Below, piece by piece: positions 1 through 64,000 of a stretch of DNA of 64,000 nt. This DNA is from Crossaster papposus. Lineage: Eukaryota; Echinodermata; Asteroidea; Velatida; Solasteridae. Where the stretch lies: contig JBAIAA010000876.1 of NCBI GenBank assembly GCA_037893245.1, forward strand, positions 124,001 through 188,000, read 5' to 3'. The stretch's first letter is position 1, and each line of letters begins with the position of its first letter. The notes under the pieces were generated by a model, which was not told where the DNA came from, made no database searches, and saw nothing but the letters and a program-made list of their open reading frames with translations. A program made the translations under genes and the position numbers.

Positions 1-160
1 TTGAGTGCATGCGCATAGCATGCGTACATACACCCCGCCGTGTACGCACATGTACACACAGGTTGTTGCTATGTACGGTAGGCCTGATCAATCATGTCGT
101 GTTGGACACCAAAAGTAGTTACTTTCGGATTTATCAGTAGTTATCATTCGCGACTATAAA

Positions 161-319
161 TGACTTGTGACTTGTGACTTGACAAAAAGTGACTTGTGAC
201 TTGACTTGACTTGGGAAAATTTGACTTGTGACTTGACTTGACTTGAGAAAATTTGACTCGAGACTTGACTTGACTTGAGAAAATTTGACTTGTGACTTGA
301 CTTGACTTGAGAAAAAATG
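161..319. repeat. 32-bp minisatellite
   Basis: Imperfect tandem copies built from TGACTTG and GAGAAAATT blocks. Equivalent points fall at 221, 253 and 285, which gives a 32-bp period. The left edge is degenerate. No coding potential is seen. Confidence 0.8.
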
Positions 320-433
320 ACATGGTTACAACTCTGTTAATTGGGGTTAATCACCGTAAATGTAATTGGCCCCCTCATTCACATGTTCAAACACTGACAA
401 ATGGTGGCGCTGTTCGTGACGAACATTCGGCAA

Positions 434-448
434 CCCCCCCCCCCCCCC
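434..448. repeat. poly-C tract followed by poly-A
   Basis: An uninterrupted run of about 15 C is followed directly by about 12 A and an AT-rich stretch. It is one of seven long C or G homopolymers in the window. Confidence 0.85.
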
Positions 449-509
449 AAAAAAAAAAAATAATAAATAAATAAATTAAAAAAAATTATAGTTTGGTACC
501 TGACACTTT

Positions 510-1127
510 GGGCCTTTTCGAAACCTTTGCTTCGTTTCGGCTTTGGCCTCGCCTCCGAATTCCGAATTACTGAGAAGCAAATAGAAATTAAAGCAAATAG
601 AAATAGTCTAAGTTTTGGGTTCATATCAATGGATTGAATGTTTCTGAAGCACAACAGGCATCAGAATGTGTCAGGGGATCTCGCAGTTGGGAATCTAAAA
701 TCGCCTTAAAGGTAGTATACACCATTTGCAGAAATCGAAAATATTTACTACCGAATTATTAAGAAATATCCTACTCATCTGAAAGTAAATGTTGATTCTG
801 GGCATCCAGCAAAATTATTGCGCTAGATATCCTGTAATTATTCAGAAAAATACAATTTTTAAATAATAAATTCGCGATCGCCGGACGGCGATCGCGAAAA
901 AACAAAGATAACATAAGAATAACTGCTCGACGCCGGTTGAAAAAACCCGCTGTTTTTCGTGCTTTTCTCGGCATCCATGATTCTAAAACTTCGGACAGCT
1001 CAGTTAAACGATATTTACTACAACCCCCCCCCAAATCTACTCATTCATGATAATTCAAGCAATGACCAATGGTGTATACTACCTTTAAGCCAAAATCAAA
1101 GACGAAGCCAGGGATTCGAAAAGGCCC
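510..1127. mobile_element. Possible inverted-repeat element (GGGCCTTTTCGAA ends) hosting a MITE
   Basis: GGGCCTTTTCGAAACC at 510 is matched in inverted orientation by GATTCGAAAAGGCCC ending at 1127. Both ends continue into a 'cttcg..ttcggctttgg' motif. The same terminal motif bounds the 46.2-50.7 kb element. The target duplication is degraded, so the boundaries are tentative. The TTAA MITE at 710-1084 lies inside. No transposase frame was found. Confidence 0.4.
710..1084. mobile_element. TTAA-flanked MITE, copy 1 (piggyBac-like)
   Basis: A 375-bp element with terminal repeats AGGTAGTATACACCATT and AATGGTGTATACTACCT, each flanked by TTAA (706-709 and 1085-1088). TTAA duplication is the hallmark of piggyBac-type transposition. 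Related copies lie at 3764-4125 (opposite orientation) and 60716-61104. It contains no open frame that could be a transposase, so it is presumably mobilised in trans. Confidence 0.8.
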
Positions 1128-1141
1128 TAGATAAGCCCCGT

Positions 1142-2340
1142 ACGATGTAGCCTTTAAACAAGGCCACATGTCTGATAGACGCCGAGTGACTAAAAAGAGA
1201 CTAATCGCGAAAACCTGAGTGAACTTCACGGCGTGCGTGCAGCATGCGATCCGCGTACGTAAATAAATGTACAATGTACATTGTACACACTGCTCTTGTC
1301 AAAGCCTGCAAATCGAGCACTTTCGTGTGATTACACACTCACAGACCGAGGACCTTCAACATACCGAGGACGTCCTCGATTTGTTATTAGGTCAAAAATG
1401 GCATCTCCTTGGCGATTTATAATTATTGTCAAAATTTCAACGGATTTGGAATATGTTCTCGGTTCGTCATAATGCCAACGTGCAGTGTGTTGTATCATGG
1501 AGCATTTTGTGTTCATCCGAACAAGTCAACTTGTAATAGCGCCACCTAGCGGCCAGATTATCGTCTCCTAGGCGCTAGGGACGCGTTAATCGCGTCTTCA
1601 TGTAATTTGGGGAAAGCGTCATGTTCATCGGCTCAAGTTCAGACCTACAGAAAGTGCCCTAATGTTATGGTACGTACATTATAATTAACAAATATGTTTA
1701 AAACTGTTCTCGTGTACAATTTACATAGGATATTGAAGGAAATAGTAATCGGGTATTGTTGAAATAATTAATTTCACATGTGGAATTCTTTTCACATCAA
1801 TCGTCAGCTTTCTCACAACCATTACAGTATGTTCCACCATACCTCCATGGTTCCACATGCCCAACCAAACCCAAAAACATTAACATAATAAATCCACCCA
1901 ATTAAGAAATATTCGGTTATACTAAAAAATCATAGATAGACACATATTTATGTGCATTTATTTTTCTCAACTGAAATTGGGCATGACATAAAAAAGTGAA
2001 AGGTTATAATTTGGGTCATCAACAGTCGTATCCCGAATCAAATCGATTACAAGTACATGTAAAGTTGTCCCCTCACAAATGAAGTCGTCCACTACGTCAA
2101 GTCGTCCACTATCAAATTTTCCGAATTTCCCATGACCAGGTGGGCCCCTCGTCAAGTTGTCACCCAAGCAAAAGACAACAAATTAAAAACAAATTTTGCC
2201 TTTTTCATTAATTAATATTTTAAAACAATGATATTAATAATCACTTTTCATATTGTTTATTTTATGCATTTAGTTTAACTTTTCTACATAAATTTACATA
2301 ATGTACATTTTGAATGAGTTTTTAGTATCGTCAGACCCCC
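1142..2340. other. Intergenic, nothing recognised
   Basis: AT-rich sequence without a convincing coding frame, RNA gene or complete element. Short open frames here have no recognisable motifs. Confidence 0.5.
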
Positions 2341-4182
2341 TAAATCTGCGCGGTCCTATTTCTGCGCACTCGCCTTTAATTTCAATTTGGCAACGCGCGC
2401 ATCTTAAAAATGATGTACTGTCACTAGGATCGTATTCTTTGATGCATGAACTTTCACAACCACCGAAAAATTATAGTGAATGCTTTAACGGTAAGTCGGG
2501 CAAAAATTGAAAAAAAATCTGATTTTTACAGCTAATTTACTAGGTACAATTGTTGGTAGAGGCTTTCGGGCCTGCAGAAGTCGAAAAGATGACCGCACGG
2601 TAAACTCTGTTATTCGCCCTCTGTCGTCAGTATTATAGCTACCGTGTCCTATATAATTCATTAATTTTGTTAAGGGGGTTTAAGACTTGCGGTGCAACAA
2701 AGAAGACATGTTTCTTATATTATTTTGGAATTTTCTTCTGTCATACCTATTAAAATCTGACATCTTGACAATGTTCTCTGTTGATTGGGATGATCAATAT
2801 ATGACATACATTCATCAAGATAATTCAGGTTACCAAATCTAAGAAGGGGTCAATTTATTAAGGCATTTAAATATTATTAGGTTTATTTGTATTTTTATTT
2901 AATTCAGGCCTAATCAACAACTGAGTTTATTGATGCACCCTTCTAAAAACTCAGCGAACCAATTGCTACTTGAAATGAACAATACAACGCACAACTTGGT
3001 CCTGGGTGTACCTTGTATAAACCATTATCACCAAGATTATTAATATTAGAACGAGAGGCTTGGAACGTCTGAGGTGACGATTTGTAATATTGTAAAACTA
3101 ATTTGTATTGCCTAAAGAACATAAAAAGCCAATTTAGTATGAATTCAGAGCACGGCAGTCTTTAGTTTAGTTTGACTGAGAGTATGATTCGTGAACACTC
3201 GTGTAGAGCTAATCCTACTATATTTAAAGTAACAAAAATTGAATTAATTATTTTAATATGAATGTACATTTCCAACTTTATTAATACATTTCTTCAATGA
3301 TAACAATACAAACTGGGGTCTACATTAAATAGGTAAAAATGTATAAATTGGATGTGAATTTTAAATATATGCCTTTTTGTAAAAAAAAATTAACAATTAT
3401 CTATTGAGAATTAAACCATTATGGCGAATTAATCTTGAAATTACGAAAAGTGTACTGGCATTGAAAAAAAGAAGTAAATAATTAGGTTAAAAATGTTCAA
3501 GCTAATATATTTTCCAAAATCAAGGAGTAAAAAATGTTGTTCTTAAGTTGCATGACCCGGACACCGTAGATTTTCCATGAAGCGCCCCACTGCGCAGATT
3601 TAGGCAGGATTTGTTTCTGAACGCCAAAACTGCACGCTTTGGAATTCCCCGCTTGTCGCTACAAATAAAGAAAATTTGTCTTTGTTAATCCGCATAGTGG
3701 AAGATCGTAAGCCAACAATATAAGTTTTGTTGATGAAAAGAGTGGTTGCTCTTTTAGTTTTAAAGGTAGTATACACCATTGGTAATTGCTTGAATTATCA
3801 TGAATGGGTAGATTTGGGGGGTTGTATTTCATAGTAAATATCGTTTAACTGACTTTTCCGAAGTTTTACAATCATGGATGCCGAGAAAAGCACGAAAAAA
3901 CAGCGTTTGTTTTCAACCGGTGTCGAGCAGTTATTCTTATGTTATCTTTGTTTTTTCGCTCTCGCCGTTCTTTATAAAATTCATTTTTTTGGAATAATTA
4001 CAGGATATCCAGCGCAATCCTTTTGCGGAATGCCTAAAATCATTATTTACTTTCAATTGAGTAAGGTATTTCTTAATAATTAAGTAGTAAATATTTTCGA
4101 TTTCTGCAAATGGTGTATACTACCTTTAAGATACTCGGTTGCAAACCCTTATGTGCGCAGAAATAGGAAGATCGAGGATTTA
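2341..4182. mobile_element. Possible 1.8-kb inverted-repeat element
   Basis: TAAATCTGCGC followed by CCTATTTCTGCGCAC at 2341-2369 is mirrored by GTGCGCAGAAATAGG with a further ATTTA at 4153-4182. A third related motif, TGCGCAGATTTA, lies at 3591-3602. The interior is AT-rich and non-coding and hosts the TTAA MITE copy 2. No target duplication was identified, so this stays tentative. Confidence 0.3.
3764..4125. mobile_element. TTAA-flanked MITE, copy 2
   Basis: A 362-bp copy of the family at 710-1084 in opposite orientation. Its ends are AGGTAGTATACACC and GGTGTATACTACCT, and it is flanked by TTAA at 3760-3763 and 4126-4129. The subterminal 'attgcttgaattatcatgaatg' type sequence is shared with the other two copies. 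Confidence 0.8.
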
Positions 4183-4858
4183 TGCAAATGTAGTTATTTA
4201 TTAATTCTAAATAAATTGAACAGTTAATGCCCAATTTAAAATTTTTGTAAATGCAAGTTTATTTAATGCCCCCCCCCCCCCCCTCCCCCCCCCCCCCTTC
4301 ACGGGGTCACTCGAATACTACATGTCCGTCCGCCGGGAGGATGTGGAATCGCTAATCGCGTTGCAAAATAGACCACCTAAGGCTAATTGAACCAGGGCAG
4401 TATCCATTTAATTTTATTGACTTTTACATCTATTGCTGGGAACAGACAAAAAAAAAAGTTTGTTTAATATTTGAAAGCTGTAAACGCTTTTAATAAACGT
4501 GATATATCATGTAATATGTCCCCCATTGTCTATTAATTATTACAAATTGGCTTATTCGCGCATTTCATAGTAGCAAGGCATGTGTTATATAGCTCATAAA
4601 ATTTTTTTGGGGGTAACCAAAGAACCACAAATATTGTTTTTAAATGCGTCTCCGCAACACTTTAAGCCAACCCCTGACCAAAAACCAAATTTGTTATTTT
4701 GGGGGGGGAACTTAGGCTTAAATACTAAATAAAGCAGCTTCCTAAGCAATAAGGATGAATAGCAATCAGTCTTGAAATGTTTAACGAGTCCAACATGTAC
4801 TTACTGAACCTGATTACAATAAGTATGGTTGCATTTCTCTTTGCAGGTGGCCCCTTAG
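4183..4858. other. Poly-C tract and non-coding sequence
   Basis: It holds a C homopolymer at 4269-4297 interrupted by one T. A pyrimidine-rich stretch then leads into two possible splice acceptors ('ctctttgcag' ending at 4846 and 'ccccttag' ending at 4858) in front of the recombinase gene. Confidence 0.5.
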
Positions 4859-5432
4859 TATATCATCATTTGTGACTGTGTTGAAGTTCTTCAGAGAGGG
4901 TTTACATATGAGAGTTTGTTCACCAATAGCAGTTCCCATGGCCTTTACAGTTTGAATCCTATTATGGCAGACCTTGGACACAGTGCTTGCAGCAGCACTT
5001 CCCTCTGTCCGTCCAGTTGTAACGATGCTCCAGTTCATACGGATGCCAGTGATTCTGATTGCGTTTCTCACGTCCGTTTGGATGACACATTGAATACTGC
5101 AAATGAACCGTTGAGTGTACGATCTCGCATCCCGTCGCCCATCAGAGACTTGACAGATGAGTGTAACATCACAGTTATGCAGACTAGTAATGAAAGTGGT
5201 CAAAGAAAATGGGACAAAAAAAACTTTTGCTTTTACTGTGATGAACCACAGGCCAAATTACCCCGTCATCTCGCGTCTTTGCATAAGGAAGAAACCGAAA
5301 TAGTGCAGATATCGTCCGAAAACAACAATTTGATCCGCAATAAATTTCTGTTAAAAATCCGCAATGCTGGTAATCACAGACACAATTGCCAAGTAATTCG
5401 CCAAGGTCACGGTGTGCTTATAGTAGCATATA
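4859..5432 (+). CDS. Crypton-like tyrosine recombinase gene, N-terminal segment
   Basis: The frame is open from 4859, just after an in-frame TAG at 4856-4858. An acceptor AG at 4857-4858 could open an exon here; alternatively translation starts at the ATG at 4964. The N-terminal part is Ser/Asp-rich and low in structure. It is followed by a zinc-finger-like block (FCFYC ... RHLASLH, about 5222-5295) and a 'GNHRHN' motif that commonly precedes recombinase domains in multicopy invertebrate Crypton-like genes (family knowledge, from memory). The frame is cut after 5432 by a 721-bp TA-flanked insertion. Removing the insertion with one TA copy brings the downstream 6156 frame into register. Whether upstream exons exist is unknown. 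The recombinase assignment rests mainly on the next segment. Confidence 0.6.
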
Positions 5433-6153
5433 GGGTAGGTGCAGGTAATATGGGCCCATTAAGCTCATTTGCATAATTTGCATAAAGATAGATAAAATCA
5501 TTCTAAAGAAACATTGGTTATTGGAATCAGTAACAACTACCCTTCCTTTTGATGATATAATTTAAACCATGTTGTATCCATTTATGACAGTTACATTCAA
5601 ATTATGACGTCATCACCAAAGGTCCCATATTACCTGCAGTGCAGGTAATATGGGACGTATGGTAATTTGTATATGACAATATAATTTTCAAATGCAATTT
5701 CATTCCGCTCTATGACATCTATCGCGTCCCATATTACCTGCACCTTGTTGCGCTCCCGGAGCTCCCATTAAATGCATAATAAATCCTAAAACAATTATAC
5801 ACAGGACCCCACACCTTCAATACAATCAAAACACTTCATAAGCATCCTAAATATGTCAAGAATTCAGCTCACCCTCTGGTCAGTTTTTAATATCAGTACA
5901 TTCCATGAAATATCTATTTTTAGATCAGAGCAAAAAAATACTGTCAACTTAACATACATTGTCAAATTTTGCTTATTTCTTCACCGAGATCTCCGTTCCC
6001 GAACAAATCAGCCATGTTGGCAGCGATGGCAATGAGTTATCGCAACTATTGAGAGCGCTATTTCTTGTCTTTGAAGCTTTATAGTTAAATAGGCGCCGAA
6101 TTTAATTCATGCGTCCCATATTACCTGCAGTCCCATATTACCTGCACGTACCC
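5433..6153. mobile_element. 721-bp TA-flanked non-autonomous DNA element inside the recombinase gene
   Basis: The terminal inverted repeats are 22 bp, starting GGGTAGGTGCAGG at 5433 and ending CCTGCACGTACCC at 6153, with one mismatch. TA flanks both sides (5431-5432 and 6154-6155). The core GCAGGTAATATGGG recurs inside as a perfect palindrome near 5625-5657, once near 5731-5745 and again near 6112-6130, so this is an element with repeated terminal motifs. It carries no transposase frame. TA duplication is typical of Tc1/mariner-type transposition. Excision of exactly this interval restores the host frame, which argues for insertion rather than an intron. Confidence 0.85.
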
Positions 6154-6155
6154 TA

Positions 6156-7601
6156 GACCGAATCATCCCGTAAATGCAGATGCATATGGACCGTGCATGT
6201 ATTGCTTTGGCTATTATGTGCGAACTGATCTTTGGAGACATCGTTGCTTACTAAATCCAGCGCTCTCTGCCCATGATAAAGGTGTTCGTGTACGTGGCCG
6301 AGTTGCTCACAAGAGTGATTTATTGAAACCGCCTCCTCCGGGTGTGTCCTTTGAGCTGAACAAGATTCTCTGCCCGATGAAGAAAGATCAGGTTGCCTTG
6401 ATAGCCAAGACCGACTCGTTGGTTATTGAGTTCGCCAAACGTGAATTCCTAAAAATGGGCCATGATGTAGATCAACACGGATATATCCGAAACAAATTGC
6501 GTGAATTAGGTCGCCTCATCTTACAACTCAGGAAGAATACTGTGCAACCAAATGCATCGCTCGAGCTGTTTGTGCATCCCCGGCATGTCATTACCATAAT
6601 TAACGCTGTCCATGACATTGCTGGCTTTGACAAACGCAAACAATTGTATAGTGTTCCATCATTGGCACTAAAGATAGGACATTCCATAAAAAAGTGTGCC
6701 CTGGTGGTGAAAGGCAATGCTCTAGAGCATGGCCTGAAGCAGAAAGCTGATGACGCAGAACAGTTTTTGGAGTTATGCAATTTGAAGTGGCGAGACCATG
6801 TATCTGTCCATGCACACCGAACATTGTACCAAGAAAAGCGGAACAAGAATACAGTTCTCCCAACCAATGCAGATGTTGTTAAGATGTCGTCCTTCCTTAA
6901 AGAAGCTGCCAACCAGCAAGTGCAAATTCTGGAAGATGCGTCTGGTGATGGAATCAAGCTTGCATGGAAGTGTTTGAATGAAGTGACGCTGTGCCATCTC
7001 ATAATGTTCAATCGCAGGCGACAAGGGGAGGTGTCAAAGATGCAATTACACGATTTTCACAAGCGGACCACAGCACAAATTGATGGGGGCTGTGTCTTGA
7101 GTGATTTGGAACGGCATTTATGCAAAATGTTCACAGTTGTTGAAATAGTGGGTAAGAAGGGCCGGACTGTACCAGTGCTGCTGTGTACTGATGCAGTGAC
7201 ATGGTTGGGTGCACTTGTAGCCAAGAGAATTGAAGCTGGAGTAGCGGCAGAGAACCCTTACTTGTTTGCGCGCTGTTATGGAGGCTTGGGCCACATACGA
7301 GGAAGTGACCAGCTCCGATCCTATGCTGACATTGTGGGCCTAGATAATCCTACAAGCATCCGGTCTACTAAGCTTCGTAAGCATGTAGCAACTGCATCAC
7401 AAATATTATCATTGAAGGAGCATCAGCTGGAGACATTAGCAAACTTCATGGGTCACGACTTGCGAATACACCGTGAATACTACCAGCTACCAGACACTGT
7501 GCAGAGGGTAACACAATTGTCAAGACTGTTCCTCAGCTTAGAGAGGGGCAACTTGCCTTCCCAGGAGGGCAGGTCCTTGAACGAATTGGATGTATTGGGA
7601 G
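6156..7601 (+). CDS. Crypton-like tyrosine recombinase gene, catalytic segment
   Basis: The segment continues the 4859 frame after the insertion. It opens with a second zinc-binding-like block (CMYCFGYY ... DLWRHRC, 6191-6247), then an alpha-helical region. The putative catalytic core follows: Arg in FNRRRQGE (about 7006-7030), TKLRKHVAT (about 7366-7392) in the place of the usual HxLRH box, and MGHD ... HREYY (7448-7483), with the last tyrosines as the candidate nucleophile. This order (R, LR, GH, Y) is that of tyrosine recombinases, and Cryptons are the eukaryotic transposons that use them. The first His of the HxxR box appears to be Thr, so activity is uncertain. The exon ends at 7601 before a clean GTAAGT donor; reading on without splicing gives an unlikely product. 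Other possibility: a host gene domesticated from a Crypton. Confidence 0.65.
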
Positions 7602-7726
7602 GTAAGTACAATTTAAATGGATCTGTGCATGAGGTACACATGCCGATGACTGTTTGTAAGTTGACCTGGATTCATATGCATTTAGACAATAGTGTTTTCT
7701 ATGTGGTTTTTTCCCAATCACTTCAG
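7602..7726 (+). other. Intron of the recombinase gene
   Basis: Donor GTAAGT at 7602 and acceptor TCACTTCAG ending at 7726. It is 125 bp long and phase 1. Splicing shifts the downstream repeat into an acidic Ser/Asp/Gly frame that connects to the last exon. Confidence 0.65.
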
Positions 7727-7930
7727 AAGGCTTCACGAGTGACAGCAGCGATGGCAGTGACGATGGCAGTGACACCCGCAGTGATGGTAACATCGGTGAT
7801 GTCAACGACACCCGCAGTGATGGTAACATCGGTGATGTCAACGACACCCGCAGTGATGGTAACATCGGTGATGTCAACGACACCCGCGGTGATGGTAACA
7901 TCGGTGATGTCAGCGACACCTGTGGCAGCA
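7727..7930 (+). CDS. Recombinase gene, acidic-repeat exon
   Basis: In the spliced frame this exon encodes a Ser/Asp/Gly-rich linker followed by four 12-residue repeats of the type TRSDGNIGDVND, encoded by a 36-bp minisatellite at 7774-7917. It ends at 7930 before a GTAAGT donor, leaving one base that pairs with the next exon in phase. The unspliced frame instead reads a Met/Val/Thr repeat and stops at 7939. The matching phases at both junctions favour the acidic reading. A flexible acidic linker between the recombinase core and the C-terminal domain is a plausible role, by inference. Confidence 0.6.
7774..7917 (+). repeat. Coding 36-bp minisatellite (4 units)
   Basis: Four 36-bp units start at 7774, 7810, 7846 and 7882, nearly identical. 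The length is a multiple of three, so copy-number change would preserve the frame and only lengthen the protein repeat. Confidence 0.9.
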
Positions 7931-8041
7931 GTAAGTTGAAATGTTTTATCAGTGTGTCACAATGTCAGGCGGTCATTGTATGTGTTAAAACTACTGATGA
8001 ATTCGAGTGTCTAAAGCTGTAATGTATGTGTTGTATTACAG

Positions 8042-8283
8042 TACAGGTTCAAGCAAACAAGGCATCAGTCACGGTGAGGCATCGGCGGATAACGGCGACA
8101 CGTCGTAGTTGGACGGAAGAGGAGAGAAGAGACGTCATGGAAAGTCTGCACAGATTCTTTGTTCTGAAGAAAATTCCTGGTAAGCGTGATATTGAAAGAT
8201 CATGTACCATAGCACTGCAGAGTCGATCATGGAAGAACATCAAAGACTTTTGCCGCAACACACTTATTCGAGAACAACGATAA
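8042..8283 (+). CDS. Recombinase gene, C-terminal Myb/SANT-like exon
   Basis: The acceptor is 'tattacag' ending at 8041; joining to 7930 is in phase and the stop is TAA at 8281-8283. It encodes a basic stretch and then RRSWTEEERRDVME ... KKIPGKRDIE ... RSWKNIKDFCRN. The spaced Trp residues and 'PGK' turn resemble the Myb/SANT-like C-terminal domain found in many invertebrate genes of this type (recalled family pattern, not searched). It probably binds DNA. The short open frame upstream of the acceptor is intron read-through. Confidence 0.6.
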
Positions 8284-8755
8284 GTGGCTATCTTTAACCA
8301 CTCCACGCCGGTGGACGTGTACACACGCAGCAATTGTCCGCACCCGAGGAAATAATTCACTCGTGTTAGAAAGCATTTGTGAATGTATTTGGGCTGAAAT
8401 GGCAAACGCACCTTGATAATAAGCAAAATAGAGAATTATGTGTATGGCGTCCTCACATTGATATGATCATGTACCTCCAGAAAAATGTCCCCTATTGGAT
8501 AGACTGCTCAATAGGTCCTCCATGTGATGGTCTGCACATGTATGCATGTACATGTACACACACATGGATATGTACATGCAAGATGCCATGCAAGCAGTTA
8601 CGCACGCAGCAGATTTTGTTCAGACATGGCGAGTGAAGACGACAGTTCGGGGCAGGGGAGCGCATATTCCACAGAATCGGACGAAATATCCGCAGTATCA
8701 TCAGGTCCTACATCTGAACCTGCAGCAACACATCTGGCTGGCATTCTTCTTTTAA

Positions 8756-8989
8756 CCAGTTTGCGCCGGATGACGTATATAAACGCAAAGATTTTCCCAA
8801 ATTTAAAACGGATGACGCATAAACACGCCAAGTTCAAGTTCAGAAATGTATGTCAGCTGCGAGCAAGGCCGTAAATGCGTGGGTGTGCTTCCCGGCACTA
8901 TCAGCCTGAACCCGCTTCGGTTCGAGTTTCGCTAAAAATAATCCCGCCCGTGGGCTCGGCGATGTTAAAATAATCCCGGCGCGAACTGG
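8756..8989 (-). mobile_element. MITE with CCAGTTTGCGCCGG ends, copy 1
   Basis: A 234-bp element from CCAGTTTGCGCCGG to CCGGCGCGAACTGG, flanked by TTAA at 8752-8755 and 8990-8993. The interior shares 'gagcaaggccg', 'ggttcgagttt' and 'aataatcccg' blocks with copies at 40940-41184 and 53057-53248, which are in opposite orientation. Confidence 0.7.
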
Positions 8990-9082
8990 TTAAATAAGAA
9001 AACTCGGAACAATTCCTTTGACAATAACTTGAGTCCACCATGTGGCTTTGCCCCCTTTTGAATGCTTCAATGTGAAATTGTA

Positions 9083-9428
9083 GTAATAATAATAATAATA
9101 ATTTGGGAGGCTAATCATCCTTACTCGCAGCTGGTGTGCTGAATTGCGCGAAGGACGCGGCTACAACATGGTCGAGTCGCTGGCACGTAAAGGCGCCTCC
9201 GGCAGCCGGCCACATCGACTCATGTATGACTACAGAGCACAGCCTGAGATCGAAAGTGTTTGATTTTTCAGGAGGGAGGAAAACCGGATGACCTGGAGAA
9301 AAACCCTCGTGGCACAGGGGAGAACCAACGCACAACTCTTCTCACATATGGTCCGGGCCGGGAATCGAACCCGGGCCACATTGGTGAGAGGCAAGCGCTT
9401 TACACACAAGCCACCCATGCCACCTGAT
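9083..9428 (-). mobile_element. tRNA-derived SINE
   Basis: On the minus strand the element starts near 9428 with a tRNA-like head. A box A-like TGGCTTGTGTGTAAAGCG is followed by a strong box B, GGGTTCGATTCC, within a CCCGGG...CCCGG hairpin (plus strand 9359-9375). A central 'tctccaggtcatccggttttcctcc' type segment follows. The 3' end near 9083 is an ATT trinucleotide tail. Head, body and simple-repeat tail make this a SINE rather than a functional tRNA gene. The ATT tail matches that of the LINE at 48.6-50.1 kb, a possible mobilising partner. Confidence 0.75.
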
Positions 9429-9470
9429 TGTCTTAACATAAGAACTGAACATGTGTTGTGGGGGCTTTAA

Positions 9471-10799
9471 TGCTTTCAGAAAGATGGGTATCTGATTTAG
9501 AAAATCGTGGAAAATACTATGTCACCGGAAGCTCCTGTTAATTACGAACCTTCTAGTGAAATGGACAACACGATATGGCGAAATATATGAACCTTACGAT
9601 CTTTCGGGGGCGTGGGGGGATAAAGTTGTTCACGGAATACCCAGTATGCAAATATTGTCGGGTCTTACTACAGGCTAGACGTGATAAATGACATACGACA
9701 GTTATTTAATTTTGTTTCGGTCAACATCCATAGTCCACATCGCAAGCAAAATACTTATGTACAGAATGTCTCAGACCAAAAAAGGTAATTCTGACAATTA
9801 AAAGTTATTTTGGCCAAGATATCCATTATGTGGCTATCGTGTGTTACCATAAAATAGGAGCAAAATACTTTCCAGTGATACCTTGATTGCAATTATCTAG
9901 TCATGCATCACTGAGCATGCATCATTGTTTTGAAAATAGTTATGGAAAACTCTTTTTGAACAGTTCACGGTCAGACATGAGCATCACACTCGGATATATG
10001 GCCCGAGGGAAATCTAACCGTTTGAAAGAATGTGATACGTAAACTGCAAGATGTTGGTGATATTTGGCACCAACACCTTACGTGCCCAACTCTTTCGATG
10101 TAAAATCCACAATGGCGGCACATGTCAGGCAGCCACAGCTCGTCTTAACATTACAGGGTTATCACGTAGGATTTCGATCTCATGTTGAATGCGGACTTAA
10201 ATTGCACATCCCGGATTACTTAGTGGACTGGTGAGCACTTTGTTTTTACCCCCCCCCCCCCCCCCCCTATCTCCAACAAGAAAACTCACAAGGAGTCAAA
10301 TCCGGTGAATTGGTGGCCGGCCATTCCACAGTATGATTCAAAGCATAAACTGTCCCAGGAGGGTCTTCACATACAATTTTCCAAACATTGGTGCACTGCT
10401 GAGTGATGCCATAACATGCATATCGTTGTCAAATTCACCCTTTATTGTCAGAATTACTTTTGTTTTCTTCTAGAACACCCTGTACAGTATACAGTAAATA
10501 GAAGGATGGAAAGATAATATGAGCAAATAAAAATAAGCTAAAAACATGGCACCATAAAAGCATTATTTAATCATTAAAATGATAAAATACTAAATCAGAT
10601 AAAACCGGCATATTACTAATGACAGGTGGGCCTCTATATACTTTGTCGTGAGGATTGGAAACTAAAAAGAGACTGGCTTTACATGTTTATACTGGGATTG
10701 TTGTGTGAAATGAAATTTGTATTTAATCGGGGATTGAATCAATTGTAAATGGAATCCCCAATCATTCTCATCGGTTATGTGAAAGGAATAGCAAGAAGA
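9471..10799. other. Intergenic, with poly-C tract
   Basis: No coding frame or element was recognised. A 19-base C homopolymer lies at 10249-10267. Confidence 0.5.
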
Positions 10800-10950
10800 G
10801 TGGCCTGTTCTTTGATGGAAACAACTGTATTAAAGATGGTGTGTCCGTACTTTTAGAAGGTTGCACCCTTAACAATAGATGTTTAAATTGAGTTGATAGT
10901 TTTCTAGCATTGTCTTTGTTATGAGCTTTCGAATGAGATATCGCACACAC
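10800..10950 (+). repeat. Dispersed repeat, inverted partner at 15455-15600
   Basis: The segment contains 'gtgtccgtacttttagaaggttgcac' and 'atgagctttcgaatgaga' type blocks. These recur in reverse complement at 15455-15600, in the same relative order and spacing. The two together bracket the ACCGC array and both foldback elements. The nature of the repeat is unknown. Confidence 0.5.
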
Positions 10951-11086
10951 AGAAATCGGCTAACGGCGAGGAAATGTAACGAAATTCAATTTTGGAATTA
11001 GGAGCGTCCCGCTATAGTATGCACATGTACATGTACTGTACATACAATACATACCGCGCAACCGTTTGCACATCCATCAGCGCTGT

Positions 11087-11614
11087 ACCGCACCGCACCG
11101 CACCGCACCGCACCGCACCGCACCGCACCGCACCGCACCGCACCGCACCGCACCGCACCGCACCGCACCGCACCGCACCGCACCGCACCGCACCGCACCG
11201 CACCGCACCGCACCGCACCGCACCGCACCGCACCGCACCGCACCGCACCGCACCGCACCGCACCGCACCGCACCGCACCGCACCGCACCGCACCGCACCG
11301 CACCGCACCGCACCGCACCGCACCGCACCGCACCGCACCGCACCGCACCGCACCGCACCGCACCGCACCGCACCGCACCGCACCGCACCGCACCGCACCG
11401 CACCGCACCGCACCGCACCGCACCGCACCGCACCGCACCGCACCGCACCGCACCGCACCGCACCGCACCGCACCGCACCGCACCGCACCGCACCGCACCG
11501 CACCGCACCGCACCGCACCGCACCGCACCGCACCGCACCGCACCGCACCGCACCGCACCGCACCGCACCGCACCGCACCGCACCGCACCGCACCGCACCG
11601 CACCGCACCGCACC
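11087..11614. repeat. Perfect (ACCGC)n pentanucleotide array, about 105 units
   Basis: About 527 bp of uninterrupted ACCGC repeats with no visible variant unit. A period of five makes every frame open, so the long frames read here on both strands are artefacts. The minus strand is (GCGGT)n, with a GG pair every five bases. Confidence 0.98.
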
Positions 11615-12871
11615 GACCGACCTCTAAGCCTGGACATTTCATTGGCTCACAGAGTGACGTCGATCCGTCCCGAATCGAAAGCTCCCTAATGGGTCTATAT
11701 GGATGACGGCGACGATCCTTCTGCCAATGGCAGCCTTACTGAAGCTTTGGATATGGTAAAGACATGCCAACAGCTCATCAAGTTGCCCGACAGATCTCCT
11801 CATGGCTGCACTCAATACCGTCAAAGAGCGTGTCGCCGACAACTGGCTGAAGACTCCGCCAAGAGAGAACAGTTTTGTTAATATGCAATTCGTAAGTCAT
11901 CAGGCTAATTTATCACCGGATGATTCACACCCATCACAGCAGTTTACCCCCCAGGTTTGATTGTACCAGCACACTCCGTAAATTTAAACGGAATTCTTCA
12001 CCTATGATCTCGATTATTGCAAATCGAGTATCACTTGATTAGTGCATGCATATACTAAACTTGGTCCCCAAGAAAAAACATTTGTTTTCCAATTTGTAAC
12101 ACGTCAGGCTGATTTGTAGCTTTGCATTATCGGTCGATTGAGTACCAAATGACATATTGAATTGTGTTGAAAAATAATTTGGCAATCGAACAAGACTGTT
12201 TAGTACATTTAGTCTATGAACTCTATTCTATAAGGTAGATATTGGAAAATAAATAAATTTTCTGACTTAGAAACGTAGGAAGAAAATGTCATTTCTTTTC
12301 GTTATCGAACGACAGATGGGCTCAATAGAGCCGTTACATAACGTTTTCGTTACCCCAACGCACTTAGCTTATAAAAGCGGACATTGCATTCAAATTCAAT
12401 GCCTTTCTTCTCGGTCTGAGCATTCGAACCGCACTTGCCCTCCCGCCCGACTTATAACTTAAAGCCCATAATAGTAATAACGGTACATGTATTACTAATA
12501 ATTGTAACTAACTGCAGGGAACAGGGAGTGCACCCTTGATCGGTGTCCTAGGATGCAACCACGTTTCCTCTTAAAAATAAGGTTTTGTTCGTGGCCTCCG
12601 AGTGCCAGCAAAAATGCAGGACTGTGGCACCGTTCGCCCTGCCTCATTCACTTTCTATATCGAGACAATTTCCTGCATATTAGGCTAATCTAAGCTGCCG
12701 TGAATTTTTCTTTTTATCGACAAGAGAACAATTTTTCGCAGCCATTTTAGAGGCACTAGAGTGATCGAAGTCGTTTATCAGAAAAACATCGTTTTCATAC
12801 GCTTTTAGGCATTGTATTTTGCAAAGATTTTTGCCTCTTATTCCTTCCAAACTCTCGGCATTTAGGTCCTA
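11615..12871. other. Intergenic, nothing firmly recognised
   Basis: A short frame at 11699-11881 looks somewhat coding-like but has no recognised motif. A TATAAAAG sequence lies near 12370. Neither can be assigned to a gene. Confidence 0.4.
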
Positions 12872-13928
12872 CAGGGTGGTCAAAAAAAAACTATACCCAA
12901 CTTTGGAGGCCATTTTCTCCTAGATGATAAAATATTTTAGTAATTTGGTTTGCATATTATTAAAGTATATATCGTTGAGCATTATTGGTGAAAATAGGGA
13001 AGATATTACATTAATATTTTTGGAGATATTCCTATTTTTAGCGAGTATGTGTAAAAATTGCTTTTCCACGGGAGTTAATAATTCACATTATATGCCACAA
13101 TAATGTAATGACGCGATAGTCTTTTGACAAATGTTTTTGCGAGAGCTTCTTTTATTTACACTAAAATTGATAAATAATACTTTTTGATAGATAGGCTTCT
13201 GGTTTTGTTCATTTCAGTTAGTTCAACAAATGATATAATTTCATGTATCTGGAACATCAATAGACAATTGTCATGATTTTTTGCACATAATATCGTCATT
13301 GCATAAGTTAACAATTTTAGTCTGCAATTATGCATTGTCGCAAATAGAGTAAGCATTTATTTATATTTTAAATTCACATTGTTTGTAAATAAGGTATATT
13401 TATTCATGATTTTAATCTCACAAACATTTTTCTTACTTGGTTAGACTGCCAAAGAATTTGCGCAGGAACAGACTTTAACTTATGCAATGACGATATTATG
13501 TGTAAAAAATCATGACAATTGTCTATTGATGTTCCAGATACATGAAATTATATCATTTGTTGAACTAACTGAAATGAACAAAACCAGAAGCCTATCTATT
13601 AAAAAGTATTATTTATCCATTTTAGTGTAAATAAAAGAAGCTCTCGCAAAAACATTTGTCAAAGGACTATCGCGTCATTACATTATTGTGTCATATCATA
13701 TTCAAACATGTTGATGCATTGACAGCTCCCGTGGAAAAGCCATTTGTACACATACTCGCTAAAAATAGGAATATCTCCAAACATATTAATGTAATATCTT
13801 CCCTATTTTCACCAATAATGCTCAACGATATATGCTTTAATAATATGCAAACCAAATTACTAAAATATTTTATCATCTAGGAGAAAATGGCCTCCAAAGT
13901 TGGGTATAGTTTTTTTTGGATCACCCTG
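12872..13928. mobile_element. 1.06-kb foldback element (CAGGGTG ends, TA-flanked)
   Basis: The left arm (12872 to about 13308) is an imperfect reverse complement of the right arm (about 13483-13928), with a loop of about 170 bp. The ends are CAGGGTGGTC and GATCACCCTG, flanked by TA. The palindrome produces mirrored short frames on opposite strands, none with transposase motifs. Ends and TA duplication fit a non-autonomous Tc1/mariner-type element. Confidence 0.85.
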
Positions 13929-14055
13929 TATGTGCCCAACTGATTTAATTATACCAATAGGCCAATACTACAAAGAGATTGTAACTCTGGTAACACACGT
14001 AGTTGTGTACTCAATGTGGATGTACAAAATGTACCCAGATTTCAGGGTGGGTCTA

Positions 14056-15043
14056 CAGGGTGTGTCACAAAAATGTCCCACTTTGAAAAATTGCCTTAAA
14101 ATTAATATTCTATATTTTTTTGAAAATCCACAATGGTTCAGTGCTTTTGTTGTGCAATTGCACGTACTCAACATGCCACGCATAAGTGAGCACAGGCTAA
14201 TTACGTAAATTGAGATACATCTGTTTTGCGCAAAAAAGTGCTGGGTTGAAAACAGGATCTGAGACCATGAGAAACAACGTTAGGTATGTCCTTTGTCTAT
14301 CACAAATTGCCATTACTTCTGAATTGACCCTTTCACACTTTCAGTTCTCAACTTGTCCACCATTTCTTTTCTGGCAGATTTCGGCCCTTCTCATCATCAG
14401 CATATCTTACACTGCACGCCGGATCAAAGCTCTGTCCCGTCTGAGAACATTGACGTCTGCCGTTATGCGTTCCTCAACAACTGAGGGCAGGTCCGTACAT
14501 TTCAGTTAAACTGAAATGTGTCAAGGGATGTGCTGAGTTCAAGAAAGTGCAAACACCTGGTGTTGCACCATTCTGGGGACATCCATTCATTGATTAAATA
14601 ACATGACATAACACAATTGAGTGCACTTGGCCTGCTATCTTGGCACGTCTCCTAACCTCATTGACTTGAATTAACCCTTAGAAAGCTGATAGCAGGCAAG
14701 TAGCAAGTAAATGCTTACGACAGCAAAGAAATAGTAGCCACCTGGAGAGCAAAGGGTTAGGGCAATTTCCTAAAAAACGTTGGGGACCCTTAAGGGCATA
14801 CCTAACGTTGTTTCTCATGGTCTCAGATCCTGTTTTTAACCCAGCACCTTTCCGCGAAAAACAGATGTTTCGCAATTTAATTAGCCTTGCTCACTTATGC
14901 GTGACATGTTGAGTACGTGCAATTGAGCACAAAAAGCACTGAACCATTGTCTATCAACCTATGTAAAACGATCCGCTAAAAAATTATAGAATATTAACTT
15001 TAGGGCAATTTTCAAAGTGGGACATTTATTTGTATACACCCTG
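14056..15043. mobile_element. 0.99-kb foldback element (CAGGGTG ends, TA-flanked)
   Basis: The ends are CAGGGTGTGTCAC at 14056 and TACACCCTG at 15043, flanked by TA (14054-14055 and 15044-15045). Arms of roughly 240 bp are inverted copies; both contain the 'ggatctgagaccatgagaaac' type sequence. It lies 125 bp from the previous foldback and has the same outer seven bases but unrelated arms, so it is a second family using the same end signature. Confidence 0.85.
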
Positions 15044-16385
15044 TATATACACATGAAATGAGCGAGTTCCAGTGCTCTGCCATCCTGATAGTTCACCAAA
15101 TCATGTTGGTCTTTTTCCTTTTCTTTCGGTTTATGAACTCTATTACACGAGGGAGATATAGACAAGAATTTTTTGTTTTTGACGTAGGAACGTAGGAAGA
15201 AAATATTGACAATGTAAGTGCTTAACATGCAGGTGCGCGTGCAATTAAACCTTATAAAACGTAGCGGTTGTAACCAATAGCGGTTTCAACCGTGTAACCA
15301 ACAATGGACCGTGGTGTTGTTTACCAACGCCAATGCGCGTCGAGCATGCAGTCGAAAAAGCACATGCGCTTAATAGGCTCCCTTTGGCCACAAATTAGGA
15401 GCTGGACGCTCATAATTCCAAATTTAAATTTAATTAATTATTTACTCGCTGTTGGCCAATTTTGTGTGCGCAATGTTTCATTCGAAAGCTCATATTAAAT
15501 GCAATGATATAACATTATCAATTCAATTTGAAATTTTATTTTCAGGGTGCAACTCTCTAAAAGCACGGACACACCAACTTCAACCCTTTTGTTTGACAGC
15601 ACACATGCGAACAAATATCAACAGTCCAGTCTTTTGCATCTGTTTCCCGTATGGATAAAATACAGTTGTTGGACAGCTTCAAAATGACTCTCGCCGATTT
15701 GTGTTGTTTTAGGTTGACCTGTTTTGGGTTGTCTATGCACTACCCTGTGGACTTCACTGAACGAAACTGGACAGGGATGCACAAAACGGCACATCTTCAT
15801 ATGCATCTTCGTCACTGCACTCGGTTTACTTTACTGCACAATTGTTTCCGTGGAACAGTAAAGCAATTGTTTTGGACAGCACTGTAATCTGATTATCCCT
15901 CTGATGAGTACTTTTTGCAATACACAAAATGACACAGCTGTGTATCTTTGTGCTGCTAACCAACTCACCCAAATAGACTTCTGCATAGGGAAACAGTGTG
16001 GTGTATTTCTTCCTCCGATCCGTGGGCCATGAAACCTCATTCAACACAATGATAGTGCTATACATGTAGGCTCCAATTAGAGGATGGGGAGTTTAAAACC
16101 AATTTGAGTTTTAATATAATGACTGCGACTTTTCCCCAGCCCACTCATGCCAGCATATACCACCACCATATACCGCCACCCTATCTTAACCCACACCACA
16201 AGGGTTTTGCGTGGAAAATCATTACGATTGTTTGAAACTTTCCAATAATACCAATGTAGGGCCTATAGCCTACGGTATTTACCACTGAAAACTCAAAATC
16301 TAGGTTTACAATATTAGTTGGTGGTTAATAATCGTAATGATCGTTTCCATTCCTGCCTATTTGAACGTGGTTTTGTGTCCCACAT
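15044..16385. other. Intergenic; dispersed repeat at 15455-15600
   Basis: It holds the inverted partner of 10800-10950. Minus-strand frames at 15618-16065 have no motif that can be recognised. Confidence 0.4.
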
Positions 16386-17306
16386 CAGGGGCGGATGCAG
16401 GATTTTTGTAAAGGGGGTTCCACATAAATACTGGAAAATATTTAGGGGGGCAGAGACTGCGAGCGCGGAGCGCGAAGCCCATACGGCGTGGGGCTTCGGG
16501 TCCCGCCTAAGGGCCCCGGACAATTTTTGATTCTAGATGCTCTGTGGTGCAATCTGAGGCATTTACTGGCTACCTTTCCCTGACTTTTTGAGCCGAAAAG
16601 GCGTGGGGTCCCGGGCCCGCTTAAGGGCCCCGAAATTTGTTGGATTCTAGATGCTCGGTGGGGCAATCTGAGGAATTCCCTGGCCACTTTCCCCTGACGT
16701 TTTTAGCCGAAAAGGCGTGGGGTCCGGGGCCCGCTTAAGGGCCCCGAATAATGTTGGATTCTAGATGCTCTGTGGTGCAATCTGAGGCATTTCCTGGCCA
16801 TTTCCCCTGACTTTTCGAGCCGAAAATGCGTGCAAGGGAAAGGTTTCTGACGCTGCCACTTTGGTAGTGGCGGTACTCACGGCCAAACACGAGACAATTT
16901 TAATGCAGCGAATAAACCTAGCAGTAAATGCACCAACTAAATAGCCATAATGTGTACGGGTGTACGTACATGTACATGAGCATGGTTTGTACATGTACAT
17001 GTATATACACAAATTTATTAACAATTTACAAAGACTGACGTCGGCTGCACAATATACAAAGACGTTAGCTGTATCATGTATGCATGTGCGGCGTGTTTTG
17101 TCTACCCAGGCCAAGTACATGTTTATAATGCTTTAATAATTGGCCCAAAATGGGTCCACAGAACCGATGATTCACTCTCTATCTTCAACCATACTTCAAC
17201 TTGTAGGTTTGTTTTTGTGTTTTTTTACTCAAGAAAAAAAGGGCCGGGCCCGGACCCCTTGGAACCCCCCCCCCCCCCCCCCCCCCCCACCCCCCTGTAT
17301 CCGCCC
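16386..17306. mobile_element. Inverted-repeat element with GGGGCGGAT ends and internal 114-bp repeats
   Basis: It starts GGGGCGGATGCAGG near 16388 and ends with C-rich sequence followed by CCTGTATCCGCCC near 17306. A tandem repeat of about 114 bp lies inside. The right end holds a C homopolymer at 17265-17288. No transposase frame or clear target duplication is seen. Confidence 0.55.
16490..16830. repeat. 114-bp tandem repeat, about 3 units
   Basis: 'GATTCTAGATGCTC' recurs at 16529, 16643 and 16757, each followed by 'gcaatctgagg' and 'aagggccccg' blocks. The period is 114 bp with a few substitutions per unit. Confidence 0.9.
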
Positions 17307-17406
17307 ATGCACATTAATTTGTTTATAATTTATAAATACAATTCAAATGAGTGGTATTTCTAATTGCAAACACTGAACAAAGCAGAGTAGTCAAGACGGT
17401 CCTTTA

Positions 17407-17802
17407 CAGGGTGGCCCCCAAAACGGACAAGCACACTTCTACTATACCCCGAGGTCAAAACTATACCTATACCAATAGATAGAACATATTTCTATAGGAA
17501 AAATGATAGCAAGATGTCTCTGTTTCGGCCAGTAGTTTTAGCTCCATACCCTATTTTGTGAAGCCTGGGTACTTTCGCACCGAGAAATAACTAAACCGCC
17601 ACCGCGAATTTAAAGTGACGTGGTTTAATTATGAATTGTTTAATTATCAAAATGACATCTGACTTCGCTTCACAAGATAGGGTCTGAAGCTAAAACTACT
17701 GGCCCATATCGAGATATCTTCTAGAAAGATTCGCCATCCATTGGTATAGGTAGTTTGGGCCTCAGGGTAGTGGAAGTATGCTTGTCCGTTGAGGTCAGCC
17801 TG
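17407..17802. mobile_element. 396-bp foldback MITE (CAGGGTG end, TA-flanked)
   Basis: The ends are CAGGGTGGCC and GGTCAGCCTG, flanked by TA (17405-17406 and 17803-17804). The arms share 'cggacaagca' and 'cctataccaatag' type blocks in inverted orientation, and the middle repeats 'tagttttagct' inverted. It is a third element with CAGGGTG-type ends in this region. Confidence 0.75.
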
Positions 17803-18200
17803 TACACGCACGTTTGTTTATGGTGTTTCTTTTGTTCCTCTCGATGATTTCCTTTGTTTGTACTCAAACTTTTTTCCGACGGCTCTCATTGGTTTTGTAC
17901 ACAAATCTCAATCGAGGACGTCCTCGATTCTAACCCTAACCCCAATTCACGTTCGTGTCGCGAGGCATGTGTCCTCCATAACAAACGCACATATACATGC
18001 CATACGGAAGCCCGTATACTTCAATCATACATAATGATTGTTGCAAAAAACAGACCTTTCGTTTCAGTGTTTAACTTTTGGCTCTAGCCTATTATGTTGT
18101 GTGACCTTATGCTAACATTTTCAGCTCAGAAAAAAATCACCTAAACCGTTAATTTAAAAACTAAAAGTTGAACGGAAAGAACGGTGCAAAAAATTCAAAT

Positions 18201-19973
18201 TCAAATTATAATGTTTAACTTGATGACAAGCGCCTCGCCTGCAGCCAGAGAGATTCCGCTCATACCCTGGGGGTTTCCGTTGCGATCCATGTTGCTGCTG
18301 ACTTCAATGACCCCAGTGTCATCCTCGGCTTTCAACTCTAACTTCATTAGGGCTGCGGTGTAATCCTCAGTAGACTCGGAGGTACCAGCGTTGATGATGA
18401 CTAGGAAGGAATCAAGGCCCGGTGTATCAGGCATGCGGAGGAAAGAGAAGATCTTGTCGTTCACGATGACGTACTTGAGGTGGTTGGTTTGGAAGGCAGG
18501 CTCGTCTTTCCGAAGTGCTGCTAGCTTCTTGTAGAGTGCCAACGCGGAGGTGTTGTCTGCCTTTTGGTCAGCAACGTTGACTCCTGAGAGGTAGTTCTGG
18601 TTGACAGGAAGCCATGTTTTCCCGGAGGTGCTGCTGAAGCCGGCATGGGATGACCTGTCCCACTGCATCGGGGAACGCTCAGGGTCTCGTGTGTACTCTT
18701 TCCAGTGGTTCGGATTGTTTTTGGCAAATGGATCCCGACTTTCGTTATATGAGACCCAGATGTCCCCCATAGCTATCTCGTCGCCGTAATATGTCTTGGG
18801 AGTTCCAGGGAGAAGCAGCTGAATAATGGTTAATGCCCGAGTGTAGTTGGCCCCTATACGATGAGGGATGCGAAAATTGTCGTGGTTACAGATGATCCAG
18901 TTTGGCCATTTATCAGACGGTAGGTCTTTCATCCAGTCGTTGACCAGTTGGTGTATTTTTGTCCCAGAGAGGTTCCACCTCTTAAGTTGAGTCAATGCAT
19001 AGTTGAAGGGGAAGTCTGCTTCAGGACGTTCTAGGGTTCCGTAGTACGGGAGAAGTGCTTTGTGAGTATCGTAAGTCTCCGTTGCCATGAAACGGTAGTT
19101 TGATTCCTTGCTGTATTTACCCAACACTGATCGCCACGCGTACAATAATTCATGTATCTCCGGGAGATCGGACGTCTTGTTGTGGATAAGGCTGTGATAC
19201 TGGGGTCGCTCGTCTGGTATTGGCGTGTAGTCTGGATTGATTGGTTCGTCCTCCAAGTCTTCGCTTTCGTAAATGTGTCTGACTGCATCAATACGAATAC
19301 CGTCTACGCCTTTTTCGAGCCAGAATTGTAGAACATCTATTATCTCCAGCTGAACTGCGGGATCACGGTGATTCAGATCTGGCTGCTTTTTAAGGAATTG
19401 GTGCAGGTAGAACTGCTGTCTCTCTGGTACCCACTCCCATACCGTACCGCCCAGCAGACCCACCCAGTTATTTGGAATGCATTCCTCAGGAGGATCAGAA
19501 CAATTCTTCTTCGCGTCTACCCAAACATAGTAATCTTTGTATCGGTTGGTGCTGTCTTTGTTTTTCTTGCTCTCTATAAACCACTGGTGCTCATCGCTGG
19601 TGTGGTTGGGGACAAAATCCATCACGAGTTTAAGGCCAAGCCGGTGTGCCTTACTGATCAGCTCATCAAAGTCAGCCATGCTACCGAATGTGGGATCGAT
19701 ATCTTTGAAATCGGCCACATCGTAGCCAAAGTCGACCATGGGCGACTTGTAGACGGGATTTAACCATAAGGTACCTACCCCAATGTCGTTGAAGTACTCC
19801 AGGCGGGACGTGATACCAACGAGGTCCCCTACACCATCACCGTCCGAGTCCATGAAGGAACGCGGGTAGATCTGGTACACGATCGTACTCTTCCACCATT
19901 CATCCCATCTAAATCCAACAGCTGTGTTTGGTAGAAACACGAACAGGAGAAAAACGCGCATGGCCGCCATCAT
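18201..19973 (-). CDS. Alpha-glucosidase (maltase-like), GH13 family, copy A
   Basis: An intronless frame of about 590 residues. It hydrolyses terminal alpha-1,4-linked glucose, by family. A Met pair at 19973/19970 followed by a hydrophobic stretch (residues 1-20) is a signal peptide and aligns with the start of copy B; the frame extends 20 codons upstream to 20033 without hydrophobic character. Visible motifs are WWKSTIVYQIYPRSF near the N terminus, a calcium-type DSDGDGVGD loop, catalytic Asp in GIRIDAVRH (about 229), Glu in ATETY (about 299), and the stabilising Asp in CNHD (about 365). All three acids are present. It resembles insect-type maltases and the SLC3A1 ectodomain; the long cytosolic N terminus of SLC3 proteins is absent, so a secreted enzyme is favoured. 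It is divergent to copy B at 20555. Outer thirds are near-identical to copy B and the middle is much more divergent. Confidence 0.92.
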   Translation of the reverse strand: MMAAMRVFLLFVFLPNTAVGFRWDEWWKSTIVYQIYPRSFMDSDGDGVGDLVGITSRLEYFNDIGVGTLWLNPVYKSPMVDFGYDVADFKDIDPTFGSMADFDELISKAHRLGLKLVMDFVPNHTSDEHQWFIESKKNKDSTNRYKDYYVWVDAKKNCSDPPEECIPNNWVGLLGGTVWEWVPERQQFYLHQFLKKQPDLNHRDPAVQLEIIDVLQFWLEKGVDGIRIDAVRHIYESEDLEDEPINPDYTPIPDERPQYHSLIHNKTSDLPEIHELLYAWRSVLGKYSKESNYRFMATETYDTHKALLPYYGTLERPEADFPFNYALTQLKRWNLSGTKIHQLVNDWMKDLPSDKWPNWIICNHDNFRIPHRIGANYTRALTIIQLLLPGTPKTYYGDEIAMGDIWVSYNESRDPFAKNNPNHWKEYTRDPERSPMQWDRSSHAGFSSTSGKTWLPVNQNYLSGVNVADQKADNTSALALYKKLAALRKDEPAFQTNHLKYVIVNDKIFSFLRMPDTPGLDSFLVIINAGTSESTEDYTAALMKLELKAEDDTGVIEVSSNMDRNGNPQGMSGISLAAGEALVIKLNIII

Positions 19974-20554
19974 GACTTTTCGTTTAAAATAACTGTCGAA
20001 GCTTGTGGTATATACGTGTATTTTATGTTTCAATACCGCCGTAGGGGTATTCGCTGACCGTTATTTATCATGATCAGCCACGTTATTAAGCACATGCGCA
20101 TAAGCTGGGCGCAGCAGGCCCTATAGGTCGCTCTAGACGCTAGGTGTCTTGATTTGTAGGCAATCGTCTGGCAAATTCATTGAGCAGTTTTGGAAGTATC
20201 AACAACAGGTTGACTGCCAATATTCTTTACGCCCGCACAATTCACTTCTACGAAACCCGAGAAGTGTATTGAAGACGATCACGTTCTCCCATTTGATATA
20301 TTTTCATCGTGTTCTATGATGTGAAGGATCAGTTGCACTCGCGTGCGTTGTGCTGAAACAATAACCTGGCTACCCAAAATAAACATCCGTTGTTCACATT
20401 GCAAGACACAAAGGGTTTAGTTGCCAGTGGCCCGTGTCGTATAGGGTTATCAACTGCATTGCAACAAATATATGTATATATACACGTACACACATGTATA
20501 TACCAGCAGAGGGTACTATACTGCACTGGCTGTTATTTTCGGCCAAACTTCAAC
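19974..20554. promoter_or_regulatory. Shared intergenic region between two divergent maltase genes
   Basis: 581 bp separate the two start codons. On the minus strand an AT-rich 'cataaaatacacgtatatacc' type stretch lies about 30-60 bp before copy A. On the plus strand 'atatatgtatatatacac' lies about 65-90 bp before copy B. Both are possible TATA-like elements; neither is proven. The arrangement would allow co-regulation. Confidence 0.45.
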
Positions 20555-22318
20555 ATGGAAGCTATGCGCACTGTTCTTCTCATCGTGTTAATACCGAACT
20601 TGGCAGAAGGATTTACATGGGATGAATGGTGGAAGGGTACTATCGTGTACCAAATCTACCCGCGTTCCTTCATGGACTCGGACGGAGATGGCGTGGGGGA
20701 TCTAGATGGTATCACGTCCCGCCTGGAGTACTTCAACGACATCGGGGTAGGCACCGTATGGCTGAGCCCGGTGTACAAGTCGCCCATGGCCGACTTGGGC
20801 TACGATGTGGCCGATTTCAAAGCTATCGATCCCATATTCGGTACCATGGCTGACTTTGATGAGCTGATCAGTAAGGCACACCGGCTTGGCCTTAAACTCG
20901 TGATGGATTTTGTCCCCAACCACACCAGCGATCAGCACCAGTGGTTTATAGAGAGCAAGAAAAACAAAGACAGCACCAACCGATACAAAGATTACTATGT
21001 TTGGGTAGACCCGAAGAAGAATTGTTCTGATCCTCCTGAGGAATGCATTCCAAATAACTGGGTGGGTCTGCTGGGCGGTACGGTATGGGAGTGGATACCA
21101 GAAAGACAGCAGTTCTATCTGCATCAGTTTCTTAACATTCAGCCAGATCTCAACTATCGTAACCCCGCCGTGCATTTGGAGATGATCAACGTCCTGCGAT
21201 TCTGGCTGGAGAAAGGCGTAGATGGCTTCCGTGTAGACGCAATCAGACACATGTATGAAAGCGAAGGCCTGGAGGATGAACCAACCAACCCCGATTATTC
21301 GTCTATACAGAGTAAACAGGCCGGTTATGACAGTCTTGTTCACACCAAGACGTTTGATATGCCGGAAGTGCACGACCTTATCTACGAATGGCGAAGCGTC
21401 TTAAATGAATACAGCATGGAACCAAAATACCGGTTCCTGACACTGGAAACTAATGACACTCACAAGACACTTCTCCCGTACTACGGAACTCCGAGTCGTC
21501 CTGAGTCAGATTTTCCTTTCAATTTTGGACTTACTGCACTCAACATAAAGAAACTCAGCGGGACCACAGTTCATCAGCTGGTCAATGCATGGATGGTGGA
21601 CCTACCGCATGATGGATGGCCGAACTGGGTGATTGGTAATCATGACTGTTCTCGTATCGCTGATCGAGTGGGAATCAAATACGCACGAGCTTTAAACGTC
21701 TTGAATCTGCTTCTTCCAGGAACCCCTAAAACCTACTACGGAGAAGAGATATGTATGATGAATACTTGGGTCCCACTCAACAAATCCCAGGATCCTTATG
21801 CAGGCTTAGAAGCTAGCCACTGGAAGGACGGACGAGATCAAGAACGTTCTCCAATGCAATGGGACAGATCGTCGCATGCCGGCTTCAGTACCACTCCCGG
21901 GGATACATGGCTTCCGACCAACCAGAACTACCTCTCAGGAGTCAACATTGCTGACCAAAATGCAGACAACACATCTGCGTTGGCACTCTACAAGAAGCTA
22001 GCAGAACTCCGGAAAGACGAGCCTGCCTTCCAAACCAACTACCTCAAGTACGTCATCGTGAACGACAAGATCTTCTCTTTCCTTCGTATGCCTGATACAC
22101 CAGGCCTTGATTCCTTCCTAGTCATCATCAACGCTGGTACCTCTGAGTCTACTGATGACTACTCTGCAGCTTTGATGGAAAGTCACCAGTTGAAGATTGA
22201 AGGAAACATCGGGATCATCACGATCAGCAGTAACATGGATCAAGAGAGAGTGTCTCGAGATATGAGCAAGGTCTCTGTCGCAATAGGCGAAGCACTTGTT
22301 ATCAAAGTCTCTTTATAG
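20555..22318 (+). CDS. Alpha-glucosidase (maltase-like), GH13 family, copy B
   Basis: An intronless frame of 587 residues ending with TAG at 22316-22318. The start chosen is the ATG at 20555 (MEAMRTVLLIVLIPNLAEG), which gives a signal peptide; the open frame upstream to 20390 is repeat-like and unlike the paralogue. Motifs: YQIYPRSF, DSDGDGVGD (calcium loop, 41-49), Asp228 in GFRVDAIRH, Glu298 in TLETND and Asp364 in GNHDCSR, the full GH13 catalytic set. The C-terminal beta domain runs to the end and no membrane anchor is obvious. Predicted role: a secreted or lumenal maltase. Differences from copy A concentrate in residues 235-450, which line the active site in this family, so substrate preference may differ (inference). 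Confidence 0.92.
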   Translation: MEAMRTVLLIVLIPNLAEGFTWDEWWKGTIVYQIYPRSFMDSDGDGVGDLDGITSRLEYFNDIGVGTVWLSPVYKSPMADLGYDVADFKAIDPIFGTMADFDELISKAHRLGLKLVMDFVPNHTSDQHQWFIESKKNKDSTNRYKDYYVWVDPKKNCSDPPEECIPNNWVGLLGGTVWEWIPERQQFYLHQFLNIQPDLNYRNPAVHLEMINVLRFWLEKGVDGFRVDAIRHMYESEGLEDEPTNPDYSSIQSKQAGYDSLVHTKTFDMPEVHDLIYEWRSVLNEYSMEPKYRFLTLETNDTHKTLLPYYGTPSRPESDFPFNFGLTALNIKKLSGTTVHQLVNAWMVDLPHDGWPNWVIGNHDCSRIADRVGIKYARALNVLNLLLPGTPKTYYGEEICMMNTWVPLNKSQDPYAGLEASHWKDGRDQERSPMQWDRSSHAGFSTTPGDTWLPTNQNYLSGVNIADQNADNTSALALYKKLAELRKDEPAFQTNYLKYVIVNDKIFSFLRMPDTPGLDSFLVIINAGTSESTDDYSAALMESHQLKIEGNIGIITISSNMDQERVSRDMSKVSVAIGEALVIKVSL

Positions 22319-22951
22319 GGTATACAATCCGTCCCTAGCTGTGAAGAGCGAGGCTCTATCGACCCATCAGGTTAAAACCATAAGGCCCGTTCTTACAGCC
22401 AGGCAGAAAAAGACAGAATGATTCTTTCAATGGACATTAATAATTATTTGATGCAATGCCAAATGCAGCACTTTCTTGAGGACAAATTCTGTTCGCTTGG
22501 TTGCTCAACTACGAAATCATTTGCAGTTTTATTTATGTCGCCTTACTCGTTTCTATTTTGAGTGGTAATTTATAAGAAATTATATAAAATTGTAGATCAA
22601 ACTTATTTTGCGGTTGACAGTAAAACGGTGAAAATTTAATCTGATACATAGAGTAAATCGAAGTACTGTTGGGGTTTTATCTACCGACAAGTGTTAAGCA
22701 GTTAGCGCCAGGATTATGATGACATTTACTTGGCCCCGCCGAGGGATTGTTTTTCACGAACCTCGATCCGAGATTGAATTAGGCCGGCATCTGATGGTAG
22801 TACACCCTATTTCCGGCTTCGGGGCGTGTTTATCCGTCATTCGTTTCGAATTCCGGAAAAAAACCACGTTGCGTGTATATGTACATGTACGTCAAATGAC
22901 GCGAACTCACGGCACGGCCCAGCTCTCGCAATACATGTACCTATAAAAGCT
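22319..22951. other. Non-coding; diverged MITE-like segment near 22705-22870
   Basis: The segment contains 'cctcgatccgag' and 'tttccggc' blocks in the same order as the CCAGTTCGCGCCGG MITE family, but without clear ends. It is a decayed copy. The rest holds nothing recognisable. Confidence 0.4.
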
Positions 22952-23110
22952 GGTTCGTACTTCACGCGAAAACAAATGCGATGCAGATTTGCCGTCAGGA
23001 AACATTCGCTGCGAAAATTCGCCAAGTTAAAATGTGTTCAACTTTTACGAAATCGCAAGCCCCAAATTCACATCGGCCTTCGCTTTCGTGCCGAGTATGA
23101 AACTACGAAG
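22952..23110. mobile_element. Diverged MITE related to 51327-51504
   Basis: Starts 'gctggttcgtacttcacgcg' and ends 'cgctttcgtgccgagtatgaaac', in inverted relation. It shares the 'gaaatcgcaa' and 'cattcgctgcg' interior with 51327-51504. Ends are degraded and there is no clear target duplication. Confidence 0.5.
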
Positions 23111-23139
23111 CGGGTGATTTTGTTTTATCTCTCAATTCA

Positions 23140-23390
23140 GCTAACTCGTACGAACGACTTATATGCCGTATGTACGACTTATGTCTCGTACATACGACTC
23201 AAATGTAACTCGCACGTACGACTTATTTGTCGCACATATGGCCTATATGTCGTACGTGCGACTTATATGTCGTACGCACGACGTATATCTCGTACGTGTG
23301 ACTGAATTACATGTAACTCGTACGTACGACTTATATCTCGTTATGAATTGTAACTCTTGTGTGTACGACTTATGAAGTCTAAGTCAAGTC
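23140..23390. repeat. Degenerate CGTACG-rich tandem repeat
   Basis: About ten imperfect units of the type ACTTATATGTCGTACGTGCG, many with palindromic CGTACGTACG cores. Shorter clusters occur at 23505-23550 and 30768-30815. The short Tyr/Arg/Thr-rich frames through it are repeat artefacts. Confidence 0.8.
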
Positions 23391-23771
23391 ATCTTATTTT
23401 AATCACTTTCTAGTGTATGCGGTTGGCAGTATCTATATCCAAAGATGGCGGACAAACTTAATTGTGCACCTGTTACTGAATGAGGAACCGTAATGTATAA
23501 GTCTTACGTACAACTTAAGTCCCATACGACTTAAGTCGTACGTACGACATAATACTGAGAGATAATTTTCACCATGTCACTATTCAGGGGCCAATTTCAT
23601 AGAGCTGCCTAAGCACAAATTTGTGCTTGAAGTACAAAAGCCCTTGCTTAATAAATCAGATAGGGAGCCAAAATTCAATGTGATTGTTATGCTAAGCTAA
23701 CAACAGCTGAATGCCTACCACAAACAATATACATCACATGAAGTTGTGGCTGGTAAGCTGGTTTTACTAAG
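23336..23771. repeat. Left copy of a 436-bp duplicated flank
   Basis: Nearly identical to 30604-31041, with only a few single-base differences. It runs from 'tctcgttatgaattgtaac' to 'ggttttactaag'. It includes the first part of a 239-bp MITE (from about 23591) and is cut by the retrotransposon LTR at 23772. Confidence 0.9.
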
Positions 23772-24088
23772 TGTGATGGACGAAGTTCGGCCATCATTCC
23801 GGGATTCAACTTACGAACAAGAACTCGGAAATAAAGACACTAAACAGAGAGGATTTCCGTACTCTCAATAATTTATTACGTAGCCAACATGGCAACAGTA
23901 AGTATACAGGGAGCAATGGCGACCACACGACTCTGGATCATAGAACGACCAGTGCAAGGCAAAACCATGGCTTTTATACAGCAAATAACTGGACTGTTAT
24001 ATAATCTAATCCAAATCGGATTACAGTTAATCCATACAATACTCGTTACGTAGTAAATAACCAGGTGCATCACATACGTGCATCACAT
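23772..24088 (-). repeat. Long terminal repeat of a Ty3/gypsy element (3' LTR)
   Basis: It is bounded by TGTGATG at 23772 and CATCACA at 24088, a perfect 7-bp inverted terminus. On the minus strand a purine-rich GAAGGAGGGGCG lies directly before the LTR, as expected for a polypurine tract. No second LTR is found at the right side, so the element is incomplete. The LTR sits inside a MITE copy. Confidence 0.7.
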
Positions 24089-24399
24089 ACGCCCCTCCTT
24101 CAAAGATTGGCTCCTGCCAATTTCACAATAAAGGGCAAACAAATATTTATTTTACAAATTAATACAAATTATACCATTTTAAATCAATAAACATGATTAA
24201 TCCAACGCGTCTGTTGATCGTCTGTTGATCTTCCAATGTCCTTCCAATGTTCTTCCAATAGTTTAAGGAACTCGATGCCGCGGTTCATCGGTTCCCAAGG
24301 GGCAATGTAGAACATCAGACTCTGCTCCAGATCTGGTCTTGTTGTAGCGCTAATTGGAGCCAAGGGCCTCGAGGACTATACAATCATAAAAATAAACAT

Positions 24400-25738
24400 T
24401 TAAACTTTGGTTTTTCCAGTAATCTTTACTGGATTACTTCGCAAATAATCCTGTAAAGTTTCATTTAAATTCTCAACTGGTTCCCAAGTATTCTTACTGT
24501 TTGCAAAACCTTTCCATTTAATTAGATAGTACAATTTGTCATTCACAATCCTTCCACGTAAAACCCTTTTTACTTCATACTCCTGACCGATTTTATCAGG
24601 ACTTGGAACTCCTGAAATCCCTGGAATCCAATTATTGTTTCCAGTTTGAGTTGCTTTCAGAGGTGTGAAAGATGATTCTGGACAATCTGTATCTTCCAAA
24701 TTCTGGATTGTTTTTTGTTGTTCAAGATCTGTTGGGGCTTCTTCATTGGCTGGTCGCGCAAACCTATCATAAGCAAATTTCATTCGATTGACATGAATTG
24801 GAGCTTTAAGTAATTTGTTATTTTCCATATTTCGAACTCTAAAATTAACAGGGCCAGTTTGTTCAACCAACAAGTATGGACCACACCAAAATTGAGAAAG
24901 TTTCCTGGAAAGTCCTTTTTGAGTTACCGGAAAATACAAATACACAACATCTCCCACCTGATAAGGTACATTCTGAGTACGTTTATCATAACGTCGTTTC
25001 ATTGAAGACTGGTTTAACTTCAATTGTTGTTTTGAGATCTCTCTTGTTACCTCCAATTGTGTAATAAGATCATGCAAGTATTCTCTCACATTACGATCTT
25101 TATACTGCGGTTTCGGACAAAGCGACACGTCGATAGGCAACACAGCCTCCCTCCCATACAACAAAAAGAACGGACTAAACCCTATGGAATTATCTGCTGG
25201 TGTACTGCTATATGCAAATTGAATTGCGGGGATAAATTTGTCCCAATTAGTCTGAAACTTGTTAACATAATGAGTAATTGTATCCAAAATTACAGCATTA
25301 AAGCGTTCCTGCACCGCATTGCATTGTGGATGATATGGACTTGTATTAACCTTATCAGTCCTCATTAATTTACAGACCTCAGCTACAATTTTACTCAAGA
25401 AATTTGATCCTCTGTCGCTAAGTAATATACGAGGACAGCCATGATTGCAAAATACTTCTCTAAAGAAAGCAGTGGCGACAGTAATTGCATCTGTGGCAGA
25501 TATAGGAACCAACATCGGCCACCTCGTACAGTGATCTGTAAAGCATAAGACATATTTGTTACCAGAAGTTGTTACAGGGAGTGGTCCCAAAATATCAACG
25601 GTAACTCTTTCAAATGGTTCAGCAGTTTCCATGATAAGGAGTGGAGCTACAACTTTATGTTTGGGAGTTTTTGTTTTAGCACAAGAATCACAAGATCATA
25701 CCCAGTTGTCAATGTCCTTATGCATATATTTCCAGTAG
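24400..25738 (-). pseudogene. Ty3/gypsy integrase with C-terminal chromodomain
   Basis: This is the 3' part of pol. Minus-strand order: the last part of a zinc-binding HHCC region, the DDE core (Asp in VDILGP, Asp in LSDRGSNF, Glu in AVQERFN), a GPY-type region with QFWCGPYLL, and a chromodomain-like end (EYEVKRVLRG ... YYLIKWKGF ... NTWEPVENL). Integrases insert the cDNA into the genome, and chromodomains can steer insertion to chromatin marks. A TGA at about 25698-25700 interrupts the frame next to the HHCC cysteines; the duplicated copy at the right has CGA at this place, so the stop looks like a CpG transition. The copy is therefore broken. Nucleotide identity with the right copy is very high. 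Confidence 0.85.
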
Positions 25739-26445
25739 TACTTTTGTCTGATTTTACTATAAGTCCTGTGAAATCCAAAATGAGCTGATAATACATGATC
25801 ATGACAATTATAAATAATAGTATCCACCAAAATGTGTGGTATATATAATTGAACAGTATCTCGCTCAGGTAATGTACGTGTCTTAGGAGTATACCATACA
25901 TGATATAAAATACCATCATACACAAAATATTGATTAGCTTCTGAAAGCAATTTACGAGCTTTCTTATTTGTCGGCACAATATTTGAATGAAGAAGATCTA
26001 TCATAGATTTGGCAAAACTATCTTTCTGTTGTTCTTGTCTAAACTTATCCAAATCCAGATTATCATAAACATTTGGTAGTTTAGTTACATATTTATCCAT
26101 CTTTTGACCAATACGTTTATTATACTGATATCTAATATTTCGAGGTTCAGACATCAAACAAAAATCAGTATTATTTTCTACTAAGGGTTTGTCAGGATGT
26201 AACTGATGATCTTCTGTCAACTGCACATTAACAAATATCTTATCTTCGACACATACATTTGATTCTTGAGATCTACTAAGTGCATCAACATTTGTCTGTT
26301 TGCTTCCTGGTCTATGCTCAATATCAAAATTGAATGATTGCAAATACAATGACCATCGAGCTAAACGACCCGAGGAATGTTTATCCTTAAACAACCACTT
26401 CAATGCTTGATGATCTGTAATGACAGTAAACTTACGTGGACCCAT
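25739..26445 (-). pseudogene. Ty3/gypsy pol: RNase H C-terminal part and integrase zinc region
   Basis: The frame (25696-26445 on the minus strand) begins with FTVITDHQALKWLF and ARWSLYLQSF, the end of the retroelement RNase H domain. The tether and the integrase N-terminal zinc motif (His-His then Cys-Cys) follow. It overlaps the preceding RT/RNase H frame by about 45 bp, so one frameshift separates them. The in-frame TGA lies at its downstream end. Confidence 0.8.
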
Positions 26446-27011
26446 AAGATACGAGGAGAACTTCTTAATTCCCCTACTACTGCTAATGCCTCCAATTCGG
26501 TAATCGCATAATTTCGTTCTGCTGGAGATAAAGATCGACCACCATATGCTATAACACGTTCTTTATCATTCTGTACTTGTGATAAAACAAAACCTAATCC
26601 TTTAGTACTTGCATCAGTTTGCAAAATAAATTCGGAACCATCAAACTGAGGAAATGCCAGGATTGGGGGTTCTATAAGATGTTGTTTCAATAATAGAAAC
26701 GCCTCATCGCATTCTTGAGTCCATACAAATGTAACATTCTTCCGAGTAAGGGCTGTTAAAGGACAAGCGATCTTGCTATAATCCTTAATATACCGTCTGT
26801 AATATCCGGTAAACCCCAAAAAGGTTCTAATTTCGGAGACAGTCTTAGGTCTTGGATATTCATTAACAACCTTAATTTTGTCAAAATCGGTAGCAATGCC
26901 ATCAGAACTAATTATATGCCCAAGATACTTGATCTGATCTTTAGCAAAAGCACATTTTTCTGGTTTTAGTTTCAAATTGGCTTCTCTAAATTTGTCAAAT
27001 ACCTGTCGCAA
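26400..27011 (-). pseudogene. Ty3/gypsy pol: reverse transcriptase end and RNase H
   Basis: Minus-strand frame with the RT thumb-connection region (KCAFAKDQIKYLGHIIS, TFLGFTGYYRRYIKDYS) followed by RNase H (LQTDASTKGLGFVLSQ). It is out of frame with the preceding RT segment because of a 10-bp tandem duplication near 27051-27070. No independent start is expected; it is a fragment of a once continuous pol. Confidence 0.85.
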
Positions 27012-27036
27012 ATGCTTTAGATGGTCAGTAAAGGAA

Positions 27037-28134
27037 TTACTGTAAACAATTACATCTAATTACATCTAAATACACTAAGCAAATTTTCCAATGCAATCCT
27101 CGTAGAACCTCTTGCATGGTCCTTTGAAAAGTACAAGGTGCATTATGAAGACCAAATGGCATAACATTGAACTCAAAGAGACCATCTTGAGTAATAAATG
27201 CAGTCTTTTTTTTAGCGTCATTTTCCAAAGCGATTTGCCAATAGCCGGAGGCCATGTCTAAGGTGGAAAAAAATAATGGCCGTTGCATACCAAGGTTGTC
27301 AAAAGTATCCGAAATATTTGGCAAAGGAAAAGTATCACGTTCAGTTATACGGTTTAAAGCTCTAAAGTCTACACAAAATCTATAATCACCCGATTTCTTT
27401 TTTACCATAACAATGGGACTTGCAAATGGGGAAGTAGATTCAGAGATCACACGATCCTTCAGCATCTTTTGAACATGTTCTCTTATAGTTTGCTGCAAAA
27501 GTGGTGAATGCCTATATGGTCGGGATCTAACTGGAGGACTGTTTCCCGTATTAATATCGTGTTTTACCTTATCGTAAAAACCTGGTGTACCATTTTCAAT
27601 GTGAAATATATCAGAATACTCGTTGAGTAGCATGTTTAATTGAACCTTTTGATCTGGTTTTAAAGATTCTGCCACATCAACTTTATTCAAAACTTCACCT
27701 GAAGAATTGTAACACTCGTAATTTTCGTGTTCAGAATCGCATTCTACGAATGAGTTATCAAAATTGGTCAATTTGGTAATATCATTCGTATCGACAACGG
27801 AAAAAGTCCCAATCTTAGTACGAGGGTACAGTGTCACTGGATTATCCGATGGATTCATAGCCATAACAATGACATTACCATTTGATTTCGACTTCTGAGT
27901 AACAGAAATTGTATTAGCAATTAATACGCCTAGATTTTGAACATTTCGTCCAGTAGTACACTGACCAATAATACCAGAAGGCATATTATTCTTAACCTTG
28001 GCATAGAAAACTGTTTGTGATCGAGCTGGAATGTTAATTTCTTTAACGGTTCGCAACTGATTCTTTCTATGAATTTTCAATTTTGATCTGCCAAAATCAA
28101 TAGTTGCATTTTGTGTATTCAAAAAACTGTACAC
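27037..28134 (-). pseudogene. Ty3/gypsy pol: linker and reverse transcriptase palm
   Basis: Minus-strand frame of about 366 residues. The first half is the protease-RT linker. RT motifs follow: SPIVMVKKKSGDYRFCVDFRALN, FSTLDMASGYWQI and MPFGLHNAPCTFQR. At the catalytic YxDD box the sequence reads YLDV and then loses frame at a 10-bp tandem duplication. The enzyme is therefore predicted to be dead. It overlaps the protease frame by 38 bp. Confidence 0.85.
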
Positions 28135-28447
28135 CTAATATTACATTGCAACTGAGTCCTTCGGCTATATGAAATGGTACAGTGAACCGTTTTCCAGCAA
28201 TGACAATTGGAACATAAATACATCCAGTAATAACAAGTTTACCTCCATCTGCTACTTTTGCCGACACAATCTTTGAATCACACATAAGAAATTTGGTCAA
28301 AAACTGATTTGTTTGTAAGTACCGATTTGATAGCAAATTAACTGTTGCACCAGTATCTCTCAAACAATTTACAGTATCTGTACCAATCGAAATTGGAATA
28401 GTACTGGTCTTTGTCAAATCAATTTCAATGGGATCATGGGTTTTCAA
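28097..28447 (-). pseudogene. Ty3/gypsy aspartic protease region
   Basis: Minus-strand frame of about 116 residues. It contains LRDTGATVNLLS, the DTGA active-site motif of retropepsins, followed by a hydrophobic Val/Ile-rich fold and a C-terminal ILGVQFF segment. It normally matures Gag-Pol. The frame is separate from gag upstream and overlaps pol downstream, consistent with a frameshifted or eroded polyprotein. Confidence 0.8.
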
Positions 28448-28466
28448 ATCCTTGCCACCTACATTT

Positions 28467-29292
28467 TTATGTTTGACCCCTTTGTTTTGGAACGTAGAAG
28501 GCTGTACTATAGTTTAACTTGTGGCCGTCAATGTGTAATTTAGAAAAGCAATCGGCCTTCCTATGCCCATACTTTCCACATCTAGGACAGATACCATCAA
28601 ACTTAACATTCCTTGGAAACGACACACGTTTATTTGACTGATCTGACCTTTTGTAATTTAACTGACTAGGAGACCTGGGTTGTTTGTGAACCCACTTTAC
28701 TGTTTCTTCAATGTGATTCAATTGACATTGTATCTTAGTAATACTTGCTTCCATCTTAACAAATTGGTCATCAGTATTAGAGTTAACAACACTAATCTTG
28801 GTAGGAGTCGAGATCTTATCTATACTTTCGCCCAGTCTAGCGAAATCAATGGCTTCCACTATACTTTTGGGCTGCTTAGAAATGACAAACGCTTTAAGCG
28901 AGGATTTTAATCCCCGAACAAATCTACCTATTTGTTCATTTTCTGAATATTTCAATTGACGGCTCAATTGAAGAATGTCTGATACATAACAATCAATTGA
29001 CTCGAATTCACCCTGAGAACGGTCAGCTAATTTCGCTTCACGAACCCATCTAGCACTATCGCCTTCAAATACTTGTTGAAGAGTAGTAACCACTCTAGAG
29101 AAGTCATTTTTGTCACTATCTGACAAACCTACATAACAAATGGCAGCTGGTCCTTTTAATCGAAGGCCCAAAGCTAAGGCTTTTTTGTCTGGAGCGAAAT
29201 CTCGCAATTTAGCGTATATATCAAATCTGTTAAGAAAAAGATCAAGATCTTCCGTTCCTGAATATGTGTCGTCATATTTACATTCTTATTTA
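28467..29292 (-). pseudogene. Ty3/gypsy gag, 5'-truncated
   Basis: Minus-strand frame open from just after a TAA near 29293. It has a Ty3-type capsid-like region (YSGTEDLDLFLNRFDIYAKL ... LRLKGPA) and a CCHC zinc knuckle, CPRCGKYGHRKADCF, near 28555-28600 that would bind RNA. The first Met in the frame is at 29207. The start and leader are missing because the sequence jumps at about 29338 into a second copy of the integrase. Confidence 0.75.
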
Positions 29293-29341
29293 CTAGTCAT
29301 AGTGAAATAGGTAATACAATTAATACATATAAATACAGAGT

Positions 29342-30420
29342 ACGTTTTTTTGGACAATCTGTATCTTCCAAATTCTGGATTGTTTTTTGTTGTTCAAGAT
29401 CTGTTGGGGCTTCTTCATTGGCTGGTCGCGCAAACCTATCATAAGCAAATTTCATTCGATTGACATGAATTGGAGCTTTAAGTAATTTGTTATTTTCCAT
29501 ATTTCGAACTCTAAAATTAACAGGGCCAGTTTGTTCAACCAACAAGTATGGACCACACCAAAATTGAGAAAGTTTCCTGGAAAGTCCTTTTTGAGTTACC
29601 GGAAAATACAAATACACAACATCTCCCACCTGATAAGGTACATTCTGAGTACGTTTATCATAACGTCGTTTCATTGAAGACTGGTTTAACTTCAATTGTT
29701 GTTTTGAGATCTCTCTTGTTACCTCCAATTGTGTAATAAGATCATGCAAGTATTCTCTCACATTACGATCTTTATACTGCGGTTTCGGACAAAGCGACAC
29801 GTCGATAGGCAACACAGCCTCCCTCCCATACAACAAAAAGAACGGACTAAACCCTATGGAATTATCTGCTGGTGTACTGCTATATGCAAATTGAATTGCA
29901 GGGATAAATTTGTCCCAATTAGTCTGAAACTTGTTAACATAATGAGTAATTGTATCCAAAATTACAGCATTAAAGCGTTCCTGCACCGCATTGCATTGTG
30001 GATGATATGGACTTGTATTAACCTTATCAGTTCTCATTAATTTACAGACCTCAGCTACAATTTTACTCAAGAAATTTGATCCTCTGTCGCTAAGTAATAT
30101 ACGAGGACAGCCATGATTGCAAAATACTTCTCTAAAGAAAGCAGTGGCGACAGTAATTGCATCTGTGGCAGATATAGGAACCAACATCGGCCACCTCGTA
30201 CAGTGATCTGTAAAGCATAAGACATATTTGTTACCAGAAGTTGTTACAGGGAGTGGTCCCAAAATATCAACGGTAACTCTTTCAAATGGTTCAGCAGTTT
30301 CCATGATAAGGAGTGGAGCTACAACTTTATGTTTGGGAGTTTTTGTTTTAGCACAAGAATCACAAGATCGTACCCAGTTGTCAATGTCCTTATGCATATA
30401 TTTCCAATAGTACTTTTGTC
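29342..30420 (-). pseudogene. Duplicated Ty3/gypsy integrase fragment
   Basis: Near-identical copy of 24684-25745 on the same strand. It covers the HHCC cysteines, the DDE core and most of the C-terminal region, but lacks the chromodomain end. The position that is TGA in the left copy is CGA here. Junctions are abrupt at about 29342 (against gag-side sequence) and 30420 (against the duplicated 3' region). Confidence 0.85.
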
Positions 30421-30603
30421 TGATTAATACAAATTAATACAAATTATACCATTTTAAATCAATAAACATGATTAATCCAACGCGTCTGTTGATCGTCTGT
30501 TGATCTTCCAATGTCCTTCCAATGTCCTTCCAATAGTTCAAGGAACTCGATGCCGCGGTTCATCGGTTCCCAAGGGGCAATGTAGAACATCAGACGCTGC
30601 TAA
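30421..30603 (-). repeat. Duplicated 3' region of the retroelement
   Basis: Near-identical to about 24158-24331, the untranslated region between the integrase and the LTR. In the left copy it lies beyond the integrase toward the LTR; here it lies on the other side. It ends at about 30600, where the duplicated flank begins. Confidence 0.8.
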
Positions 30604-31041
30604 TCTCGTTATGAATTGTAACTCTTGTGTGTACGACTTATGAAGTCTAAGTCAAGTCATCTTATTTTAATCACTTTCTAGTGTATGCGGTTGGCAGTAT
30701 CTATATCCAAAGATGGCGGACAAACTTAATTGTGCACCTGTTACTGAATGAGGAACCGTAATGTATAAGTCTTACGTACGACTTAAGTCCCATACGACTT
30801 AAGTCGTACGTACGACATAATACTGAGAGATAATTTTCACCATGTCACTATTCAGGGGCCAATTTCATAGAGCTGCCTAAGCACAAATTTGTGCTTGAAG
30901 TACAAAAGCCCTTGCTTAATAAATCAGGTAAAGAGCCAAAATTCCATGTGATTGTTATGCTAAGCTAACAACAGCTGAATGCCTACCACAAACAATATAC
31001 ATCACATGAAGTTGTGGCTGGTAAGCTGGTTTTACTAAGCA
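30604..31041. repeat. Right copy of the duplicated flank
   Basis: Corresponds to 23336-23771. It continues without interruption into the second half of the 239-bp MITE, so it represents the sequence without the LTR insertion. Confidence 0.9.
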
Positions 31042-31095
31042 AGAATGTTTTTGCTTAAGCAATTTTTATCCTTAATCTGCTCTATGAAATTGGCC
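30857..31095. mobile_element. 239-bp MITE (GGCCAATTTCATAGAGC ends), uninterrupted copy
   Basis: Ends GGCCAATTTCATAGAGC and the reverse complement of GGCCAATTTCATAGAGC at 31095. Subterminal 'taagcacaaa' motifs are inverted too. It has the same length as the copy at 34094-34332. The copy beginning near 23591 is cut by the LTR. Confidence 0.85.
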
Positions 31096-31711
31096 CCTGC
31101 TTCGTATGAACCGACTTTAATACAATCGAAACAAAATGGTTGCACTCTCCTTGGGAATGAAACTCGCTGCTGTCGTTCCCATGGTTCGTATTAGATTGCA
31201 GGCGTTCAAATTAATGTATTATACCCGACATTTTCATATTAACACATCCTAAGTTGAAGTTATGTCATTCGGTTCAAGTCATCATCCAATTTAGCAGTAG
31301 GTTTGGTTAAGGGTAATTGTTTGCACGAGATTCTTATTCTTTTGTATTCGTTTACTCGTATTCTGTTTAAAAGGCAAGATTCGAGGCAATAACGTTCCGA
31401 CTTTCGACTGCATGCTATCTGCTATTATATCCTTTTAATCTATAGAAATGAACATGTAAACTAGTGCTACGGGAAAATCGAATTAAACGTAAAGATCGAC
31501 GTGTATTCATGAAATATTGCTTTTTTGTGTTCTGTTTCAAATTGTTGACCTTTTACTCTTCTATTTTTTAAAGTGAATAAAGAAATTGGCAAGGTGGGAC
31601 TCGAGCCTGCGAGATTCTTTGTTCACTTTGAAATGTATGCAAATTAAAAATTGCTATCCTTGTTTTCTTACATCTCTTACATTTTGATTTAATTAGCGTG
31701 AACAATATTAA

Positions 31712-32346
31712 AGGAGCACTATGTCCTAAAAATCCCCGAAAATGTCATGTTTTGGATTGTTTACTTATCCTATTTCAAGCAAAATTATAGTTGAAAGGGA
31801 AACCAACCTAATGTGTTATCATTTCCAAGAAAATACGAACAAACCAGGTTGTTTACGTTTGACGCGGCAAACATTTTAGGGTATTCGTACACACGCATTT
31901 CCAATTATCCAGCCATCAGGAAATTATGGGCTGTATCTCGTATCAGCGCAGTGACTACATCAGACTGGTGCCGCAAACCTTGCATTAAATACACGACTGA
32001 TATCATACTGATAATTAAGGTTACATGCCACTGATACGTGTCTTGATATCAGCATCGCCGCAGCTACATACGTTGTCATGGTATCGCGACTGGCACCCAA
32101 ACAGCTCGAGTTTTTTTTTGGGGGGGGGTCAGAAAAACGACCCTAGAAACTCGTTCTACACAAGAAGGTCAGAAAAACGACCCTAGAAACTCGTTCTACA
32201 CAAGAATAACACAAACGCCCAGTTTTTTTAAAGGATGACTGTGTGGATGTTCATATCCTACTTTTAAATGCTCTTTCCGATAAACATCATTGCGTTCAAA
32301 ACGCAATTTGTAGAGCAATTGGCCGAATCCAGGACATAGTGCCCCT
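31712..32346. mobile_element. 635-bp TTAA-flanked element (AGGAGCACTATGTCCT ends)
   Basis: AGGAGCACTATGTCCT at 31712 and AGGACATAGTGCCCCT ending at 32346 form inverted repeats, each flanked by TTAA (31708-31711 and 32347-32350). A 39-bp direct duplication lies inside at 32128-32206 next to T and G homopolymers. No transposase is encoded. Confidence 0.8.
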
Positions 32347-32689
32347 TTAAAGAAATACGACCATAAAGAAAGAAATTAATGATCAACAATGCATTTGTTT
32401 TTATTAAGCGGAGAATGTATAAACACTTAATTAAGTGGTATTAGTGACAGTACACACGCACAACACATAAAGGCAAACGGCGCCGAACTTGACTTACATT
32501 GCAGATTTGATGTATAAACACAGCCGTCATCTATTCACGTGACACGTACTAGAACTACTCATTCAATTCTATTATTGAAACTTTGTAAAATGTACATTGT
32601 ACATTTCGGAATTGATATTCATTATTATATAAATACAGGCGTCTATCCACGTGTCACATACGTATTATTGAGAGCAAAATAAAAAAACT

Positions 32690-32945
32690 TTGGGAGACAT
32701 CTCCATAGAGACGTGCACAAAATTTTTCATTCTTTATTGTAACCTAACCCGTTTTTACCTAGAGCTTTTTCCACTAAATTTCATATTTATGCATTTTGGA
32801 CCCTACTCTATCAATCTAGACTGTAAAAAAACCAAAAATATCGTTTTTTAAGGTAGCTGGGGAATTAGGGAGACACTAAAATGTCTCCCTAAGTCCAATG
32901 TCTCCCAACTACCTAAAAACTTACGCTAAAATGTCTCCCGAAGGT
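32690..32945. repeat. Hairpin-rich segment with GGGAGACATT motifs
   Basis: 'TTGGGAGACATCTCC' near 32690 and 'atgtctcccgaagg' near 32932 are inverted. Between them 'aggtagctgg..gggagacactaaaatgtctccctaa..ccaactacct' forms a nested hairpin. It is probably a short foldback element; ends are not resolved. Confidence 0.45.
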
Positions 32946-32954
32946 GCTCATTGT

Positions 32955-34093
32955 AAATATAATACAAGGCATTTATATGGCGCTCTACAAAGATCACAGC
33001 GCCTAAAAATCAACATGCAACACACACATACACAAAAATATTATATATTTATCAACAAATGGGAAATAAGTGTGTTTTGAGTAGGCGCTTGAAGATCACA
33101 ATGGACGCCGCTTCCCTGATAATAACCGGCAGTTGATTCCACAGATTCGGAGCAGCAACAAAAAATGAGCTATCCCCGGCTTTCTTGTTGGAGCGAGGAA
33201 CAACCAGTCGGGTGACATTAGAAGGGGAGTGGAGTCTCATGCGATCTTCAGGTCTCTCTTTGTTATAACAAGCTAGATTATCAGTAATGTAGCTTGGGGA
33301 TTGACTACTGATAGATTTATATACATACAACAGGATTTTGAACACGATTCTTTCGTTGACAGGGAGCCAGTGAAGCGAGCGCAGTAAGTGACCAGATGAA
33401 CTTTCTCTGCCGCATGAAAACACAAGACGCGCAGCTTTATTTTGAAGACGCTGTACACGTCTTATGTCGACTTCCCTGGCACCATGTAGCAAAGAGTTGG
33501 CATAGTCAATACGAGAAAGAACCAAAGATCTAACAGCATTTTGGCAAGCCTCCTGAGTGAGAAACTGGCGAATCCGCCATAAATTACGAATATGAAAATT
33601 AACACTTCTACAAATTGTATTGTTGTGACTGGTCATGGATAATGCAGAATCAAGTGTAACCCCTAGATTCTTAACAGTGTTGGAGGGCTTAATACATGTG
33701 TCTCCAAGTTTTAACTCAATATGTGGTAATTTGTTGATGACTGTCGGTGTAGCAAAAACAAAGAATTCAGTTTTGTCTTGATTTAGCTGTAACATGTTAT
33801 GGGCCATCCAAGTATTGATCTTAGAAATACAAGTGGAATGATTAGTGAGCGTACGATCAGAATCACCAGCCACTTTTGGGTCAAATTCTGCATAGAGCTG
33901 GGTATCGTCAGCATAAAATAATATGAACATTTAGATTGTGTTCTCTGATGATATTACCAACTGGATGAGTGTACACGGTGAAACACTGTGGGCCTATTAC
34001 TGAGCCCTGGGGTACCGAGATTCTTAAAACATGCTCAAAGAATTGAACAGTCTTGATGGATACGGCGTCCATTGAGATAAGACATGAACCTGG
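32955..34093 (-). pseudogene. L2/CR1-like LINE, 3' fragment with RT end
   Basis: Minus strand. It contains VPQGSVIGPQ (about 33990-34020), YADDTQLYAEF (33905-33880), LNQDKTEFFVF, NLGVTLDSAL and the conserved tail LRSLHWLPVNERIVFKILL, then a stop at 33052. The 3' region continues to about 32955 with a 'ggcgctgtgatctttgtagagcgcc' type end typical of L2/CR1 LINEs. The VPQGS part and the YADD part lie in different frames around 33910-33930, so at least one frameshift is present. The 239-bp MITE at 34094 interrupts it. Confidence 0.85.
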
Positions 34094-34332
34094 GGCCAAT
34101 TTCATAGAGCTGCTATGCTAAAAAATTTGCTTAGCACAAACAAGTTATGCTCATTAAAAACAGGTTATCAGCCAAAATTATACGTGTTTTTCATGCTAAG
34201 CAAAAAAACAGAAGATTATCAATCCAGAACAATAAAGATCAGGTGAAAATTTGGTCTGTAACCTTGTTTTTGCCAAGGACAAATTGTCATGCTAAGCAAA
34301 TTGTTGTGCTTAGCAGCTCTATGAAATTGGCC
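34094..34332. mobile_element. 239-bp MITE inserted in the LINE
   Basis: Ends GGCCAATTTCATAGAGCTGC and its inverted copy; subterminal 'gcttagcaca' repeats. CCTGG precedes and CCAGG follows it, a near target-site duplication. The LINE reading frame is coherent across the site when the element is left out. It is the third member of the family at 30857. Confidence 0.85.
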
Positions 34333-34742
34333 CCAGGACTTAGTGGCACCTGTAATACCCAAACAAGTCTCAAGTCTGTCAAGAAGTATTCCATGATCAA
34401 TAGTATCAAATGCTGCTGACATGTCAAGTAAAACCAAGAGAACAACTTTGTTTTTATCTAGGGATTGCAAGATGTCATTTTTCACCTTAAGCAAGGCAGT
34501 CTTATTACTGTGGTGGGATTTATATGCTGACTGGAATTTTTCACTGAGATGGTTGTTTTTTACATGATTTGTAACTTGACATGACGCAGCCTTTTTAATT
34601 ACTTTTCCAATGAATTTGATATTTAAAACAGGTCGATAACTCTTAAAGGCATTGGGATCGAGGGTAGGTTTCTTAAGAACAGGGGTGATTATCGACTGCT
34701 TGAAGGTTTCAGGGAAAATACCAGATGGAAGGGAAGCGTTAA
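34333..34742 (-). pseudogene. L2/CR1-like LINE, RT N-terminal fragment
   Basis: Minus-strand reading gives TPVLKKPTLDPN, YRPVLNIKF, FQSAYKSHH, then LLDMSAAFDTIDHGILLDRL and GITGATKSW. These are the RT fingers and palm motif A, in order. It ends at the TTAA element at 34743 upstream and the MITE at 34332 downstream. Confidence 0.85.
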
Positions 34743-35023
34743 GACTGAGTTGCTCTAAAAATCAAAGAAGTGGTGGCAGATTTTGTTTTATGGATTTCGT
34801 TTATTCTTTGCACACGTGAAGGCCTTCATCCAGAATGTAAAAAGAAAGCATATTTATTGCATCCACACTTTGGTTGCCATGACAACGGGTGAAAATAGAA
34901 AGTTACCACATTTCGCCTAATTTAGCTCTTTTCATAAGTAAAAATGACCAAAGGTTGTGAGCTTCACTGTATAAAGACCAAATAGTTTGCCTACCTCTCA
35001 GCTAAACATGGTAAAGATACGTC

Positions 35024-35651
35024 CTTAATCTTTCCAAAAATGCACTTGATACAAGTACAGTTAATTGTGAATGGAAGATTCCATTATTCCATATAGGTGT
35101 GTTTTGAGCAAAAGTCAATTTGGGAAATAGAGGTGGTTGCTAAAATTGTCAGAAGTCCGAAAGTGGCATATTTAGGAAGGTTTTGCTTCCAGGATTGAAA
35201 GATAAGATGCTGGTCTGTAAGAATATGGAAACAAAAGTTTTGGTATTTTTTGTACGGGGGAGCAGTGTTGCCAGAAACTTCATGCTTTATTTATTTTTAA
35301 ATGTATATTTTCAGATTTAATATATGGAAAATAATGCTCTTAATCTTTCCAAAAATGCACTTGATACAAGTACAGTTAATTGTGAATGGAAGATTCCATT
35401 ATTCCATATAGGTGTGTTTTGAGCAAAAGTCAATTTGGGAAATAGAGGTGGTTGCTAAAATTGTCAGAAGTCCGAAAGTGGCATATTTAGGAAGATTTTG
35501 CTTCCAGGATTGAAAGATAAGATGCTGGTCTGTAAGAATATGGAAACAAAAGTTTTGGTATTTTTTGTACGGGGGAGCAGTGTTGCCAGAAACTTCATGC
35601 TTTATTTATTTTTAAATGTATATTTTCAGATTTTATATATGGAAAATAATG
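35024..35651. repeat. 314-bp tandem duplication
   Basis: Two units, from 35024 and 35338, differ at only a few bases (for example aggaaggttt against aggaagattt). The duplication is recent compared with the rest of the element. Confidence 0.92.
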
Positions 35652-35845
35652 CTCTTAAATGACTTTCTACATGCTGAACAATGATGCTGACTGACAAAAT
35701 ACCAGGACAAAATATAGTAAAGCAGCTTACAAGTATAAAAAACATAACTCTAAATTGTATAAACATGCATCGCAAAGACAGTGTTGCCAGAAAGGTAGTA
35801 TTAAAAGACCAAAACTCGTAACAAAAACTAAATTTACATAGTTGT

Positions 35846-35965
35846 GTGACAAAGTTGGCAGTGACATTGTTAGTAGTGACACAATTGGCAATGATGCAGT
35901 TGGTAATAACATAGTTGGTGATGAAATAATTGGCGGTGACATAATTGGCAATGACATAATTGGCA
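35846..35965. repeat. 15-bp minisatellite (ATTGGCAATGACATA type)
   Basis: About eight imperfect 15-bp units within the TTAA element. They produce a repetitive Leu/Pro/Ser frame on the minus strand that is not a gene. Confidence 0.8.
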
Positions 35966-38012
35966 GCAACAAATGTTGAACAAGTCTTTCAAAAAGGCTT
36001 TAGCCATACATATGCAATGACCTTCAAGTTCAATAGTGCATCTGTTTATATGCAGTTTATACACTAGGACATGCTGTAAAAGCATCTCATTTGGTGACTC
36101 GCAGGAAGATGCAACAATGCCAAAACATCTTTGAATTTTCATTCACAGATAAAGTGTTTAAAATAAATGCCCCATTTTTCCCATGAAACAGCTAAAAACA
36201 CTGTATGTAAAGTTAACCCCCATGTTGTGGACATCCGATACTTGCCCTGGCACAGAGTAGATTATGCACAAAGTCTATACATAAAGAGACTTCCATATCC
36301 GAAATAGTACATAGAGATAATTTCCATATCAGTATCTCAGATACTGTAGTACATATAAAGTGTATGATTTGAACAGTATCATTTTGATTTCAGAGTATCG
36401 TCTCTGTATATAAGATCGATCACACAGAAGACTTTTATAAAGTTGTAGGTATCAGACCTTACATGTAGTTACACTTTTTTCAGCATTCTCCAACATTAAA
36501 AAGTATTATGAATATTTTGAGATAAAATACAACTGTTCTCCTTGCTAGAAAGTCCAATATGTTGCCTGTTCCTAGCAGTTGAACTTGATCTATATGTAAA
36601 ACAGTAAAGCTACAGGATTAATACCACTTACAAGTTCTTGTAGTACATGTAGTAGCAAGTTGGTTATTACCAGTCTGCATGTGTTGAGGACATTGAGGAG
36701 TGATCACTTTAGCCCAAGGTGCAAGCATGTATAGTGGGGATATAATGTAAACAGATGGAGATATAATGTAAACATATACTCTCTGAGTCAGTGGTCAGCT
36801 TCTTTGAGCAGACGGTCAATTCATTGAGCAATTGTATTTAGTTCAAAGAACATAAACTACTACATTTAACCCCTCTGTAGGTGCCGTGTGTAAGGAATGC
36901 TAAACAATGTAAACAATAAGATATGACATTAATAACAAAAAAAAATGCCAAATGAAAAAATTAATTTTTAAAAACATGTATGTTTCATTCCTGAAATTTC
37001 AATGCTTCACTATACATGCTTGATATAATGCCAACTTTTGAATGGAATATAGGGCTACAATGTGGATTACACTATATGTTACAACCAAACTAGGCTTAAA
37101 GACGGGTTACAGGCAACAGTGTTGCAACTTTGTTTAATTTTGTATCCATGTACATGTATACTGTTATATTTTTATATACTGTAGTCCAGGTCCAAAAGAA
37201 AATGTTTGACATAAAAAGTCACTTACCAATTCCATGTTTCTTAACTATTATAGGCCTATATATAAAGGTTCAAATTTAAAAATCATGTCTCTGGCAACAC
37301 TGACTGCCTTTAATGCCATTTAAGTATTTTTTCTCTTCATATCAACATTCATTTTATGTATTCTATCATAAATATGACCAATTTGTTATATAATTTTGCA
37401 ATTAGGTCTTTCTTTAATGTATAATTTGTGGCCATTCATTGCGGTTTTTTTCCAGCCAAAGTGCTAACTTTCCGGCAACACTGTTTTTGCGTACTTGAAA
37501 TACCAAAACATTTTATTCCATGTTTATGTAGGTTGGTATCTTATCTACCAATCATGAAAGTGGCATTATCTACAAAGTGCCACTTTCGGCTTTATGGCCC
37601 AATTCAATACCCTATTTTTCGCTATTAGAAAATATGATGACAACACCCCTATTTAAAATAATGGTTTGACCCAAAGTGGAACACACACATTACATGTTAA
37701 AATCGTTTTCTGAAAGAGTAAACATGGTTGTGCAATATGTGTGAAAGACAAACTTCTACTCTTTCCCCCTTAGATGTACCAGTGCTTCTAATTTACCTAT
37801 ATTTCATTACTTAAATAGTGTAAAATCTTGAAAAATTTGTTGGAAATCTTATTTTGGCCGTTACCATGGCAACAAACATCTAATATCATTTTTTTTCCTA
37901 TTTTTGTAATTCATGTACCCATATCTACCCATACATGGAGTATTGCCAAAATCAATTTTTTGAAGTCTGCCACCTTTTAAAAAATATCTTTGATTTTTAC
38001 AGCAACCCAGTC

Positions 38013-38400
38013 TTAACAATTCTTGTTATGACCGGTAACACACTAGGCAAGCATCGTTTAACAAGCCAGGATGGTAACGTGTCTAGTGAACACGACTTGT
38101 TAGACAGTTGCCTAATGAGTATTTTTCAACGTCAGATTTGGTGAGAATCTTGAAATTAAGCAAATTTATGCTAGGATCTAATTGAAACTGACATGGTATA
38201 GTATCTGAGCGGAAAGAAGCTTCAGATGTAACCTTAGATCGGATTTGCTCAACTTTGTCAACGAAAAAGGATATAAAACTATCAGCAAGTTCAGATTCAG
38301 AGAGTCACAAACTGGTAATGTTCTTGAAACGCAGTTTAGAAGGCCCCGTATAGTCGTGTACATGTCCTTAGAGCTAGCACTGGTGAATTTGTCGGAGTAG
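38013..38400 (-). pseudogene. L2/CR1-like LINE, upstream fragment (linker before RT)
   Basis: Minus-strand reading gives LADSFISFFVDKVEQIRSKV and later LDTLPSWLVKRCLPSVLPVITRIV, the region between endonuclease and RT in L2/CR1 elements. The two blocks are in different frames. It joins 34742 across the 3.27-kb insertion at TTAA. The upstream limit is unclear; endonuclease was not recognised further right. Confidence 0.75.
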
Positions 38401-38826
38401 TATGTTTTTTTGCATCAGCAATCAGCTTCTGGACATTTCAATATTTTACATAGAGAAGGATTATTCCGAGAGCGAGCCCGGCGGGGGTGGGGCAGACCCA
38501 TCCACCACTATTTGACTTCGTATTTTCATGCTACACTTCTTGACGCTTCCGGATGTCTTCCAACTGGACAATCTTATGCTGTTAACCTGTGTTACATAGA
38601 ATGCGTTGTACTTACCATTAAGATTGGCCTGCATGAAAATTGCTTTCAAAAACACTCATTTGGAAGAATTCTTTCTCTAACAGTGGCACATGCTCGGTGT
38701 TGAGTGCTGGTGATATCTTTGAATCGACATTATGGTAAAACCAACGGCATTTGAAAGCTAATTTAGTTATCTGTGAAGCTCATACAAACATCAATAGCAA
38801 ATGCTGAATATTCAATTAACGCGTTC

Positions 38827-39202
38827 CAATAAGCCATTTAAATAACATCTGGTACACTGACTTGTTCACACAGCTTGGCACAGTTTAACTTTAAATTCTC
38901 CAGACCAAAGACACTGTTGCTATATCACGTGATTCGAGGCAAGCTTTTGCATAGTTACGTAAGAGACGCTCAGCACCAATACATTGTTTACAATGGGTAA
39001 GAATGGCAAAAAGACACCAGACCATTCCAAAGCTGGGGGTTGCTAGCGTATGACGCGTAAGGCTTGCCCCGAATCACGTGATATAGCAACAGCGTCTTTG
39101 GTCTGGATAATTTAAAGTTAAACTGTGCCAAGCTGTGTGAGCAAGTCAGTGTACCAGATGTTATTCAAATTTAACTCGGGGTCACGCGCAAATGGCTTAT
39201 TG
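38827..39202. mobile_element. 376-bp palindromic MITE (CAATAAGCC ends)
   Basis: Left 'CAATAAGCCATTT ... ctggtacactgacttg ... agcttggcacagttt' is mirrored on the right, with arms of roughly 120-150 bp. 'atatcacgtgattcg' is also mirrored. Target duplication was not resolved. Confidence 0.75.
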
Positions 39203-40939
39203 CACAATTTGTTGTGACACCCTGTACACAGAGATACAACTTCATGGTGTTGTTTAGTATCCGTCTTATTATTTCAGGTACATGTAGTTTGGATGCTTTA
39301 AATGAAAAAAAATCTATGCAAATGTTCTACTCTGTAGACGATGTGCCCTCTGTTTACATCTAGGCTACAAGAGGCCCTAGGCAACATAATGTCGGCAAAA
39401 ACGCTGCTATAATAAACTAAGTGTTGGCATCTATAGTAGTATAGTTGCATTATCAAAATAGGAATTTTATACTGAATACAAAAACAACGCCTTTTCTTTT
39501 GATGAGAAGTAATCCCGCCCAGGGTCCAGTGAATTAAAATTATGCAGTCATGAAATGACACACCCAGTCCTCGGATCACGACATCTTTGTTCCCGTTAAC
39601 AACTGAAACAAATCTCGAAAATGAGAATTACCGTTGAACTCATGTGACGTGAACGGCGGCCCCATTCCTAATGTCAAGAAGATAAACAAGGATATTGTTC
39701 TAAGGTAGGATTTACAGTTAATATGTTTAAAATGCTCTACGTGAATAGCAGTGTATTAATTAGGCTATGGTAAAATCCTGCTGTGGCAACATACGCATTT
39801 ATTCCAGTATTTACCCAGCAACACATACATCTACGCGTCCGCTCTACAACGACACTGTCTTTTCCGAAACATACTTTTATTTGGTCTTTTATCTCTCATG
39901 CTTTGTTTCCCCCAACTGCAACTCGACCATCCTTCATTATACTGTACAAACCCCCTTCTTAAAATAATGGTCATCCTTTATATTTCGCTAATTTGGTCCC
40001 GCCTAAAACCTAAAGTTTAAATCAATATTTTCGTTGTCGCTATATTAGTGCGTACGTGTTTTACGCCTTGCCATACACACGTTCACGTGCGCAGAATGAC
40101 AGAGATAATTGGCGTCACCATCCCGTTGCTAAGGAGGGCGGGGCTTATGGTCAAATCCGGATCGGTCTATTGTCAGAATCATTTATCATTTAAACCATCG
40201 TACACAAACACAACATAACATACTCAATAATGCTGATATTGTGCGAGCTGCAGCGACCTGCGTAGAACCCGCACACTTCAATTACTACTAATACTTGGAC
40301 ATCAATAGATTTGTCAACGTTACATCAGAAAGATTTACTACCTAAACTGGAAGCCTCCATTGCCTCCCCTGCCAAAACAGACTGCAACCACGAGTGGTGT
40401 AGAACATGTACAACCTAAAGAATTATCAATAACAAATAGGAAAATGTATGAATTGGACAAATTTACTTCTGGAAATTGAGAAGAAAAGGCTATGGTTGCA
40501 AAGGAACATTTAAAAGTGTCGCAGTATCTTAATGCTAATTTGCAGATGGTCATTGCTAATGCCTGTCAGCAGCGTGCCATCATTTTGGTGCCAGCTGAAG
40601 ATAGTGCTTAACGTCTTAACTTCTCATTTCCAGATGTTTTTTATTCCCTGTCATAATTTTCCCTATTTATTGGGGCCATTAAAAGTAATCAACGTTTACA
40701 AAATGTTGACTCTAAAATGTAGGGGAATTGTCTCCTATGGAGCGTCAAAAGTGGACAACCGTATTTTCCGATTTTCTCAGAGCTAGTATAATTTTAGGTT
40801 TTCAGAAATTGCGACACTGGTTAAAAAAAAACTGGATTTTATGCTAGCCGAAATTTGGATTTTACTATCTGTGTCGCAGTTTCTGAAAACTTAAAATGTT
40901 TGTTCTACATGTACTAGCTTTTGACGCTCCATATTCATT
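39203..40939. other. Intergenic, nothing recognised
   Basis: No coherent coding frame. Short inverted pair 'tctcagagctag ... attttaggttttcagaaa' and 'tttctgaaaacttaaaa ... gctttt' near 40775-40925 suggests a small decayed element. Confidence 0.4.
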
Positions 40940-41184
40940 ATTTTAACATCACCGAGCCGACGCGCGGGATTATTTTTAACGAAACTCGATCCGAGGTGGG
41001 TTCAGCCCGATGGTACCGGAAAGCACACCCACGCATTTCCGGCCTTGCTCCCTGCTGACAGACATTTCTGGCCTTGTTCATTGCTGACGAACATTTTCGG
41101 CCTTGCTCGTGGCTTGTTTATGTGTCATCCGTTTTGAATCTGGGAAAAACTTTGTGTTTGTATATGTCATCCGGTGCGAACTGG
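40940..41184 (+). mobile_element. CCAGTTCGCGCCGG-family MITE, copy 2 (left end lost)
   Basis: Shares 'attattttaacatcaccgag', 'actcgatccgag', 'catttccggccttgctc' and the right end 'gcgaactgg' with 53057-53248. TTAA follows at 41185. The left terminal 15 bp are missing. Confidence 0.65.
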
Positions 41185-41316
41185 TTAAAAGTCAAACTTA
41201 AAAACATTGATATTTTGAATGCTCCTTTATACTTGACATTGAAATTAGTCTTGGTTCCAAGATTACGTAAGCGGAGTGATCTTACAAAACCCAGTCAGCC
41301 ACCCCACTATGAAATT

Positions 41317-44300
41317 TTGGTTGCAAGGCGTGCGTAGGCTGCCGATGCGGGCGCCCTTTAACATACGCTACAGACCACGCCATGACGTTCAATTAGTGTT
41401 CATGCGTTTTGCACGTACGTAAGACGGTCATTAAGCTCTTGGCCAATAAAAAGATCTGCTTTGCAGGCTCCACCCCAAGCGTCACTCCCCTCGACTGTCC
41501 ACGTCCTTAGAATTCCACAATGAGCCCCGTCTGCCATTGTTCGTTTTATTTCACTCCGTTGATTTGCAACGGTCGTGAAGAAGACAATGCAACTCTATAC
41601 TTCATCGAGTTGTTCACGGCTCGGAGGTTATAGGACTCTTTATGGCGATAGTGCAGGCCCGTACGGTACGCAGGGGGGTGCGACGGGTGCGTAAGCACCA
41701 CCCCCACCCTCCGGGAACACAATGGTTCCCGACCGGGAACACAAAGGTCAACACAATTTCTCTGCCACAAATCGTGCTTCATAATGGTGTTCTTGGTGAA
41801 CACCTGCAGTTGAGTTACTCCCTTTTATATGAAAGTTTTACCTTTCTAAAGACGAGTTGTATTTTCAGGAGACATCGACCTACGTACGCCAAGTGATTAT
41901 TATTTACATAGACCATTATGAAGCACGATATGTGGCAGAGAAACCTTCCCTCTTTTGTGTTGACCATTGCGTTCCCGGATTCTCAGGAATTCTGTTTAGG
42001 TTTCAAGGGTGGGTTAGGTAACAATAGTGTTGAGTGTGTATAGGGTATAGGGATAAGAGGGGGTTAGTCCAGGCAAAATACATAATTTTGTTTTGTTAAC
42101 CTCAAACAAATTGCAACAAATTGTTTTTCACCACAGTGCACTTCTATAAGGTCCCTAGAATGACATACTAAAAATCTACAAAAATCCAAGTGGTGGAAAT
42201 ATGTCTAATTTGCATAAATCGTTAATCCCTGCCATGTAATATTTTGTATTCCCATATTTGGGTATATATTTTATTTTTATTTTTTGAAAAGTTTATTTTG
42301 GTGATTATACTTACATATCCTTACTTGAATAACATTTGCTAAAGCATATAAGTGACTGAATAATTATGAGAACACAGTAATTATCCAAAATGACAACTTT
42401 GTGACTCTATAAATGTGCGCACATTACACTGTCTCCAGATATCATCATGTAGTCAGTATTGGTGAGCTTCAAATTCACCAAGTTGCTTACTGGCACAGTT
42501 ATCATATTAAAAACTTATGGAAAATCATATGGACAATGATAACATTGTGATATTTAGCCCAGCAAACAAAAACTTGAAAAAAATGATGTGTCCCTAAATT
42601 GGGCTAACAAGTAGGTGAAGGGTTGCCTAAGGTGAGAGACTTGAACAAGTTCAAGGAAACCCCCCAAATTTAAGATTTGTGTTGCTTACAATAATCATAT
42701 CTACGTTAAAATGTATTTTGGGGATTTCCTTGAACTTGTTCAAGTATTCCATGTTAGGCAACCCTTTAACTACTTTTTAGCCCAATTTATAGACACACCA
42801 TTTTCCCCCAGTTTTTGTTTTCTGGGCTAAATATCACAATGTTATTATTGTTCATATGATTTTTCATAAGGTTTTAGTATACACGACGTATCATTTGAAA
42901 AGACTCACAATCCTTTTGGTACGTCTTTTACTTTACATTTGTATACACGACGTATCATTTGAAAACACTCACAATCCTTTAGGTGCGTCTTTTACTTTAC
43001 ATTTGTATACACGACGTATCATTTGAAAAGACTCACAATCCTTTAGGTGCGTCTTTTGGCTAATTATACACAATGGCTAATTATTATATCCTAAAGTTGC
43101 GCGCATTTACCTTGTTTCCATACAATGTATATCATCAAGTAGTCTTGCCAAACTTCAGTCTTGATGAGCTTTAAAATCACCAAGTATTAAACCCTTATGG
43201 AAAATCATATGAACAATGATAACATTTTGATATTTAGCCCAGCAAACAAAAACAGGCAAAAATGAGATGGCTGTAAATTGGAATAAAATGTCGGTGAAGG
43301 GTTGCCTAACGTGGGAGACTTAAACAAGTTCAAGGAAATCCCCCAAATAGGAGTATTATTGCTTATAATTATGTCAACGTCAAATGGTTTCTTACACATA
43401 ATTTTAGTGATTTCCTTGAACTTTTCACCACTTTTAGCCCAATTTACGGACACCAAATTTTTTCCATTTTTGTTTGCTGGGCTAAATATTACAATGTTAT
43501 CATTGTTCATATGATTTTCCATAGGGTTTTAATATGGTAACTGTGCCAGTATGCAACTTGGTGAATTTGAAGCTTATCAATACTGAGGTTTGGCAAGACT
43601 ACTTGATGATAACCGGAGACAAGGTAAATGCGCGCAACTTAAGGGTATGATTTTTAGCCCTTTCGATTGTTACTATGTTCTCATGATTATTCAGTCAATT
43701 ATATGCTTTACAAAATGTTATTGAAGTAAGGGAACTGTAAGTAAAATCACAAAAATAAATTTTGCAAAAAAAATTAAAAAATATATATATAGGCCTATCT
43801 ATCTAAATATGGGAACAAATATATTACACGACAGGTATTAAAGATTTATGCAAGTTAGGCATATTTCCACTAAAAATCCAGCCTGGTGACCATCATTTTC
43901 GGATTCAGCACCCCAAAATAGCTATATTACAAACTTCTACTCAAAAGATGCCTCTTCTTGCCCTAGATGAGACCCTTTTTTTTTAATATCGCCTAGACTA
44001 TAATAGTTCTTATTGCCGGACAACCATTGAAGTAATAGAAGGCAGTGTGTTGTTAATCCCCATTGTTGCAAATCCACGAGTAAAAGGAAATTGAACAATC
44101 GGCTACCGAACTCGTTGTGAAATTCTATAGACGTCGACGGTCGGATAGGGTTGGAGTTCGGGGCGGAGTCAGCAAAGCAGAGCTTTTCATTGGCCAATAG
44201 CTTAATCACCGTCTTACGTACGTGCAAAACGCATGAACACTAATAGGATGTCTTGGCTAACTGACAATCGCTCAAAAATGTATGAGCAGAATTGTGATGC

Positions 44301-44367
44301 ATTTCCATGTGCCCGCATAGGCCGTCTACGCGCACTGCATACTGAGATTAGGACGTCTTGCAACCAA
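41317..44367. mobile_element. About 3-kb nested foldback element
   Basis: The outer arms begin TTGGTTGCAAGGCGT at 41317 and, inverted, at 44367. They share 'gtgttcatgcgttttgcacg' and 'gtacgtaagacggt' (41396-41430 against 44190-44240). Inner arms (about 42165-42560 against 43480-43880) are also inverted copies, and two smaller palindromes lie within at 42515-42875 and 43180-43540. A 64-bp tandem repeat sits at the centre. No transposase frame was found. Confidence 0.7.
42877..43060. repeat. 64-bp tandem repeat, three units
   Basis: Units start at 42877, 42941 and 43005 with 'GTATACACGACGTATCATTT'. They lie at the centre of the foldback element between its two inner palindromes. Confidence 0.9.
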
Positions 44368-45090
44368 GACTACCCACTGTGTAGCAGAATAATGTAAAAA
44401 TATACTGTAAAAATGGAGAATGCACACGAGTTCCTGCAGTTAGAGGCCAAAAATCAACTTAAGACGAAGCCAGGGAAAGGCATATTGTTTGTATTATCAT
44501 GGCAAATTTATAAACTTGACTTCTCATTGGATATACAAACAAGTCTTGTTTATATTTATTATCTTTCTTTATTATAATTTCTTTCTTGGAACAATTTGTG
44601 TATATACAATGTACATGTAGAATTTATTTATAAATAAAAAACAGAAGCCTTGTTCCTAGACTTGCATTGGTTTCTCAATTTGTCATGTTTTGTAGTGTTT
44701 TATATATAAGCTATAAGCCTATAAACTGGGTACAAAAACTACAAAAACAATCCTTTGGTTCTGGCTTTGATTTGATTTTAACAGGTGGGTTGCTTATCTA
44801 ACAATACATTTGGAGAACGCACTCCTTACAAACAACATTCCCGAGTACATTATGTATTTTGTTCGACCAATATAGGCCTACATTCATCTTTTAGGGGTGC
44901 ATGAGGGCGCTGTTTAACTTTTGAGACAAAAAAGTGCGCCGGAGATTTGTTATGATTTGAGAAAGTGAGATTTAAACGAGGGTCACGGTGGGTTTTTTTG
45001 CACGCGACATTTACTAACGTTAACGGAAAATGATAAACTATCCTTGTAGGACGCTCCAAAACATGTCGTAAATCTTTAACGATTTAGAAA
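44368..45090. other. Intergenic, nothing recognised
   Basis: A short 'gacgaagccaggg' match to the inverted-repeat ends at 510 and 46167 occurs at 44463. Otherwise nothing is seen. Confidence 0.4.
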
Positions 45091-45553
45091 ATACCCTTCC
45101 GAGAAGAGCGATACCGTCCTCTGATTTCGTCGTCTTCGAGATGATATATAGGGGATTTATTCGGTCACGGAACAATCTTTCACGGCGAAGCGCTCTTCGG
45201 TGTTCACGTTGAAAACTCGGTAAGTTACGACATATCCTGAGAATGCGTAACTTTCGTGAAATCCGTCCTAAAGTTATTGCGCAACTTACGCAATAAGTTA
45301 TGGCGTAAGTCCACTTACGCCATAAAGTAAAGTTTCGTGAAATCGGCTGCTGTATGTCACACTTTGCAGGGGACATATCCAGACTTGTCCGCGCGCTTAG
45401 TTCGAGCACGACATCGTCGGGTCGATTTCGTCGGAGCGCACTCACTGTCATCCTCTGTCGTTGCACGTTGAAACCACCGCACTTCCAACAACTGTATGAG
45501 AGGTGAGTCAACTTATAACTTTCAGAAATTCTATAACTGATTATGACTGCCAA
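45038..45553 (-). pseudogene. Possible HARBI1/PIF-Harbinger transposase remnant
   Basis: A minus-strand frame of about 171 residues with a basic stretch, EHRRALRRERLFRDRINPL (about 45137-45190). It resembles the N-terminal 'RD(R/S)xNP' region that precedes the DDE domain of Harbinger nucleases, from memory. No DDE domain follows, and a short hairpin (45297-45325) crosses the upstream part. It may be coincidence. Confidence 0.25.
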
Positions 45554-45689
45554 ACGATGTGGGCATTTTCCAAGGAGACGCTTTCAGAGACGCATTTTTG
45601 GAAATTTTCGATAGTAGGCCTAGTTTGTGCACATAAGCATTATAATGACGCACACGCGCGCGTGCGGGATGCTACCATTGCATGGGCAG

Positions 45690-46163
45690 TAAGTGCGTAT
45701 AGCACGTGCGTGGCTGCAGTCGGCTGAATGAAAACAAATTATGACTCAGCATTGAAGTCTTAAAATCTTGTTTTCCCGAAACATACAACATTTACAGGGC
45801 TAAAACTTTACCAAGTTGCTTGTCAAGCATCTGCCTTTAATTTTTGAGCTTTTTTGCTGCTTCAAATGATAAAACTACACAATGACAACATGGTCTACTG
45901 ACTGCTTTAAACAAGAGTTTAAAACCGGTGGATGTAAAATGGCGTAATCGCCGCTCGTATACGTACTTCTAAAGCAGCCTCGACTCCATGGGTGCGTGCG
46001 CGTTCCTTCACTAACCACTGGCCGTGAGGAATGCGTGAACGACGCTGACTGGCTATTTAGTGCCTACGGCGCGCGCGTTTCGTAAACTGCACGCCCTGGA
46101 TGTAATGCGCGCGTCACGCACGCCACGTATGTTTGGTTTTTTTAAGTCTGCGCCTCACCTGCC
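45690..46163. repeat. Dispersed repeat, split copy (left part)
   Basis: 45700-45950 matches 56218-56510 ('cacgtgcgtgg.tgcagtcgg', 'cttgttttccc', 'gctgcttcaaatgataaa'). 45985-46145 matches 60292-60450 ('gtgcgtgcgcgttc', 'gacgctgactggctat', 'aactgcacgccc'). The copy is interrupted at 46167 by a 4.5-kb element; its continuation is at 50668-50857. Confidence 0.65.
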
Positions 46164-46595
46164 TTAGGCCCTTTTCCAAACCTCCAGGCTTCGGCTTTGG
46201 CTTCGGCTCCGGCTTCAATTTATGAGGCTTCGTCTTCATGAGGCTCCGCGACAAGCCTTAAAGCTTTGGAACACTGAGGCTTCGGGAGGCTTCGGCTGGC
46301 TTCGACTAGCGACTCTATGCTATTCGTAATGCTTCGTTACATTTCGTTGAGTTTAGATGGCAACATCGCCAATAAACGGCTAAAGCAATATTATTTGTCG
46401 CCTCGTTCACTACGGGCGGGAAAAATAGCCGTATCCAGGAATAAATGTAAACTTTTATACATGTATAAATGCCATTTATTCACTCAACCAAAATCTGTCT
46501 TTTCCCCTTTTCGTAACCGCGTCTGTAAACCTCTGGAAAAGGTTTTGTTTGGGGCACAATTGAAATATTTCACTAACAAACAATCCACTTTATTT

Positions 46596-46617
46596 GGGGG
46601 GGGGGGGGGGGGGGGGG
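46596..46617. repeat. Poly-G tract
   Basis: 22 consecutive G, inside the 4.5-kb element. Confidence 0.9.
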
Positions 46618-47432
46618 TTGGCAAGTGGCCTCATTCAAAATATTTGCATTGATATTGCTAAAAACGGAATCTATTTTTACTTCGGGAAGGGAACTTGTAA
46701 TTCTTTTTTTACGATTTGATCTGCAGATTCGATCTAAGGTGCTGTGTCCGTCTTTCAAGGAAATAATGTACTTTTAGGCAAAGAATTGTCAATCATTTAT
46801 TATTACTGATGGTTTATTTGGCAAAAAGGTTATAACATGAACAAAAAATTACATTCAGATTAAAACAGGGCATCATAATTACAAATCATTCCATTTAAAA
46901 CTAAACAAAAGATTAAATTGAGAATATAATTATAAAAAAGTGCTCACACAGATAATTTAAAAGACAAAATTGCAATAAAAAATCCCAATGTTAAATTAAA
47001 AAAACAAAATACAAAATATTAAAATTTTAAAATTGTAATGTATCCTTTGCTGTGACTGCTGGGAATATATATTATTGAAACCCCCTACCACCAGTACCAT
47101 TCTAAAACAATAATAGCTCCTTTGAAGTAAGTTTTCACAAATTTAAAGACATGCCAGGATTAGGTTTGTTTTAAAAATAGATTGAGGCCTCAAATAGAGG
47201 CTGCTCAAAACCAACCTTTTTCAAATTGCTTTTGATTGATATGTTACACAAATTGTATTCCTTTCTTAAAAAACATGTTTTCCTTGATGTAATAGTAGTT
47301 TGTGATGTACATGGATTTTTGCCTTTTAATATTCTAATGAATCTGGTTTTATCATTTTTTTTTACAGTGCATTTAAATTAAATTTATGTACATAACGTTT
47401 GCACTTCATAAATAACATTATTATTGTCAGGA

Positions 47433-48070
47433 CTACATTTTATACTTTCTTTTTAGACTTTCTACTGCTGACAATTGATTATTTGATATAGAATTTTCCC
47501 CAGCATATAAACAAATACCAACTGTCATTTGTAGTGCAGGCATATGCATTATAAATAAGAGAGTTGAGTTTAGTTGACCAGGACCTGTTCCAATAATTCC
47601 ATGCTCTTCCAGTGTAAACAACATAAACAGGGAGTAAATTGTTTTTCTTCAAAATTGGGAGATTTAGGTGAGCAAATATGTGAACACACTCAGTACAGAT
47701 CTTTAGCTTTGATTGTTCAGAAGATACCTGTGCAATTAAATTAGTCTCTATATTGTCAAAGATCCTTTATAACAACACCGCTGGCAAACAGAAATTGAGA
47801 TTCTCCCTCTTTTGGCTGATGGACTTGGAGAGGCTTGTAGTGAAGAATGAACCTTCCTCCACTGCTAGAAATAAGTAGTGGGGAGAAAATGATTGGCTCA
47901 TCTTTCATAGTGCACGCAATCCATGGTGGTGGTAGAAAGTCCAAGATGGAGTTTACCTGTGCTTGAATTCCGAATATCCTGCAGAACCTAAGAACCATCA
48001 AGAAAATAAACAAAAGCAGAATTAAGAATGGTGATGGTCTAGGACAAAATAGCAAGTTAGGTATACACAC
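47433..48070 (-). other. Unrecognised minus-strand frames
   Basis: Frames at 47433-47624 and 47756-48070 read with fairly ordinary composition (the second has VNSILDFLPPPW and LHYKPLQVHQPKEG) and might be decayed exons of a captured gene. No family is recognised, and no matching splice phase was found. Confidence 0.2.
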
Positions 48071-48564
48071 ACACTGAATGCTTCAAGTGGTGGTGTTGGT
48101 GCAAACAAATTTGCCTCTCAAACAAGACATTGTGTTTTTCCCAAGGAAATGCTCCACAGGGATCACCAAAACACAATGAAAGTACTTCTATTTCAAAAAG
48201 AAATTAGTTGTTAATTTCCAAACTAACCCCTTTTCCCAACTTTACACCTTGAGCTTTAGAACTAGAACTTCCAGCTCCATTTAGCTTGTGACATGTTGAG
48301 ATTTAGAGGTGAAATTTTTAAGTTACATTCTTTCTAAATCTCTAGCAATATTTCCATTTTTGTAGGCCTAGCCTAACTCAGATTTTGGTATTGAATATAA
48401 AACTATTTTCACTTATTTTTTTTATTAACATGCATGTGACAATGAGGTGTAACAATGCGCTCAGTTAAACTGGCTATTGTTACGCCATGTCGTGCGATTG
48501 GGTGCCGACTGCTAAATTGAACAGAAATTGCAAATAAATCCATGCCTAACGTTAGGCTACACCC

Positions 48565-50062
48565 TGTACGCTGTATGCGTTTCCTACATTCGGCCACTTC
48601 TAAAGAAGTCCAGCCTGGACAAGGAGATTCTGAAAAACTACAGACCCGTCTCAAACCTGAAGTACCTGGGAAAAACCATCGAGCGTATTGTCTCATCCCG
48701 CATCTCTGACCACATTCAAGACCATGAGCTATCGGACGTTTTCCAGTCTGCATACAAGCCATTCCACGGGACGGAAGTTGCGCTTGTTAGGGTCAGTAAT
48801 GATATCCTGTCTTCGATGGATAATGGTGATATCACTGCGCTGGTTTTGCTCGATTTGAGTGCAGCATTCGATACCGTTGATCATGGCATCCTCTTATCTC
48901 GACTTCAAAACTATCTCGGTATACACGACACTGCTCTCGAATGGTGCAGGTCCTATCTCACAAATAGAACCCAGCATGTCTGCATTGGCAATGCAATATC
49001 AGATCCTGTTGTTTTAGAGTACTCTGTACCACAAGGGTCTGTGCTAGGCCCACAGTGGTTTACTCTTTATACCTTGCCAATTCGTGATATCATCTTGAAA
49101 CATCATCTGAACTACCACGTCTATGCTGACGATACTCAACTCTATATAACCTTCAAGTCTTCACAGGAGCCTGCCGATTCTTCGATTGCAAGACTGGAGC
49201 AATGCATCTCTGAGATCCGATGCTGGATGAAAAACAACTTTCTAAAGCTGAATGAGGAAAAGACGGAGTTTCTCTTGTTTGGATCACGCCAACAATTAAA
49301 AAAGGTGTCTGTGCCATTTATTACAATCGGTGATGCACAGATAGCCCCATCGTTGCAGGCCCGGAACTTGGGGGTTATATTTGATTCAGCAATGACATTT
49401 AAACCTCACGTCGCTAACACTGTTCGTTTGGCATCATTCCAAATTAGAAACATTGGTCGTATTCGCAAGTATTTGAATAGGAGTGCTACCGAGCACATTA
49501 TCCATGCATTTGTGACTTCACGACTAGACAACGGAAATTCACTACTCTACGGACTCCCTCAGAATCAAATATACCGTCTTCAACGTCTTCAAAATACTGC
49601 TGCCCGCATCATCACCTTATCTAGGAGGAACTGTCACATAACCCCCATTTTGAAGGAACTACACTGGCTTCCTGTCTCCCAAAGGATTGTTTTCAAACTC
49701 ATGCTTCTGGTCCACAAAGCTCTCAACAACAAGGCTCCCTACTACATTAAGGAACTACTACATGAATATTCTCCAGCAAGAACTCTTAGATCAAGTAACC
49801 AGCAACTTCTCAAGGAACCAATTGCTAAACGAACATGGGGCGCCATATCTTTTTCTGTTGCAGCTCCTCGACTTTGGAATTCATTGCCACTTGAACTCAG
49901 ATCATGCCATTGTACAACTAGGTTCAAATCACTTCTTAAAACTTACTTGATGTCGCAAATTTTTAAGGATTAATTACTTGTTGTTGTCTACAGCGCCTTG
50001 AGCACCCTGCAGGGTGGATATGTGCGCTTTACAAATCTCATTATTATTATTATTATTATTAT
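48565..50062 (+). mobile_element. L2/CR1-like LINE, 5'-truncated, with intact RT frame
   Basis: Homology starts inside RT at IRPLLKKSSLD (about 48585) and the frame then runs without break to TAA at 49971-49973. Motifs in order: NYRPVSNLKYLGK, FQSAYKPFHGTE, LLDLSAAFDTVDHGILL (palm motif A), VPQGSVLGPQ, YADDTQLY (49132-49155) and LKELHWLPVSQRIVFKLML. The frame upstream to 48528 is not LINE-like. The 3' end is 'gcgccttgag ... gcgctttacaaatc' followed by an ATT array at 50041-50062, typical of L2/CR1 elements. The truncated 5' end is normal for LINE insertions. Confidence 0.9.
50041..50062. repeat. (ATT)n LINE tail
   Basis: About seven ATT units ending the LINE; the SINE at 9083-9428 has the same trinucleotide tail. 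Confidence 0.9.
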
Positions 50063-50667
50063 CACCATACCGACTTGAGGAAACTCGATATGATCAATAG
50101 TTTCGGGTCAAAAGAAGCCAGAAGGCCGACTGCCGTAACAATAGCCACTGCCCCACTGCATTTATTTATTATAACCACGCAGCTTGACCAGTGCGGGTTT
50201 GCTCTATGGTAGTGGTACTGGTAGGAAGTTGGATTTGGAACTTTTGTCAAAAAAACGGTAGCAACAACGTTAGCGTTATAAATGTTGCCCTAGGCCCTAT
50301 AGATAGTATAATTATCTTCATGGTTACACGTAACATTTTCACTTGAGTTGGTAAATTTCTTTTAACAAAATCATTACCGTGAATGTTCGGTGAAAACTTC
50401 CATGCAAATGAGCAAACACACCGCGAAAACAATGGCGGCCGTCGCAAACCTTTTTTGTTTGTGATTTGTGTGTGGCTTGTATCACGTGACATTACGTCAC
50501 GAAGCCTCCACAAAGTCACCTCTTCGGCAGGCTTCATAATCTAGCCAAAAACGGAGCCTCTTGATGAAGCCAAAGCCAAAGCCTCCATTTGGTATGGGCT
50601 TCAAAATGGCGGAATGGAGACGAAGCCGAAGACGAAGCCAAATCCGGGGGTTTGGAAAACAGCCTTA

Positions 50668-50857
50668 GATGGACGACAGAGGTACGTACATTTAATATAA
50701 ATCCTTGCTAAATAACGCGACGTCAAAATATCATGTTTGAAAGGATTGATTCTGCTAAATAACAATTACAAAAAGTTAAAGCATTGCGTCGCGCGTTAAA
50801 CGCATCGACTGCAGCCCTAATTTAAATGTGCCAATATATGGCACATTTAAATTAGAC
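50668..50857. repeat. Dispersed repeat, split copy (right part)
   Basis: Matches 60540-60715: 'gacagaggtacgtacatttaatataaatcctt', 'taacgcgacgtc', 'aaaggattgattct' and 'aaatgtgccaatata.ggcacattt'. It continues the copy interrupted at 46167. Confidence 0.75.
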
Positions 50858-51060
50858 AATGCCAGGGGTTAAGATTGCGCAAGGCATGATGGCTAATTGT
50901 CTAGTATCTGTCTTTATATATAGAACATTAATAAATACCCAGGAGAGTTGCTGGCTTCTGATTGGTCGAGACCCGATCACGCGGAGTCGATTATCAGGTA
51001 GTAATATCATGGCTTTCAAGAAGAAGCGAATAAATGTTCCCTGAACCAGCATTAATCAAG

Positions 51061-51253
51061 CATCATGTAAGCCGATGATTGGCCGAATGCAACAGTTCTA
51101 CGGTAACTTGTAACAAGGACGCGTCAAATCTTGATACTGCGCGCTATAAATGTAAGCATCATGTAAGCCAATGATTGGCCGAATGCAACAGTTCTACGGT
51201 AACTTGTAACAAGGGCGCGTCAAATCTTGATACTGCGCGCTATAAATGTACGC
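51061..51253. repeat. 97-bp tandem duplication
   Basis: Two units starting 'CATCATGTAAGCC' at 51061 and 51158, with single-base differences, each ending 'gcgcgctataaatgta'. Confidence 0.9.
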
Positions 51254-51326
51254 GTAGAACGTTTGTATCTAAACGCGCAGCATTTTCCAAAATGCGCGTG
51301 TCGTCTGTTAACGCTAGCGCGTTAAG

Positions 51327-51504
51327 ACCGGTTCATACTCGGCGCGAAAGCAAACGCGAACGCGAATTTGTGACGTCAGGTGGATTTTTCGCGATGCGAA
51401 ATCGCAAAAGTTGAACACATTAAACTTGGGCGAATGTTCGCAGCGAACGCTTTGTGACGTCAAATTCGTATCGCAATCGCTTTCGCGTAAAGTATGAACC
51501 GGCC
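51327..51504. mobile_element. 178-bp MITE with GGTTCATACTCGGCGCGAAAGC-type ends
   Basis: The left 'ACCGGTTCATACTCGGCG' is mirrored by 'CGCGTAAAGTATGAACCGG' on the right, and 'tgacgtca' plus 'tcgcgaatcgc'-like blocks are also mirrored. A diverged copy is at 22952-23110. GC-rich interior with many CG dinucleotides. Confidence 0.75.
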
Positions 51505-51689
51505 TTTGCTATGCATGGTGGGCATCAGTGGTCAGCTAGTGTGGTCTCAAAGTATGGGTTATAATAACAAAACATATTGAAGAGACAGGGTACCATGCAT
51601 AAGCTAAAACATGGCCCCTAAACATGAACACAAAACGCTGGAAATATCGCCGAAAGAAAAGTCACGAAATTTGGAGCATTTTCACCATT

Positions 51690-51805
51690 TTTCTCGTTAA
51701 AAAGGTATTTATTAATGGACCTCGCCTTCGGCTCGATTCATTACCAGCGGTCATCCCCCAACCCGGTCATTATCACGCAGTAATAATCGGGTCCTCGCAC
51801 TAAAA
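51690..51805. mobile_element. Truncated copy of the palindromic MITE at 52825
   Basis: Contains 'atggacctcgccttcggctcgat', 'cattaccagcggtcatcccc' and 'gtaataatcgggtcctcgcac' in the same order, but lacks the left arm. The surrounding 'ctcgttaaaaaggtatttatta' is also shared with the sequence before 52825. Confidence 0.7.
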
Positions 51806-51935
51806 ATAAATACCTAGGAGAGTTGAAGGCTTCTGATTGGCCGAGACTCGATCACGTGCAGGTCATTATATGTAGTAATATCATGGCCATTTTCTAAACC
51901 CCGGCTTTGGGTTGCATTATGGCCACATTACAGAC

Positions 51936-52684
51936 GTTTTCCTAGTTCCGGATCGCAAAAACTATTCAGGCTGTTTTCGGCAAGTCTAATCCTCGAAATT
52001 TAAATGAAATAGGTTTAGTAGTTTACCTTGAGTGATGGAGAAACTACAGTTTTTGTTTCGATATTTATGCTCTTCTTTATTTTAAAATACGACTCAAATA
52101 TACCGACATCCCTTTTTCTAGTTGCGGATCAGTTTAACCAATTCCGGATCGAGTAAAAAACTGCTTCGTACATGAAAAATTATCACGCTAGGACCAACCC
52201 GAATCAAGCCTATATTTCTGATAAAGTATTCATTAATTTATATAAATATAGAGTTTAAAATAAATGTCAACTACTTTGACTTCCAATAAAGTTTAAAAAG
52301 AGGACTTGCAAGAAAATGCTTTGAAATGTTTTGTCCGTGTACGTGTGTGGCGCGCGGCAACGAGCCGATAAACTTTGTCCCACCGTAGAGGAATAAACTC
52401 CATGGTCCCACAGAACACGTCATATGAAATCGCTTGCGCGCGTGTAGTTGATGCATGTATTTCACGGGCGATCCGGAACTAGGAAAAAATTAACGTTCAG
52501 TCTTTGGCAGATTTTTTAATACTGGAGACTTTTAGACTTATTTTTACTTATGTATCAAGAAGCTTGTATGTTTCTTTTCAAAATGCACTTCATCTAAACA
52601 AATAGTATTGGAGACCAAGCCATAACAAGGTAGGTTTTTATTTGAAGCGATCCGGGACTAGGACAAATCCGGAACTAGGAAAAC
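51936..52684. mobile_element. 749-bp element with repeated CCTAGTTCCGGATC sites
   Basis: Starts GTTTTCCTAGTTCCGGATCG and ends ATCCGGAACTAGGAAAAC. The core motif or close variants occurs near 51945, 52110, 52135, 52465, 52650 and 52668, with the left half in one orientation and the right half in the other. Such arrays are typical of transposase-binding subterminal repeats. No coding frame. Confidence 0.7.
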
Positions 52685-52824
52685 AACTGTACCACTGCTA
52701 AACTACATGAACAAAGCCAAAATACGGAAACAAAGCGTTTTTGTAAAACGGCCTAGAAGAAGCCGCGAAGTCGCGAAATTCGGAGTATTTTCACAATTTT
52801 TCTCGTTAAAAAGGTATTTATTAA

Positions 52825-52991
52825 AGGTAATAACAGTGCGAGAACCCGGTTATTACTGCGTGGTAATGACCGGGTTAAGGGAAGACCGCTGGTAATGGAC
52901 CTCGCCTTCGGCTCGATCCATTACCAGCGGTCATCCCCCAACCCGGTCATTATCACGCAGTAATAATCGGGTCCTCGCACTGTTATTACCT
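52825..52991. mobile_element. 167-bp near-perfect palindromic MITE
   Basis: Starts AGGTAATAACAGTGCGAG and ends CTCGCACTGTTATTACCT. Almost the whole element folds back, with 'gacctcgccttcggctcgat' near the centre. Confidence 0.85.
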
Positions 52992-53056
52992 AATTAATTT
53001 TGCTGCACTTTAAACGATAACAACGCATAAATGACGACAAATGGTCTACTGAAATA

Positions 53057-53248
53057 CCAGTTCGCGCCGGGATTATTTTAACATCACCGAGCCGACGCGC
53101 GGGATTATTTTAAACCAAACTCGATCCGAAGCGGGTTCTGGTCGATAGTACCGGGATGCACCTACGCGTTTCCGGCCTTGCTCGCTGCTGACAGACATTT
53201 CCGGGGAAAATGGGGAAAACTTTGTATACGTCATCCGGCGCGATCTGG
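53057..53248 (+). mobile_element. CCAGTTCGCGCCGG-family MITE, copy 3
   Basis: Ends CCAGTTCGCGCCGG and CCGGCGCGATCTGG. The interior matches 40940-41184, including 'gccgacgcgcgggattatttt' and 'cgtttccggccttgctcgctgctgac'. No TTAA is retained at the flanks. Confidence 0.75.
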
Positions 53249-53329
53249 TTGGTTACAAGCTTAAATGTGGGCGTGAAATGCCCAGAGTTGAAATCACCGC
53301 CTATTTACTTTAAGGCACGATACATCAAA

Positions 53330-54720
53330 TAAATATTAATATCAACTTATTATTAATAAAATTAGAATTAAAATTAAAAATTTAATTGAAATTGAAATTG
53401 AAATATTTAAAATTGAAATTGAAATTGAAATAATTGAAATTGAAATAATTGAAATTGAAATAATTGAAATTGAAATAACTGAAATTGAAATAATTGAAAT
53501 TAAAATAATTTAAATCGAAACAATTGAAATTGAAATAATTGAAATTGAAATAATTGAAATTGAAATAATTGAAATTGAAATAATTAAAATTGAAATTGAA
53601 ATGATTGAAATTGAAATAATTGAAATTGACAAAATGTTAATTTAAATAATTGAAATTGAAATTGAAATGATTGAATTGAAATTGAAATTGAATTTACATT
53701 TAACATAATATTTAAAATTAAAATAATTGAAACTGAAATTGAAATAATTAAAATTGAAACTAAAATTGAAATTGAAATTGAAATATTTGAAATTGAAATA
53801 AATAAAATTGAAAAAATTGAAATTGAAAAAATTAAAATAGAAAAAATTGAAATTGAAAAAATTGAAATTGAAAAAATTGAAATTGAAAAAATTGAAATTT
53901 TAATAATTGAAATAATTGAAATTGAAATTGAAATTGAAATGATTGAATTGAAATTGAAATTGAATTTACATTTAACATAATATTTAAAATTGAAATATTT
54001 CAATTAAAATTGAACTAATTAAAATTGAACTAATTAAAATTGAAATTGACAAAATTGAAATTGACAAAATTGAAATTGAAAAAATTGAAATTGAAAAAAT
54101 TAAAATATAACAAATTGAAATTGAAAAAATTGAAATTGAAAAAATTGAAATTGAAAAAATTGAAATTTTAATAATTGAAATAATTGAAATTGAAATTGAA
54201 ATTGAAATGATTGAATTGAAATTAAAATTGAATTTACATTTAACATAATATTTTAATTGAAATATTTCAATTAAAATTGAACTAATTAAAATTAAACTAA
54301 TTAAAATTGAAATTGACAAAATTGAAATTGAAAAAATTGAAATTGAAAAAATTGAAATTGAAAAAATTGAAATTGAAAAAATTGAAATTGAAAAAATTGA
54401 AATTGAAAAAATTGAAATTGAAAAAATTGAAATTGAAAAAATTGAAATTTTAATAATTGAAATAATTGAAATTGAAATTGAAATTGAAATGATTGAATTG
54501 AAATTGAAATTGAATTTACATTTAACATAATATTTAAAATTGAAATATTTCAATTAAAATTGAACTAATTAAAATTGAACTAATTAAAATTGAAATTGAA
54601 ATTAAAATAATTGAAACTGAAATTGAAATAATTAAAATTGAAACTGAAATTGAAATTGAAATTGAAATATTTGAAATTGAAATAAATAAAATTGAAATAA
54701 TTAAAATTGAAATTAATGCA
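53330..54720. repeat. AAATTG-type AT-rich satellite with higher-order structure
   Basis: Built from GAAATT and AAATTGAAAAAATTG units. A landmark AATTTACATTTAACATAATATTT recurs at 53691, 53963, 54231 and 54513, so blocks of 272, 268 and 282 bp are repeated. Repetitive Phe/Gln/Ile/Ser frames on the minus strand are by-products. Confidence 0.95.
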
Positions 54721-54822
54721 ATTGATGCAATCAATGCAGTTAAAAAAAAAATAACCATAGTATTATATACATCAAAAGGCGTACGCAATACGATGCTTTT
54801 TTATAATATTCATTAAATCTAA

Positions 54823-55536
54823 AGGCCCTGTCACACCTTTGCGTATATCAAGTACTTATGATTTCCTTATTAAAAAATGTCAATACGCAGCCGTACGCTC
54901 AAAATTTCAAAATGTTTCGATTACTTTGACTTATATGCGACGCACACCTAGCGTATAAGTAACGAATTCAGCGCATCCATGGCGTATGAGGTGCGTATGA
55001 GTTGCGTATGCAGTGCGCAACACTATTTTACTCTTGCGAATAGCTGCGTATGCAGTGCGCATGCCGAGCGTATTCCAGACGCACCCTACTTATCCCGACC
55101 GCATGCCTGACGCACTTCCGACGAATGCCGAGCGTATTTCCGTCGCATGTCCCCCGCTCGCCACGCGTTATAAAATGGCGGCGGCTTCCCGCTGTTGTCA
55201 GTACCAGTGCAGATTCCATAGCGTGAACATCAGCGTATTACCGCGTATGAACCGCTTATCCCCCACGAACACATAGCGTACTTGTACCGCGCTCGACCGA
55301 TGCGGGACCGATGCGCTGCGTATTTATAACTTATGACCTGCGTAACAGCGTACGCTGCGTAGTTTTGTGCTTGCCCAAAACTATCCGGCGTACTGGGCCG
55401 TACTGTGCGCATGCCTACGTACATAAAACTTACACAAAACGATTGAGATGCATATGAGGTGCATATTGTGCGTATGAAAAAAATGTCAATGCGCAACTCT
55501 TAAGGAATTAGGATACGCAAAAGTGTGACAGGGCCC
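54823..55536. mobile_element. AGGCCCTGTCACAC element, copy 1
   Basis: A 714-bp copy with ends AGGCCCTGTCACACC and GTGTGACAGGGCCC, flanked by TAA (54820-54822 and 55537-55539). The interior is rich in GCGTATGA-type motifs. The TAA duplication would fit a PIF/Harbinger-type element. Confidence 0.75.
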
Positions 55537-55539
55537 TAA

Positions 55540-55939
55540 AGGCCCTGTCACACTTATAAGTTATAAATACGCAGCGCATCGGTCCCGCATCGGTCGAGCG
55601 CGGTACAAGTACGCTATGTGTTCGTGGGGGATAAGCGGTTCATACGCGGTAATACGCTGATGTTCACGCTATGGAATCTGCACTGGTACTGACAACAGCG
55701 GGAAGCCGCCGCCTTTTTATAACGCGTGGCGAGCGGCGGACATGCGACGGAAATACGCAACTCATACGCACCTCATACGCCATGGATGCGCTGAATTCGT
55801 TACTTATACGCTAGGTGTGCGTCGCATATAAGTCAAAGTAATCGAAACATTTTGAAATTTTGAGCGTACGGCTGCGTATTGAATTTTTTTAACAAGGAAC
55901 TCATAAGTACTTGATATACGCAAAGGTGTGACAGGGCCT
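55540..55939. mobile_element. AGGCCCTGTCACAC element, copy 2 (opposite orientation)
   Basis: About 400 bp, reverse complement of copy 1 with an internal deletion. It abuts copy 1 with only TAA between. Ends AGGCCCTGTCACACT and GGTGTGACAGGGCCT. Together the two make an inverted repeat of about 1.1 kb. Confidence 0.75.
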
Positions 55940-56217
55940 TTACATTGATTACGTAACAATTCGGTGGAAAATGTTCTGATTTGTCGAAAGTATATGTCCA
56001 CCCATAAACGTGAACACAGTTAATAATAGCAGTATAATTTGTGCCATAAACCTGTGAATTTACACCCGGGCATATCCACTAGGTACCCACACGTGACATG
56101 GGTTAGTGGTGGCTGGCACCGGGGCAGGCACTAGGATCCGTCGTGATGGCTAATCAAACGGTATCTTAATGTAACATGTATACACGTAAGCTTACGCACC
56201 ATTGGTTGTACAGTGCC

Positions 56218-56510
56218 TGACACGTGCGTGGTTGCAGTCGGTTGAATGAAAACGCGCTCTGAATGCTGATTTAGGGCACAGATCAAATTATGTCTCTCAA
56301 ATGTGGAATTGAAGTCGGAATCTTCAAATCTTGTTTTCCCGGAACACATACAGCAACCACAGAAATAAAATTTCATTGGGTTGGTTTATCAAGCAGTTGT
56401 CTTTATAGTTTGCTGCTTCAAATGATAAATATACACAAAATGGACTACTTTAGCTTTAATCATGTACGTTTAAAACCGGCCGTTGGACTTAAAATGGCCC
56501 GAGCCGAAAT
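56218..56510. repeat. Dispersed repeat, copy of 45700-45950
   Basis: Shares 'gcagtcggttgaatgaaaac', 'cttgttttcccgg', 'tttgctgcttcaaatgataaa' and 'gtttaaaaccgg' blocks in the same order. The element type is not recognised. Confidence 0.6.
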
Positions 56511-58209
56511 CGCTGCCAATACTTTTAAGACACAGAACATGAACAAATAATATCGACTTCGATTATAACGATAGCATTTTATACAGCAAAAGGCGTAAGT
56601 GTAAGTATTCCCAGCTATTTTCAAACGTTTATCATTCGAATTCACAAATTCTAACATTCCAATTCGCCCAGCAATATTGATTTAGTACAATTTCAAATTG
56701 TACGAATACAAAATATAAGCACACGTATACGTTTCCGTCTAGAGTCGGGATATACGCCGAATTCGTTTTACTCGGAAAATCAAATTCGCCTATGCCACAA
56801 CATTTCAAAGGAAATTTGCTTAATTTCGTCGTACGTCATTATGATGTCATCATCAGTAGAAGACCAACGTGGCAATTTTCCACCTTTTCTTTCCTTGTTT
56901 CTTCACATTACTCGTTTAGTTTATTGGGGTGTTTGGTTGTTTGTTTATTTTGAACATGGTAATCTTTGCAATCTGTTCATGTTTTAGTAACTGTTCTTTT
57001 TAGTTCAATGTACAATGTATATCAGTGGCGTATCCAGTTGGAGCGGGCGGTGCAACTTGCCTTCAACCCACGTTCCTCCCGCCCCCGCCCCGCCACCAAA
57101 GAAGCTGCATATCATATACTACTTTTCAGTACTCTTCTTAGTACGATAAATCATGCCCACAAGGTGCTCGGTACCACAATATATAAAGCAGACACCAGAC
57201 TAATGTATTTAACATAAGTTGGAAATTGATCGATGTCAGACGAACAGACGAATTTGATTTGCAGTGATACTGTATTATTGACTCAGTGCAGTGTTTAAAA
57301 AGGGTGCCCAAACGTGATTGTTTTCTTGGACGAAACTGAATGTTAGTGGATTTGACTGAACAGCTCCTTTTTTTTAATAGCCGAAAAAACCTAAAACTTT
57401 CCATTTCAAAATCTTACATTAATTAGTTGACAGTAATATTGAAATTAGACATAAAACTCCGGCACTTATTTCAGATCTAGTACATTTGTAATCACAAGCT
57501 TCTCACAATAACAATCTTCATGCAAAGTTTTGATAACAATTAAAATAAAATTGTTTAAAATATACATGTATATTCTTCCAAGAATGATTTGAATGGTTTG
57601 AACTGAGAGACCAATTCCGCGGTTTCTTTATAGTCATGTCCCCTGCCAACTTCTTCATAGTGTGTGCCATGACTGGTTCTTGGGACCTGCCGTCACAGAA
57701 TGATCTTTTTCGTGAAGAGGAATGAGAGGATGACTGTAAGAAAGGTCTTCAGTGCGACCAACCAAATGTATAGCTAGACCGAGTTTGACGATGCTGACGA
57801 TTCAACTCCAAACTATACAGTGGAGTGGTGACTCAGAAAGTGAAAAAGATATCTTAGCATCCAGCAAACTTGAAGAATTTTACTCATAGAGCAAAGTTTA
57901 ATAATTGTGTGTACTAGCGGATATTCTTGTTCGTGTAGAATTGATTTCAGTGTTTGAGACCAGTCAGGTTTTGAGAGCAGTTATGGGTATGACAGGCCAA
58001 AACATGTTTATAAAGGCATTGATTACGCAGTTAAATGCAATAGTTACATTTAACTTTCCCCGTGTCTGGTGGGCCTTTTAGTAAACAAAATGTCTGGTAG
58101 TGGGATCTATGTCTCTGAGGTGTACCTGATTATTTAATACGAGTTCCAAGTGGTACTTTCAATAATTACTCGAAGTCAATTCTAATATACTAGGCATAGA
58201 TGCCAGATT
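56511..58209. other. Intergenic, nothing recognised
   Basis: A fragment 'agtggcgtatccagttgg' at 57022 resembles the GGGGCGGATGCAGG ends at 16388. No gene or complete element is seen. Confidence 0.4.
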
Positions 58210-58234
58210 GGGGGGGGGGGGGGGGGGGGGGGGG
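58210..58234. repeat. Poly-G tract
   Basis: 25 consecutive G. Confidence 0.9.
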
Positions 58235-58500
58235 TTGTATGGCAGGCCCTATGTAGCGGAAACTGTTTTCTCGTAGGGGCCATTCTGTGGTCTATGTGAT
58301 GTATTTATTTGAAAATAGTTTCATGAGGTACACGTACCTCCAATGTTTGATCTAGGCCAAATTTGTGGGGGCACCTGTTCATTTCCAATTGGTTTGAGGT
58401 GGTACCTCCAATGTTTACTCGAGTACATTTTGAAGCCTCATTTGGATGCCCCCAGGGGCCACACACATCATGGTGTCCCTGGCAGACATCCATATCTGCA

Positions 58501-58708
58501 CGCTTAAAACTAAAGTGATGAATCAACCTTATAAGTGTGCGGTCAGGAACTACTCTTTAAAAGTTGCAATTCTATACATAAAACTGATTAATTCAATTAT
58601 GTTGAATTGATCAGTTTAATAGCTGAAATTACAACTTTTAAAGAGTAGTCACTGACCGCACACTTATTATAGGCCTAAGGTTGATTCAACACTTTAGTTT
58701 TAAGCGTG
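58501..58708. repeat. 208-bp long hairpin
   Basis: 'CGCTTAAAACTAAAGTG' at 58501 is mirrored at 58692-58708, and 'aagtgtgcggtcag' and 'actactctttaaaagttg' are mirrored inside. It folds almost completely, with a loop near 58595-58605. Confidence 0.8.
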
Positions 58709-58734
58709 TGTTTAATGTTAAGTTACAAAAATGA

Positions 58735-59118
58735 TTCTGTGGAGTGAAATACTGTACTCTGTGGAGACGTGAACACAATGGGGATAATGGGAATGGATAC
58801 GTCTGATGTAAAGGTCCCCATAAGTTTTGTTTACGAAATAGATATATTTAGATTAACTTGAAATGATTCTAAAACTAGTGTTAAGATGTTGGTTAGTGTT
58901 TGGGTTAGGGTATAACATAGGGTATATTGGGTGTAAATTTCAACCCCGGAAATTGATTGTGGCTAAAATAGGAGCATTTTGAAAAAGTTGTCGATTTTAA
59001 AACCATTTTGTACACGAGAACAAAGCGATGTCTTCGCAAGGATACAAACATGCGGATGTACAGTATGTTCAGATATTGGTATCTCGTTCGTTTGATCCCA
59101 ACGCTCTAGGCTCTTGGT
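58735..59118. other. Intergenic, nothing recognised
   Basis: No coding frame or element was identified. Confidence 0.4.
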
Positions 59119-59822
59119 CTAATGGCCCAGTCACAATGTCGGCGATCTGTCGGGGATTAGTTTTGGCCGGGGGTCGTCGTAGAAAATAAAGAATCCTTGA
59201 ACAATCCTAGCAATAATCCTAATAAAAGTGGAGCAGTCACATTGTCTGAGATTTTTTCAAGGATTTTGACCCGGTTTTGTCGAAAAATCTTCTGTCACAG
59301 CCTCCTGCAGCAAGAGCGTCTCAAACTTTTAGCGATCCGATCGGAGGCGCCCTTATATACACGGCGATTTACTACGATTCCACCGTACGATTCGTCGGAG
59401 ACGATCACAGAAAGCGTACGAATCGTCGCAGGGCGCCTCCGATTCAGTCGGAGGGCGCCGGAGACCACTCGCAGACATTGAATCTCAACCTGAATTTCCA
59501 ATCCCACACAGAATCTTGCGACTAGTTTCAGATTATTCGGAGGACGCCTCCGATTAATCGGAGGGCATCGTAGGTCATCGGAGATTGTGTCTGGGATGCC
59601 CAAAATGGGTGAACAATCTTGCGAGCAATCTTAAAACTTAAGTTCAAAGTTGGGGACCGCGACGGGTGTGGCGATGCCTAAAAAATCTGCGACAAGCCGC
59701 AGGCGTCCGGAGAGCGCCTCCGACGGGTGCAAAATCGTGAGATCTGTCTCAAGATTTTGTTCAAATTTCCCGGTTTTACCCATCGCCGACGCATCGCAAC
59801 TGATTTGTGACTGGCCCATTAG
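59119..59822. mobile_element. 704-bp inverted-repeat element rich in CCTCCGA motifs
   Basis: Ends CTAATGGCCCAGTCACA and TGTGACTGGCCCATTAG. The interior holds many copies of CCTCCGAT and TCGGAGG(A/G)CGC, often back to back as local palindromes. The resulting Arg/Ser-rich frames are artefacts. Confidence 0.75.
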
Positions 59823-60291
59823 TATGAATAAGAAGTTTTCTATGCGACAACTTTTTAAGATTTCTTGAAACAGGACGAGCCAATGTCATAAAGATCGACT
59901 TAAACAAAAATAGCCTGTTGGAAAAAGACTTTACCTTGGTTTTTACCAAATTAAATAGCCACGGTTCAGGGGCGGCTCAGTGTCAATCTTGATACTTTCA
60001 AATGAAGACTTTTAGGCCCATTATTGTGTTAAGCGCGTTGCCCAGTATAAGCGCAGTTCGCGGTGCGTTGCCCGTGGAACGAAAGATACTGTACACAATT
60101 ACAATATATTTATTTGTATACGCGCGTGCAAAGTCGTTGCGCAATAGGCGCGTCGAACTTGTGCGGTAACGGTTACGCGCAACCATTCACCGACGCGCCG
60201 TTTTGCCCATACTTTTTCCAATCACGGTTTTGTGAACACGACTGACGGTCTATGCGTTTATGTTTGTGCTCATGGTATACACATCAGCCTC

Positions 60292-60715
60292 GCCTGAGTG
60301 GGCGCGCGTGCGTTCTTTCACAAACCCCTGGCCATGAATAATGTAAACGACGCTGACTGGCTATGCAGTGCGTACTTCGCGCGTATTTCGAAAACTGCAC
60401 GCCCACTTGTAATGCGCTCGCGCGTTCCTGAACGTCACGTCATGTACAAAACATTTTTTCAAGACTGCGCAATACCTGTACAACATGGATTTTGGAAGCC
60501 TCGTTTTTTCGCCCCAAAACGTATACGTTGTAGAGGGTTGACAGAGGTACGTACATTTAATATAAATCCTTCCTAAATAACGCGACGTCGAAATGCAATG
60601 TTTAAAAGGATTGATTCTACAAAATAACAATTACAACATGTTAAACATGGCGTCCCGCGTTGAACTTATAGACTGCAGCTCTAATTTCAAATGTGCCAAT
60701 AGATGGCACATTTAA
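60292..60715. repeat. Dispersed repeat, continuous copy
   Basis: Unites the two parts seen at 45985-46163 and 50668-50857, with only about 50 bp between. It ends at the TTAA where the third MITE starts. Confidence 0.65.
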
Positions 60716-61104
60716 AGGTAGGATACACCATTGGTAATTGCTTGAATTATCATGAATGGGTACGTTCGGGGGGTTGTATTTTATAGTAAATACCGTTTAA
60801 CTGACCAGTCCGTAGTTTTACAATCATGGATGCTGAGAAAAGCAAGAAAAACGGCGTTCGTTTTTATCCGGGGTAGGGCAGTGGGTCTTATGATGTTCTT
60901 GTTTTTTTCGCAATTGCCGTCTGGCGATCGTGATTTTTTTATTTTTTTGTTATTCAATTGTCTGGAACAATTACAGGTTATCTAGCGCAATCATTTTGCT
61001 GGATGCCTAAAATCATTATTTACTTTCAAAGATATTTCTTCAAGATATTTCATAATAATTCGGCAGTAAACTTTTTCGATATCTGCAAATGGTGTATTGT
61101 ACTT
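60716..61104. mobile_element. TTAA-flanked MITE, copy 3
   Basis: A 389-bp, more diverged copy of 710-1084. Ends AGGTAGGATACACCATTGG and 'tggtgtattgtactt', flanked by TTAA (60712-60715 and 61105-61108). It has the same orientation as copy 2. Confidence 0.75.
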
Positions 61105-61403
61105 TTAAATGAGACAATTCCAGAGATTAAAAGATGCGCGTTTCTGCTAAACCGAACGTCACAATGATGAGTTCCAAGGTACGTTTGTTCTCTGTAATTA
61201 GTTAACCAGTTGGAAAGTTATGATTACCTGTATAAATTCTTTCTCATCACAAAACAATATGGGGGTGGGGTGGGGGTGAACAAATGGAGCATCACGCATT
61301 CAACTTAAAATGGAGGCGGGAAGATATCATCCCCTGTGATTTACACCCGCGGTTGGTTTATTCTTTTTTAAATGAGAGCAGCGAGGCTTCAAAGCAACTG
61401 GAG

Positions 61404-61431
<28 letters not shown>
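61404..61431. repeat. Poly-C tract
   Basis: 28 consecutive C, the longest homopolymer in the window, lying just beyond the receptor exon, in a probable intron. Confidence 0.9.
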
Positions 61432-61434
<3 letters not shown>

Positions 61435-61503
61435 TGATTTACTACTGTCTTCAAGATAGTTGCACACTTGAACTTTGTTCTAACCTTGGTTGTTTGTATT
61501 CAC

Positions 61504-62566
61504 CTTTTCGAAACAAACTGTCAGGAAAGTGTAAAGGAAAGGATTGAGGGACGAGTTGATTGGCAGAAGCAGAACCACAACCCACGCATACACCTCAGTG
61601 GACAGAGTGACTGTCTCCGTCTGCGTCAGAATTCCCAGGATGATTATTGGTATCCAACAGCAAAAATCTGTCATCACGATCAGCGCCATCTTGACCGCCA
61701 TTTTGACTTCGCGCTTCCTGTGGGCATTCACTTGCACAGCACTGGTCGTCCGCTTGACGCTGATGAAGATGGCGACGTAGCAAAACAGGACAAGGAGAAA
61801 CAAAACCAGGTTGACACCAAGGAAAAGAACGATTGACAGGATCCAAGATGGTTTTTGACCTTGGGCTACGGAAAAATCTTCTATACTGGAATAATACGAC
61901 CCAAATATGTCCCACTCTACCCCAACCTCAGAATCCTTAGTGGTAAGAGGAAGGCCGATACAAACATCCGAAAGTCCATAAACATCAGACTCAGACCCAA
62001 ATGAAAGTGTCGGCACGATACTCAGACAAAGTGCCATAAACCACAAGACAGCAATGACAACTGTTGCTGATTTACCCCCTAGAGAGAAGTTTCTCAACGG
62101 AAACACAATTCCCAAGAAGCAGTCTACGCTGATGAGAGTCACAAAAAACACCGAAGCTTCGCTGGACAGAACTGACAGAACTCCGGCCAGTTTGCACAGT
62201 GTGCTGGTGCGCCACTCAGGGGCCACAAGAAAGTAGTACTCGCCAAATGTAAAATCTGCACCAGCTATGATTAGCATGTACACACCCATCGTGAGGTCTG
62301 CGATGGCCAGGTTTCCAACCATAAGTGAAAGAGTCTTTTTACCCCCTCTGTCCCTTTTCAGTTTAAGCCTCCAAATGAGGACAGACAAATTACCAATAAG
62401 CGCGCACATCCCAAATACCCACAGCACCGCTCGTAATATGTCATTTGGCATAAGACTGTCGCACAGCTTCAGTGATGGTTGAGGCTTTTGGGGCAAACAA
62501 TCTTGCTCGATATCAAAAGTAAGCAACTTGGAGAAGGCACAACACAGGCGGTAGTCATCAACGTAT
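61504..62566 (-). CDS. Leucine-rich-repeat GPCR (LGR/relaxin-receptor or GRL101-like), seven-transmembrane exon
   Basis: Minus-strand exon of about 354 residues. Acceptor 'cattttcag' ends at 62567, phase 2; donor AAAAG|GTGAAT follows 61504. It starts YVDDYRLCCAF, the hinge seen between the leucine-rich repeats and the membrane domain in LGR-type receptors. Seven membrane segments follow: WVFGMCALIGNLSVL (TM1), LMVGNLAIADL (TM2), LISVDCFLGIVFP (TM3 end), VLWFMALCLSIVP (TM4), SIVLFLGVNLVLFLLVLF (TM5), FCCWIPIIIL (TM6) and LLPINSSLNPFLYTF (TM7). Such receptors couple hormone or peptide binding to G proteins at the plasma membrane. The TM3 end reads DCF where the Arg of a (D/E)RY-type motif is expected. 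Leucine-rich repeats would lie upstream, beyond 62.6 kb; none were recognised to 64 kb. The ligand cannot be named. Confidence 0.85.
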
Positions 62567-62586
62567 CTGAAAATGTAAAGCAACAA

Positions 62587-64000
62587 AATGTATTAAAGGA
62601 TACAAAATGTACAGATAAATTTCTGGACAGAACTGCACATGCAACGCTCAGTCAGTCCGCAGCGCACTAAAAAGCCGTTCTTTTTATGTGCGCTTTATGT
62701 ATGGCACTTTGTGCGTGACCTCTTTTTTGAATACTTAATGAGCTGGCGACGACGCCTTGAATTTGGTTTTATTCACCGACTGTCAATATTATGTATATTT
62801 TCTTTTGGATAAGGAAACATTCTGTTATATTATCAAATCAGATTGGAAATATATGGCATTTAGAGGGTGACATTTATAACGTAAAAAAGCTCCCGAACCA
62901 ACAAATTGACCTTTAAAAAAAGACGAGATTTTTCTATCTTCTGGCGGCGGCCACAACCCAATTTCACATTGATGTTAAAGATAATTTCATATTCTATCAA
63001 TTTGGGGTTGCTTTTAACTTATTCCAGTCAGGGCGCAAAAAATCATAACGTTCTTAATAAACTAACAAACGGAACATCCCGCCATGACAGTGCATAGTCT
63101 TCCTGCGCCCTCATTGGTCGAAAATGACGTCATTGAAAAAGGCTTCGTGATAACATGTAGTTCATTACAATACGCAGTCGTTTTTTTGTATTTTTTTAAT
63201 TGTTCAAGCGAAATAGATTTATCTGCTAATCAGTGGGTTTTTTCTTTTTAATAGTGGACTGATTTGTTAAAAAATGTATTGCCTGCATAAAACAATGTAT
63301 ACCAGACACATACAATACAAACAAGCGACAAATGAAGTCGTTGGTTAACATTTATTGATAACAATAACATTGATAAATACACACTTTCACAATTTATATC
63401 TGTATTGTGAGATAGGTTTATATAATAAACTGCACTTTTTCGCTTACATTAATATACCCTGTTGATGTTCTATGGCTTGAATACAAATGTTAAACTTAAC
63501 CCTGAAAATTTGTTTAATTACATCCGCAATTACATGTACATAAATACTAATTGAAGAAATGACAAATTAGGGTTGGTAATGTTATAGGATAATGAATGTT
63601 TAGCATTTAGGAAAAACTTTAACACAAATATGGCCAACATTCAAATTAAAATAATGACAACATAGTGAAGATGATAATTACCATCATCTTTGGCATAATG
63701 TTCAATGAAACCATTAAGATTTATTATAAAAGTAAATAAAGTTTGTGTTATCCTTTCCTGATGTCTTTGGCATAGTTTCTTGTAAATATTAAATTACAAA
63801 GTAGACCCGCTTCTAACATTGTAAATACAAATGATTTTAAATAAGACATAAATTTTGCTAATATAAATGCTATTGCACATAAATTGTATCACTGATAATA
63901 GAAATAATAAAATCTGCATTTATAAAGTTATGCTGTTTGTGTACAAATTTTGCTCAAAACTTCTTTGGCATAGTTTTTGGCTTCAGGTCTGTTTCAACTG
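62587..64000. other. Presumed upstream intron of the receptor gene
   Basis: AT-rich sequence without recognisable leucine-rich-repeat exons or elements. 'ctttggcatagttt' occurs at 63769 and 63962. Exons as short as 72 bp could have been missed by eye. Confidence 0.35.

Follow-up and report, generated by a model that had tools for sequence, protein, structure and literature searches.

A short DNA element that targets TA has almost certainly been pasted, recently, into the recombinase-like gene of a young multicopy mobile element, here designated Y. This nested transposon lies in the window, i.e. the whole 64,000-nucleotide stretch analyzed (genome G000, 1.02 Gb; contig C876, positions 124001-188000). 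The genome was classed as eukaryotic on account of its size, its repeat content and frames resembling retrotransposons. The inserted element, a 721-bp non-autonomous DNA element delimited by its genome copies and the ORF list, occupies positions 5433..6153 on the + strand. The nesting itself is ordinary, and nested transposons inside Crypton copies are already on record in Table 2 of Kojima and Jurka 2011 (PMC3212892); this one is a recent and clear-cut case, resolved to the base and controlled by the 29 empty sites tested. The insertion matters mainly because it led to host element Y, which is notable for its exact ends, for being present in many nearly identical copies and for joining, always through 8 bases, a module with replication-type genes, designated R. 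Chains of Y and R, for which a putative mechanism can be drawn up, are the real lead rather than the nested insertion.

The 721-bp insert and its target gene

The insert is bounded by 22-bp terminal inverted repeats at 5433..5454 (+) and 6132..6153 (-), and by the dinucleotide TA at 5431..5432 and 6154..6155; the left TA corresponds to the single TA found in 29 of 29 uninterrupted loci, with which the right one was also recognized by comparison. The repeats match at 21 of 22 positions, and the arms including TA (5431-5454 and 6132-6155) are complementary at 23 of 24, in line with the 22-bp inverted termini and the TA on both sides claimed in the original prediction. As a control, 30 first-order Markov windows were searched with a 7-base seed for TA-anchored 24-mer pairs having at most 1 mismatch and lying 300-1200 bp apart; none was found in them, and the real window contained the insert pair and several others. 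The end motif also recurs inside the insert, back to back at 5622..5654 (GTCCCATATTACCTGCA plus its complement; repeat families D1 and D2, inverted pairs I2 and I5), with additional copies at 5726-5744, 6113-6131 and 6130-6148. According to the ORF list, no frame of 100 aa or longer is located fully within the 721 bp.

Forty of 197 candidate copies in the genome were scored, window copy included, and showed identities of 97-100% across 704 or more of the 721 bases. TA followed by the 22-bp end had 145 exact matches in the genome (71 forward and 74 reverse), versus 0 for the reversed control pattern. Flanks were read at 21 of the 40 scored loci, the window included; 18 of these are independent, because L072, L074, L075 and L078 represent one duplicated site. 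TA was present on the left side in 21/21 and on the right side in 17/21, being absent there from L063, L069, L072 and L076, so that further copies with TA duplications, which the original prediction had proposed to look for, do exist. At thresholds of E 1e-20 and more than 150 bp, the flanks of these loci were unrelated, the one exception being a 215-bp stretch that L060 shares with L071. Mean pairwise identity of the 21 copies was 99.1%; the window copy differed from the column majority by 1 substitution over 721 bp, and those at L059 and L060 were equal to it.

Like MITEs of the Tc1/mariner type, the insert possesses a TA duplication, short inverted ends, no long frame and dozens of near-identical copies; unlike them, its ends begin with GGGT, its end motif is repeated internally, and no autonomous partner was identified. 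Tc1 ends begin with CAGT. Judged by coordinates alone, at least three end-to-end pairs of greater length occur in the genome, on contigs C356 (1204209-1205711; 1.5 kb), C561 (1428933-1430840; 1.9 kb) and C509 (106675-110907; 4.2 kb), and none of the 150 DDE_3 matches listed of 818 candidates fell inside them. A transposase or autonomous partner, looked for via these end pairs and the listed DDE_3 matches, was not found, and the insert can therefore be called Tc1/mariner-like by its target and ends only. We consider it a non-autonomous TA-target element whose inverted ends suggest a transposase of this type. It was also observed that 148 of the 150 listed DDE_3 matches (818 candidates), many with identical scores, lie on contig C8 (at least 5.3 Mb), which is a contig packed with one Tc1-like element.

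The insert splits a recombinase open frame into a 5′ part (4859..5432, +), with a zinc-finger motif at approximately 5228-5284, and a 3′ part (6155..7609, +), the latter identified from the protein P0001, Pfam, genome matches and motifs in the uninterrupted copy L012. As predicted, the frame is open on either side, from 4859 to 5476 on the left and from 6089 to 7939 on the right. The 3′ part contains a zinc-finger motif (about 6194-6247) followed by RQGEV (about 7019-7033), TKLR (about 7367-7378) and GHDLRIHREYY (about 7451-7483), which may be read as the catalytic recombinase boxes (R..R..H..Y), and a splice-donor-like GGTAAGT is located near 7602. Taking out the 721 bp together with one TA removes 723 bp, a multiple of 3, and thus preserves the frame; the zinc-finger-like motifs flanking the insert (CxxC..H..H on the left, CxxC..HxC on the right) are thereby joined, as had been predicted, and both are found in one frame in L012.

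A Pfam scan of P0001 (485 aa) up to E 1 gave only a sub-threshold match to PF00589 Phage_integrase (E 0.0014; 18.9 bits versus a cut-off of 27.1) and no match to DUF3504. Four other frames (109-194 aa) overlapping the 3′ part had no Pfam match below E 0.4. Solved structures offered no convincing relative of P0001, and its AlphaFold model, built with no alignment, had a mean pLDDT of 35 and was unusable. NCBIfam and PHROGs yielded nothing useful for P0001 or for P0002 and P0003 of module R, and a search of viral contigs with the recombinase and the SF3-like protein (P0002) confirmed no relatives of these two.

P0001 had 30 further genome matches with 99-100% amino acid identity across all 485 aa, in frames of 757-781 aa. 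The 5′ part (4900-5432) was 96-100% identical at 40 scored places and adjoins the P0001 matches. At 29 of 29 other loci tested (L010-L038), the gene was insert-free, with a joined 40-mer containing a single TA, and at a 30th, L053 on contig C476, the same was seen by alignment. In the 5 insert-free loci checked, coding DNA to the left and right of the insertion point was 99.4-99.6% identical to the window copy. This comparison covers near-identical copies, and more diverged or partly matched ones also occur, for example on C728 and C430; among the 30 recombinase loci compared, the insert is restricted to the window copy. Recombinase copies lacking the insertion, as sought by the original prediction, are therefore at hand, and they are uninterrupted copies at other loci. 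The prediction that either the gene had been dead only briefly or an intact allele exists was too narrow, because the gene belongs to a multicopy family.

Whether the insert might be an intron was considered, since GT and AG lie close to its exact ends. A GT-AG intron had been dismissed in the original prediction as giving the wrong frame; this holds for the exact-ends version (5435-6156), which disrupts the frame, but not for the pairs 5435-6130, 5439-6092 and 5445-6092, all of which keep it, and the argument was therefore incomplete. That the recombinase gene has here an old spliceosomal intron, conserved among homologues, is excluded by the empty sites: 0 of the 29 homologous loci tested share the insert. 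The same 721 bp are also present at 39 other scored places, and we see practically no chance for this explanation. An introner-like intron, in which the insert ends would provide the splice sites and the protein made from this gene copy might remain close to normal, appears improbable. Candidate donors are present at 5435 (AGG|GTAGGT) and 5445 (CAG|GTAATA), as is an acceptor (CCTGCAG) at 6130; the three GT-AG pairs above preserve the frame; and introners having TIRs and TSDs, or carrying splice sites and adding few residues, have been described (PMC9860276, accessible text). As with the introners covered by that text, the insert is a short non-autonomous element with TIRs and splice-site-like ends that lands in an exon; in contrast to them, it is known from DNA alone and in one gene copy only. 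However, the donor closest to the textbook form (CAG|GTAATA) combined with CCTGCAG breaks the frame, and because 29/29 other gene copies tested are without the insert, it could at most be a brand-new intron.

The insert and the recombinase gene might also be regarded as one composite element moving together, by analogy with MarCry-1_FO, given as a Mariner-Crypton fusion in Fusarium in the part of PMC3212892 available to us. Both are mobile and one resides inside the other, but the insert was seen in the window copy of Y alone when 30 recombinase loci were compared, and at the 20 further insert loci that were read the flanks bear no relation to those of the window. The composite element was rejected on these grounds, its probability being negligible.

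The insert copies, TA flanks and empty sites therefore argue that the insertion was recent and struck one copy of a multicopy element that is itself young, upholding the claim that a DNA transposon had recently landed inside another transposon-type gene. For such a nested insertion, a transposase supplied in trans would have pasted the 721-bp element into a TA of the zinc-finger part, duplicating the TA. Y was probably hit after reaching the window locus and not before. The window copy has presumably lost recombinase function, although its frame could be preserved if the RNA were spliced inside the insert.

The host element Y

The ends of Y were set by comparing two stretches of contig C792 (L079 and L080) with the window, and genome-wide markers were also used. 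In the window, Y spans 1293..8548 (+), i.e. 7,256 bp including an 8-bp core, or approximately 6.5 kb minus the insert and one TA. Its left end is CTCTTGTCAAAG (window 1293), and its right end is GCACATG followed by the core TATGCATG (8541..8548, +). The 8 bases preceding the left end, ACACACTG (1285..1292, +), have only the final TG in common with the right core. The right end was located at the identical base in 30 of the 30 loci read, with the core being TATGCATG in 25 copies, TATGCGTG in 4 and TATATATG in 1, and module R followed directly in 11 of the 30.

With up to 2 mismatches allowed, the Y markers detected 51 starts and 60 ends in the genome. Among 48 start-end pairs, 22 measured 6,455-6,554 bp, core excluded; the others were longer or shorter, including 7.8 kb on C443, 5.0-5.6 kb on C80, C395, C429 and C890, and a 24.6-kb pairing on C430. 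Exact TATGCGTG occupied the 8 bases before the start in 12 of 51 cases (11 beside R, plus the one on C728), a further 26/51 matched the 30-base pattern with 2-3 mismatches, and 13/51 were beyond the limit, the window being among the latter. The target of Y therefore looks loose. A Y standing between R modules has TATGCGTG on one side and TATGCATG on the other; in the window the two end 8-mers differ, with ACACACTG on the left and TATGCATG on the right. It was also noticed that C443 (65892-730944) contains seven elements with Y ends, each about 7.8 kb long and spaced approximately 87-120 kb apart, none being among the 88 recombinase protein matches listed; these are perhaps a gene-less derivative within a very large repeat.

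Y has neither long terminal repeats nor TIRs, a single 9-bp match (E 0.26) being all that its first 300 bp share with its last 300, and no reverse transcriptase was found in it, the region 1293-4858 having only 12 frames of 60-76 aa. A dispersed element of approximately 385-390 bp, with ends near TTTAAAGGTAG, is situated inside Y at 3751..4136 and is absent from the copies read on C395 and C315; inverted or related copies of it occur at 705-1088 and 60711-61108.

Y resembles Cryptons in having a recombinase-type gene and neither long terminal repeats nor TIRs, and differs from them in having base-exact ends and an 8-bp core, and in the N-terminal zinc-finger motifs of its protein. As far as the accessible text of PMC3212892 goes, no terminal repeats were found in animal Cryptons and CryptonA-related genes carry DUF3504; unlike CryptonA, the Y recombinase had no match to this domain in the Pfam scan up to E 1. 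The designation Crypton-like, as used in the original prediction, is plausible for Y, and we do not call it a Crypton, the Phage_integrase match lying below the Pfam cut-off. Y presumably moves by recombinase-mediated circularization and integration, in which a circular intermediate would be involved.

Chains of Y and module R

Module R (5.55 kb) was found beside Y copies elsewhere in the genome, outside the window. Its Rep-like and SF3-helicase-like frames lie on the - strand of L079 (4999-5673 and 5884-6705), opposite to that of the Y gene. P0003 has an HxH motif and a weak Pfam match to REP_ORF2-G2P (E 0.0045), and P0002 has a P-loop and weakly matches Parvo_NS1 (E 0.0015), both matches being below the cut-off; by these signs, P0003 may tentatively be read as HUH-Rep-like and P0002 as SF3-helicase-like. 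Searches of solved structures returned nothing for P0003 and weak matches only for P0002, the best being a 'Replication-associated protein' (E 0.058). Neither the Rep-like nor the SF3-like protein had a match in the 64-kb window at E <= 0.1.

The R markers detected 37 starts and 15 ends in the genome, and the stretches of R units compared were 99.9% identical. When 0-12 bases were allowed between a module end and the next start, 27 junctions were mapped, all of exactly 8 bases: 12 Y-R, 11 R-Y, 4 R-R and 0 Y-Y. Reading of 23 of the 27 revealed TATGCATG at 11 Y-R junctions and TATGCGTG at 11 R-Y junctions and 1 R-R junction. Chained modules share one orientation. The largest array, on C792 (397540-489824; 92 kb), is YRYRRRYRYRRRYRY, i.e. 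Y R Y R R R Y R Y R R R Y R Y, in which one Y is 3.2 kb longer than the others. All six arrays for which the two ends were mapped (C153, C311, C362, C395, C792 and C848) start and finish with Y; after the last Y the flank was not module R in any of them, and the 8 bases before the first Y were seen in three of the six. Every mapped R end (15/15) leads into Y or R. Y boundaries had no adjoining mapped module at 48 of 60 ends and 40 of 51 starts. However, 21 of the 37 R starts were without an adjoining Y or R end by the markers used, which speaks against simple generality, and for R on C430 no end was mapped.

That R with mapped ends occurs only between module neighbors fits a circle composed of R(n)Y joining a resident Y. 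It is possible, although we would put slightly less than even weight on it, that Y and R form a two-module system in which rolling-circle replication by R makes R(n)Y circles that are inserted beside a resident Y, via the 8-bp cores or recombination over Y, giving chains of the form Y(R(n)Y)(m). In such a system, Y would integrate alone at loose sites, the R(n)Y circle would join a resident Y via the core or by homologous exchange across its 6.5 kb, and the runs of R-R would fit rolling-circle copies. Unequal crossing-over could instead enlarge the Y-R arrays without any circle step.

Tandem accretion is a feature of bacterial integrative elements. The Y and R modules are similar to bacterial integrons (PMC6431247, in the part accessible) and tandem integrative elements in that a short core marks each junction and successive units point the same way; they differ in residing in a eukaryotic genome, in being of two types and in lacking Y-Y junctions, and recombination between their cores is putative. 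If true, the two-module reading would place the chains beside tandem integrative elements as their equivalent in eukaryotes, with a replicon and a site-specific recombinase in one system. Cooperation between Y and R, if real, would also explain how such a recombinase element gains copies in a eukaryote: cutting out and reinserting do not by themselves increase its number, a problem that a partner replicating by rolling circle would directly solve. A search of titles and abstracts, covering few subscription papers and no bioRxiv, found no description of recombinase/Rep module chains in animals, which is weak evidence of novelty.

In addition, a recombinase relative with 75% identity was located near an R type carrying a 99-100% identical SF3-like gene, within approximately 6 kb, on contigs C1153, C447 and C745. 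This relative may be the neighbor of R on some contigs (e.g. C1153 and C745), and its position beside a 99-100% identical SF3-helicase-like type looks as if the modules re-assort. Among the 150 scored of 335 candidates, SF3-like copies from more distant families (57% and 73% identity) are also spaced regularly, at intervals of 5.2-5.6 or 11-12 kb, on some contigs such as C146, C863 and C80.

Other features of the window

Further TA-anchored inverted 24-mer structures were located at 12892-13908, 54820-55942, 42488-43611, 38843-39163, 14165-14915 and 19795-20730, the first two being long and having arms that match each other in many places. A long tandem repeat at 10980-11735 is open in several frames and translates as HRTAP repeats. 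Two divergent frames of 619 and 653 aa, at 18201-20060 (-) and 20357-22318 (+), respectively, are maltase-like (alpha-glucosidase) as named by eye.
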